Positions 1-41,123 of a stretch of DNA of 41,123 nt are shown piece after piece. The stretch is from Oscillospiraceae bacterium (lineage in GTDB: Bacteria; Bacillota; Clostridia; Oscillospirales; Oscillospiraceae). A model generated the notes under the pieces. That model was not told the DNA's origin, made no database searches, and saw nothing but the letters and a program-made list of their open reading frames with translations. The stretch spans positions 1 to 41,123 of the forward strand of contig WQVH01000016.1 in NCBI GenBank assembly GCA_009781695.1, in the 5' to 3' direction. Made by a program: the position numbers and the translations under genes. Positions within the stretch are counted from its first letter, which is position 1. Every line of letters starts with the position of its first letter.

Positions 1-150
1 ATATACATCATTACTTACTCCGATTTCTCTCGAATTTACATGCTTAGTTTTTCGAGGGTTCGTAGTAACTCTAGCAAAATTTCACTTGCTTGGCGAGATA
101 CCCTTAGATATTGCGCTTACGAACAAGTGGATGAACAAGTAGAAGAATAA
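1..150 (+). CDS. 3' end of an unidentified gene (partial, cut by window start)
   Basis: Frame 1 is open from the first base to a TAA at 148-150, giving 49 residues that end in an acidic, Gln/Glu-rich tail (…YEQVDEQVEE). No start codon or ribosome binding site lies in view, so this can only be the tail of a gene that begins before the window, or a chance open frame. I recognise no family from 49 residues. The hairpin at 179-214 follows 28 bases later, which fits the end of a transcription unit on either strand. Confidence 0.3.
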   Translation: MYIITYSDFSRIYMLSFSRVRSNSSKISLAWRDTLRYCAYEQVDEQVEE

Positions 151-168
151 TTGTAGCGATTAACGATC

Positions 169-214
169 TTAAAAACTCAAACAGGCAGCCATGTAATATG
201 TTGGCTGCCTGTTT
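169..214 (-). terminator. Intrinsic terminator of murC
   Basis: Perfect 13-bp inverted repeat, 179-191 pairing with 202-214 (AAACAGGCAGCCA / TGGCTGCCTGTTT), with a 10-base loop. Read on the minus strand the stem is followed by GAGTTTTTAAG, a short T-tract, about 50 bases past the murC stop. On the plus strand only TTT follows, so it may weakly serve the left-hand gene as well. Confidence 0.75.
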
Positions 215-230
215 GGTAATGATGCACGAA

Positions 231-248
231 AGCGTTGAGAGAGGAAAG
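231..248 (+). repeat. 18-bp GA-rich dispersed repeat, copy a
   Basis: AGCGTTGAGAGAGGAAAG. The identical 18-mer occurs on the minus strand at 39617-39634, and a 16/18 version at 40896-40913. All three copies are intergenic. This copy lies between the murC terminator and the murC stop codon. Confidence 0.6.
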
Positions 249-263
249 AGGAAAATTGAGTGA

Positions 264-1649
264 TCACTCGTCACACATGTCTTCTACCAACATCTCTCCA
301 ACCCGGAAGATATCACCGGCACCCACAGTGAGCACAATATCCCCCTCACGTGCAATAGCCCTTATCTGATCGGTAAGCTCCGGAAAATCGACAAAAGAAT
401 GCGCCCCGGAAACCACCTGAGCCAAATCGTCAGAAGAAATAGAAATATCATCGCTCTCTCTGGCCGCATAAATCGGGGACAGAAAAGTGACATCAGGTCT
501 CTGGAGCTCTCTGGTGAAATCGTCAAATAGCGCCTTAGTTCTTGAGAAAGTATGAGGCTGAAAAGCCAAAATGATGCGCTCATAATCCAGAGACTCTACA
601 GCATCTAAGAGTACTTTAAGCTCATTGGGATGATGGGCATAATCATCATATATATCAGCACCATTAAAAGTCCCCTTATACTCAAACCTCCTGCCCACGC
701 CCTCAAAACCATTTAAACCGCGCTCAATCGCATCAGGCGAAATCCCAACGGCCATCGCAGCGGCAGCGGCAGCTAAGGCATTTTTTAAGTTATGAACACC
801 GGGGATATTCAATTTGATTTTGCAAAAAGGTTGATTATCGTATAAAATGTCCATAGACGGATTGTGTCCGGCAATAGATGCATTCACACCCCGCACTTTC
901 GCACCCTCGCCGAAACCAAAAGTCAGAAGCTCGCGGTGAAGCGGCGTCAAAGTATCCATGGTGTGTGCATCATCGAAATTACACACGATATGTCCGTTTT
1001 CGGGAACCAGGGATGCAAATTTGCGAAAAGAACTTTTTACATGATCAATATCTGTGAAAAAATCAATATGATCAATATCGACATTTAAAATTACGGCAAC
1101 AGTGGGACTAAAGCTATGAAATGAGTTATAATACTCGCAAGATTCGGCCACGATGACCTCGCCCTTGCCAACGCGATAGCCTGATCCGAGAACCGGTAAT
1201 GTTCCGCCAATCATGATGGTCGGATCGGTCTTTGCTGCGAGCAAAATATGTGTCATCATGGAAGTGGTTGTGGTTTTTCCATGTACACCAGCGATACAGA
1301 CCGCATTTTTGTAGCCTCGCATGATATATCCCCACGCTTGGGCACGTTCAAAGACCGGTATACCACACGCTCTGGCGGCATTGATTTCGGCATTATCTTC
1401 CCGGGCTGCCGCTGTGCGAATGATTGATCCGACACCTTCAATATTTTCAACAAAGTGGCCGATTTTAACATCTATGCCCATCGCACGAAGCTTTTTGGTG
1501 GAGGGACTCTCGGCGACATCAGAGCCGCTCACATGTATACCCATGTCATGTAAAATCTCAGCCAGAGGGGACATGGATACACCGCCGATACCTACAAGAT
1601 GTATTTTTTCCCCGCTTTTAATGTGTTGCTCGAACTCGCTAAAATCCAT
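264..1649 (-). CDS. murC: UDP-N-acetylmuramate--L-alanine ligase (MurC)
   Basis: Cytoplasmic Mur ligase that adds L-alanine to UDP-N-acetylmuramic acid with ATP, the first amino-acid step of peptidoglycan precursor synthesis. The 461-residue length is normal for MurC. The N-terminal Rossmann part has the MurC-type glycine motif (HLVGIGGVSMSPLA, residues 17-30). The Mur ligase P-loop GVHGKTTTTS is at 121-130, followed by the ESCEYYNSF segment and NVDIDHIDFF, which matches the DxDH metal/ATP region. The C-terminal domain holds YDDYAHHPNEL and FQPHTFSRT, both very typical of MurC. It is monocistronic on the minus strand, divergent from the CPBP gene, with a clear promoter at 1683-1711 and terminator at 169-214. 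Other mur genes are not nearby. Confidence 0.97.
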   Translation of the reverse strand: MDFSEFEQHIKSGEKIHLVGIGGVSMSPLAEILHDMGIHVSGSDVAESPSTKKLRAMGIDVKIGHFVENIEGVGSIIRTAAAREDNAEINAARACGIPVFERAQAWGYIMRGYKNAVCIAGVHGKTTTTSMMTHILLAAKTDPTIMIGGTLPVLGSGYRVGKGEVIVAESCEYYNSFHSFSPTVAVILNVDIDHIDFFTDIDHVKSSFRKFASLVPENGHIVCNFDDAHTMDTLTPLHRELLTFGFGEGAKVRGVNASIAGHNPSMDILYDNQPFCKIKLNIPGVHNLKNALAAAAAAMAVGISPDAIERGLNGFEGVGRRFEYKGTFNGADIYDDYAHHPNELKVLLDAVESLDYERIILAFQPHTFSRTKALFDDFTRELQRPDVTFLSPIYAARESDDISISSDDLAQVVSGAHSFVDFPELTDQIRAIAREGDIVLTVGAGDIFRVGEMLVEDMCDE

Positions 1650-1682
1650 AAAACACCCATTTTTCTAAAGCACTGGTTAACA

Positions 1683-1711
1683 ATTATACTACCGTTAAAT
1701 GCATTTTACAA
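1683..1711 (-). promoter_or_regulatory. Sigma-A-type promoter of murC
   Basis: On the minus strand TTGTAA (1711-1706), 17-base spacer, TATAAT (1688-1683). It sits about 35 bases upstream of the murC start in the 134-base divergent intergenic region. Confidence 0.65.
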
Positions 1712-1783
1712 CAGAAAAAGAGACAAAAAAATCTATCGTAACTAAAGTCCAATTATTCAAAATATGATACACTAGGAGAAATT

Positions 1784-2869
1784 ATGTCTACAGAACCAAC
1801 CGGCAGCACCAGTCATGACGACTTTACAGAATCTCAAATGCCCAATATAGAGCATGGAAAGCCAACCATAGACGACTATAAAATAGTATGTATAAAACTT
1901 GGACTTGTAATGCTTGCGTATTTTATATGCCGCATTATCGGTGCGGTAATTTCAAGTGTGATATGGGGTATGGCAGACAATATTAGCCAAACCGCAGCGT
2001 ATATAATCATCATGAGTCTGACCGTGGTTTTGGTCTATATTATACCGATGCTTTTTACGGCATTTATTTTTAGAAGCTTTTCTTATTATAACATGGGTAG
2101 CGAGACATTTAGAACACTCTATAAAAGAGATAAGCGGCTTGCCAGCGCTCTGGGCACATTCCCGGCGATGTATGGTCTGGGATACGGAGTTGCGCTGCTT
2201 ACCTTACTTGCCTCATTTCTTCTATCCAGAGTGACCGGGGGAGAAACATTTATTTCTGATTTGCTTAGACCCGCAGTGGTTGAACCCGCAACAGGTCTTG
2301 GTAGTGCAATCATGATGGTGTTTATGCTCGTGGTGATTGCACCGGTTTTTGAAGAGGTTTGGGTCAGAGGAATTATGTACGATGCCCTCAAACCATTTGG
2401 TCATGGGATCGCTATTATCATCAGCTCAATACTATTTGGCCTCATGCACGGCAGTTTGTATATGTTGTTTTATACGACTATATTAGGTTTTGCGCTTGGA
2501 TATATCCGTTATGCGACCAATTCATTGCTTATCGTAACGATACTGCATGCGATATTCAATGCCGTAGCAGCAGGGCTGCTATTCTTAATGGCGCTGACGG
2601 ACATCACGCTCGGTGAAAACAGGCTGATTAATACGGTTTCTAATATCTATGTGCTGGCCGTTTTGGTGCTGATTGTTGTCGGGCTTGTTGCATTTATTGT
2701 GCGCATTCCCATAATACGGAAATATAAAATCGAAAATACATGGACGGAAATCAGTGCAGGAAAGAAAATCGCTTTGTTTTTCTTCTCAGTTCCTGTTATA
2801 ATCATGCTTGTTTTTGCATTTAACGAACTTACCGGGCATTGGTTGCTTGGCTTGTTATTGGGGATATGA
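1784..2869 (+). CDS. CPBP family intramembrane metalloprotease (CaaX protease / Abi type)
   Basis: Polytopic membrane protein, 361 residues, with about eight hydrophobic segments. It carries the hallmark motifs of the CPBP family: EEVWVR (E190, E191, R195; EExxxR), FGLMHG with H222, and HAIFNA with H255/N259. In this family these intramembrane residues bind metal and cleave substrates within the bilayer. Known roles include CaaX-like processing, bacteriocin self-immunity and sigma-factor pathway control. The first ~30 residues are polar and cytosolic. SD AGGAGA lies 7 bases before ATG. It is followed after 30 bases by an ABC ATPase and permease, so it may act with that exporter (peptide processing or immunity), but no peptide gene is visible. 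The function is inferred from motifs only. Confidence 0.9.
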   Translation: MSTEPTGSTSHDDFTESQMPNIEHGKPTIDDYKIVCIKLGLVMLAYFICRIIGAVISSVIWGMADNISQTAAYIIIMSLTVVLVYIIPMLFTAFIFRSFSYYNMGSETFRTLYKRDKRLASALGTFPAMYGLGYGVALLTLLASFLLSRVTGGETFISDLLRPAVVEPATGLGSAIMMVFMLVVIAPVFEEVWVRGIMYDALKPFGHGIAIIISSILFGLMHGSLYMLFYTTILGFALGYIRYATNSLLIVTILHAIFNAVAAGLLFLMALTDITLGENRLINTVSNIYVLAVLVLIVVGLVAFIVRIPIIRKYKIENTWTEISAGKKIALFFFSVPVIIMLVFAFNELTGHWLLGLLLGI

Positions 2870-2899
2870 GGGCTTTTATTGGAAAAGTAGGAGTGTGTA

Positions 2900-3877
2900 A
2901 TGCTAAAAATAACCGGACTACAAAAACGCTATAAAGGGTACTCGGTCTTACGCGACCTCAACATGAATGTCGAAAAGGGTGATGTCTACGGATTTATCGG
3001 CACGAACGGATGCGGTAAGACCACAACCATGAATATCATCTGCAATATTATACCTAAAGACAGCGGAGCGATAGCCTTTGAATGCCCGGATGTCAAAATA
3101 GGATTTTTACCTGAATCACCTGCACTTTACGGTTATATGAATGGCTACGAGTATCTTGACTACATAGGTGCATGTTGCGCATATGCAGGCGATATAAAAG
3201 CCCGTACCGCACAAGTGCTGGCGATGACCGGTATGACCGGCAGTGCCGACCGGCTCATCAAAGGCTATTCTCGCGGCATGAACCAAAGAATCGGTATCGC
3301 TGCTGCATTATACTCATCTCCTGATCTGCTGATACTCGATGAGCCGACCTCGGCACTGGATCCGGAAGGTAGGGCAGAGGTGATGGACATTATCCAAAAT
3401 CTTGCCGCTACAGGTGCTACAATCATTTTATGTACGCACATTCTGGCAGATATCGAGCGTGTAGCCAACAAAGTGGGCATACTCCGGAACGGTGTAATGG
3501 CGGTTGAAGGAACGATACAGGATATTAAAAGAAAATTTGCCGTGGGCAATGCGCTGCATATAAAGCTGCGGCACGCACCTGCTGACGATGATCCGCTGCG
3601 TACAATGGAATATGTAGAAAGAAGTGAGATTTGGCACGGAGGAGTTACCCTCTATGCCCGGCCTCATGTCAGTGAAGCGGAGTTTTTTTACAAAACTATA
3701 TCGACACTACATACCCATCGGATCGTACCGGAGTCTATTGAGTTTAAGCGGCTGACCCTTGAGCAAATATATATCGGCATTAACAATGGCGCGCTGGATG
3801 GAAAGCGAGATTTTGATGCGCCCGGCATTCCTGGAGCACATAGCTTGCCTATGCAGCATGGGAGGGACGATTTATGA
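2900..3877 (+). CDS. ABC transporter ATP-binding protein
   Basis: ATPase subunit of an ABC exporter, 325 residues. Walker A is GTNGCGKTT (34-42). The signature is the degenerate YSRGMNQR instead of LSGGQ. Walker B/D-loop is LLILDEPTSALDPEG, followed by the switch histidine in CTH. About 100 residues after the nucleotide-binding domain resemble the C-terminal extension of DrrA/CcmA-like drug or lantibiotic exporters (YxxGNxL group). Its last four bases (ATGA) overlap the start of the permease gene, so the two are translationally coupled. SD GTAGGAG is suitably placed. Substrate unknown. Confidence 0.93.
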   Translation: MLKITGLQKRYKGYSVLRDLNMNVEKGDVYGFIGTNGCGKTTTMNIICNIIPKDSGAIAFECPDVKIGFLPESPALYGYMNGYEYLDYIGACCAYAGDIKARTAQVLAMTGMTGSADRLIKGYSRGMNQRIGIAAALYSSPDLLILDEPTSALDPEGRAEVMDIIQNLAATGATIILCTHILADIERVANKVGILRNGVMAVEGTIQDIKRKFAVGNALHIKLRHAPADDDPLRTMEYVERSEIWHGGVTLYARPHVSEAEFFYKTISTLHTHRIVPESIEFKRLTLEQIYIGINNGALDGKRDFDAPGIPGAHSLPMQHGRDDL

Positions 3878-4713
3878 ATCAGCAAATCAGTGCATCCTTC
3901 AAAAAAGAAAAACTTGCTTTTTTCCGAACAAAGCGCCTTTTGATGCTCATCCTAATCGTTGTAGGTTGGGGTATTCTTGGGCCGGTTCTGCTCAGAGGGC
4001 TCGGTGTGATGATTGATTCGCTTACTCCGGTATATGACGATCTTGGTATGGATGTTTCCGGTATGACGCAGATACTTGCTACCTATGTTTCCACCGGTGT
4101 TGCGTCTTCGATTTCGGATATTACTTCGGTCGGTTTGATTGCTTTTTTGCTCATGATAAATAGTTTTGCAGGTGGGGAACAGAAAAAGCGTTCAATCATG
4201 ATTCCTCGAACATCAGGGCTGAGAAGTACCGGATATCTTTTGCCAAAATATATAATCTATCCGTTGACGGCACTGATTTTGGCTATCGTTGCAGCGTTTG
4301 CCTCTTGGGGTGCATCAGTGTTGGTATTTGAGATAAATGATGTGGCGGTAGGAGGGGTGCTCAGTGCCGGGCTTATAGCCGGTGTGTGCCTTATGTTTTA
4401 TATCTGCATTCATCTGACACTTGGGACTGCTACAGGGCGAGCGGGCATGAGTTCGGTATTGGTGATCATTGTTTCACTTTTGGTTCCGGGTCTATTCAGT
4501 GTGCTCGGCTCGGATTACATATACAATCCATTTCTGATGGGGACGATGGCTGTTTCGGCAATATCGGGTGATGGTATTTTAATGGTCATGAACAGTGAAA
4601 TTGTGATGACATTACTTATTGCTTTAGTGCTTATGGTCATATTTTATTTTTTAGCGCTTTTTGCGCAAAATGCGAAAAAGATAGACAATTCCGGCAATGA
4701 AATAAAGCTTTAG
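3874..4713 (+). CDS. ABC transporter permease (ABC-2 type)
   Basis: 279-residue membrane protein with about six hydrophobic segments and a basic N-terminal cytosolic stretch (FKKEKLAFFRTKR). The first segment is near residues 25-47, followed by an extracytoplasmic loop, then a cluster of five helices, ending in a charged tail (NAKKIDNSGNEIKL). This layout fits ABC-2 type export permeases. The start codon overlaps the ATPase stop, so it is the membrane partner of the gene just upstream. Substrate not deducible; the neighbouring CPBP protease hints at peptide or stress-related export. Confidence 0.85.
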   Translation: MNQQISASFKKEKLAFFRTKRLLMLILIVVGWGILGPVLLRGLGVMIDSLTPVYDDLGMDVSGMTQILATYVSTGVASSISDITSVGLIAFLLMINSFAGGEQKKRSIMIPRTSGLRSTGYLLPKYIIYPLTALILAIVAAFASWGASVLVFEINDVAVGGVLSAGLIAGVCLMFYICIHLTLGTATGRAGMSSVLVIIVSLLVPGLFSVLGSDYIYNPFLMGTMAVSAISGDGILMVMNSEIVMTLLIALVLMVIFYFLALFAQNAKKIDNSGNEIKL

Positions 4714-4729
4714 ACTTGTGTGATCCGGA

Positions 4730-4758
4730 TTGAACAAAAGTACAATTTGTGATATGAT
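4730..4758 (+). promoter_or_regulatory. Sigma-A-type promoter of the ligase-gltX unit
   Basis: TTGAAC (4730-4735), 17-base spacer, TATGAT (4753-4758), about 27 bases before the ATG at 4786. It lies in the 72-base gap after the permease gene, so ligase and gltX can be transcribed independently of the ABC genes. Confidence 0.6.
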
Positions 4759-4785
4759 TACTCAAAATTATTTAAGGAATGTGCA

Positions 4786-6495
4786 ATGAAAATAGAAGCC
4801 CCTTGGCTTGCCTCCTATGGAGATGTCCCACACACGCTTGATTATCCTGACTGCTCAATGGTGCATCAAGTATTCAAGGCCGCCGAAAAGTACCCGGACA
4901 ATATCGCCTATGACTTTTTTGGCTGTACGCAAACCTATCGTAATTTTGCTGAGGAAATTCGTGTCTGTGCAAAGGGGTTGTTGGCGGGGGGAATAAGTGC
5001 CGGTGAGCGGGTAACCATATGTATGCCCAACACACCGCAAGCGGTCATCATGCTCTACGCACTTAATCTGATCGGTGCTGCAGCCAGTTTGATCCATCCG
5101 CTGTCTGTAGAAGAAGAGCAGGTGCGGTATATCAATTCAAGCCGCAGCGTAGCGGTGTTTACGCTAGATCAATTCGGGGACACACTTCAAGCGATACTGC
5201 CCAGAACCACAGCCAAGCTTCTGATTCTGACCGGCGTGGAAGATGGACTCAAAGGTATAAAAAAGCCGCTATATAAGTTGACTAAAGGCAGAGCAATAGA
5301 GCGCAAGTCCACGAGCGGGAATGTTTTACGATTTACAGACTTGATTGAGCGTGGAAAAAGTTATTCCGGTGCACACGATGCAAAGACAAGCGGTGCAGAT
5401 GTTGCAGCAATACTCTATAGCGGAGGGACAACCGGAACATCAAAGGGTGTCATGCTCACAAACCTAAACCTCAATGCGTTGGCGATGCAAACCACGGCAG
5501 CGGGAGACTGTGTGGTTGCGGGCAACAAAATGTTGGCGATCCTTCCGATATTCCACGGTTTTGGATTGGGCGTATGCATTCACACCGCCCTGACAACCGG
5601 CTCAACATCGATACTTATCCCGCAATTTTCACTGAAAACATACGCAAAGCTCCTAAAAAAACAAAAACCGCACTACATTGCGGGTGTGCCTACACTATAT
5701 GAAGCGCTTCTGCGTATGCCGAACATTGATCATCTTGATCTCTCGCAGCTTGAAGGGATTTTTTGCGGTGGAGATACGCTTACGGTTGAGCTTAAAAGTA
5801 AGATAGATGCATTTTTGAAAAAGCATGGCTCCAAGGAGCAAATACGTGAGGGATATGGTCTGACTGAAAGCGTTTCAGCCAATTGTCTGACCCCTCGCAC
5901 ATTTCACAAGGTGGGAAGTATCGGCATACCCTATCCCGATATGTATATCAAGATTGTTAAGCATGGAACACAAGAAAGACTGCCCTTTGGTATCGAAGGA
6001 GAAATCCTCATTTCCGGGCCAACGGTTATGAAAGGTTATGATAACAACCCGGAAGAGACTGCCCAGACACTAAAGTTACATGATGATGGACGCATATGGT
6101 TACATACAGGCGATCTGGGGATGATGGATGAAGAGGGCTTCTTATATTTCCGGCAACGGATCAAAAGACTGATTATTTCATCCGGATTTAATGTCTATCC
6201 GTCGCAGATTGAAAATGTGATTGAAGCGCATGAAAATGTACAAATCAGTTGTGTTATAGCGATACCGGATGATTTTCATATGCAACGGATCAAAGCATTC
6301 ATAGTGCTTCGTGATGGGCTTGAACTGACAGATGAGGTGGCGCAATCAATTTTTGAGCATTGTCAGAAGAATATCGTAAAATATGCGATGCCGCGTGAAT
6401 TTGAATATAGAAAAGAACTGCCCAAAACGCTGATAGGCAAGGTGGCTTATCGCACACTGGAAGAAGAGGAACAGGAGAAGAGACAAAATGGCTAA
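4786..6495 (+). CDS. AMP-dependent acyl-CoA ligase (long-chain fatty acid--CoA ligase type)
   Basis: Adenylate-forming enzyme of the ANL superfamily, 569 residues, predicted to activate a carboxylic acid through an acyl-AMP and transfer it to CoA or another thiol. Visible motifs in order: the phosphate-binding loop YSGGTTGTSKGVML, IFHGFGLGV, the A5 motif GYGLTES, the A7-type LHTGDLGMMDEEGF, the hinge region RQRIKRLIISSGFNVYPSQIE, and the C-terminal catalytic lysine in LPKTLIGKVAYR. There is no signal peptide or membrane segment. It overlaps the gltX start by 8 bases, so the pair is translationally coupled, an odd metabolic partner for a tRNA synthetase. The natural acid substrate cannot be told from the sequence. 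Confidence 0.9.
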   Translation: MKIEAPWLASYGDVPHTLDYPDCSMVHQVFKAAEKYPDNIAYDFFGCTQTYRNFAEEIRVCAKGLLAGGISAGERVTICMPNTPQAVIMLYALNLIGAAASLIHPLSVEEEQVRYINSSRSVAVFTLDQFGDTLQAILPRTTAKLLILTGVEDGLKGIKKPLYKLTKGRAIERKSTSGNVLRFTDLIERGKSYSGAHDAKTSGADVAAILYSGGTTGTSKGVMLTNLNLNALAMQTTAAGDCVVAGNKMLAILPIFHGFGLGVCIHTALTTGSTSILIPQFSLKTYAKLLKKQKPHYIAGVPTLYEALLRMPNIDHLDLSQLEGIFCGGDTLTVELKSKIDAFLKKHGSKEQIREGYGLTESVSANCLTPRTFHKVGSIGIPYPDMYIKIVKHGTQERLPFGIEGEILISGPTVMKGYDNNPEETAQTLKLHDDGRIWLHTGDLGMMDEEGFLYFRQRIKRLIISSGFNVYPSQIENVIEAHENVQISCVIAIPDDFHMQRIKAFIVLRDGLELTDEVAQSIFEHCQKNIVKYAMPREFEYRKELPKTLIGKVAYRTLEEEEQEKRQNG

Positions 6496-7990
6496 TTGGT
6501 TTGCTGATATGGAAAATAAAATCCCACACGGTGCGGTACGCACCCGATTTGCACCGAGTCCGACCGGATACATGCATGTCGGAGGTCTGCGCACAGCGCT
6601 CTATGCATATTTGGTCGCAAAAAAAAGCGGTGGAACCTTCATTCTCAGAATAGAAGACACCGATCAAGCCAGATTTGTCGCAGGTGCAACTGAGATCATC
6701 ATCGACACATTAAACGAAGCCGGACTCAAGTATGATGAAGGCCCGGATATGGGTGGGCCTGTCGCACCTTACACTCAGAGTGAGCGAAAAGAGACTTATC
6801 GGCCATATGCCGAGTTACTTTGTGAAAGAGGCTCAGCATATTACTGCTTCTGCGAGCAAGGGCAAGATGAGAACGATGCGTCAGAAGAAACTGAGGCAGG
6901 TGTGCAACCGTCTGTAAATTACACGATGGAAGCCGACCCTTGCCGCGATTTGCCATACGATGCATCGAAAGTGCGTGTGGAAGCGGGTGCGCCATTTGTC
7001 ATCCGTATGAAAGCCCCGCATGATGGTGAGACCACGGTGCATGATATGGTTTTTGGTGAGGTAACGACTCAAAACAAAACACTGGACGATATGGTGCTAC
7101 TCAAACGAGATGGTATGCCTACATACAACTTTGCCAATGTCATAGATGACCATCTGATGGGCATCACGCATGTACTCAGAGGCAGTGAATACATCAGCTC
7201 CGCACCTAAATATAATCTGCTTTATGAGGCGCTTGGATGGGAAATTCCGGCATATATCACCGTTTCACCGGTGATGCGCAACGCAAAGCAGAAGCTTTCT
7301 AAGCGCCATGGCGATCCGACCTACAATGATCTGATCAATCAAGGCTATTTGCCTGATGCGGTGCTCAATTATGTCGCACTGCTTGGATGGAGTCCCGGCG
7401 GTGAGCGGGAGATGTTCACATTGTCTGAGATGCTGGAAGTCTTTGAAATTTCGGGAATTTCGAAGTCCCCGGCCATATTTGATGTGGAAAAACTCAATCA
7501 TTTCAACAGTGAATATATCCGGGCGATGCCCTTGGAAAAATTTGCAAAACTCGCAGAGCCTTATATACGGCAGGCCGTTAAAAATGAAAAGCTTTCGATT
7601 AAGGCAATCGCCCAAATTCTTCAAGCGCGTTGTGAAAAGCTTGGCGACATACCTGAGAAGATTGACTTTTTTGACCAGTTGCCCGAATATGAAACGGAGC
7701 TCTTTGTACACAAAAAATCGAAAACAGACGAAGCAATTGCTTTAGAGATGTTAAAAGCTGCAAAAGCAGCGCTTGATAAAGTGCAAGTGTGGACTACGGA
7801 GCATATTCATAGTACACTCATTTCGCTTGCAGAGCAACTTGGGGTGAAAAATGCAACGCTGATGTGGCCTGTGCGTATAGCCATAGCGGGTAAAGCTGTA
7901 ACACCAGGCGGTGCAGTTGAAATTTGTCATATTCTTGGGCAAGCGGAGACCTTAAGCCGGATTGATACTGGAATAGAAAAGCTCGCTTAA
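6488..7990 (+). CDS. gltX: Glutamyl-tRNA synthetase
   Basis: Class I aminoacyl-tRNA synthetase that charges tRNA(Glu), and probably tRNA(Gln) in an organism using the amidotransferase route. It has 500 residues, normal length. The HIGH-like motif is in RFAPSPTGYMHVGGLRTALY and the KMSKS-like motif is KLSKRHG. Typical GluRS blocks are FILRIEDTDQAR and GMPTYNFANVIDDHLMGITHVLRG. The C-terminal anticodon-binding helical domain ends near CHILGQAETLSRI. About 20 residues precede the usual start of the catalytic domain (VRTRFAPSP). The ATG at 6488 is kept because AGGAG precedes it within the end of the ligase gene. The 8-base overlap with the ligase implies one mRNA. Confidence 0.97.
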   Translation: MANWFADMENKIPHGAVRTRFAPSPTGYMHVGGLRTALYAYLVAKKSGGTFILRIEDTDQARFVAGATEIIIDTLNEAGLKYDEGPDMGGPVAPYTQSERKETYRPYAELLCERGSAYYCFCEQGQDENDASEETEAGVQPSVNYTMEADPCRDLPYDASKVRVEAGAPFVIRMKAPHDGETTVHDMVFGEVTTQNKTLDDMVLLKRDGMPTYNFANVIDDHLMGITHVLRGSEYISSAPKYNLLYEALGWEIPAYITVSPVMRNAKQKLSKRHGDPTYNDLINQGYLPDAVLNYVALLGWSPGGEREMFTLSEMLEVFEISGISKSPAIFDVEKLNHFNSEYIRAMPLEKFAKLAEPYIRQAVKNEKLSIKAIAQILQARCEKLGDIPEKIDFFDQLPEYETELFVHKKSKTDEAIALEMLKAAKAALDKVQVWTTEHIHSTLISLAEQLGVKNATLMWPVRIAIAGKAVTPGGAVEICHILGQAETLSRIDTGIEKLA

Positions 7991-8120
7991 ATCAAATAAG
8001 ATGACCAAGTGAGCAGCGGGCTGTTGTTGCACTAAGTGCGGCGGGCGATTGCCAAATGCGGTCGAGAGACCGCGAAGTGCGGGCGACTGAACACGAAACC
8101 ACGATTTGGAGGTATTTTGA

Positions 8121-8867
8121 ATGACTAAAACCGTAAAAAATGTTGTGATGGCATTTACACTGCTGTGTGCAATATTTCTTGTGATCTTTGTTGTTGAGCT
8201 GATTTTGGTCAACAGAGAAGCAAGTGAAAATGGTAACGAAGCGATGATATACAATGGGCAAGAGGAGATACCTGGGGAAGAAGAGCCGGAGGAGCCTGAG
8301 CATATAGATATTCCTATCTCAGGCGCAGGCGAAAACGGCGAAAATGGTGATGATGAACCAATGGTTATCCAAGTGCCCGAAGGCAGCAGCAGGTTTGAAT
8401 TACCGATGTTAGTTGATGATATGACACTGCTTGTCTATGCGGACTTGGGTGTATTTGAGTTTCGTGAAGGTGAGTTTGATTGGTGGTTTTATTATAGAGA
8501 AGATGAGATGGCCGCTTTGGAGATTGCATTTGACTTTATCACGCCGCCCGGTGGAATTGATGGGTTGGCAGAGCGATTTTTGTTGGGATATCTCGATGGT
8601 GAAGAGTCTATTGTAGTGGGTGATGGTTATATTAGAAACTCTTCGCTCCGGGGCGTAAAAGTTGCGGGTGAAAATGAGGGTGTCGTATATGAGGCGTGGA
8701 TACACAGCCTTACCGGTAGGACAGAAGATGGTATGGCCGTTGTTTTTGTGATTAGATATGGTACGCAGTCGCAGCGGGATGCGCTTTATTCTATACTGGA
8801 TACGCTCCAGTTGGCTCATACTTGGGCTTTAGAAGCAGATGAGCATGATACTGGGGAAGAGGAATAA
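8121..8867 (+). CDS. Membrane-anchored acidic protein of unknown function
   Basis: I do not recognise this 248-residue protein. One hydrophobic segment (about residues 9-30, no lipobox cysteine) anchors it, presumably N-in/C-out. It is followed by a strongly acidic, Glu/Pro/Gly-rich linker (about 33-80; EEIPGEEEPEEPEHI) and a compact soluble domain of about 160 residues rich in Phe, Tyr and Trp. The domain looks alternating beta, with FELPMLVDDMTLLVY and VVFVIRYGTQSQRDALYSILDTL. A good SD (TTTGGAGGT) precedes the ATG. It follows gltX by 130 bases and ends 4 bases before the MITE. The arrangement is that of a surface-exposed sensory or binding domain; no function is claimed. Confidence 0.8.
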   Translation: MTKTVKNVVMAFTLLCAIFLVIFVVELILVNREASENGNEAMIYNGQEEIPGEEEPEEPEHIDIPISGAGENGENGDDEPMVIQVPEGSSRFELPMLVDDMTLLVYADLGVFEFREGEFDWWFYYREDEMAALEIAFDFITPPGGIDGLAERFLLGYLDGEESIVVGDGYIRNSSLRGVKVAGENEGVVYEAWIHSLTGRTEDGMAVVFVIRYGTQSQRDALYSILDTLQLAHTWALEADEHDTGEEE

Positions 8868-8871
8868 AATA

Positions 8872-9142
8872 GGGTAATGGCGCAATCTTGAACACGCCTC
8901 TGCCCCCTGCCTTTCGGCACTTATTTTTGTTATCGTCCTAGGTGGGCGAAAGCCCACCGTTGTCCTCTGCCTCAATAATTACCAAAATCCAGTGGTCAGA
9001 GGTCGTAGATTTTATTTTTGAGATTTTTGGTGCAGAGCTAGGCGCAAACCCGCAGGAATGCTAGTGCCTTCCAAGGGGGTGTAACGACGCTATGTGCCGA
9101 AAATCTCAAAAATAAAACGTGTTCAAGATTGCGCCATTACCC
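8872..9142. mobile_element. 271-bp MITE with 25-bp terminal inverted repeats and TA duplication
   Basis: The ends are perfect 25-bp inverted repeats (8872-8896 and 9118-9142; outermost bases GGGTAATGGCG). They are flanked by TA on both sides (8870-8871, 9143-9144), the target duplication typical of IS630/Tc1-mariner elements. There is no coding frame of note, so it is non-autonomous. Inside are a 7-bp GAAA-tetraloop hairpin (8941-8958) and a second inverted repeat of 21 bp (9010-9030 with 9097-9117, 20/21 pairs) abutting the right end. It lies directly after the stop codon of the 248-residue protein gene. A 70-bp identical fragment of its left end is at 27417-27486. Confidence 0.85.
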
Positions 9143-9160
9143 TAGTCAAATATAGCAAGG

Positions 9161-9223
9161 TATAAAAAACCGGTCACAGTCTTGAAACCCGCTATGCGTT
9201 TTCTCAGATGTTTTGTGACCGGT
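9161..9223 (-). terminator. Terminator of the SLC13-type transporter gene
   Basis: Inverted repeat ACCGGTCACA (9169-9178) / TGTGACCGGT (9214-9223) with a 35-base loop. On the minus strand the stem is followed by TTTTTTATA. It lies about 20 bases past the transporter stop codon. The long loop is unusual. Confidence 0.6.
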
Positions 9224-9243
9224 ATATATTTTTTCAAAAAGCA

Positions 9244-10632
9244 CTATACCATGCCGAACACATTACCTATAACCGTGAGCCATAGTGCCATGACGATGAT
9301 CAGGAAAATCTGAATTGGAAGCGAGGATATGAACATATCCTTGATAGAATAATAGCCCTTTGAATAGGTGAGCAAGGGTACCGTGTCGAGCGGAAGCAAG
9401 AAGCAGGCACAACCGGCAATTGCGGCAACCAACATGACGATTGCCGGAGATGCCCCGGCACCGACCGCCAGTGCAATAAGCGGCGCACCCATGATCACAA
9501 CCAGTGAAGGTGCGACGGGTATTATGATGAGTAAGGCAAAAAACAGGGCGGCGGCGAAAGCGATAAGCACCGGTGTTGGCACGTTAAGCACCGGAAGCAC
9601 TGATACGATGAAGTCACTCACTCCGTTGGTAACCATGAGATTACCTAATGAAATGACAGTTGCTATAAGAAAAACCGAGTCCCAGCCTATGCTGCTTACG
9701 AAAGTGTCGAATTTCAAAGTTTTTAACTGAGGAATGCATAGTACGCAAGCGCCGAGCACTGCAACAACCATGATGTTGATGCCGCTGACCCATGATGAGG
9801 AGATCCAAAGTACCATCATTAAACCGGTGATGATCAGGGCGGTTATTTCTGCTTTGGTCATTTTTTTCGGAATTTCAAGTTTTTCAATAAACGCTTTGAC
9901 CATTTCCGGGCTGATTTCGGCGGGTTTATGCACTTTTAGAATGATCCACCATGCAACCGGCAGGCTTACGAGGGTAATCGGAACGCCTGCGGCCATCCAT
10001 TGCACAAAGGGAATGGTCATTCCTGTATGGGTATATAGCTCGTTGAGTGCAAGCAGATTGATGGTGCTGCCGATGGGTGTTGTGATTGCACCAATCATTG
10101 TGGCAACCGGCACGGCAATCATGAAGGTGCGGCCGGAGCGTTTTTTATCGTCAGGGTTCTCATAAAGTTCCAGAAAACTGAGCGCTATGCCCATAAATAC
10201 AGCGCAGGTGGGTACACTGGAGACAAAGCCTGATATGATTGCGGTGCTTGCCATGATTGCCAGTAGCATGAGCTTAACATTCTTGCCGAATTTTTTTAGC
10301 AAGGCAACGAGTATGCGTCTTGATAGCGGCAGTGTTGTGAATACGGCGGATATGCCGAATGATGCGATGACAAATAGTATAACAGGGTTTGCGATACCGG
10401 ACAGCGCTGCTCCGAATGTTGGGGCTACGCCAAGAACAGGCATGAGACCTAAAAAGAAGAAGCAGATATGGAGGATTCGAAATGGTGATGTGATCAGCAT
10501 TACCAAAAATGCCAATAACATGCCAATGGTTCTGATACCTGGTTGGGGCAGTCCTCCGATTTCAGGAATGAACAGCATGGATGTGAGTATTACGGCGGAA
10601 AGAACTATGCCAAATAATTGCTTTGGTTTCAA
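9244..10632 (-). CDS. DASS/SLC13 family anion:sodium symporter-like transporter
   Basis: Integral membrane carrier with 11-12 hydrophobic segments, of the divalent anion:Na+ symporter type that takes up dicarboxylates, citrate or sulfate. Family-like features are the duplicated segments ending in SxPxG-type turns: GAITTPIGSTINLLAL in the first half and VAPSLVVIMGAPLIALAVGAG in the second. The frame extends upstream to a TTG at 10677, but no ribosome binding site is found there. The TTG at 10632 has AGAGAGGT nine bases upstream and is preferred; it gives 462 residues. Monocistronic, with its own terminator at 9161-9223. Substrate not predictable. Confidence 0.88.
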   Translation of the reverse strand: MKPKQLFGIVLSAVILTSMLFIPEIGGLPQPGIRTIGMLLAFLVMLITSPFRILHICFFFLGLMPVLGVAPTFGAALSGIANPVILFVIASFGISAVFTTLPLSRRILVALLKKFGKNVKLMLLAIMASTAIISGFVSSVPTCAVFMGIALSFLELYENPDDKKRSGRTFMIAVPVATMIGAITTPIGSTINLLALNELYTHTGMTIPFVQWMAAGVPITLVSLPVAWWIILKVHKPAEISPEMVKAFIEKLEIPKKMTKAEITALIITGLMMVLWISSSWVSGINIMVVAVLGACVLCIPQLKTLKFDTFVSSIGWDSVFLIATVISLGNLMVTNGVSDFIVSVLPVLNVPTPVLIAFAAALFFALLIIIPVAPSLVVIMGAPLIALAVGAGASPAIVMLVAAIAGCACFLLPLDTVPLLTYSKGYYSIKDMFISSLPIQIFLIIVMALWLTVIGNVFGMV

Positions 10633-10749
10633 GGGTTCACGACCTCTCTTAGGTTGAAGTAATTGTTGACTATGCAAGTGTTTTAAGGTAAGTTAAGTAT
10701 TAGGTCTCAGCGTTCTTTGATTCTAACAATTATGCAAGGAGTGTTTCTT

Positions 10750-11502
10750 ATGATTATTACCATAAGCGGACAGTATGGCTCTGGGGGCAACGAAGTCGGC
10801 ATGCGGCTGGCTGAAATAATGGGTTACAGGGTGTTCGATGCGCAACTTATTGTCAGGGCAAGGGAGATTTATACGCAGACTGGTATGCGTGATGATAGGC
10901 CAAGTTGGTGGCCGAATTTGAGCTTAAAGCCTTATGACGAGGATGATATTTTTCCGAGTCTGGGTACGGCGTTGGGACAAGCGGAGCTTGAACTTAAGTC
11001 CGATCAGATGACTTCTGATTCTTCATTTGCTCATTTGGGATCGGAGGCGGATCATTTTCGCAGAGCGATGCTTGAGTCTTTGACCGGTGCTGTGATGGAG
11101 TGCTCAGAAGGTGGAGATTGTATACTTTTTGGTAAGTGTTCGGACTTTATTTTGCGTGGTGTGCCGGATACGATTCATGTTTTTTCTACTGCTGATATGG
11201 ATGTGCGCATCAGCCGCATCATGAGTCAGTATAATTTGAATTTGGATAATGTAGGTGGTTCTCAGTGGTTGGCTCCGTCTTATACGCTTCAAGAGGCGGG
11301 TCAGCTTTTGAATATGGAGCGAAGGGATGCGCTTGAGCTTATGTATACGACGGATAAGCGGCGTGCGGATTTGTTTGAGTTTTTGACGGGTGAGCGTTGG
11401 GGTGATTTGGAGCGTTTTGATTATCATATTGTGGGCGATGAGCTTAATTTGGATGTGCAGACGAGTTTGCTTCTGGAATTTGTCCGGAAGAAAATGAGGT
11501 AG
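10750..11502 (+). CDS. Cytidylate kinase-like family protein
   Basis: P-loop kinase-like protein, 250 residues from the ATG at 10750, which has AAGGAG 9 bases upstream; an in-frame ATG at 10717 lacks one. The N-terminus MIITISGQYGSGGNEVG carries the glycine-rich loop of the cytidylate-kinase-like (AAA_26) family, with the classical lysine replaced by Asn-Glu. FGKCSDFIL and IHVFSTADMDVRISRIM match the NMP-kinase-like core, and a YTTDKRRADLFEFLTG stretch follows. The family is common in Clostridia; its members are not the true Cmk, and their substrates are mostly unproven. It is divergent from the SLC13 transporter and convergent with ybaB. Confidence 0.85.
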   Translation: MIITISGQYGSGGNEVGMRLAEIMGYRVFDAQLIVRAREIYTQTGMRDDRPSWWPNLSLKPYDEDDIFPSLGTALGQAELELKSDQMTSDSSFAHLGSEADHFRRAMLESLTGAVMECSEGGDCILFGKCSDFILRGVPDTIHVFSTADMDVRISRIMSQYNLNLDNVGGSQWLAPSYTLQEAGQLLNMERRDALELMYTTDKRRADLFEFLTGERWGDLERFDYHIVGDELNLDVQTSLLLEFVRKKMR

Positions 11503-11542
11503 CCCACTATTCTAACTTGCGAGCGGTCTGTTTGTCAATGTC

Positions 11543-11590
11543 AAAAAAACAACAAATGAGCACCCCAGAGTAATCCGGGGAGCTCATTTG
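11543..11590 (-). terminator. Terminator of the dnaX-ybaB operon
   Basis: Hairpin 11553-11566 pairing with 11577-11590 (CAAATGAGC-A-CCCC / GGGG-A-GCTCATTTG, one mismatch). On the minus strand it is followed by TTGTTTTTTTGAC. It lies between ybaB and the converging kinase-like gene. Confidence 0.85.
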
Positions 11591-11607
11591 CTGCTTAGAG
11601 GTGTGCC

Positions 11608-11952
11608 TTAAAACCCCAGGTTCAATCCTCCGGTGAGCGCGGACATAGAATCGTTCATGCTCGACTCAGCCTTGCGCAATGCCTCATTGACCGCTGCGAC
11701 AATCAAATCTTGCAGCATCTCCACATCATCAGGATCAACAGCGTCCGGATCGATGAGCAACTCAGTAAGCTCACGCTTGCCGCTTACGACCGCAGTCACC
11801 GCACCGCCGCCTGCCTGTGCCGAATAAGTTTTTTCCTCAAGCTCGGCTTGCATCTTCATCATGTCGTTTTGCAACTTTTGAGCTTGCTTGATCATATTCA
11901 TGTTCATACCACCGCCGCCATAACTGCCGCCGCGAAATCCACCTTTACCCAT
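11608..11952 (-). CDS. ybaB: YbaB/EbfC family nucleoid-associated protein
   Basis: Small DNA-binding protein of 114 residues that forms a tweezer-like dimer on the nucleoid. A glycine-rich head (GKGGFRGGSYGGGG) is followed by the family core: MIKQAQKLQNDMMKMQAELEEK, then SAQAGGGAVTAVVSGKREL, LLIDPDAVDPDDVEMLQDLIVAAVNEA and a methionine-rich tail. SD AAGGAGA precedes the ATG. It follows dnaX by 17 bases on the same strand, the conserved Bacillota order ffs-dnaX-ybaB. The recR gene that normally comes next is absent here; a terminator and a converging gene stand in its place. Confidence 0.95.
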   Translation of the reverse strand: MGKGGFRGGSYGGGGMNMNMIKQAQKLQNDMMKMQAELEEKTYSAQAGGGAVTAVVSGKRELTELLIDPDAVDPDDVEMLQDLIVAAVNEALRKAESSMNDSMSALTGGLNLGF

Positions 11953-11969
11953 AATCTTCTCCTTTGTGT

Positions 11970-13745
11970 TTATTCAAAATTTACTATGCTAAACTGATCA
12001 ACCAATTTTTCAAGTTTATCATGCTTGCTTTCCGAAACAATACTATCAGCTGCACAAGTACGGATAATCATATCACGATTGAGCGCCTTGGCAGCGGCCT
12101 CTTTGAGTGCATCCAAAAACAGCTTAGACTCTATCTGTGCGACTGTAAACGGATTTCTTGCGCTGATGATTAAGGTGTTATCCTTTAGTTGTGCACTGAT
12201 CTCATTGCAGTCGCTGAGCAGCGAATAAATAGGCACATCGCTCTTGAGTTCATTTAATACCGCATCCCAGAAATCGGTCTCCGATGAATCCGGGGAAGCC
12301 TGTGCAGTATCGGATGGTTGCGCAGAGTTATCTGCGCAATCGGAATCCTCCGATTGTTCCGCATATTCGGAACGATCGAAATCTTCGGAATCACTAGGTG
12401 TGCGTGCGAAATCATCTGATGAATCATGAGGTGCATGGGTTATAAATGCTTCTTCTGTGGCCTCGAAGTCTCTGTGATCATAGAAATCTTCCGGTTCTTC
12501 TGCAACTGCAAATGCAGCATCTTCCGGTACGCTGCGCTCATCTGCGGGTATCTCAGATACAGTGTCGTGCATGTGCGTGTTATTATTCTCTGCCGTATGG
12601 ATCATCCCGGTCGCCGGGCTTCGGGATTCAAGTTGCTCAATTCTTGCCAGCATCGCCGGGATATCATCTGAAAGCCGCTCATCGCAGAGTCTGATAAAAC
12701 ACATCTCAGTGGTGATCTTAACACTTGCGCCGCGTGAGAGTGCGGCAGAAGTCTCGCGAATGACCTCCAAATTAGCAAACAAGCGCTCAGGCGATATCTG
12801 GGCTGAAAGTCCGGAAAGTTCGGATTGACTAAAGCCGCCGCTCAGCAGAGGTGAACTTGCCGAGAGCTTGCTTACAAGCAGATCTCTCATCAGTGTAGCC
12901 AATTCACTCATGAGCGCAGCCATATCACGCCCATCCTCATAGAGCGTGTTGAGAATCTCCAATGCAGACACAACATCCTTGACTGCAATGCAGTGCGTGA
13001 GTCGTAGCAGTTCTTGCTTTTCTGAAAGGCCGACCGTGTCCAGTACGCGCTTAAGGTCAATAAGTGTGTCGGATGTACACTGGTCGAGTAGTGATAATCC
13101 ATCCCGCATTGAGCCATCGGCCAAAGTCGCCAGTTTTTCAAGCGCCTCATCGGTCAGTGTCAGCCCTTCTTGCTCGGCGACATAGCTTAGCCGAGATGCG
13201 ATCAGATCAGAGGATAGGCGCTTGAAAGAAAACTTTTGGCAACGAGATAGGATTGTAGCCGGGACTTTGTGCAGCTCTGTTGTTGCCAGAACAAACATCA
13301 GATATTTTGGTGGTTCTTCCAAAATCTGCAAAAGCGCATTAAAAGCCGCAGGGCTGAGCATATGTACTTCGTCAACAATATAAACGCGTTTCTTAACGGA
13401 CGCGGGGGAATAGATCGCCTCGTCAAGCAAATCACGGATATTTTCAACTCTATTGTTGGAAGCGGCTTCGAGTTCGAGCACATCAAGGATGCTTCCGTCT
13501 TCTATGCCTATGCAAGAAGCGCAGGTGTTACAGGGATCACCGGAAATGGGTGAAAGGCAATTGATGGCGCGTGCCAGAATCTTCGCACAGGAGGTCTTGC
13601 CTGTGCCGCGCGTGCCGACAAACAAATAAGCATGTGACACTCTGTCGGTGTCTACTTGGCGCTTGAGTGTCTCGGTGATGTGCGCTTGTCCGGTGACATC
13701 GCTGAAACTTCTGGGGCGATATTTGCGGTACAATGCCTTATACAA
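11970..13745 (-). CDS. dnaX: DNA polymerase III subunit gamma/tau (DnaX)
   Basis: Clamp-loader ATPase subunit of the replicative polymerase, 591 residues. N-terminal ALYRKYRPRSFSDVTGQ, P-loop GTRGTGKTSCAK, zinc-binding cysteines in the CNTCASC segment, Walker B in YIVDEVHMLS and sensor 1 TTELHKVPATILSRCQ are all intact. Domain III follows. Then comes an unusual ~110-residue Asp/Glu/Ser-rich, probably disordered linker (about 390-500), and a short C-terminal polymerase/helicase-contact domain. I chose the TTG at 13745 because it gives the canonical M-Y-x-ALYRKYRP start and stands 8 bases from AGGAGG. The TTG at 13751 is only 2 bases from that SD. Confidence 0.96.
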   Translation of the reverse strand: MYKALYRKYRPRSFSDVTGQAHITETLKRQVDTDRVSHAYLFVGTRGTGKTSCAKILARAINCLSPISGDPCNTCASCIGIEDGSILDVLELEAASNNRVENIRDLLDEAIYSPASVKKRVYIVDEVHMLSPAAFNALLQILEEPPKYLMFVLATTELHKVPATILSRCQKFSFKRLSSDLIASRLSYVAEQEGLTLTDEALEKLATLADGSMRDGLSLLDQCTSDTLIDLKRVLDTVGLSEKQELLRLTHCIAVKDVVSALEILNTLYEDGRDMAALMSELATLMRDLLVSKLSASSPLLSGGFSQSELSGLSAQISPERLFANLEVIRETSAALSRGASVKITTEMCFIRLCDERLSDDIPAMLARIEQLESRSPATGMIHTAENNNTHMHDTVSEIPADERSVPEDAAFAVAEEPEDFYDHRDFEATEEAFITHAPHDSSDDFARTPSDSEDFDRSEYAEQSEDSDCADNSAQPSDTAQASPDSSETDFWDAVLNELKSDVPIYSLLSDCNEISAQLKDNTLIISARNPFTVAQIESKLFLDALKEAAAKALNRDMIIRTCAADSIVSESKHDKLEKLVDQFSIVNFE

Positions 13746-13792
13746 ATGCAATACCTCCTATCCTTGATGCTACTTTTGGTGTCCATGCATTC

Positions 13793-13872
13793 GTAGGGTA
13801 CGATGTCCTCATCGTACCGTTTGAGGTGCACGATTCTATACAGCATGGTGCGATGAGGACATCGCACCCTAC
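13793..13872. repeat. 80-bp palindromic intergenic repeat
   Basis: Two 26-base arms (13793-13818 and 13847-13872) are inverted copies with two transition differences (GTAGGGTACGATGTCCTC… against GTAGGGTGCGATGTCCTC…), separated by 28 bases. It sits between SRP RNA and dnaX, so on the minus strand it follows the SRP RNA 3' end by 24 bases. It may act as a terminator or processing hairpin there. Size and form are those of a REP/MITE-like dispersed repeat; no second full copy is in the window. Confidence 0.7.
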
Positions 13873-13896
13873 AACAGGTTACATCCATTCTAAAAA

Positions 13897-14201
13897 CAAT
13901 TTGCTCCGCTGAAAGACCGCACACCAATCTTTGAAAGTGCAATATACCCGCTAACTTGACAGCCGGCTCAAAACCGGTTGCCTCGCGGCACACGCAAGAT
14001 TTCGCTTAATGCTGCTCGGTTCCCCGCCTGACATGGTTCGCGAATTTACGTTGCGCGAGACCGATTCGTCATCGCTGCTTATCAAGGGCTGACAATACAT
14101 CACAAGTCCTGGGATTGGAATTCATTCCTGCTGTAGCGGGTTGCAGGTCACAGGGCACCGCTATCTCCCCAACTAGTGCGGCCTTTCGCCGGAGCAAATT
14201 G
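13897..14201 (-). ncRNA. ffs: Signal recognition particle RNA, large (Bacillus-type)
   Basis: RNA scaffold of the signal recognition particle, which with Ffh targets nascent membrane and secreted proteins. On the minus strand the ends pair (CAATTTGCTCCGGCG at the 5' end with CGGAGCAAATTG at the 3' end). The 5' half has the conserved Alu-domain stretch GGGGAGATAGCGGTGCCCTG with ACCTGCAACCCGCTACAGCAGG. The S domain shows GTCAGGCGGGGAACCGAGCAG, i.e. the GGAA tetraloop and the AGCAG internal loop bound by Ffh. At about 305 nt it is the large form with an Alu domain found in Bacillota. Position just upstream of dnaX is the conserved one. Exact ends are taken from the terminal pairing. Confidence 0.93.
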
Positions 14202-14222
14202 CCTTTAGATTACGTAACAGAC

Positions 14223-14251
14223 ATTATACAACGCCTTGCCTTTATTATCAA
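14223..14251 (-). promoter_or_regulatory. Promoter of the SRP RNA gene
   Basis: Minus strand TTGATA (14251-14246), exactly 17 bases, TATAAT (14228-14223). It is placed 21 bases before the proposed SRP RNA 5' end, so a short 5' trailer of about 15 nt would be trimmed. It starts 9 bases after the stop of the upstream small membrane protein gene. Confidence 0.8.
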
Positions 14252-14259
14252 GAGAAAAA

Positions 14260-14607
14260 TTATAGGATAACACTCAGCAAAACCTGTATAAGCCCGGTCA
14301 AAAGCACAGTGAAAATGCCGAGCCATAAGACGCTCCGTGCTTTTTGCTGTCGCTTTTCCCGACGATCAAAACCACGTTCGGCAAAGGTCGTGCGGTCAAG
14401 TAACTTGCTGCGTGGGTCAAATGAAGAAGGCAAGAACATCAGAACAATACCACCCGAGATCAAAACAACACCAATAAAGAAATTGACATTGAAGATATAG
14501 CGCATGGTTAAGAAACCATGCGCTATAAAGCCATAAATGATACTCAGTACGGCGACTATTGACATAAGGCACAGTGCCACAGACAGCAACTTCACATAAT
14601 GTTTCAT
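14260..14607 (-). CDS. Small membrane protein of unknown function, last gene of the opp cluster
   Basis: 115 residues with three predicted membrane helices (about 7-30, 38-60, 92-113). A charged cytosolic loop (FDPRSKLLDRTTFAERGFDRREKRQQKAR) separates helices two and three. I do not recognise a family. It starts 9 bases after the oppF stop, so it is probably transcribed with the oligopeptide importer, although no strong ribosome binding site precedes its ATG. Nothing ties it functionally to peptide uptake. It ends just before the SRP RNA promoter. Confidence 0.7.
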   Translation of the reverse strand: MKHYVKLLSVALCLMSIVAVLSIIYGFIAHGFLTMRYIFNVNFFIGVVLISGGIVLMFLPSSFDPRSKLLDRTTFAERGFDRREKRQQKARSVLWLGIFTVLLTGLIQVLLSVIL

Positions 14608-14616
14608 GCGGCTATG

Positions 14617-15579
14617 CTACCCATCTTGACCATGCACAACATGACATGCGCAATAACGCCCTTCGGACACCTGTAGAAGTTCCGGAGTGACATCTTTGCA
14701 AATGTCCTTTCGCATAAAGCATCGGCCATAAAATCTGCAACCGGGCGGTGGTGCAATCGGACTCGGTACATCGCCCTCAAGGAGAATGCGCTCCAGATCA
14801 TCGTCCACATTCGGAATGGGAATTGCGGAAAGCAGCGCCTTGGTATATGGGTGTAACGGGTCTTTAAAGATTGAAGAAAAGTCTGTCATTTCAACGATTT
14901 TGCCCAAATACATGACGGCAATATTATTGCTCACATGCTTAATGACGCTCAAATCGTGTGAAATAAACAGGTAAGTAAGCCCGAATTCCTTCTGCAAGTC
15001 CTCCATCAGGTTCAAGATTTGTGCCTGAATAGATACATCCAAAGCCGAGACCGGCTCGTCTTGCACGATGAAGGATGGATTTAGCGCCAAGGCTCGGGCG
15101 ATGCCGATTCTTTGCCGCCGTCCGCCGTCGAGCTCGTGCGGATATGTGTTTTCCAGCCGTGATGCCAAACCGACGGTTTCCATGAGTTTTTTCACCTTTT
15201 GATAACGCTCGGTCTTGCTCATGGACTTTTTGTTGATAATAAAAGGCTCGGCGATAATCTCCGACACGCTCATGCGTGGATTTAAGGATGCAAAAGGGTC
15301 TTGGAAAACGATCTGCGCATTTTCGCGAAATGCACTCATCTGCTTCTTGTTGTACTGTAGGATATCTTCTCCATTAAAAAGCACCTCGCCGCCTGAGGCT
15401 TCTAAGAGCCGCAAGACGACACGCCCGGTGGTGGATTTTCCACATCCGGACTCACCCACCAAGCCCAAGGTTTCGCCTTTGTTTATAGAAAAATTGATAT
15501 CATCAACGGCGTGGAGCAAACCTTTGGCGGTCTTAAAGTATTTTTTCAGATTCTTTACTTCCAGAAGCTTTTCAGTCAT
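14617..15579 (-). CDS. oppF: Oligopeptide/dipeptide ABC transporter ATP-binding protein (OppF/DppF type)
   Basis: One of two ATPases energising the peptide importer, 320 residues. Walker A is GESGCGKST, Q-loop VFQDPFASLNPRM, Walker B IVQDEPVSALD, with the oligopeptide C-terminal cysteine region (CRFYGRCFMRKDIC) that in this family can bind an iron-sulfur cluster. The signature reads LDGGRRQR rather than LSGGQRQR, a variant also found in clostridial OppF proteins. Open frame extends upstream to 15666, but the ATG at 15579 overlaps the oppD stop (TAATG) and has GGAGGTG in front, so it is the start. The 1-base overlap couples it to oppD. Confidence 0.95.
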   Translation of the reverse strand: MTEKLLEVKNLKKYFKTAKGLLHAVDDINFSINKGETLGLVGESGCGKSTTGRVVLRLLEASGGEVLFNGEDILQYNKKQMSAFRENAQIVFQDPFASLNPRMSVSEIIAEPFIINKKSMSKTERYQKVKKLMETVGLASRLENTYPHELDGGRRQRIGIARALALNPSFIVQDEPVSALDVSIQAQILNLMEDLQKEFGLTYLFISHDLSVIKHVSNNIAVMYLGKIVEMTDFSSIFKDPLHPYTKALLSAIPIPNVDDDLERILLEGDVPSPIAPPPGCRFYGRCFMRKDICKDVTPELLQVSEGRYCACHVVHGQDG

Positions 15580-16559
15580 TATTCCACCTCCTGCTTGCGA
15601 AACAGCACACACTTGACAAAATGATTGTTGCCGATGTCTACATTGGCCGGGACGACTTGCGCACATTCCGCTCCGGCCTGTTCACACCGAGGGTGAAATG
15701 GGCAGCCGGAAGGTAGGTTCGAAGGGTCAGGCATCAGTCCCATGATAGGCTTTAGGGTGTCATCGTCATTTTTGATGTTGGGTATGGAGCCAAACAATCC
15801 GACGGTGTAAGGATGTTTTGGATTCTTGAAAAGGTCGTATTTATCGGCAAATTCCACAATGCTGCCGGCATACATAATGGCGACTTTATCACAGATTTTA
15901 GCCACGATGCCCAGATCATGAGTGATCATGATCATTGCTGTGTTGAATTCTTTTTTTAACCCGCGCATGAGTTCCAGAACCTGAGCTTGAATCGTTACAT
16001 CCAAGGCTGTTGTTGGCTCATCAGCAATCAGCAGCTCGGGATTACAGGCCAGAGCAATGGCGATACCTACACGTTGGCGCATACCGCCGGAGAATTGGTG
16101 CGGAAACTCTTTGGAGCGCTCTGCGCCTATGCCGACTTTTTCGAGCATTTCTTCGGCTTTTTTCAGCGCCTCTTTGGCGGTGACTCGTTCATGCAGGCTG
16201 ATGACTTCGGCGATTTGTTCACCGATGGGTATGACCGGATTGAGGCTGGTCATAGGGTCTTGGAAAATCATCGATACCTTGTTGCCTCGGATCTTGCGCA
16301 TTTCTGATTCTGTTTTGGCGATGAGGTTTTCCCCATCGAGAAAAATTTTACCACCGATTATTTTGCCGGGTGGATTGGGTACAAGTCGTAAAATCCCCAG
16401 TGCTGTGGTTGTTTTTCCGGCACCGGTTTCGCCGACTAATCCCACGGTCTCACCGCGGTCAAGGCTTAGGTTCAGATCGTTTACGGCGCAAACTACACCA
16501 TCATCTGTTACGTAATGGATCGTAAGTTTTTCTATATCAAGCAGCTTTTCTTTACTCAT
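15579..16559 (-). CDS. oppD: Oligopeptide/dipeptide ABC transporter ATP-binding protein (OppD/DppD type)
   Basis: Second ATPase of the peptide importer, 326 residues. Walker A GETGAGKTT, Q-loop MIFQDPMTSLNPV, intact signature FSGGMRQRVGIAIAL, Walker B LIADEPTTALDVTIQ and the switch histidine in MITHDLGIVA are present. The C-terminal oligopeptide domain has CPFHPRCEQAGAEC, completing the four-cysteine pattern. The ATG at 16559 has AGGAGTG eight bases upstream. It lies in the tight run oppB-oppC-oppD-oppF with gaps of 15, 26 and -1 bases. Confidence 0.96.
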   Translation of the reverse strand: MSKEKLLDIEKLTIHYVTDDGVVCAVNDLNLSLDRGETVGLVGETGAGKTTTALGILRLVPNPPGKIIGGKIFLDGENLIAKTESEMRKIRGNKVSMIFQDPMTSLNPVIPIGEQIAEVISLHERVTAKEALKKAEEMLEKVGIGAERSKEFPHQFSGGMRQRVGIAIALACNPELLIADEPTTALDVTIQAQVLELMRGLKKEFNTAMIMITHDLGIVAKICDKVAIMYAGSIVEFADKYDLFKNPKHPYTVGLFGSIPNIKNDDDTLKPIMGLMPDPSNLPSGCPFHPRCEQAGAECAQVVPANVDIGNNHFVKCVLFRKQEVE

Positions 16560-16585
16560 GATTTCACTCCTGCCATAATCTAATC

Positions 16586-17509
16586 TTACTGTTTGAGGCG
16601 CGGGTCAAGCGCATCGCGCAGACCGTCGCCCAGCATATTGAGCCCAAAAACAACCAATGCAATGGCCAAGCCGGGAAACACAGTGCTGGGCCAATGGTCA
16701 CGGATGAAGCGTCTGCCTTCTGAAAGCATTGCACCCCATTCCGGAATCGGCGGCTCGATGCCTAAGCCGATGAAACTCAAAGCTGCGGCTGATAAAATGG
16801 CCAACGCCATACCCATCGTAGCGCGAACAATAATCGGAGCCATACAATTGGGTAAAATATGACGGAACATGATGCGCACGTCACCGGCCCCAATGGCTCT
16901 GGCAGCTTCAATAAACTCTTGTTCGCGCACGGATAATACCGATGAGCGCACCTGTCGTGCGAAAAATGGAACATAGCCAATACCTACGGCGATCATTACA
17001 TTGATCAGACCCGCACCTAAAGCTGCGGCAATAGATATGGCAAGCAGAATGTTGGGTATAGCGAGCAAGATATCGACAATACGCATGATGATGCTATCGG
17101 TAATTTTGCTGTAATAACCGGCTACAGTGCCCATGATTACACCGACAATCATTGAAATGCCTACCACGACAAAGCCGATTTGCAGCGATATGCGCGAACC
17201 ATGAACTACTCTGTCAAAGATATCACGGCCGAAATTATCGGTACCGAATGGATGTTCGGCACTGGGAAAGGCATTGCGATTACGCAAATCTTGGTATTCG
17301 TAAGCCGGAACTCTGCCCAAATACTCAACATAATGAGCCGGGGATATGATATCGGCAAAAATAGCTGTTAAAATCAGTGCCAATACGATAAACAAGCCCA
17401 CCATGCCGATCGGATTTTTTCTTAAGCGACGCCAGACTTCAAACCATTGGCTGCGCTTTTTTTGTGTGTTTTCTTGATTGCGGTTTTCAACCGCAGTGTT
17501 TATATTCAT
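16586..17509 (-). CDS. oppC: Oligopeptide/dipeptide ABC transporter permease (OppC/DppC type)
   Basis: Membrane permease of the peptide importer, 307 residues. A polar N-terminus (NQENTQKKRSQWFEVWRRLRKNP) precedes the first helix and the OppC_N region, with FGTDNFGRDIFDRVVHGSR typical of this subunit. Five further helices follow, with the EAA motif REQEFIEAARAIGAGDVRIMFRHILPN that docks to the ATPases, and the terminal MLGDGLRDALDPRLKQ signature. The ATG at 17509 is chosen (GAGGTGAG about 9 bases upstream); a GTG one codon earlier is also possible. Confidence 0.96.
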   Translation of the reverse strand: MNINTAVENRNQENTQKKRSQWFEVWRRLRKNPIGMVGLFIVLALILTAIFADIISPAHYVEYLGRVPAYEYQDLRNRNAFPSAEHPFGTDNFGRDIFDRVVHGSRISLQIGFVVVGISMIVGVIMGTVAGYYSKITDSIIMRIVDILLAIPNILLAISIAAALGAGLINVMIAVGIGYVPFFARQVRSSVLSVREQEFIEAARAIGAGDVRIMFRHILPNCMAPIIVRATMGMALAILSAAALSFIGLGIEPPIPEWGAMLSEGRRFIRDHWPSTVFPGLAIALVVFGLNMLGDGLRDALDPRLKQ

Positions 17510-17527
17510 CACAGTTTACTCACCTCT

Positions 17528-18454
17528 TTATTTGTATTGTGACTTGATCCGCGGATCAATATAGGCGTACAGTATATCGACTGCAAGGTTTACAAGGCTA
17601 AATGCGATAGCCAAGAACAATACGCCGCCTTGAACGACCATGAAGTCACGTGTGCGTATGGAATCGACCATGAAGCGTCCTAAGCCGGGCAGTGCGTAGA
17701 TGGTTTCGGTCAAGACTGCACCACCTAGAAGAAAACCGAAGTCAAGTCCGACAGCAGTGACCACTGGAATCAAAGCGTTGCGGAAGGCATGTTTCCATAT
17801 GATTATCGACTCTTTTTGACCTTTGGCGCGAGCGGTACGGATGTAGTCTTGGCGGATTACTTCCAACATGCTCGAACGTGTGATACGCATGACCAATGCG
17901 GCGCTGCCTGTACCCAGAGTGATAATCGGCAAAATCCAACCCAATGGATGATCCAAGCCGGAGGGTGGAAGCCATCCTAAATTAAGCGAAAAAGTAATGA
18001 TCAGCATCAGTCCCAACCAGAAATTGGGGATTGATACTGCCAATAAACCGGCAGCCGTAGCTGCACTGTCGAAGATAGAGTACTGTTTGGTGGCCGAGAT
18101 GATACCTAGCGGGACACCGATGAGCACCGAAAGAATCGTGCCGTAAAAAGCCAGTGCCAAGGTTGTTGGGAATCGATCGGAAATTTCTAGAAAAACGCTT
18201 CTGTGCGTTACGCTTGAAAGTCCCAGATCACCTTGCAGCAAATTGATCATGTAATATGCGTACTGTACCAGAAATGGCCGGTTGAGACCCATTTCTTCTC
18301 TTAACGCTTCAACCGCTTCCGGTGGTGCGGCTTCGCCTAAGGCTAAAAGTGCCGGATCGCCGGGCGTTATGTAGTTCATTGAGAAAATAATAAATGTTAC
18401 GCCAATGATAATAGGGATCATCATCAAAAGACGCTTTAATATATATTTATACAA
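17528..18454 (-). CDS. oppB: Oligopeptide/dipeptide ABC transporter permease (OppB/DppB type)
   Basis: Partner permease, 308 residues with six membrane helices. N-terminal YKYILKRLLMMIPIIIGVTFIIF, then the extracytoplasmic PGDPALLALGEAAPPEAVEALREEMGLNRP stretch found in OppB. The EAA loop (RQDYIRTARAKGQKESIIIWKHAFRNALIP) and the C-terminal DILYAYIDPRIK ending are family hallmarks. The start is a TTG at 18454 with AGGCGGTGAT just upstream; no ATG fits better. It follows oppA by 156 bases containing a hairpin. Confidence 0.95.
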   Translation of the reverse strand: MYKYILKRLLMMIPIIIGVTFIIFSMNYITPGDPALLALGEAAPPEAVEALREEMGLNRPFLVQYAYYMINLLQGDLGLSSVTHRSVFLEISDRFPTTLALAFYGTILSVLIGVPLGIISATKQYSIFDSAATAAGLLAVSIPNFWLGLMLIITFSLNLGWLPPSGLDHPLGWILPIITLGTGSAALVMRITRSSMLEVIRQDYIRTARAKGQKESIIIWKHAFRNALIPVVTAVGLDFGFLLGGAVLTETIYALPGLGRFMVDSIRTRDFMVVQGGVLFLAIAFSLVNLAVDILYAYIDPRIKSQYK

Positions 18455-18539
18455 ATAATCACCGCCTATTTTGGGTAACCGCTGATTAATTCACAAATAC
18501 TTCGGGTGGAAATTAACCATCGCTTACTTAGAAAACCCA

Positions 18540-18569
18540 ATGGCATGGGCTGGTGACAACCCATGCCAT
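18540..18569 (-). promoter_or_regulatory. Intercistronic hairpin between oppA and oppB
   Basis: Perfect 10-bp stem ATGGCATGGG / CCCATGCCAT with a 10-base loop, 41 bases past the oppA stop. On the minus strand it is followed by TGGGTTTTC, so it may be a partial terminator. That would give the binding protein more mRNA than the membrane and ATPase genes downstream. Confidence 0.6.
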
Positions 18570-18610
18570 CATGTCTACTGTATTACTATAAAACGCTTAT
18601 GACAATGGAA

Positions 18611-20212
18611 TTACTCGAAGTATACCATCCACAGGTTGATGATGCCGGTAGGCAGACCAATGAAGCCGCCGACATTATCGCGAGTAGCGTATAGTTCTGA
18701 GGCTTGCCATAGTGGAATCAGTGGCAAATCAGCCATGATCAGCTCTTGTGCCTCGCGATAAGCTTCCATGCGAACCGCATCATCAGGGCTGGTTCTGCCG
18801 ATTATAAGCAGTTCGTCAACACGTGGGTTTCGATAGAAGTTACGGTTGCCGCCTTCGCCCCAGTTGCTGCTGTGGTAAACCGGATACAGACCATAGTCCG
18901 GGTCGCCCGTAACTGTAGTCCAGCCCATGAGAGACATGCCGTGCTCGCCGGCGGCGGTCGCCGGAAGCAGTACGCCCCACTCGTAGATGTTGATTTGTGT
19001 TTCGATATTCAGTGCGCGCAGTTGCGCTTGGATCATAACAGCGGCATCAGCGCGCATGGCATTGCCTTCATTGACCCAAATGTCGGTGGAGAAGCCATCT
19101 TCGAGACCGGCTTCGGCCATCAGTTCACGTGCTCTTGCGATATTTTGTTCGATTGGCGGGAAGGTCACTGCGCCTCTGACTGTAGTGGGAAGAGGGCCTT
19201 GAGCAACTGAGCCTAAACCGGCCCAAGCCACATCAACGATCGTTGGGATGTCGATGGCATATGCAATCGCTTGACGCACTCTGATGTCATCAAAAGGCGC
19301 TCTTTGAGTGTTGAAGCCGAGCCAAGTGTTGACAGCGAAGTTTGGTATCTCATACATGATCAAATCATTATGCTCTACGATGCGCGCCACTTCAGAAGCG
19401 GCTGCGTCAATCAGGATATGCGCAGCGCCGGTTTCCAGTTCGATGGTGCGTATAGCGGCTTCCGGAACAACGCGGAAAGTGATATGCTCAATTACCGGCA
19501 AGGCGCCTTCTGCCATGCCCGGAACAACGCTGTTGAAGTCGTCGAAGCGGACAAGCTCATAGCGGTCGCCCGCTGTAAAGCTGTGGAAGCGAAATGGGCC
19601 GGTGCCGATGGGATGTTGTCCGTGTGCTTCATCGCCGATGCGCTCTACTTCTTCGCGGTTAACGATGCTTGCCGCAGAGTGTGCCAAGTGATTGAGCAGC
19701 GGAGCAAAAGGCTCTTCTGTGATGAGTTTAACTTCGTGGTCACTGAGCACGACCGCTTCGCTGATGAAGCCGGTAATTGCAGCAATGTGTGATGATTCAC
19801 CGGCACGATTGAGGCTAAATGCAACGTCGTCAGCGGTGAGGATGTTACCATTGTGGAAGCGAACACCTTCTCTTAAGGTGAATACGACGGTTTGCGCATC
19901 CAAGAATTCCCACGATGTAGCCAGACCGGGAATGATGTTGCGGTTATGATCTTGGTATACCAAGGTTTGGTAAATCAGCGCATGGGCACGAGCTGAGGGT
20001 ACATCGTTTGTTAAAGATGGGTCAAAGCTGTTGGGCATCATAGGCTGAACAACAATCAGATGGGCATCATCATTAGCTGTACCTGCATCGGTGCCGCCAT
20101 CAGTTGTGCCGCTTGCCGGGGGTGTAACGTCCTGGTCATTTCCGCAGCCTGTAAACAAAAACATTGAGCCTAAGACAGCTGCGACCAGTAATACTACTAC
20201 TACTTTTTTCAT
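18611..20212 (-). CDS. oppA: Oligopeptide/dipeptide-binding lipoprotein (SBP_bac_5 family)
   Basis: Extracytoplasmic substrate-binding protein of the peptide importer, 533 residues. A lipoprotein signal peptide ends in the lipobox LFTGC with Cys23, followed by a Thr/Gly/Asp-rich tether. Family-5 solute-binding features include PNSFDPSLTNDVPSARAHALIYQTL, TVVFTLREGVRFHNGNILTADDVAFSL, PIGTGPFRF, FNTQRAPFDDIRVRQAIAYAID and a C-terminal PLIPLWQ block. SD GGAGGAA precedes the ATG. First gene of the minus-strand opp operon. Members bind peptides, nickel complexes or sugars; peptide is the default reading because both ATPases are of OppD/OppF type. Confidence 0.93.
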   Translation of the reverse strand: MKKVVVVLLVAAVLGSMFLFTGCGNDQDVTPPASGTTDGGTDAGTANDDAHLIVVQPMMPNSFDPSLTNDVPSARAHALIYQTLVYQDHNRNIIPGLATSWEFLDAQTVVFTLREGVRFHNGNILTADDVAFSLNRAGESSHIAAITGFISEAVVLSDHEVKLITEEPFAPLLNHLAHSAASIVNREEVERIGDEAHGQHPIGTGPFRFHSFTAGDRYELVRFDDFNSVVPGMAEGALPVIEHITFRVVPEAAIRTIELETGAAHILIDAAASEVARIVEHNDLIMYEIPNFAVNTWLGFNTQRAPFDDIRVRQAIAYAIDIPTIVDVAWAGLGSVAQGPLPTTVRGAVTFPPIEQNIARARELMAEAGLEDGFSTDIWVNEGNAMRADAAVMIQAQLRALNIETQINIYEWGVLLPATAAGEHGMSLMGWTTVTGDPDYGLYPVYHSSNWGEGGNRNFYRNPRVDELLIIGRTSPDDAVRMEAYREAQELIMADLPLIPLWQASELYATRDNVGGFIGLPTGIINLWMVYFE

Positions 20213-20273
20213 TTAAAACTTCCTCCATTTTTTATTTTCTTACCACAAAATGGTATTTCAATCTGCAAGATAC

Positions 20274-20301
20274 ATAGTAGCAAAAATGCCAATTTGAGCA
20301 A
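20274..20301 (-). promoter_or_regulatory. Possible promoter of the opp operon
   Basis: Minus strand TTGCTC (20301-20296), 16-base spacer, TACTAT (20279-20274), about 60 bases upstream of the oppA ATG. Imperfect, but it is the best match in the 279-base gap 20213-20491. The rest of the gap holds only a short palindrome CATCGT-ACC-ACGATG near 20331. Confidence 0.4.
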
Positions 20302-20491
20302 GTATGGAAATTGCTATTGAAATTCCTATCATCGTACCACGATGCGATAAAAAATGCAAGCACAATTTGTTACGAAAAATGCGCAAAATATTAACAAAGT
20401 ATTAAACGAGAGGTTGTTTTATTGCAGCGAAATGCACAATTGTACAAACTCCATCGCAAGCATCCAACTCTTGCGGGCGAATGCAGTAAGT

Positions 20492-20830
20492 CTATTCCTC
20501 ACCTTCGGGAGCGTCCTCTTTTTCCGATTGCATTTCCACATCTTCTGCATCCGGTGTTTCGTACTGTCCGGTGAAAAGTCCTGCCTTATACCCGCGTATT
20601 CCATCTCGAATGGATAGTGCCAGAAATACTAAAGCAGCGGCAATAAACACAATTGCAAGTGTTGTTCGTAAGGTCGAATAGTCACCGAGCACATTATTTC
20701 TAACCGCTATGAGATCAGATGCCGATAAATAAATAACGTAACCACTGGCAAGGACTCTCGCAAGCAGACGAAATCCCATCTGCTGCGGTGTTGGACGTGC
20801 GCTTTTATCTTTCTTTTCAAAAAAAGCCAT
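20492..20830 (-). CDS. Small two-helix membrane protein of unknown function
   Basis: 112 residues. A basic N-terminus (MAFFEKKDKSARPTPQQ) is followed by two hydrophobic segments (about 22-42 and 56-77), a short Arg/Lys stretch (IRDGIRGYKAG), and an acidic tail of about 20 residues rich in Glu and Asp (ETPDAEDVEMQSEKEDAPEGEE). I recognise no characterised family; similar short proteins are scattered in Clostridia. SD TAGGAG precedes the ATG. It has its own extended -10 promoter with a palindrome at the expected transcription start, upstream of which lies the divergent sugar-transport/radical-enzyme cluster. Confidence 0.7.
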   Translation of the reverse strand: MAFFEKKDKSARPTPQQMGFRLLARVLASGYVIYLSASDLIAVRNNVLGDYSTLRTTLAIVFIAAALVFLALSIRDGIRGYKAGLFTGQYETPDAEDVEMQSEKEDAPEGEE

Positions 20831-20872
20831 ATTTATATGTGCTCCTAAACTTTTTGAATTTTGACACCCAGG

Positions 20873-20911
20873 CAGTGTGGACTCGTGTCCACACTGTCCA
20901 ACATTATATCA
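20873..20911 (-). promoter_or_regulatory. Extended -10 promoter with a perfect palindrome at +1
   Basis: Minus strand TGATATAAT (20911-20903) is an extended -10 element (TGnTATAAT). The expected start, about 7 bases on, coincides with the edge of a perfect 10-bp inverted repeat, CAGTGTGGAC-TCGT-GTCCACACTG (20896-20873). This is either an operator over the start site or a 5'-terminal mRNA hairpin of the 112-residue protein gene. Confidence 0.55.
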
Positions 20912-21045
20912 AAGTTAAAACGCTTATTCTATTGTTTTTTGCTATTTTAGGTAAATGTTGTTGTTGATTTCGACTAAATTATCTCGCTATTTTTAGATCA
21001 TATGTCTATCTTTTTGAATATGGATGATTTTTCTATACTTATCTA

Positions 21046-21074
21046 TTGACAAAAATAACTAATTAACATATTTT
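21046..21074 (+). promoter_or_regulatory. Promoter of the CUT2 importer / glycyl-radical cluster
   Basis: Consensus TTGACA (21046-21051), 17-base spacer, TATTTT (21069-21074); a TATAAT follows at 21076-21081 but lacks a matching -35. The region 20897-21120 is strikingly AT-rich, which favours UP-element or curvature effects. GTAAATGTTG occurs twice (about 20952 and 21092), and GTTTAT-G-ATAAAC (about 21106-21118) is a small palindrome in the leader. No regulator gene is adjacent. Confidence 0.6.
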
Positions 21075-21176
21075 GTATAATGGTTTTTAAGTAAATGTTG
21101 ATAATGTTTATGATAAACTTATCTAAATCTCATCAGTTTTAGTAGGCGTAGCTCAAAAGAAAGCGAGGAATGATAT

Positions 21177-22667
21177 ATGGGGCAATTTTTAGAATTTAGA
21201 AACATAAGTAAATCTTTCCCCGGCGTTAAGGCACTCGATGATGTTAGCTTTAGGGCTGAAAGCGGCAGAATATTGGCATTACTTGGAGAAAATGGGGCAG
21301 GTAAGAGTACGCTGCTTAAAATCATGAGCGGTGACTATATACCGGATGAGGGTTCGGTTGTCCTCAATGACGAGGTCATGAATTTTGTGTCGCCTCATGA
21401 TGCCATAGTAAAGGGCATCAGCGTGATCTATCAAGAGCGTCAGCTGATGATGGCTCTGAGTGTTATGGAAAATGTCTTTGCAGGCGATCTGCCAAACCAC
21501 AATGGCGTTGTTGACAAAGCAAAACTCAAGGCAGAAACCAAGGCGCTCATTGATAAGTTCGGCCTTGCCATACAGCCTGAAACTCCGGTAATGCTTCTTC
21601 CTGTTGCACATCAACAGATGGTTGAAATCATGAAGGCATACAGACGCAACTCTAAGGTCATTGCCTTTGACGAACCGACAGCGCCCCTTACAGATACAGA
21701 AATTACAGTTTTATTCGATTTGATCAGACAGCTCAAAGAGGATGGCAAAATAGTAATTTACGTTTCACACAGAATGAAAGAGATCTATGACATTACAGAT
21801 GATGTTATTGTGCTAAAGGATGGTAAATTCGTCTCCAACATGGTCACACAAGACACTGTTGAGGGCGATTTAATTAAAGCGATGGTTGGCCGCGACATCG
21901 GCGATACCTATGCAAATCTCGATCGAAATGACACATATGGCGATGTTGTTCTTGAAGTTAAAAATCTGACAACAAACGCAATCAGTGATGTCAGCTTCAC
22001 TTTAAGACAGGGTGAAGTGTTGGGTTTTGCGGGGCTTGTTGGCTCAGGTCGAACTGAAGTTGCCAGAGCAATATTCGGAGCGGATCCAATCATCTCAGGT
22101 GCGTTGAAGTTTGAAGGTGAGGACTTTTTACCGAAGACACCAAAGGATGCAATAGATAAGGGTATTGCCTTGTGTCCGGAGGATAGAAAAGAGCAAGGGC
22201 TTGTGTTGCACAGATCAATTGAGGACAATGTGTGTATGCCGGTTCTTGATAAGCTGGCTAAGTTCTTTTTCCTCAATGTTAAAAAGTGTCACAAACTGAC
22301 TGTCGATGCGATCAAGAAGTACGATATCAAAACGCCCACTGTAGACAAGATGGTTGTTGAACTCTCAGGTGGTAATCAGCAAAAGGTTATTCTGGGACGC
22401 TGGACATCGGAGGCGTTTAACTCGAAATTAATTATCCTCGATGAGCCAACAAAGGGCATTGATGTTAAGACCAAAGCTGAGATTTACCAGATGGTTTGCG
22501 ATTTTGCAAAACAAGGAATGGCAGTCATATTTATTTCCTCAGAGCTGACAGAGGTAATCAATGTTGCAGATTCAATAGCTGTTATGAATAATGGCCGTAT
22601 CGCAGGGGTTGTTGATAGAAAAGATGCTACTGAAGAAAGCGTTCTTGCATTAGCAATGCTGCATTAA
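21177..22667 (+). CDS. CUT2-type sugar ABC transporter ATP-binding protein (RbsA/MglA-like)
   Basis: Tandem ATPase of a carbohydrate-uptake-2 importer, 496 residues with two nucleotide-binding domains. Domain 1 has Walker A GENGAGKST and Walker B VIAFDEPTAPLTD, with the usual CUT2 replacement of its signature (LPVAHQQMVEIMKA). Domain 2 has the usual degenerate Walker A (GLVGSGRTEVARAIFG), an intact signature LSGGNQQKVILGRW and Walker B LIILDEPTKGID. CPEDRKEQGL is a family hallmark. SD GAGGAATG precedes the ATG. First gene of the cluster; the two permeases and binding protein follow. The family transports ribose, galactose, xylose, autoinducer-2 and related compounds; which one cannot be told. 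Confidence 0.95.
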   Translation: MGQFLEFRNISKSFPGVKALDDVSFRAESGRILALLGENGAGKSTLLKIMSGDYIPDEGSVVLNDEVMNFVSPHDAIVKGISVIYQERQLMMALSVMENVFAGDLPNHNGVVDKAKLKAETKALIDKFGLAIQPETPVMLLPVAHQQMVEIMKAYRRNSKVIAFDEPTAPLTDTEITVLFDLIRQLKEDGKIVIYVSHRMKEIYDITDDVIVLKDGKFVSNMVTQDTVEGDLIKAMVGRDIGDTYANLDRNDTYGDVVLEVKNLTTNAISDVSFTLRQGEVLGFAGLVGSGRTEVARAIFGADPIISGALKFEGEDFLPKTPKDAIDKGIALCPEDRKEQGLVLHRSIEDNVCMPVLDKLAKFFFLNVKKCHKLTVDAIKKYDIKTPTVDKMVVELSGGNQQKVILGRWTSEAFNSKLIILDEPTKGIDVKTKAEIYQMVCDFAKQGMAVIFISSELTEVINVADSIAVMNNGRIAGVVDRKDATEESVLALAMLH

Positions 22668-22689
22668 ACGAAAAGGAGATCATAAACAT

Positions 22690-23745
22690 ATGGGAAAAGT
22701 ATCCGGTAATTTAACCGCTTCTTCAACCAATAATTACGCAAAGGTTCATCCCCTAAAAAGAGCAATGCGTACCAAAGCGTTTCCGCTGCTTGTTCTTTTT
22801 GCCCTCATGGTAATCTTTTTCTCTATTTTTCCGCAAATCCATGTAGGTCCTCATGCTATTTTTCTGAGAGCGAGAACATTTTGGCGCATATTAGAAGCGC
22901 TATCTGTAACCGGTCTGCTGACAATAGGTGCGGGTATGCTGATCGTATCCGGTGGGATTGATCTTTCAAACGGATCGGTGGGATCACTGGCAGGTGTTAT
23001 TCTTGCAACCGGTGTTTCAGCCAATGGCTGGCCTTGGTGGGTAGCAGTAATCGTAGCAGTGTTGGCAAGCGGTATTGTAGGTTTTTTAAATGCCGTAATT
23101 ATTAACGAACTAAAGCTTCCGGCATTTGTCGTTACGCTGGCGATGGCGGCCGCCATACCTGCGGTCAGTCTCTTTATGAGCCGAAATGAAATCGGCACAT
23201 TTATGGGTCAGATTAATTTTAGAAATTCAACTTTAGAAGCAATTGGCAGACATAGAATCGGTGAAGCAAACACTGCGGCTCTTGTGGTACTGGCTCTGTT
23301 TGTAATCTATGGGGTTATTCTTGCAAGAACAAAGTTTGGGCGAACGCTGTATCTGATGGGCGGCAACCGCGCCGCAGCTCGTCTTGTAGGTATTAACGAG
23401 AAAAGAATCTCATATTTTCTATACATCAACTGTGCGGTTCTTGCCGGACTTGCAGGATTGCTCAACGCCACACGCGTGGGTCTTGCAGGTGCACAGGTTC
23501 TTGTAGGTGAGCAGTTTACCGGAATCACGGCGGCCATCCTTGGTGGTATTTCCTTCGGCGGTGGTTCAGGCGGTCTCGGTGGTGCGTTTATGGGAATTGT
23601 TGTGATCAGAACATTTGCACAAGGAACGGCTATTTCAGGGGCATCTCCCTACCTTACAGCGCCGGCAAGTGGTGCGCTGCTCCTGCTTGCCCTTGCTTTT
23701 GACTACTTCAACACTTCGAGAACCAATAAACGATTGACTGTTTAG
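22690..23745 (+). CDS. CUT2-type sugar ABC transporter permease 1 (RbsC-like)
   Basis: 351-residue permease with 8-10 hydrophobic segments, BPD_transp_2 family. Characteristic blocks are LTIGAGMLIVSGGIDLSNGSVGSLAG, LKLPAFVVTLAMAA, and TKFGRTLYLMGGNRAAARLVGI, the cytosolic coupling region. GGISFGGGSGGLGGAFMGIVVIRTFAQG follows, a glycine-rich run found in CUT2 permeases. SD AAAAGGAGAT precedes the ATG, 22 bases after the ATPase gene. It likely forms a heterodimer with the following permease, as two related but clearly different permeases are encoded. Confidence 0.94.
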   Translation: MGKVSGNLTASSTNNYAKVHPLKRAMRTKAFPLLVLFALMVIFFSIFPQIHVGPHAIFLRARTFWRILEALSVTGLLTIGAGMLIVSGGIDLSNGSVGSLAGVILATGVSANGWPWWVAVIVAVLASGIVGFLNAVIINELKLPAFVVTLAMAAAIPAVSLFMSRNEIGTFMGQINFRNSTLEAIGRHRIGEANTAALVVLALFVIYGVILARTKFGRTLYLMGGNRAAARLVGINEKRISYFLYINCAVLAGLAGLLNATRVGLAGAQVLVGEQFTGITAAILGGISFGGGSGGLGGAFMGIVVIRTFAQGTAISGASPYLTAPASGALLLLALAFDYFNTSRTNKRLTV

Positions 23746-23789
23746 TAAATCGCATCTACTCAATCACGTATTATGAAAGGAAAGAAAAT

Positions 23790-24824
23790 ATGAACGTGTC
23801 TCGCTCCAGAATGTTTTTGCGTTCCAAGGTCTTCCAGTTGCTGGTGCTCAGTGCCATTGTGTTCGCAATTACTACATTAATATCTCCGGGTTGGGTTAAC
23901 CCGCACAATATCCGCAGACTCATGGATAACATGGTGATCACAGGCATCTTTCTGACTGCCGTAGCGCCCCTGCTCATGAGTGGTGTGATCGACTTTTCGG
24001 GTTCTTCAATGGCGGTACTTTCTCAAGTGATTTTTGTCATGCTTTTCGAAGCGACAGGTCTTCCTTGGGGGTTGGTTGCGCTCATTGCGATAATCTGTGG
24101 AGGAGTTATCGGGCTGATCAATGCATTTTTTGTAGTAAAACTCAATCTTATGGCGTTTATCGTAACCATGGCCATGGCGACAGTATTGGCGGGTATTGCG
24201 TCATGGCTGACCAGAAATGTGATTACTCCGCTCAATGCCACATCCTTTACAGATCTGAGTACAATATGGGTTTTTGATATCATTCCGGTTTTCTTCATAT
24301 TCTTTGCGATTCTGATCATCATATATAGCTGGATTCTCATGAAAACAACCTTTGGCAGAAGTGTGATCATGTGCGGCGGTAACCAAACTGCTGCCCGCCT
24401 TGCAGGGCTTAATCCAAAAAGAATCAGAACCATATTATTTATAAATAGTGGTATGATCGCCTCGATTGCCGGTATACTCCATTCTGCGCAGACGCGTAGT
24501 GCCAATGCATCGGGTGGTCTCGGTATGAATATGCCGCATATGACTGCGTTCATCGCATCTATCCTCGGCGGCGTATCCTTCTTTGGTGGTTCGGGAGCAC
24601 TTGCGGGCGCATTTATGGGCGTTGTGCTCATTGAGCTGCTCGCATACGCACTGCTTGTTATGGGACTCCCGGCAGCGGTGACAGGTCTGCTAAACGGTAT
24701 ATTGCTCCTTGTGGCAATGACAATCGATCAAGTGGCCATGAGTATGAGAATGAAAAAGCTTGGTCTGAAAAGTCATGGAAGCGGCGGTGGCGGAGCGGTT
24801 ATGCCCGGCACCGCAAAAACATAA
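23790..24824 (+). CDS. CUT2-type sugar ABC transporter permease 2 (RbsC-like)
   Basis: 344-residue BPD_transp_2 permease with the same pattern as the upstream one: FLTAVAPLLMSGVIDFSGSSMAVLSQ, LNLMAFIVTMAMATVLAGIAS, TTFGRSVIMCGGNQTAARLAGLNPKRI and ILGGVSFFGGSGALAGAFMGVVLIELLAY. The tail ends in a short glycine run (GSGGGGAVMPGTAKT). SD GAAAGGAAAG precedes the ATG. A perfect 14-bp hairpin begins 13 bases after its stop, separating it from the binding-protein gene. Confidence 0.94.
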   Translation: MNVSRSRMFLRSKVFQLLVLSAIVFAITTLISPGWVNPHNIRRLMDNMVITGIFLTAVAPLLMSGVIDFSGSSMAVLSQVIFVMLFEATGLPWGLVALIAIICGGVIGLINAFFVVKLNLMAFIVTMAMATVLAGIASWLTRNVITPLNATSFTDLSTIWVFDIIPVFFIFFAILIIIYSWILMKTTFGRSVIMCGGNQTAARLAGLNPKRIRTILFINSGMIASIAGILHSAQTRSANASGGLGMNMPHMTAFIASILGGVSFFGGSGALAGAFMGVVLIELLAYALLVMGLPAAVTGLLNGILLLVAMTIDQVAMSMRMKKLGLKSHGSGGGGAVMPGTAKT

Positions 24825-24837
24825 TTCATCGGCAATG

Positions 24838-24869
24838 CGCTTATATCTGTTACTGAACAGATATAAGCG
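24838..24869 (+). promoter_or_regulatory. Perfect 14-bp stem-loop before the binding-protein gene
   Basis: CGCTTATATCTGTT (24838-24851), loop ACTG, AACAGATATAAGCG (24856-24869). No T-run follows immediately, so it is not a classical terminator. It lies between permease 2 and the SBP ribosome binding site (TAGGAGG, 24887-24893) and would protect or separate the downstream mRNA segment. A comparable hairpin stands on the other side of the gene at 26390-26423. Confidence 0.75.
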
Positions 24870-24899
24870 GTGTCAAATAAGATTTTTAGGAGGCTTAAA

Positions 24900-26360
24900 A
24901 TGAAAAAAGGTATTGCAATTGTTCTTGTTCTTTGTATGTGCGTAGCTCTTGTGGCTGCATGCAGCAACGGCGACTCTACCCCAGCAACCGACGGCAACGG
25001 AGCTCAAGGTTCCGGGGGGGGGGCTTCGGTAGATAGTCCGGGTCCTGAAAGACTTGGTTTCTGGGATCGTAACTACGACTACACACAACATCCGCGATTT
25101 AGATTTGTATACATGGTAAGCGGACCGGGCCCTCTGTTTGATACATGGGATACGGAATTTGCCATGTGGGCAGAGCGTCTCAACATGGACTACCATGGCT
25201 TGTGGGCACCTGCAGACGGCAGTAATGAAGAGTTTCTCATCCAGCTTGAGACTTTCATCGACATGGGCATGGATGGCATTATCTTTGATGCTGATGACCA
25301 AATCGTGTGGCGTGTTGTAGAAATTTTAGAACAACATAACATACCTTGGATGGGCGGTATGGCTCAATCACGTGATCTTGCACACCCCTATTCAGTTGAC
25401 GGACAACATGTACCGGGCAGATTGCTTGGATCATCAGTCGGCTTTAACAATACTGCTGTTGGTCGCGAAATGGCTAATGCTATGATTGACTGGACACTTG
25501 AAAATCGTCCAAACATTCCGATTGAAAGAGTCGGATTTATCGCTTATGATTTTACACTTGCTCCGCAGTTACACGAGCGTGCACTTGGCGCTGAGCAAAT
25601 ATGGGCTGAAAGATTCCCTCAATTCGGCAGCTTCCATGCGAGTATCGCAATTAATCCGGACAACTTCTTCCTCCTTGACGCAGCCGCCGGTGATTTCGGT
25701 CAGGAAACAGCCATCGACCTGCTCACCATCTTCCTTTCAAACCCGCCTCCTGAGGCTCGCGACATTGATTTTTGGATGATTCAAGCGCTGATTTCGGATC
25801 AGGCTATGGGCGCACAAATTGCTCTTGAAAACCTAGGTATGGTTGATGATGCAATCATCACATCCTTCGGTGGTATTGATGTTGTTGCGAACATGTGGGA
25901 GCAAGGTCTTGATACCGCATGGAGAGTGCATCTTGATGCGCCTCCTGCGATCTTTGTTGAGACTGTGATTAACACATTCTGGGCTTTCGTAGCCGGACTT
26001 GCAACGCATGACACAATCCATCCTGAATGGAGAGTTGTTTGGGATAAGGGCGACACTTTTGAACTTACAAATGAAATAGACCCTGATCTGGGCGTACCGA
26101 GAATCGCAACAAATCCTGACGGAAGTGCGGTGATACTTGCAGAACGAAATTTCTCATCAATGGCGCTTCCTCTGATCCATGTGAATCAGGATAATTTCAG
26201 AGAAATCCTTGCATGGGGGGATCTATATCAATTCGGGCCTGATGCAACTGATGAAGAGCGTCGTTGGCCGCAATTCCCGATGGTTTATGACATTGATTTA
26301 GTTGATATGAATATCGCACCGTGGTTTGTTCAAACGCAATGGCCTCGTGACTGGCCATAA
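24900..26360 (+). CDS. Sugar-type ABC transporter substrate-binding lipoprotein, oversized and Trp-rich
   Basis: Extracytoplasmic receptor for the CUT2 importer, 486 residues from the ATG at 24900, seven bases after TAGGAGG. The lipobox LVAAC (Cys21) makes it a lipoprotein. A Ser/Thr/Gly/Asp tether follows, containing three glycines encoded within a G10 run (25014-25023). The mature part resembles periplasmic-binding-protein type 1 folds (Peripla_BP_4-like): FVYMVSGPGPLFDTWDTEF, LETFIDMGMDGIIFDADDQ, IPWMGGMAQ and a late IITSFGGIDVVANMWEQG. It is about 150 residues longer than RbsB-type proteins, mainly in the C-terminal third, and has 19 tryptophans, ending in PWFVQTQWPRDWP. The ligand is unknown; aromatic-lined binding of a glycoside or bulky compound is conceivable. 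Confidence 0.88.
   Translation: MKKGIAIVLVLCMCVALVAACSNGDSTPATDGNGAQGSGGGASVDSPGPERLGFWDRNYDYTQHPRFRFVYMVSGPGPLFDTWDTEFAMWAERLNMDYHGLWAPADGSNEEFLIQLETFIDMGMDGIIFDADDQIVWRVVEILEQHNIPWMGGMAQSRDLAHPYSVDGQHVPGRLLGSSVGFNNTAVGREMANAMIDWTLENRPNIPIERVGFIAYDFTLAPQLHERALGAEQIWAERFPQFGSFHASIAINPDNFFLLDAAAGDFGQETAIDLLTIFLSNPPPEARDIDFWMIQALISDQAMGAQIALENLGMVDDAIITSFGGIDVVANMWEQGLDTAWRVHLDAPPAIFVETVINTFWAFVAGLATHDTIHPEWRVVWDKGDTFELTNEIDPDLGVPRIATNPDGSAVILAERNFSSMALPLIHVNQDNFREILAWGDLYQFGPDATDEERRWPQFPMVYDIDLVDMNIAPWFVQTQWPRDWP
25014..25023 (+). repeat. G10 homopolymer inside the binding-protein gene
   Basis: Ten consecutive G in the linker codons 39-42, just after the lipoprotein anchor. A change of one base would shift the frame and abolish the mature protein. 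The present length keeps the frame open. Confidence 0.95.
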
Positions 26361-26389
26361 ACCTTAACAAATCATCTGCTATACTGGCC

Positions 26390-26423
26390 GGGGTGTATCA
26401 AAATGTAAGTTTTGATACACCCC
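26390..26423 (+). promoter_or_regulatory. Perfect 14-bp stem-loop after the binding-protein gene
   Basis: GGGGTGTATCAAAA (26390-26403), loop TGTAAG, TTTTGATACACCCC (26410-26423), in the 100-base gap before the activase gene. It is followed by CATTAAGC with no T-run, so read-through to activase and radical enzyme is plausible. It would stabilise the 3' end of the upstream message. Confidence 0.75.
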
Positions 26424-26460
26424 CATTAAGCAAAGTAATCAAACAAGGCAGGTTAATTTC

Positions 26461-27420
26461 ATGGATTACCAAAATGTCCCCGGAAGAGTGTTCGATTTAC
26501 AAGGCTACAGTGTCCATGATGGGCCGGGCATACGCACCACAGTGTATCTCAAAGGCTGTCCGCTTCGCTGCGTCTGGTGTCACAGCCCCGAATCCCTAAA
26601 GTATTCTATCGAACTGGTTTATCTGCCTATTAAATGCATCGGAGTGAAGCTCTGTGAAAGTGCCTGCATTAAATCTTGCCCTCAGGGTGCAATTTCAGAA
26701 GGTGTGGCTGAGGAGGCTATGGATAAATCAGGTATGATATGCAAAGCAGTAGTTGACCGAAGTCAGTGTACAGGCTGTCTTGCTTGTACAAGCGCCTGTA
26801 TCACAAAAGCACTGAGCCCGGCAGCGTGGGATACTGATGTGGATGAGATTTGTGCAAGGCTCTTAAAGGATCGTCCATTTTTTAAAAGAGGCGGCGGTGT
26901 TTCGATTTGCGGCGGCGAAGCGCTCGCTCAATTTGATTTTACATATAATCTGGCTAAACGCTTACATGAGTGCGCAATACATGTTTGCCTTGACACAACA
27001 GGTTATACTAATTTAGAAAATATTAAAGCAATTGCACCTTTTATTAATTTATATTTATATGACTTAAAGCATATGAACCCGGAGATGCACAAGCGTCTCA
27101 CAGGTGTTTCAAATGAAAAAATATTGGAAAATGCCCGATACCTCGCTAAAAACGGCGGAAAGTTTTACATCCGCATCCCCATCATACCCGGACTGACTGA
27201 CGACGAGGACAACCTGAGCAAAACCGCAGAGTTCTGCAAGGAGCTGGGCAATGCAGTGGAACTCGTGCAGCTACTGCCCTTTCATGAGGTGGGGAAAGTG
27301 AAATATGAACGTATTGGATTGGAATATCAGTTGTCTTCCATATCCCCGCCTGATGACGACTTTATGAATAAAACATTAGCGTTGTTTAAAAGCTATGGAC
27401 TTCATGTTCAGCTCAACTAG
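26461..27420 (+). CDS. Glycyl-radical enzyme activating enzyme (radical SAM, two-cluster type)
   Basis: Radical SAM protein, 319 residues, that cleaves S-adenosylmethionine and abstracts hydrogen from the glycine of its partner enzyme. The radical SAM motif CxxxCxxC is C33-C37-C40 (KGCPLRCVWCHSPE), preceded by SVHDGPGIRTTVYLKGC, the activase hallmark. An inserted ferredoxin-like domain (about 59-120) has two cysteine groups, CESACIKSCPQGA and CTGCLACTSACITKAL, as in activases of eliminase-type radical enzymes but not of PFL itself. SICGGEALAQ is the SAM-binding GGE motif. The stop codon TAG lies inside a 70-bp MITE fragment (27417-27486). Its target is almost certainly the radical enzyme 85 bases downstream. 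Confidence 0.95.
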   Translation: MDYQNVPGRVFDLQGYSVHDGPGIRTTVYLKGCPLRCVWCHSPESLKYSIELVYLPIKCIGVKLCESACIKSCPQGAISEGVAEEAMDKSGMICKAVVDRSQCTGCLACTSACITKALSPAAWDTDVDEICARLLKDRPFFKRGGGVSICGGEALAQFDFTYNLAKRLHECAIHVCLDTTGYTNLENIKAIAPFINLYLYDLKHMNPEMHKRLTGVSNEKILENARYLAKNGGKFYIRIPIIPGLTDDEDNLSKTAEFCKELGNAVELVQLLPFHEVGKVKYERIGLEYQLSSISPPDDDFMNKTLALFKSYGLHVQLN

Positions 27421-27486
27421 GACGATAACAAAAATAAGTGCCGAAAGGCAGGGGGCAGAGGCGTGTTCAAGATTGCGCCATTACCC
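27417..27486. mobile_element. Truncated MITE end, 70/70 identical to the 8.9-kb element
   Basis: The exact reverse complement of 8872-8941, including the 25-bp terminal inverted repeat (27462-27486) followed by TA (27487-27488). The other 201 bases of the element are absent. It fills nearly the whole space between activase and radical enzyme. It provides the activase TAG and ends 7 bases before the SD of the next gene. Confidence 0.9.
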
Positions 27487-27505
27487 TAAAGAAACGGAGG
27501 AAATT

Positions 27506-29986
27506 ATGACTTTATCAGAAAAAAGGTTTGACCTACCTATATCAGCGCGCATAAAAGATCTGAAAGCAAAGCGGGAACGCATCAACAAGGATATGAGGCT
27601 TAATTTTGAGCGTAACCGCATCATCACCGAATACTATCGCAACAATGAAAATGAATATCCCGTATTAAAACGCGGCGGATTTCTTCACGCATGGTGCACA
27701 TCACGTGAGATCAATATTGACGATGATGACATTTTTGTGGGCGATGCGGGTCCTCGCACGCGCAGTGTACACTTTGACATAGAGGTCACGCCCCACAGTT
27801 GGTTTAAAGCATGCTTCGGTGACACTGATGAGCGGTTTCGCGCCGCTTGGCAAGTGCCCGGCTCTGTCTGGGTTACGGATGAAGAGCGCGCCTTTATCCT
27901 TGATGCTGCCGACTGGTGGGTTGGCAATGACATTGCCTCCACAGGACGAGGCCTGATGCCTCCGGATTGGTTTGAGCAATTTCCGGAAGGTATGGATTTT
28001 TCTATGTTTTCCGGAAGCTATCCCGGTCACTTCTGCCCCAACTACGAAAGAGCTGTTACAGTCGGTTTTGGCACAGTAAGAAAAACAGCACTTGAAAAGA
28101 TTGACGCAATCAAAGCGGATACGACATACGGCGATGTACGAAGCGAACTGTTTTACCGTGGCATTGTCAGAGTTTGTGACGGTATGATTGCGATGAGTAA
28201 GCGTTATGCGCAAGGTTGCCGTGATAAGGCAGCATCTGCAAGCTCGGAACGCCGTGCAGAACTTTTGAAGATGGCTGATGCTCTGGATTGGATTATTGAA
28301 AATCCTGCCAGAAATCTCTGGGAAGGCCTCCAAGTAATACTCTTCTACCAGAACCTGCTCACAGCCGACGGTACACATTGGGCGGATTCACCGGGACTTA
28401 TCGACAGTTACTTAGGCCCTCTTGCTGAAAACGATATTAAGACAGGGGCGCTGACTCAAGAAGGTGTACAGGAACTGTTCGATGCATTTCTCATTCAAAT
28501 GGGCAACCAGATCATTATGTTCCCTAAGCCCACAAATGATACCCTAATCGAAGCGCACAACAATAACAGGACATTCTTCGATCTTCAAGGTGGTATGCAA
28601 AACCTTGCGGCAGGTATGCAAATTACTGTAGGCGGCATGACAGCTGACGGTACGTCCGGCGTTTATAATATCGCAACTGAGGCGATGCTGCTTTCCTATT
28701 ACCGTCTTCGTGTTGCTGAGCCAAGTATCGCACTGAGAATTAATCAGTACACCCCTGACCATATCTGGGCGCTTGGCGTTGCATGCAGCAAGCGACTGGG
28801 AGGTATGCCGCAATTTAATAATGACGATGTCATCATACCTGCCATGCACAACAGAGGGATTCCTATAGAAGACGCAAGACAATACGGTGTGTTTGGATGT
28901 GTAGAACCTGCGATTTCCGGTAAGGAATGGTCACTGCCTGCAAACTGCGGCATATTTGGTGGCGGATTCAGTATGACCGGGCTGCTCAATTTTGTCATTC
29001 ATGGCAATATCGATCCACTGACTCAAGCTCAAGGCACGCGTCCTTGCAAGAAGCTGTATGAATATGAATCTTTTGATGAAATTAAAGAGGAATTCGAGGG
29101 TCAAATCAAAAATGCTGTGAATAGAATGGTCAGATTCAACCAATATGCAGCATTTATTTTCGATACGGCATGGCCAATCCTTTCAGCCTCTGTAATGACG
29201 GAGGGTTGTGTAGAATCAGGCAAAGACGTAACATGGGGCGGCGCAAAGTACAATGGTCATGGATTCTTTATCAACGCAATCGGTACAGTCGCCGACTCAT
29301 TGAGCGTCATCAAGAAGCTCTGCTTTGATGAGCAGAAAATCACGACACGAGAGCTATACGATGCACTTGCAAATAACTGGGAAGGTGCCGAAATGCTGCG
29401 TCAGAAGATCCTTAATGAAGGCGAGTTCTACGGTAACGACTTGGATACGCCCGATCAAATTGTGGAGTGGTTTACAAACTACTATGCGGATTACTATATG
29501 TCAAAAGAAGGCCCCTACGGCGGCACACTCAATCCCGGATCACTTGATCTTTTCTGGGTAGCTGCAGGCAAGCGTGTGTGGGCGACACCTGACGGACGCC
29601 GTGCTAAAGAGCCGCTTTCACACTCCAGTGATCCTACGCAAAGCGCTGTTAAAAATGGACCGCTGGCATATGTTAAGAGTGTTGCGAAAATGCCGTGGTA
29701 TAAAATGAGATTTGGCGGAGCGATCAATCTGAGACTGGATGCAAACTCTGTTAACTCCGACGATGCCGAAGCAAAAATGCGTGAACTGATTGAAACCTAT
29801 TTTGATCTAGGCGGTATTCAGTTCCACTTTACCGTAGCGGACACATCTGTGATGAGAGCTGCTCAAAAGTCGCCGAAGGATTATCAAGACCTCGTCGTAC
29901 GTATCGCAGGCTTCTCGGCATACTTTACGCACCTGCCAAGGGATGTTCAAGATAATTACATCGAAAGATATGAAATGGGCGTTTAA
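27506..29986 (+). CDS. Glycyl radical enzyme, Cys-x-Glu (eliminase/dehydratase) type, substrate unknown
   Basis: Oxygen-sensitive radical enzyme of the PFL-like superfamily, 826 residues, with a ten-stranded barrel fold by family. The thiyl-radical cysteine is C465 in FGCVEPAISG, with the general-base glutamate E467 two residues on. That GCVEP arrangement is seen in glycerol/diol dehydratases, choline TMA-lyase and isethionate lyase, but not in PFL. The glycyl radical loop is VRIAGFSAYFTHL with G802, 25 residues from the C-terminus; the usual tyrosine after glycine is Phe. The ATG at 27506 has ACGGAGG in front; frame extension upstream to 27395 only reads through the MITE fragment. No microcompartment or aldehyde dehydrogenase gene is adjacent. 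Together with the CUT2 importer this suggests a sugar- or polyol-derived substrate (inference). Confidence 0.93.
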   Translation: MTLSEKRFDLPISARIKDLKAKRERINKDMRLNFERNRIITEYYRNNENEYPVLKRGGFLHAWCTSREINIDDDDIFVGDAGPRTRSVHFDIEVTPHSWFKACFGDTDERFRAAWQVPGSVWVTDEERAFILDAADWWVGNDIASTGRGLMPPDWFEQFPEGMDFSMFSGSYPGHFCPNYERAVTVGFGTVRKTALEKIDAIKADTTYGDVRSELFYRGIVRVCDGMIAMSKRYAQGCRDKAASASSERRAELLKMADALDWIIENPARNLWEGLQVILFYQNLLTADGTHWADSPGLIDSYLGPLAENDIKTGALTQEGVQELFDAFLIQMGNQIIMFPKPTNDTLIEAHNNNRTFFDLQGGMQNLAAGMQITVGGMTADGTSGVYNIATEAMLLSYYRLRVAEPSIALRINQYTPDHIWALGVACSKRLGGMPQFNNDDVIIPAMHNRGIPIEDARQYGVFGCVEPAISGKEWSLPANCGIFGGGFSMTGLLNFVIHGNIDPLTQAQGTRPCKKLYEYESFDEIKEEFEGQIKNAVNRMVRFNQYAAFIFDTAWPILSASVMTEGCVESGKDVTWGGAKYNGHGFFINAIGTVADSLSVIKKLCFDEQKITTRELYDALANNWEGAEMLRQKILNEGEFYGNDLDTPDQIVEWFTNYYADYYMSKEGPYGGTLNPGSLDLFWVAAGKRVWATPDGRRAKEPLSHSSDPTQSAVKNGPLAYVKSVAKMPWYKMRFGGAINLRLDANSVNSDDAEAKMRELIETYFDLGGIQFHFTVADTSVMRAAQKSPKDYQDLVVRIAGFSAYFTHLPRDVQDNYIERYEMGV

Positions 29987-30127
29987 GCTCCGCTATGCAT
30001 CGCTCGACCGAGTACCCAGTGAACTGTAGACCGCTTAGTCACCACTTTTTTGTGCGCCATAGGCAGACCGCAAAATACGGTTTGCTGTATGGTCAGAATC
30101 GTATCGACATTTAAAGAGAAAATTTGC

Positions 30128-30156
30128 TTTACAATAAAGGGAAATAATGTTAATAT
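30128..30156 (+). promoter_or_regulatory. Promoter of rpsO-pnp
   Basis: TTTACA (30128-30133), 17-base spacer, TAATAT (30151-30156), giving a leader of about 150 bases before rpsO. The preceding stretch 29987-30127 holds an imperfect hairpin (about 30058-30094) that could end the radical-enzyme transcript but lacks a T-run. Confidence 0.55.
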
Positions 30157-30164
30157 AGCTTGAA

Positions 30165-30311
30165 TTGGCAATAATAGCCAAACATCCATGTGCTTAGTTT
30201 CGGGACAAAGCCGAACAACACTTGCTAAAGAGCTATAAAATCCGGCAAGTTGCGGTAACTTTCCGCCCGATACTCAGCCACAGGAGATTGAGAAAGAAAG
30301 GAACAGAAAAA
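30165..30311 (+). promoter_or_regulatory. Structured rpsO 5' leader, possible S15 autoregulatory site
   Basis: A series of small hairpins: TTGGC/GCCAA (30165-30181), TTCGG/CCGAA (30199-30215), CTTGC/GCAAG (30221-30249) and GCGG/CCGC (30252-30266), followed by the SD region AAAGGAA. Ribosomal protein S15 controls its own mRNA through leader structures in several bacterial groups. Assignment here is inference from position and folding potential only. Confidence 0.35.
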
Positions 30312-30578
30312 ATGATTACCAAAGAACAAAAAGGCAATGTTATTGAGTCAAACCGCACGCACGATACAGACACCGGCTCACCGGAAGTCCAAATAGCGAT
30401 ACTCACCGAGCGTATCAGACAGCTCACCGAGCATCTGAAAGTCCATAAAAAAGACAAGCACAGCGAGCTTGGCCTTTTGAAGATGGTTGGACGTCGCCGC
30501 AGTCTGCTTGATTATCTTGCAAACAAAGACATTGAGCGCTACAGAGCGTGTATCGCAAAACTTGGCATCAGAAAATAA
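30312..30578 (+). CDS. rpsO: 30S ribosomal protein S15
   Basis: 88-residue primary 16S rRNA-binding protein of the small-subunit platform. The whole family signature is present: [35 protein letters not shown] and [20 protein letters not shown]. The start at 30312 gives the standard length, with AAAGGAA about 10 bases upstream; the frame extension back to 30222 lies in the leader. It is followed by pnp, an order conserved from E. coli to Bacillota, with a stem-loop between them. Confidence 0.98.
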
Positions 30579-30587
30579 ATCTACATC

Positions 30588-30618
30588 GGAGCCGCTCCGG
30601 CATAATCGGGGCGGCTCC
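30588..30618 (+). promoter_or_regulatory. Stem-loop between rpsO and pnp
   Basis: A 12-bp stem GGAGCCGCTCCG / CGGGGCGGCTCC with one T-G wobble and a 7-base loop, 10 bases after the rpsO stop and without a following T-run. The rest of the 221-base gap has a further possible pairing (CCGAAC near 30673 with GTTCGG near 30727). It may be a weak terminator or an RNase processing site in the pnp leader, as known from E. coli. Confidence 0.6.
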
Positions 30619-30799
30619 TAAATGTAACACCAGTGCAAAACCGGGGGGCGATCCCATAGCAGTTGAAAATGCATCCGAACATCAAAAATACGCAAGCGGG
30701 GCGGAAATGAGCCGCAAGTGAAGAGGTTCGGAAATGTTTTCAAGTGCTAAGAGACCGCCGCTCCGAAAAATATTTGTAATTGTGAAAAGGAGCAAAACT

Positions 30800-32929
30800 A
30801 TGATTATCCACAAAAGAGAATTCCCCAACGTAAAGAAATATTCCATGGATCTTGCCGGGCGCACCCTTACGCTCGAAACCGGTAAGCTTGCAGAACTCTG
30901 CAACGCCGCAGTTCTGGTCACTTATGGCCAAACCGTGGTACTGGTAGCGGCAACTGCCTCATCACGTCCACGTGACGGTATCGACTTTTTCCCGCTTTCG
31001 GTAGATTTTGAAGAAAAACTCTATGCAGTAGGTAGAATCCCCGGTGGATTTTTGCGCCGTGAAGCCAGACCCGGTGAACGCGCAGTGCTTGCAGGTCGCA
31101 TGATTGACAGACCTATGCGTCCATTGTTTCCGGACGATCTGCGCAACGATGTAGCAATCACCTGTACCATCATGGCTGTTGACCACGACTGTTCACCCGA
31201 AATCGCTGCGATGATCGGTGCATCGGCGGCAATATCAATCTCCGATATCCCATTTAACGGCCCTATAGCCGGTGTGGGTCTTGGTCTTGAAAATGGTAAG
31301 TTCATAATCAATCCAACAACCGCACAGCGTGAGACCTCCGAGATGTATTGTACGATTGCATCAACTGCACAAAAAGTGGTCATGATTGAAGCCGCTGCTA
31401 ATGAAGTGCCGGACGATGTCGTGCTTGAAGGTATCAAAGCGGCACATGAAGCCATTCAACCGGTTATTGAACTGATTAACAAGATGGTTGCCGAAATAGG
31501 CAAGCCAAAATTTGAATACGCTCAAGCTTCGTTTAATGATGAGCTTTTTGCCAAAATAGTTGAAAAGTATCTGGATGATGTGAAATATTCCATGGACACT
31601 GATGACAAGAATATCCGCGAAGAGCGTTTTAACACAGTTGTAGGACGCATGATTGAAACGTTTGAAGGAACGTATCCTGAAATCACGGCTCAGATGGAAG
31701 AAATCACGTACAGAATTCAGAAAAAGGTCGTCAAAGCATGGCTTCTTGAAGGCAAACGTGTGGACGGTAGAGCCATGAACGAAATCCGGCCGCTGGCAGC
31801 GGAGGTTGGTATCTTGCCGCAAGTGCATGGTTCCGGTCTGTTTACACGCGGGCAGACCCAAGTGCTCTCAATTGCTACATTGGGTACAATCTCAAATGCA
31901 CAAAAGCTCGACACAATCTATGAAGAAGAGTCGAAGCGTTATATGCATCACTATAATTTCCCATCATTTTCAGTCGGTGAGGCCAGAGGTTCACGCTCAA
32001 CATCCAGACGTGAGCAAGGGCATGGTGCACTTGCTGAAAAAGCGCTTGAGCCGGTACTGCCCAGCGCGGCTGAATTCCCATATGCCATTCGTGTGGTATC
32101 TGAAGTGCTTTCGTCTAACGGTTCGACATCGCAGGGTTCGATATGCGGCTCTACACTCGCCCTTATGGATGCAGGTGTGCCGATAACCGCTCCGGTGGCG
32201 GGCATATCATGCGGTCTGATCTCAGATGGTGACGATTGGACGACATTTATTGATATCCAAGGTGTAGAAGATTTTCATGGTGAAATGGATTTTAAAGTCG
32301 GTGGCACAAAGAAGGGCATCACTGCGATTCAAATGGATCTGAAAAACGATGGTCTGACAATGGAGATCATAAAGTCAGCATTTGATATGTGTCTTGAAGC
32401 TCGTGTGCAAATGATCGATGAAATTATGGTTCCATGTATCGCCAAGCCGCGTGAAGAGCTTGCGGCCACAGCGCCAAAGATGGTCATGATGAAGATTCAT
32501 CCCGACAAAATTAGAGAAGTTATTGGTAGCGGTGGTAAGGTCATTCAGAAGATCGTTGCAGATACAGGTGCAAAAGTTGATATAGAGGACGATGGAAGTA
32601 TATACATCGCTTCTGCTGATATTGAGGCTTGCCGTAAAGCTAAGGAAATCATTGACAATATCGTGTTTGTACCTGAGGTCGGTAAGATATATTACGGAAA
32701 GGTCGTAAGAATTATTCCCATCGGTGCATTTGTCGAACTTGTACCCGGCAAGGATGGAATGGTGCATATATCAAAGCTCGAAAATCGTCGGGTTGAAAAA
32801 GTCGAAGATGTGCTCAATGAGGGTGATATGACTTGGGTTAAGGTCATGGAAATTGATGATCGCGGTCGTGTCAATCTGTCTCGTAAAGATGCGATTAAGG
32901 ATCGTGAAGCCATGGGCTTGAGAGATTAG
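30800..32929 (+). CDS. pnp: Polyribonucleotide nucleotidyltransferase (PNPase)
   Basis: Phosphorolytic 3'-5' exoribonuclease of mRNA decay, 709 residues. Two RNase PH domains are present (first with EKLYAVGRIPGGFLRREARPGERAVLAGRMIDRPMRPLFP-type sequence, second with RSTSRREQGHGALAEKAL and SNGSTSQGS), then a KH domain with IREVIGSGGKVIQKIV, then an S1 domain (GKIYYGKVVRIIPIGAFVELVPGKDGMVHIS). The C-terminus stops directly after S1 at LSRKDAIKDREA. The start at 30800 has AAAAGGAG upstream; extension to 30734 is intergenic. Confidence 0.98.
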   Translation: MIIHKREFPNVKKYSMDLAGRTLTLETGKLAELCNAAVLVTYGQTVVLVAATASSRPRDGIDFFPLSVDFEEKLYAVGRIPGGFLRREARPGERAVLAGRMIDRPMRPLFPDDLRNDVAITCTIMAVDHDCSPEIAAMIGASAAISISDIPFNGPIAGVGLGLENGKFIINPTTAQRETSEMYCTIASTAQKVVMIEAAANEVPDDVVLEGIKAAHEAIQPVIELINKMVAEIGKPKFEYAQASFNDELFAKIVEKYLDDVKYSMDTDDKNIREERFNTVVGRMIETFEGTYPEITAQMEEITYRIQKKVVKAWLLEGKRVDGRAMNEIRPLAAEVGILPQVHGSGLFTRGQTQVLSIATLGTISNAQKLDTIYEEESKRYMHHYNFPSFSVGEARGSRSTSRREQGHGALAEKALEPVLPSAAEFPYAIRVVSEVLSSNGSTSQGSICGSTLALMDAGVPITAPVAGISCGLISDGDDWTTFIDIQGVEDFHGEMDFKVGGTKKGITAIQMDLKNDGLTMEIIKSAFDMCLEARVQMIDEIMVPCIAKPREELAATAPKMVMMKIHPDKIREVIGSGGKVIQKIVADTGAKVDIEDDGSIYIASADIEACRKAKEIIDNIVFVPEVGKIYYGKVVRIIPIGAFVELVPGKDGMVHISKLENRRVEKVEDVLNEGDMTWVKVMEIDDRGRVNLSRKDAIKDREAMGLRD

Positions 32930-32952
32930 TAATAGCGAAGTATTAAGATATC

Positions 32953-32994
32953 AAAAAATTGCCGGAGCTGCTCAATGCGCCCCGGCAATTTTTT
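32953..32994. terminator. Bidirectional terminator between pnp and degV
   Basis: AAAAAATTGCCGG (32953-32965) pairs perfectly with CCGGCAATTTTTT (32982-32994), loop 16 bases. The A and T ends give a U-tract in either direction, serving pnp on the plus strand and degV on the minus strand. Confidence 0.92.
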
Positions 32995-33017
32995 GCTTAT
33001 GTTATTTCGTTGTGGTG

Positions 33018-33929
33018 CTATTTTGCCGGATAGAACTTTGCTTCATACTCTGTGCGCGTCATATCCGCTTCAAAGAACAGGGCAATTGTACCCGGGCCTG
33101 AGTGTGCACCAATAACCGGGCCAATGAGTACGATCTTGATGTCTTCTACATCATAATCGGCCTTAATCATATTGGCAACAGTCTGTGCGTCCGCTTCGCA
33201 GTCACCATGGCCAATGAGTACTGTGCCAAGACGCTTCGTATCCGGACTTAGGCTGCGCTTCATCTGATTGACGAGCATTTCCAATGACCCTTTGCGTCCG
33301 CGTGCCTTATCTTTGAGTTTGAGTGTGCCATCAGGGCATACATTGAGCACAGGCTTAACACCGATGATTGAGCCTGCGATTGCCGAGAACTTACTGACAC
33401 GCCCGCCGCGATGCAAGAACATCAGGTCGTCCACGGTGAAAAGGGAGAAACATTTGTTCCTTTGTGCTTCAAGATAGTCAGCAGTTTCATCCAACGTAGC
33501 GCCTTCATTGCGTTTTTTGATAGCCAAGACGGTCACAAGTCCTATGCCGGGGGCTGCATTGAGGCTGTCCACACTGCGGATTTGGCAGTCCGGATATGCT
33601 TCTTTGACATCATTTAGGGCAAGCAGGGCGTTTTGATAAGTGCCGGAAAGGCCGCTGCTCAATGAAATATGGAGTAGCGCTTCGCCTTTTTTGGCATATT
33701 CAGTGAAAACTTCTGTAAATGCCTCAGGGTTTATGAGTGTTGTACCTGCTTTGCCGCCGTTGCGTAATGCATCGTAGAATTGTTTGTCTGAAATTTCTTG
33801 CCAGCGTCCCCCTACATGTTCTTTTCCATCGAGATTAAACGGAACAGGAATAATCGAGAGATTGTTTTCTTTGATAAATGTCTCCGGCAAGTCGCAACCG
33901 GTGTCAATCATAATCGTAAATTGGCTCAT
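33018..33929 (-). CDS. DegV family fatty-acid-binding protein
   Basis: Two-domain lipid-binding protein of 303 residues. DegV/FakB proteins hold a fatty acid and, with a FakA kinase, feed exogenous fatty acids into lipid synthesis. The N-terminal block IMIDTGCDLPETFIKENNLSIIPVPF and the binding loop ISLSSGLSGTYQNA are typical, and LMFLHRGGRVSKFSAIAGSIIGVKPVL with GPVIGAHSGPGTIALFF closes the fold. The ATG at 33929 has GAAAGG about 10 bases upstream; an upstream in-frame codon at 33965 has no site. It is 116 bases downstream of thrS on the same strand. FakA is not in the window. Confidence 0.93.
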   Translation of the reverse strand: MSQFTIMIDTGCDLPETFIKENNLSIIPVPFNLDGKEHVGGRWQEISDKQFYDALRNGGKAGTTLINPEAFTEVFTEYAKKGEALLHISLSSGLSGTYQNALLALNDVKEAYPDCQIRSVDSLNAAPGIGLVTVLAIKKRNEGATLDETADYLEAQRNKCFSLFTVDDLMFLHRGGRVSKFSAIAGSIIGVKPVLNVCPDGTLKLKDKARGRKGSLEMLVNQMKRSLSPDTKRLGTVLIGHGDCEADAQTVANMIKADYDVEDIKIVLIGPVIGAHSGPGTIALFFEADMTRTEYEAKFYPAK

Positions 33930-34045
33930 TTGAAATCTACCTTTCTTGAAGTTGGAATAATGCATGATATCACGAAAACACTGATATGCAAAGCAAAAGT
34001 TTTTCAGATTTTACATGCATGTATATTTGATTTATGAGTGGATGC

Positions 34046-35791
34046 CTAGTAAGGACATCTCTCGGCAGAGATCATTTCAAAGAACTCCGGAAGCGTCATT
34101 GAGCCAATATCACCATCTGAGCGTTTTCTCACGGTCAAAAGCCCGCTTTCGGCCTCTTTGTCGCCGAGCACCAACATATATGGAATCTTCTGCATTTGTG
34201 CCTCACGGATTTTGAATCCAATTTTCTCGCTTCTAAAGTCAGTCTCGACACGCAGTCCCGAGTCCGTCAGTGCATCAGCGATCTGTTGTGCATAGTCTTT
34301 GGTGCGGTCGGTGATGGGCATGACGATGACCTGAACCGGTGCAAGCCAAAGCGGGAATGCTCCGGCATAGTGTTCGGTGAGAATTGCAATAAAACGCTCA
34401 AGCGATCCCAGTACTGTACGGTGAATCATGACCGGGCGATGCTTTTCACCGTCCGGGCCTACATACTCAAGCTCAAAGCGTTCCGGCATCTGGAAGTCCA
34501 GTTGAAGTGTTGCGCATTGCCATGTACGTCCCAAGCAGTCCACAAGGTGGAAGTCGATTTTTGGGCCATAAAAAGCGCCGTCGCCCGGGTTGATGCGATA
34601 GGTAACGTCCTTGCTCTTGAGTGCGTCTTCAAGCAAGCGTTCCGCTTCGTCCCAACGTTCACGTGCGCCCATGAAATCATCGGGGCGTGTGGATAGTTCA
34701 ACACGGTAATCGAAACCAAAGACTTTGTAGAATTTGTCAACCAACTCAAGGAGCGCTACGATTTCACCTGAAATATGCTCAGGTGTCATATACAGATGTG
34801 CATCGTCTTGGGTGAAATTGCGCACACGCATCAGTCCGTGCAAAGCCCCGCTGAGTTCGTGACGATGCACAAGCCCCAGTTCGGCAACGCGGATCGGAAA
34901 CTCACGGTAACTCCACATCTTGCGCTTATATGCAATGATTCCACCGGGGCAGTTCATGGGTTTGATTGCATAGTCTGAATCATCGATTTTGGTAAAATAC
35001 ATATTGTCTTTATAATGATCCCAATGTCCGGAACGTTTCCACATTTCCTCGTTGAGGATCAGGGGTGTGCTGATTTCGACATATCCGGCTTTTCTGTGTT
35101 CTTCACGCCAGAAATTGACCAGTTCGTTACGGATCACCATGCCTTTTGGGAAGAAAAACGGAAAGCCCGGGCCTTCTTCAAATAGCGAAAATAAATCAAG
35201 CTCACGCCCGAGCTTTCTATGATCACGTAGTTTGGCCTCTTCGATCTTGCGCAGGTGTTCGTCCAGTTCGGGTTTGCTCATAAAGCATGTGCCGTAAATA
35301 CGTTGCAGCATTTTATTATTGGAATCACCGCGCCAGTATGCACCGGTGCAACTGGTCAGTTTGAGTGCATTGGCTTTGACTCTGGCGGTTGTATCGACAT
35401 GAGGGCCGGCGCACAGGTCAGTAAATTCGCCTTGTTTATAAAAGCTGATGACGGCATCTTCCGGCAGATCGTTTATGAGTTCTACCTTGTATGGTTCATT
35501 TTGTTCGGTTGCAAATTTTAACGCCTCAGCTCTGGGCAGTTCAAATTTTTCTAAGACGAGCTTTTCTTTGCAGATTTTGCGCATTTCTGCTTCGATTTTT
35601 TCGATATCCTCAGGAGTGAATGCGGTAGCGGAATCGATATCGTAATAAAAGCCATCTTCAATGGCGGGGCCTATTGCAAGCAGTGCGTCCGGATATAGCC
35701 TTTTGACTGCCTGGGCTAAAATATGAGCCGAAGTGTGGCGATATGCGGTTTTGTATGTTTCATTTTCAAATGTGTATAGGTTTTCAGACAT
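34046..35791 (-). CDS. thrS: Threonyl-tRNA synthetase lacking the N-terminal TGS domain
   Basis: Class II synthetase charging tRNA(Thr), 581 residues against about 640 for the usual bacterial form. The protein starts directly before the editing domain (RHTSAHILAQAVKRLYPDA), so the ~60-residue TGS domain is missing. Editing motifs remain (HTSAH, CAGPHVDTTARV), then catalytic domain motifs 1-3 (GMVIRNELVNFWREEH, MRVRNFTQDDAHLY, GSLERFIAILTEH) and the anticodon-binding domain (PVQVIVMPITDR…). SD GAGGAG precedes the ATG and a promoter lies 85 bases up, so the short form is genuine rather than mis-started. No T-box leader is visible. Confidence 0.96.
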   Translation of the reverse strand: MSENLYTFENETYKTAYRHTSAHILAQAVKRLYPDALLAIGPAIEDGFYYDIDSATAFTPEDIEKIEAEMRKICKEKLVLEKFELPRAEALKFATEQNEPYKVELINDLPEDAVISFYKQGEFTDLCAGPHVDTTARVKANALKLTSCTGAYWRGDSNNKMLQRIYGTCFMSKPELDEHLRKIEEAKLRDHRKLGRELDLFSLFEEGPGFPFFFPKGMVIRNELVNFWREEHRKAGYVEISTPLILNEEMWKRSGHWDHYKDNMYFTKIDDSDYAIKPMNCPGGIIAYKRKMWSYREFPIRVAELGLVHRHELSGALHGLMRVRNFTQDDAHLYMTPEHISGEIVALLELVDKFYKVFGFDYRVELSTRPDDFMGARERWDEAERLLEDALKSKDVTYRINPGDGAFYGPKIDFHLVDCLGRTWQCATLQLDFQMPERFELEYVGPDGEKHRPVMIHRTVLGSLERFIAILTEHYAGAFPLWLAPVQVIVMPITDRTKDYAQQIADALTDSGLRVETDFRSEKIGFKIREAQMQKIPYMLVLGDKEAESGLLTVRKRSDGDIGSMTLPEFFEMISAERCPY

Positions 35792-35818
35792 AAAAAATCA
35801 ACTCCTCGTCAAGTGGGT

Positions 35819-35861
35819 GTCTTAAAAATGCTGTCTTGATTTGGCGAGTGTTTTTTAAGAC
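35819..35861 (-). promoter_or_regulatory. Inverted repeat in the thrS 5' leader
   Basis: GTCTTAAAAA / TTTTTAAGAC, 10-bp arms separated by 23 bases, between the thrS promoter and its ribosome binding site. Its A/T composition gives a weak stem. It could be a leader hairpin in thrS control or an operator. There is no T-box motif (GGTGGNACCGCG) near it. Confidence 0.45.
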
Positions 35862-35875
35862 GTCCAAGTGTAAGA

Positions 35876-35904
35876 AGTTTACAACGAAATTGCGTGATTG
35901 TCAA
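35876..35904 (-). promoter_or_regulatory. Sigma-A-type promoter of thrS
   Basis: Minus strand TTGACA (35904-35899), 17-base spacer, TAAACT (35881-35876), about 85 bases upstream of the thrS ATG. Confidence 0.7.
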
Positions 35905-35914
35905 TGAATACAGT

Positions 35915-35966
35915 GATTGATGAGGTATTATAGTACAGATCTCTGTACTATAATACCTCATCAATC
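35915..35966. repeat. Perfect 25-bp-arm palindrome overlapping the 3' end of cutA
   Basis: Arms 35915-35939 and 35942-35966 are exact inverted copies (right-hand minus-strand reading begins GATTGATGAGG) with only TC between them. One arm contains the last five codons of cutA and its TAG stop. RNA from either strand would fold into a 25-bp hairpin, which could end cutA transcription, although no T-run follows. Confidence 0.9.
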
Positions 35967-36268
35967 CACTTCATATAAGCAGGCAGACCACCTGTGATTG
36001 GGAGCTGAATGATTTCAGGGACATCATAAGCGTGATTACGCCAGATTAGTGATTGGAGTTGTTCGTATAAAGTGGTCTTTGTTTTGATCAAAAGAAGGAT
36101 CTCGCTTTCGTCGCAGACGTTGTCCTTCCATGTGTAAATTGAATCGATGGGGAGCAGTTGTACACAGGCGGCCAGCCGCGCTTCGATGATTAAGCCCGCG
36201 ATCTTTCGTGCGGCGTCTTTATCGGGGCAGGTCGTGGTGACGAGCATGTATTCGCCTCTGCATGCCAT
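35948..36268 (-). CDS. cutA: Divalent-cation tolerance protein CutA
   Basis: Small trimeric ferredoxin-like-fold protein of the CutA1 family, 106 residues, associated by name with copper tolerance but of uncertain true role. Family features are MLVTTTCPDKDAARKIAGLIIEARLAACVQLLP, SIYTWKDNVCDESEILLLIKT and HAYDVPEIIQLPITGGLPAYMKWI. SD CAGGAGGA precedes the ATG. The last codons lie in the 25-bp palindrome at 35915-35966, and thrS follows downstream with its own promoter. Confidence 0.95.
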   Translation of the reverse strand: MACRGEYMLVTTTCPDKDAARKIAGLIIEARLAACVQLLPIDSIYTWKDNVCDESEILLLIKTKTTLYEQLQSLIWRNHAYDVPEIIQLPITGGLPAYMKWIDEVL

Positions 36269-36354
36269 ATGCTATATCCTCCTGCTGGTGATGTGTGAAT
36301 GTGACGAAAAATGCTGCACAGTGTTTCGACTGTTATTTACGAGAGGCGATTAAG

Positions 36355-36657
36355 CTACACCAGTCGTTCATACTGTCTGCGTGCGTATAGTATCCGGCGG
36401 ATTTCGACGTTTGAGCCGCTGATGACATAAAAGACGATGTGTTTTTCAATCGGTAAGAGCCTGTATCTGCGCAGACGTAATTGGGGATCTCTGGCTAAGG
36501 GGCTGCTTTCCGGGGATGATTTCAGTGTTTTGATTTTTTCAACGAATGAATCAAAGTATGCAGTGGCGGCTTCTTGAGATAGCGTGTCAAGATGGTCTGT
36601 GACGTCTTGAAAATCATTTTGTGCCGCGGGTGATATGATTACTTTATATTCTTTCAT
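36355..36657 (-). CDS. Type II toxin of the RelE/ParE superfamily
   Basis: 100-residue basic protein. The N-terminal EYKVIISPAAQNDFQDVTDHLDTLSQEAA and the C-terminal RRYRLLPIEKHIVFYVISGSNVEIRRILYARRQYERL are the classic RelE/ParE pattern: a helical hairpin, then a strand-rich core ending in an Arg-Ile-Leu-His/Tyr-type strand. Such toxins either cut mRNA on the ribosome or poison gyrase; which applies is not resolvable here. Its start overlaps the antitoxin gene by 14 bases, the usual coupled order antitoxin-toxin. Intact length, no frameshift. Confidence 0.9.
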   Translation of the reverse strand: MKEYKVIISPAAQNDFQDVTDHLDTLSQEAATAYFDSFVEKIKTLKSSPESSPLARDPQLRLRRYRLLPIEKHIVFYVISGSNVEIRRILYARRQYERLV

Positions 36658-36916
36658 GGATTAGTTGCCTCAATTTACTTGCAAAGTCAAAAAAATCTAC
36701 GCCCTCAGAGCCGGTTGCGATTTCGGATTCAGATTCTGCGAGTTTGTAATAAAGATCGAGTTGTGCTTGTTGTTTTTCGTACAGCTCAATACTCAAGACA
36801 ACCATGTCGCCGACTCCGTTTTTGGTGATGAATACCGGTTCACGTGATGTTCGGCAAAATTCACTGATTTCGTTTGAATTGTTCCTTAAATCGGAAATTG
36901 GTCTGATGTTTGGCAT
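36644..36916 (-). CDS. Phd/YefM family antitoxin
   Basis: 90-residue antitoxin partner of the overlapping RelE/ParE toxin. N-terminal NIRPISDLRNNSNEISEFCRTSREPVFITKNGVGDMVVLSIELYE is the Phd/YefM DNA-binding fold, and the acidic, Ser/Glu-rich C-terminal part (ESESEIATGSEGVDFFDFASKL) is the toxin-wrapping tail. The ATG at 36916 is preferred over a GTG at 36925, which would sit only two bases from the AAAGG site. It begins 15 bases after the rubredoxin-like gene and is probably on the same mRNA; such antitoxins usually repress their own promoter. Confidence 0.9.
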   Translation of the reverse strand: MPNIRPISDLRNNSNEISEFCRTSREPVFITKNGVGDMVVLSIELYEKQQAQLDLYYKLAESESEIATGSEGVDFFDFASKLRQLIHERI

Positions 36917-36931
36917 AATGAGCACAACCTT

Positions 36932-37066
36932 TTATGTATTTTCTTCGGATTCGGATTCTTCCATAAGTTTGAATTTTGATGCCGGGGCTTTACAAACCGG
37001 GCATTTTTCCGGGGGTTCTTCTCCAACATGAACATAATCACAAACAACACATACAAACTTTTTCAT
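36932..37066 (-). CDS. Rubredoxin-like mini protein (44 residues)
   Basis: A very short gene with a strong SD (CAGGAGGT) six bases before ATG. The protein has two CxxC knuckles, C6-C9 in [19 protein letters not shown] and C22-C25 in [12 protein letters not shown], exactly the pattern of the rubredoxin-like module of rubrerythrins, binding one Fe or Zn. It stands alone, without the ferritin-like domain, and carries an acidic tail ([10 protein letters not shown]). Stand-alone versions serve as electron carriers or zinc ribbons in anaerobes. It lies 48 bases after ddh and 15 before the antitoxin. Confidence 0.88.
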
Positions 37067-37114
37067 AGCGACCTCCTGAATTTTATGATTATTTATTTAT
37101 ATGACTGATGAGCA

Positions 37115-38089
37115 TTAAAGGAGTTCTTTAACCAATGCGGCGTGGCTCTTGGGTGACAAATAAGCCAGCGGGATGTCAAAGACTGTTTTTGCACCGAATG
37201 TACCGTTTTCAAAAAGCCTATGGCAGGCTCTGGCGCATGCAACCATGATGCTTGCGGTAAATTCAGGATTGGATTCAAGCTTAAGAGCAAATTCAATAAC
37301 ATGCTCATGATCCGTGGTTTTGCCACTATGCAATACCGTGCCGCCATGCGGCATGTGTGCATGATTTTGCATTAACTCGTTTTCATCAATAAAATGCACG
37401 GCGGTATCATAATCGGCAAAATAATTGGGCATGGACTTGATTTGACGTTCAACTTCAACCGGATCAGCACCCGGCTCAAGCACAACAAAGCACTCACGCA
37501 GATGTTTTTCTCTGGTTGTGAAATCAGGCAATGCGCCTGAGCGGACAGCTTCTATGGCCTTATCAATGGGTAGTGTATACTGTACAGCGTTTTTGACGCC
37601 AACGATACGTCTGAGTGCGTCAGAGTGGCCTTGAGAAAGCCCCGGCCCCCAAAATGTGTATGTTTTGCCGTTGGGCAAAATAGATTCGGACAGTAGCTTA
37701 ACCATTGAAAAAAGTCCCGGATCCCAACCTGCTGAAATAATTGCAGATGTATCTTTCGCAGCAGCGTCTACAGAGGCCAGATATTCAGGGATTTTAAGAT
37801 GATTATCATAACTGCACACGAGATTAAACATAGAGGCAAAATGGGGTGCTTGCTCTTGTAAATCTGTAGCAGAGCCACCGCACAAAAGCATGACATCGAT
37901 CCGGTCTGTCAGGCTAGGTGCATCATCTACTGAGTAAACAGGTACTTTTGGATCAGCGAGAGTGAGCGTATTGGGCGCTCTTCGCGTAAAGACACCGACC
38001 AGTTCCATATCGTCTGTATGATGTAAAACCTTTTCTGCACCCTTGCCTACATTGCCATAGCCAACGATGCCTACTTTTATTTTCTTCAT
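37115..38089 (-). CDS. ddh: meso-Diaminopimelate D-dehydrogenase
   Basis: NADPH-dependent enzyme that aminates tetrahydrodipicolinate directly to meso-diaminopimelate, a one-step bypass of the acylated lysine branches. 324 residues. The Rossmann glycine motif is in KVGIVGYGNVGKGAEKVL, then GVFTRRAP, LCGGSATDLQEQAP, the central SAGWDPGLFSMVKLL and TFWGPGLSQGHSDALRRIVGVKNAVQYT, which are characteristic of Ddh, plus HEHVIEFALKLESNPEFTA near the end. It follows lysA by 70 bases on the same strand, making a compact lysine/peptidoglycan-DAP unit. Confidence 0.96.
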   Translation of the reverse strand: MKKIKVGIVGYGNVGKGAEKVLHHTDDMELVGVFTRRAPNTLTLADPKVPVYSVDDAPSLTDRIDVMLLCGGSATDLQEQAPHFASMFNLVCSYDNHLKIPEYLASVDAAAKDTSAIISAGWDPGLFSMVKLLSESILPNGKTYTFWGPGLSQGHSDALRRIVGVKNAVQYTLPIDKAIEAVRSGALPDFTTREKHLRECFVVLEPGADPVEVERQIKSMPNYFADYDTAVHFIDENELMQNHAHMPHGGTVLHSGKTTDHEHVIEFALKLESNPEFTASIMVACARACHRLFENGTFGAKTVFDIPLAYLSPKSHAALVKELL

Positions 38090-38159
38090 ATGATGTACTC
38101 CATTTCCGAAATAACGATATCAAGTATATCAAAAACACTATGATATGACATATGGCCGA

Positions 38160-39485
38160 TTAGATTTCATTTTCCACGATTTGTTCAAGGGTCTGTCGGC
38201 GCCGGATTAGTTTCAGACTGCCGCCTTCTGTGAGCAAGACCTCAGGTGCTTGTACGTGTGAGTTGTAATTAAACGGCGCCATAGATGAGCAATAAGCGCC
38301 GGTGCCGCCGATAATGACGATATCGCCCATTTCGGGTTCACTCATTGTTCTGGCTGCGAGATGTCCTTTGTCATCGAGCGTCTGGCAATCGCCGCTTTCA
38401 CAGCATTTACCGGCGATGACCGCTGAATAATCGGTGTGTATATCTTTAAATTCCGACGACCTTACCTGTGTACCATCTCCGGAGACGACATAAACCGGAT
38501 GGACAGAACCATAATAGAGCGGACGTGAATTCATCTCCATACCGCCATTGGTAATGATAAAGTTGGCGCGTGGGGTGCTCTTTTTGTCAATGACGCGAGA
38601 AACGACATAACCTGAGTTGGCGACGATGTAAGTTCCGGGTTCTATCTCCATGTGCAGCTTACGTTTGAATTTCTTGTTAAAGTTTGTGATTTGTTCTTTG
38701 GCATATTTGCCAAGGTAGCTTAAGTCAGCGGCTTCATCGCCGGGCATTCTTGCTTCCTTGAGTCCACCGCCGAAGCAGACGGTCTTTGCTTCATAAAAAT
38801 ATTTTGCAATGAGACCAAGCTCAATGTCGATATTGTTTTTCCACATCTCCGGATCAGCACCTGACCCAATGTGTACATGCACGTGCTCAAACTTGATCCA
38901 CTTTCCCCACGCATATTCCATCGCTTTGTCAATATCCGACAGGTGAATGCCAAAACAAGAATAGTCACTGCCGGTATTGCGTGTAGCCGACTCCCCTGAG
39001 CCAACACCGGGATGGATTCTGATTCCGGGTGTGAAATAATTTTCACAAGAAAAATCACCAATGAGTTCAAGTTGCCGAAGTGAGCAAACATTGTACTGTA
39101 AGCCTTCGAGCAGCAGTGCCTCAAGGACTTTCATCTCATCGCCCTCGTAGGTCTCTTGTGTCGTGAGCATGATCTTCTTGTAAGGAATTCCTGCCATGTG
39201 TGCTCTGCGCACTTCGTTGAGCGAGCTGGCGTCAAAATGTAAACCTGCATCGGAAATGATTCTGAGCAGTGTTTTGTTAGAATTTGCTTTCATGGCGTAT
39301 CGGACGGTCAAGCCATATGCATTGGGGATGTTAAGGCAATCCTTGCATCGTTCGAGGATCAATGCTTCGTCATAGAGGTAGGCGGGCGCACCAAACTCGT
39401 GTATGACACGCGCTGCGGTCTCAGCATCAAACCTGCTAAAGTTGTTTAACCTATTGTTTTCCGAATTGCCCAATCTCTTCATCAT
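38160..39485 (-). CDS. lysA: Diaminopimelate decarboxylase
   Basis: PLP enzyme that decarboxylates meso-DAP to L-lysine, 441 residues. The PLP lysine is K66 in VRYAMKANSN; further fold-type III marks are HVHIGSGADPEMW, CFGGGLKEAR (phosphate-binding glycines), the EPGTYIVANSGY block, and the active-site CESGDC motif. A Met-Met start follows AAGG almost directly, so initiation could be a few codons further in. The leader contains a hairpin TGTGCGC/GCGCACA at 39509-39538. It pairs with the downstream ddh, and cofE-like lies upstream on the same strand. Confidence 0.94.
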   Translation of the reverse strand: MMKRLGNSENNRLNNFSRFDAETAARVIHEFGAPAYLYDEALILERCKDCLNIPNAYGLTVRYAMKANSNKTLLRIISDAGLHFDASSLNEVRRAHMAGIPYKKIMLTTQETYEGDEMKVLEALLLEGLQYNVCSLRQLELIGDFSCENYFTPGIRIHPGVGSGESATRNTGSDYSCFGIHLSDIDKAMEYAWGKWIKFEHVHVHIGSGADPEMWKNNIDIELGLIAKYFYEAKTVCFGGGLKEARMPGDEAADLSYLGKYAKEQITNFNKKFKRKLHMEIEPGTYIVANSGYVVSRVIDKKSTPRANFIITNGGMEMNSRPLYYGSVHPVYVVSGDGTQVRSSEFKDIHTDYSAVIAGKCCESGDCQTLDDKGHLAARTMSEPEMGDIVIIGGTGAYCSSMAPFNYNSHVQAPEVLLTEGGSLKLIRRRQTLEQIVENEI

Positions 39486-39508
39486 CCTTGATTTATATTT
39501 TTATTATC

Positions 39509-39538
39509 TGTGCGCCATTGTTGTCACTTGTGCGCACA
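39509..39538 (-). promoter_or_regulatory. Leader hairpin upstream of lysA
   Basis: TGTGCGC (39509-39515) / GCGCACA (39532-39538), about 25 bases before the lysA start. The gap is too short for, and shows no consensus of, a lysine riboswitch. It may modulate translation. Confidence 0.45.
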
Positions 39539-39616
39539 GCGAAGCATCTTTATACAGCGCATTTTGAAAATGTATAAGAACAAGACTCTTCACTGCGCTT
39601 GTCAATTTGCCCTTAA

Positions 39617-39634
39617 CTTTCCTCTCTCAACGCT
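39617..39634 (-). repeat. 18-bp GA-rich dispersed repeat, copy b
   Basis: Minus-strand AGCGTTGAGAGAGGAAAG, identical to 231-248, situated 8 bases past the stop of the CofE-like gene. Confidence 0.6.
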
Positions 39635-39641
39635 CAACTCC

Positions 39642-40820
39642 CTAATCGCTGGCATAGTTCTTAAAGTAATTCTGCACCAAAACAATCGGCGTGCCACGGT
39701 CTCCGCTTCCGGATACCAAATCACACAGACTGCCCACCAGATCGTGAATCCTCCGAGGCGTGGTGCCTCCGGAAGCCATATTACCGACCAAATTGTCAGC
39801 CTTGTTTTTTATACGCTCGCGGATACTCTTTGTCAGCTCTTCGCCGGACAAATCCGCATAATCATTGTCCGCAACGTATTTTATTTTAAGCTCATTGGGT
39901 GTGCCGGAAAGACCGCTGGTAAATGCGGGAGATACAACAGGGTCAGCCAGTTCCCAAATACCGCCGGCCGGGTCTTTGAAACAACCGTCTCCATAAACCA
40001 TTACTTCAAGTGTAGCGCCTGTGCGTCTATGCAGTTCCTTTTGCAGTGCGAGTACCAATGCGTCAGTATCTCGTGGGAACAGCTTGACTTGTTCGTCATT
40101 GGCCTTATTTGAGCCTAAAAGCCCGAACTCACTAAAGCCGCTGCCGTCGACAGGTGCGCATAGGATGTCATCTAAGCATAGACATTTATCTGCGCCGGCA
40201 TTATTGATGAGCTTTTGGGTTCTGCGGCGCGTGTGAATATCGCAGCAAAGTACATGCTTTGTGTATTTGAGTATATGTGCAGGGTCATTGGAAAATATGA
40301 TTTCACAATTACCGGCAATTTCCTTGTAATATTCAATGTAATCGACACCGGTAAAGCTATGTACCGTGTCCATTCCGAAAATATCGCGGAATTCTTTTTC
40401 AGTAAAACTATCTGTATAAGGATTTACGCCCTTTTCATCACAGGTTAAGATGTCTACCAGTTGGTTTCCCACTTCATCACGCGGATAAGAAAGCTGAATG
40501 AATAGCTTATCGCAGCCTCTTGAAATTCCGGAAAGTACGCTGGAAAATCTATTTCTGGACAATATTGGAAAGACGATGCCCAGATCGCCGCCGCCAAATT
40601 TCGTGCGGATGTCTTTGGCAATATGATCAAGGCTCGCATAGTTGCCTTGGACTCTGCCGACCACGGCTTCTGTAATGGCGACGATGTCGCCATCTGCCAA
40701 AGAGTAGCCCTCTGATTGTGCCGATATGAGCAAACAATCGCAAATCAACTTTATTATATCATCGCCTTGCCTGAAAATCGGCGTCACAATGCCTCTGGCA
40801 ATCACGCCTGTACTACGCAT
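39642..40820 (-). CDS. CofE-like protein (coenzyme F420-0:L-glutamate ligase family)
   Basis: 392 residues. The N-terminal part resembles the F420-0:gamma-glutamyl ligase fold: GDDIIKLICDCLLIS, SLADGDIVAITEAVVGRVQGNY and DLGIVFPILSRNRFSSVLSGI. DDILCAPVDGSGFSEFGLLGSNKA, VMVYGDGCFKDPAGGIWELADPVVSP and a glycine-rich GNMASGGTTPRRIHDLVGSLCDLVSGSGDRGTP follow. CofE adds glutamate to coenzyme F420 in archaea and actinobacteria. Most Bacillota lack F420 and no other F420 gene is in the window, so the true substrate is open; another gamma-glutamyl ligation is possible. It stands upstream of lysA-ddh on the same strand. Confidence 0.85.
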   Translation of the reverse strand: MRSTGVIARGIVTPIFRQGDDIIKLICDCLLISAQSEGYSLADGDIVAITEAVVGRVQGNYASLDHIAKDIRTKFGGGDLGIVFPILSRNRFSSVLSGISRGCDKLFIQLSYPRDEVGNQLVDILTCDEKGVNPYTDSFTEKEFRDIFGMDTVHSFTGVDYIEYYKEIAGNCEIIFSNDPAHILKYTKHVLCCDIHTRRRTQKLINNAGADKCLCLDDILCAPVDGSGFSEFGLLGSNKANDEQVKLFPRDTDALVLALQKELHRRTGATLEVMVYGDGCFKDPAGGIWELADPVVSPAFTSGLSGTPNELKIKYVADNDYADLSGEELTKSIRERIKNKADNLVGNMASGGTTPRRIHDLVGSLCDLVSGSGDRGTPIVLVQNYFKNYASD

Positions 40821-40895
40821 AATGAACCTCCCAAGAAAGAAATCGAAACAGATTTTTAGTATAAAGTGAAATAGAGATCATGTCAAGAGCGTGGG

Positions 40896-40913
40896 AGCGT
40901 TGGGAGAGGGAAG
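40896..40913 (+). repeat. 18-bp GA-rich dispersed repeat, copy c (16/18)
   Basis: AGCGTTGGGAGAGGGAAG, two A-to-G differences from copies a and b; upstream of the CofE-like gene. Confidence 0.5.
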
Positions 40914-41026
40914 AGGAACTTTCATATGTTGAAATGATAACTTTCTGTGAACAATTGTTTGGATGTGGGAAAAACTGTAGACAAACCGCACTGAAATGTA
41001 TAATATTGCACAAAAGCTCTCTTTTG

Positions 41027-41070
41027 GCTCCCTCGCGAGGGAGCTGTCAGCGAAGCTGACTGAGGGAGTT
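41027..41070. repeat. Palindromic intergenic repeat (REP-like), probably continuing past the window
   Basis: A perfect 18-bp palindrome GCTCCCTCGCGAGGGAGC (41027-41044) is followed by the hairpin GTCAGC-GAA-GCTGAC (41046-41060) and then TGAGGGAG. This CTCCCTC…TGAGGGAG layout resembles short palindromic repeats that I know from many Clostridia genomes. It is single-copy in this window. Confidence 0.65.
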
Positions 41071-41123
41071 AAACTCAGCAGAAGGAAACGGCCTACGGCG
41101 TATTACTTTTCTGTTTGTGCAGA

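Follow-up and report, generated by a model that had tools for sequence, protein, structure and literature searches.

The window, which is the whole stretch of 41,123 nucleotides analysed here, comes from a relative of gut Oscillospiraceae and contains six genes on the forward strand at 21177-29986, which encode an ATPase, permease A, permease B, a binding lipoprotein, an activase and, last, a glycyl radical enzyme (GRE), in the order claimed by an initial annotation of this DNA. The proteins match the Pfam families ABC_tran (two stretches of the ATPase), BPD_transp_2 (both permeases), Peripla_BP_4, Radical_SAM plus Fer4, and PFL-like plus Gly_radical. The initial annotation placed one promoter before these genes, at 21046. 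The site at this position (TTGACA-17-TATTTT, 21046-21074, forward strand, roughly 100 bp upstream of the ATPase start) is a genuine match to the consensus at 10 of 12 positions, but such matches are no commoner in the region than in shuffled sequences (18 versus 20.6, sd 4.8). The run of six genes is likewise less even than annotated, as the binding-protein gene is flanked by perfect 14-bp hairpins, one upstream of it (24838-24869, forward strand, z −4.37) and one between the importer and activase genes (26390-26423, forward strand, z −4.85, with no T-tract after it). At Rfam gathering scores, the window gives no match except the large SRP RNA, and eight loci from relatives give none.

The first four genes encode an ABC importer of the CUT2 type, as judged from a double ATPase, BPD_transp_2 permeases and a Peripla_BP_4 binding protein. 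The ATPase (21177-22667, 496 aa) contains two nucleotide-binding stretches, and its best NCBIfam match among the 25 of 188 families listed is AraG, with 588.4 bits against a cut-off of 689. Permease A (22690-23745, 351 aa) and permease B (23790-24824, 344 aa) are 35% identical and are therefore different proteins, as annotated. They score 137 bits or less among the NCBIfam matches listed, and permease A lies below all 10 cut-offs listed for it. No sugar-specific cut-off among those listed is reached by either the ATPase or the permeases. The binding protein is a large lipoprotein, as annotated (24900-26360, 486 aa from the ATG at 24900, lipobox VAAC, start and ribosome-binding site checked), and is a divergent member of Peripla_BP_4 (39.7 bits, cut-off 35.1). 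It has no NCBIfam match at an E-value of 0.001. A profile of 14 sequences (that of the window and 13 others) finds no PDB entry at an E-value of 1e-8, and gives only weak matches at 0.1, the best at 7.7e-4.

The activase (26461-27420, forward strand, 319 aa) is a radical SAM protein with ferredoxin-type cysteines, and matches the GRE activase model TIGR02494 with 301.2 bits over a cut-off of 174.35. It stays below the substrate-specific NCBIfam cut-offs among those listed. Both cysteine clusters that had been annotated are present, CxxxCxxC at 33-40 (CPLRCVWC) and CxxCxxCxxxC at 103-113, together with a further set at 59, 65, 69 and 73. The GRE (27506-29986, forward strand) exceeds the Pfam cut-offs for PFL-like (E 6.5e-126) and Gly_radical (E 1.8e-20), and contains the annotated GCVEP motif at 464-468 and a glycyl loop RIAGF at 799-803. 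The enzyme is of an oxygen-sensitive kind. Its annotated length of 826 aa from the ATG at 27506 is right, because the longer frame of 863 aa passes through a 78-bp repeat (27411-27488, forward strand), because this ATG is preceded by a GGAGG ribosome site, and because the longest frames of 65 GREs from the fetched loci have a median of 825 aa. The repeat shares its first 10 bases with the end of the activase gene, and copies are found elsewhere in the genome on contigs C16 (8870-8947, reverse strand, 97%) and C10 (6154-6228, 91%).

The activase and GRE genes form a conserved pair, as the tight clade around this GRE indicates. This clade is represented by 33 genomes including that of the window, and 32 loci were compared, a set that excludes three genomes with partial genes (G330, G297 and G304) and in which three loci come from a peptide-pattern search and could repeat a genome already counted. 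The relatives were found partly through exact peptide patterns, so that some may be missed. Of the 32 loci, 31 have the activase gene upstream of the GRE gene on the same strand, and in 26 of these 31 the distance is 112 bp or less; in the same-genus genomes G111 and G390 the gap is 1,446 and 534 bp. The self-contained six-gene system of the initial annotation is only partly supported: the pair is conserved, but an importer gene is found upstream of the activase in none of the 22 relatives whose readable sequence extends 2 kb or more, and in none of the 32 loci; the six-gene order does not recur in this set. Tight-clade GREs thus usually manage without a linked importer, and the link between importer and GRE looks lineage-specific. 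In two same-genus genomes (G364 and G390), the ATPase (78-79% identical) and binding protein (45-47%) are encoded on contigs other than that of the pair, 2.2 and 3.4 kb apart with other genes between them. The neighbours of the pair vary by locus, and a recurrent third one was not found. In several loci an FMN-oxidoreductase (PF00724) gene occurs close to the pair, and such genes are commoner in genomes with the pair, but their baseline is high and this was not counted as evidence. An aromatic or lignin-ether substrate, considered from these and URO-D genes, was left out as too weak.

It is quite possible, though below an even chance, that the importer and the activase-GRE pair are independent modules brought together by rearrangement, the GRE acting on an internal metabolite and the importer serving general sugar uptake. 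The absence of an importer beside the pair in all 22 informative relatives, the separate contigs in G364 and G390 and the lack of a recurrent third neighbour are consistent with this explanation. So is the strong hairpin between importer and activase; of 12 other binding-protein loci, 6 likewise have a hairpin 3' of the gene. Promoter-like sites argue against it. Among 25 relatives, 17 have a site matching at least 10 of 12 positions no more than 150 bp from the activase, and the same-genus G364, G111 and G390 are among these 17, whereas the best match before the activase in the window is 8 of 12. This contrast is not clean, because the other 8 of the 25 relatives also lack a good match (six of them at 8 or less), and an importer is absent beside all 8.

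The distribution of the binding protein also argues against independent modules. A homologous binding protein is encoded in 14 of 33 genomes with a tight-clade GRE, that of the window counted, and in 19 of 367 others, in genome sets compiled by hand and uncorrected for kinship. Related binding-protein genes adjoin GRE genes in seven further loci of four other genera, outside the tight clade, and in three cases the binding-protein gene is directly followed by the GRE gene (once in G093, twice in G215). G093 also has the remaining importer genes upstream, and G215:C223 has a permease gene. Apart from the window, 7 of 53 binding-protein loci have a GRE neighbour against 2.5 expected, a modest excess (P ~0.01, kinship uncorrected) in a test that mixes PF02901 counts with first-look GRE counts and uses guessed values for G081, G083, G260 and G299. 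Scoring was limited to two GRE places and three binding-protein places per genome. Two of the eight neighbours, the window included, are partial GRE frames at contig ends (L188 and L193). In this family, even a small genome may carry as many as 29 GRE genes (PF02901). The initial annotation took genomes in which importer and enzyme never co-occur as evidence against their link. This is nearly what is seen for adjacency within the tight clade, but outright refutation is resisted, because the binding-protein homologue is commoner in genomes with the GRE and because the same family adjoins GREs outside the tight clade.

The GRE probably performs elimination chemistry, as judged from its residues. 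Cys465, Glu467 and His175 are kept in 26 of 26 tight-clade rows, all of which have C465-V466-E467, and Gly802 is kept in all 25 rows that reach this position; a 1,2-elimination is likely because these four residues are kept. A C-x-E sequence in the cysteine loop is described as a feature of the GRE eliminase class in the available text of a published study (PMC8473560). The initial annotation equated GCVEP with elimination or dehydration, which is reasonable but not strict. Decarboxylases of the GRE superfamily, such as hydroxyphenylacetate decarboxylase, also have C-x-E, and the Pfam and NCBIfam matches of the GRE span the superfamily. It is nevertheless improbable that this GRE is a decarboxylase or a carbon-carbon bond enzyme, since the models for indoleacetate and hydroxyphenylacetate decarboxylases give 268.2 bits (NF033718, cut-off 1100) and 190.3 bits (NF033715, cut-off 1150), less than the 305.6-369.3 bits of the HypD, CutC and sulfopropanediol dehydratase models, and no small-subunit gene lies between the GRE gene and the following S15 gene. 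A small subunit is not present in all GRE decarboxylases.

Position 292 distinguishes this GRE from its neighbours in the residue table, in which two of 61 clade rows (L084 and L098) belong to no group. It is occupied by Trp in 25 of 26 close relatives and by His in the three nearest groups, and the residue is unlike that of every reference row in the table. The replacement of His by Trp292 suggests a substrate different from those of the nearest groups. However, in the portions of the same study that were available (PMC8473560), the beta-2 residue is not in contact with the substrate in IslA and CutC, so that Trp292 may likewise not touch the substrate. The structure model of the GRE has a mean pLDDT of 65.6, with values below 50 at residues 451-486 and 736-826, and is poor around the active site.

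In a tree of 73 GRE rows, a 61-row clade includes this GRE and none of the nine reference rows, which represent six groups. Two of the nine come from the genome of the window itself (its HypD and HpfG-like enzymes), and the diol-dehydratase row owes its name solely to its microcompartment neighbours. The tree is rooted on the PflD row, and glycerol dehydratase, IslA, HpsG, benzylsuccinate synthase and the decarboxylases were compared by profile or pairwise scores only. Against the equivalog models for HypD, sulfopropanediol dehydratases, CutC, PflD-type enzymes and the two decarboxylases, the GRE scores 369 bits or less, with cut-offs of 1000-1150; the positive controls are a plasmid HpfG and the genome's own HypD, which reaches 1414.7 bits over 1100. 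Rejected candidates are HypD (369.3 bits, cut-off 1100), (2S)-3-sulfopropanediol dehydratase (NF048009, 342.3 bits, and NF048011, 305.6 bits, cut-offs 1000) and choline trimethylamine-lyase (TIGR04394, 320.2 bits, cut-off 1050), in which Asp aligns with His175 at the beta-1 site. Glycerol/propanediol dehydratase was rejected because, in our reading of the HMMER alignment, Trp292 and Ala293 align with the glycerol-binding residues His281 and Ser282 of glycerol dehydratase. No Asp aligns by count with Asp447 of that enzyme, but a gap adjoins this site. Isethionate lyase, benzylsuccinate synthase, hydroxyproline C-N lyase and other solved GREs, compared by pairwise PDB scores, give 316.4 bits or less. 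It is very improbable that the GRE is a divergent copy of a known family (glycerol/propanediol dehydratase, HypD, CutC, HpsG/HpfG, YbiW/PflD, HPAD or IAD), because the profile scores, the clade without reference rows and position 292 outweigh its best solved matches (CutC, 316.4 bits, and glycerol dehydratase, 296.1 bits) and the glycerol and propanediol dehydratase folds that Foldseek finds closest to its low-confidence model. The enzyme thus lies outside the characterised families tested, in agreement with the initial annotation, and has catalytic residues of the eliminase type.

We tentatively favour, at close to an even chance, the reading that the GRE belongs to a new subfamily of the eliminase class and forms with its activase a two-gene unit, which is coupled here to CUT2-type import. 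The activase would place a radical on Gly802, from which it would move to Cys465, and the resulting thiyl radical would abstract hydrogen from a hydroxyl-bearing carbon of the substrate. Glu467 would deprotonate the substrate hydroxyl, and a neighbouring leaving group, most likely water, would depart with the assistance of His175, leaving a carbonyl product to be handled by enzymes encoded elsewhere. In the lineage of the window, the activase-GRE unit follows the importer and has no promoter-like site in front of it, and the importer would most likely supply the substrate or its precursor as a small, polar, probably polyhydroxylated solute. That the importer carries the GRE's own substrate has a little less than an even chance, and that this substrate is a polyol or sugar-like is possible but doubtful. 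The earlier proposal of cleavage without a prior kinase step depends on the absence of a kinase gene nearby, and is only an argument from absence because kinases can act in trans. It is conceivable, though unlikely, that the 61 of 73 rows mark an extensive and so far undescribed radiation of GRE eliminases among Oscillospiraceae and related bacteria. Its members would take varied polyhydroxylated compounds of plants or hosts and would have been joined more than once to one family of CUT2-type importers. The window would then represent full coupling, in which an unphosphorylated solute is imported and directly dehydrated by a radical enzyme whose pocket has been remodelled, as a kinase-free entry into sugar catabolism.

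Glycyl radical enzymes catalyse difficult anaerobic chemistry, and many abundant GREs of human gut microbes have unknown functions, according to the available text of another study (PMC11574389). Among the literature matches listed, a scope that leaves out most subscription papers, none deals with this GRE or with a CUT2-GRE operon. As a lead towards a new catabolic reaction, the activase-GRE locus is credible. The GRE has a partner gene that is conserved and distinctive residues close to its active site, and in one lineage it is accompanied by an importer. The binding protein of this importer can be screened for ligands, which gives an experimental handle on the substrate that stand-alone pairs do not offer, and the wider GRE clade holds a larger store of radical chemistry that is still unexplored.

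The importer resembles those of the AraFGH, RbsABC and MglABC type in its double ATPase and BPD_transp_2 permeases, but differs from them in having two permease genes, in missing all sugar-specific cut-offs listed and in its 486-aa binding protein, which has a long C-terminal part past the Peripla_BP_4 match. The GRE shares the fold and the CxE loop with B12-independent glycerol dehydratase and GRE propanediol dehydratase (1R8W, 5I2G and 9RCO), its best Foldseek matches, and His at the beta-1 site is also found in the glycerol dehydratase alignment and in the diol-dehydratase-like row. However, it is only 24% identical to these enzymes, and the Pfam scan of the 28 ORFs of the window detects no microcompartment gene and no aldehyde or alcohol dehydrogenase gene of such a pathway, as the initial annotation had noted. 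HypD is likewise an eliminase with His at the beta-1 site and is among the nearest families by profile, but both HypD rows have Asp at the position of Trp292, and a true HypD is encoded separately in the genome. The YbiW/PflD 1,5-anhydroglucitol-6-phosphate dehydratases are also GRE dehydratases that act on sugar derivatives, as judged from the ligands in PDB titles, but their substrate is phosphorylated, in the tree the YbiW rows fall into a different clade, and PflD falls outside the 61-row clade. Where the GRE of the window has Trp292, YbiW has His and PflD has Ser.

All six genes named in the initial annotation are found, in the order given there, at 21177-29986 on the + strand of the window (contig C16 of a 2.2 Mb assembly with 106 contigs): a CUT2-type ATPase, permeases A and B, a binding lipoprotein, an activase (26461..27420) and a glycyl radical enzyme (GRE) of 826 residues (27506..29986). 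They are separated by 22, 44, 75, 100 and 85 bp. The gene after the GRE, at a distance of 235 bp, bears a ribosomal protein S15 domain. The start codon of the binding protein is ATG 24900 (+), preceded by AGGAGG, and that of the GRE is ATG 27506 (+), preceded by GGAGG. Positions 27411-27488 are a 78-bp repeat, also found at C16:8870-8947 (97%) and C10:6154-6228 (91%), which makes it unlikely that the upstream extension of the GRE frame codes for protein. Shorter pieces of this repeat occur elsewhere in the genome. The window also contains a large bacterial SRP RNA (13917-14181, -, 182.6 bits) and an oligopeptide-type ABC importer (14617-20212, -) divergent from the CUT2 genes. Two other GREs of the same genome (loci L101 and L110) have genes similar to the latter close by, and at loci L156 and L157 such genes come after the GRE.

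The window enzyme contains PFL-like and Gly_radical domains (Pfam) and scores 373 bits against the general PFL2-3 model of NCBIfam, for which the cut-off is 678. The known equivalog GRE families are rejected, with at most 369 bits versus cut-offs of 1000 to 1150. As positive controls, the GRE on contig C1 of the same genome is clearly HypD (1414.7, cut-off 1100) and a plasmid protein is clearly HpfG (1643.8, cut-off 1000); the C8 enzyme of the same genome is HpfG-like, at 981.3 just below the cut-off of 1000. The best solved relatives of the window enzyme score 316.4 and 296.1 bits. A tree of 73 GREs, built by a quick method with SH-aLRT alone and rooted on PflD by choice, places the enzyme in a 61-row clade (support 100) together with the GREs on contigs C22 and C7 of its own genome. 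None of the nine reference rows (two each of HypD, YbiW and HpfG, with CutC, PflD and a microcompartment diol-dehydratase-like protein) is in this clade; the tree tool flagged long branches among them. All 17 loci found for the enzyme in the contig scan are from Oscillospiraceae, Clostridiales, Clostridia or Bacillota. As judged from its sequence, the window enzyme is placed in an unassigned GRE subfamily, of the eliminase type and with a conserved activase.

The activase lies upstream of the GRE on the same strand at 31 of 32 loci of the tight clade, which comprises the close relatives of the window enzyme; the remaining locus begins within the GRE gene. The distance is 112 bp or less at 26 loci and at most 1,446 bp (genome G111). 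No importer gene above 100 bits lies beside this pair at any of the 32 loci, 22 of which have at least 2 kb upstream of the activase. The importer is absent from the 7 to 8 kb upstream in the same-genus genomes G390 and G111, and the sequence of G364 ends 376 bp upstream, too short to show it. In G364 and G390, an ATPase 78-79% identical and a binding protein 45-47% identical to those of the window are encoded on contigs other than that of the pair. The self-contained importer and enzyme proposed initially were detected in no genome but this one and do not form a conserved system, though comparable couplings are seen in other parts of the wider clade.

Binding-protein homologues (E 1e-30 or better) are detected in 33 of 400 family genomes, and a GRE-family gene lies within 2.1 kb of the binding-protein gene at 8 of 52 loci, the window counted. 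In G093 and at two G215 loci, a GRE of the 38% group is located directly downstream of the binding-protein gene on the same strand, and in G093 the ATPase and both permeases precede them. In G330, G129, G190 and G283, the neighbouring GRE is on the opposite strand; that of G330 is of the C7-type group in the tree, those of G129 and G283 are partial matches, and that of G190 is not among the tree rows. With the window left out, such neighbours number 7 of 53, where GRE density predicts 2.5 (P about 0.01; kinship is ignored and some counts are guessed). The binding protein is present in 14 of 33 genomes with a tight-clade GRE versus 19 of 367 others, again ignoring kinship. The link between importer and GRE is suggestive rather than proven; the importer would give experimental access to the substrate of the enzyme.

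In 17 of 25 relatives, including all three same-genus genomes, a sigma-70-like site of at least 10 of 12 lies no more than 150 bp from the start of the activase. The other eight, of which six score no higher than 8, are without an adjoining importer. The best such site before the window activase scores 8 of 12 and does not surpass shuffled sequences. The simplest account, which the promoter evidence alone is insufficient to carry, is that the pair would be transcribed from the importer promoter in this lineage. The binding-protein gene lies between two perfect 14-bp hairpins, at 24838-24869 (before it, z -4.37) and 26390-26423 (after it, z -4.85), both more stable than all 200 shuffles. A strong hairpin follows this gene at 6 of 12 other binding-protein loci, suggesting that importer operons often end there; none of the 12 has one upstream. 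The downstream hairpin of the window is unlike an intrinsic terminator, because no T-tract follows it and its T residues lie toward the loop; partial termination or processing at this site is possible. No comparable hairpin is found at L156 and L157, where the binding-protein gene leads straight into the GRE. The two hairpins perhaps set the mRNA level of the binding-protein gene.

GRE genes are very numerous in the small genomes G199, G060, G228, G063 and G245 (2.0-2.8 Mb), which have 29, 24, 23, 20 and 18 PFL-like matches; the genome of the window has 6 and G003 has 0. Tandem GRE genes of different tree groups are found at L096 5780-13336 (G162:C123; three genes, preceded by genes with phosphotransacetylase, acetate-kinase and MFS_2 domains) and L160 6116-11108 (G093:C89; two genes). 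At L153 10914-18414 (G330:C297), a GRE amid two FAD_binding_2 proteins and a URO-D-type gene is divergent from a CUT2 importer. Genes resembling molybdenum hydroxylase subunits by eye directly precede GREs of two groups at L101 5975-14819 (C22 of the window's genome) and L074 136-2502. Among 24 genomes, the 12 with a tight-clade GRE have 2-21 matches to PF00724 (FMN oxidoreductase), and the 12 lacking a match at 1e-150 have 0-5.

Cys465, Glu467 and His175 are invariant in all 26 tight-clade rows of the alignment, and Gly802 occurs in each of the 25 rows long enough to cover its site. At the His175 site, the CutC row has Asp and both HypD rows have His. According to PMC8473560, the catalytic Asp278 of HypD sits on strand beta-2, and the beta-2 residues of CutC and IslA, both Thr, do not contact the substrate. 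Position 292 of the alignment fits this site, because it is Asp in HypD and Thr in CutC. Trp occupies this position in 25 of the 26 tight-clade rows. His is found there in all 27 rows of the 51%, 43% and 38% groups, in both rows of the C22 type and in the rows of YbiW, HpfG and the diol-dehydratase-like protein. The four C7-type rows have Pro or Ala, and PflD has Ser. All 26 tight-clade rows, and no other row of the residue table, have His291 and Asp294. The catalytic residues are therefore retained and their surroundings altered, which is read as elimination acting on a different substrate. The structure predicted for the GRE (mean pLDDT 65.6) is too weak around the active site to check this reading; its closest folds are those of glycerol and propanediol dehydratases.
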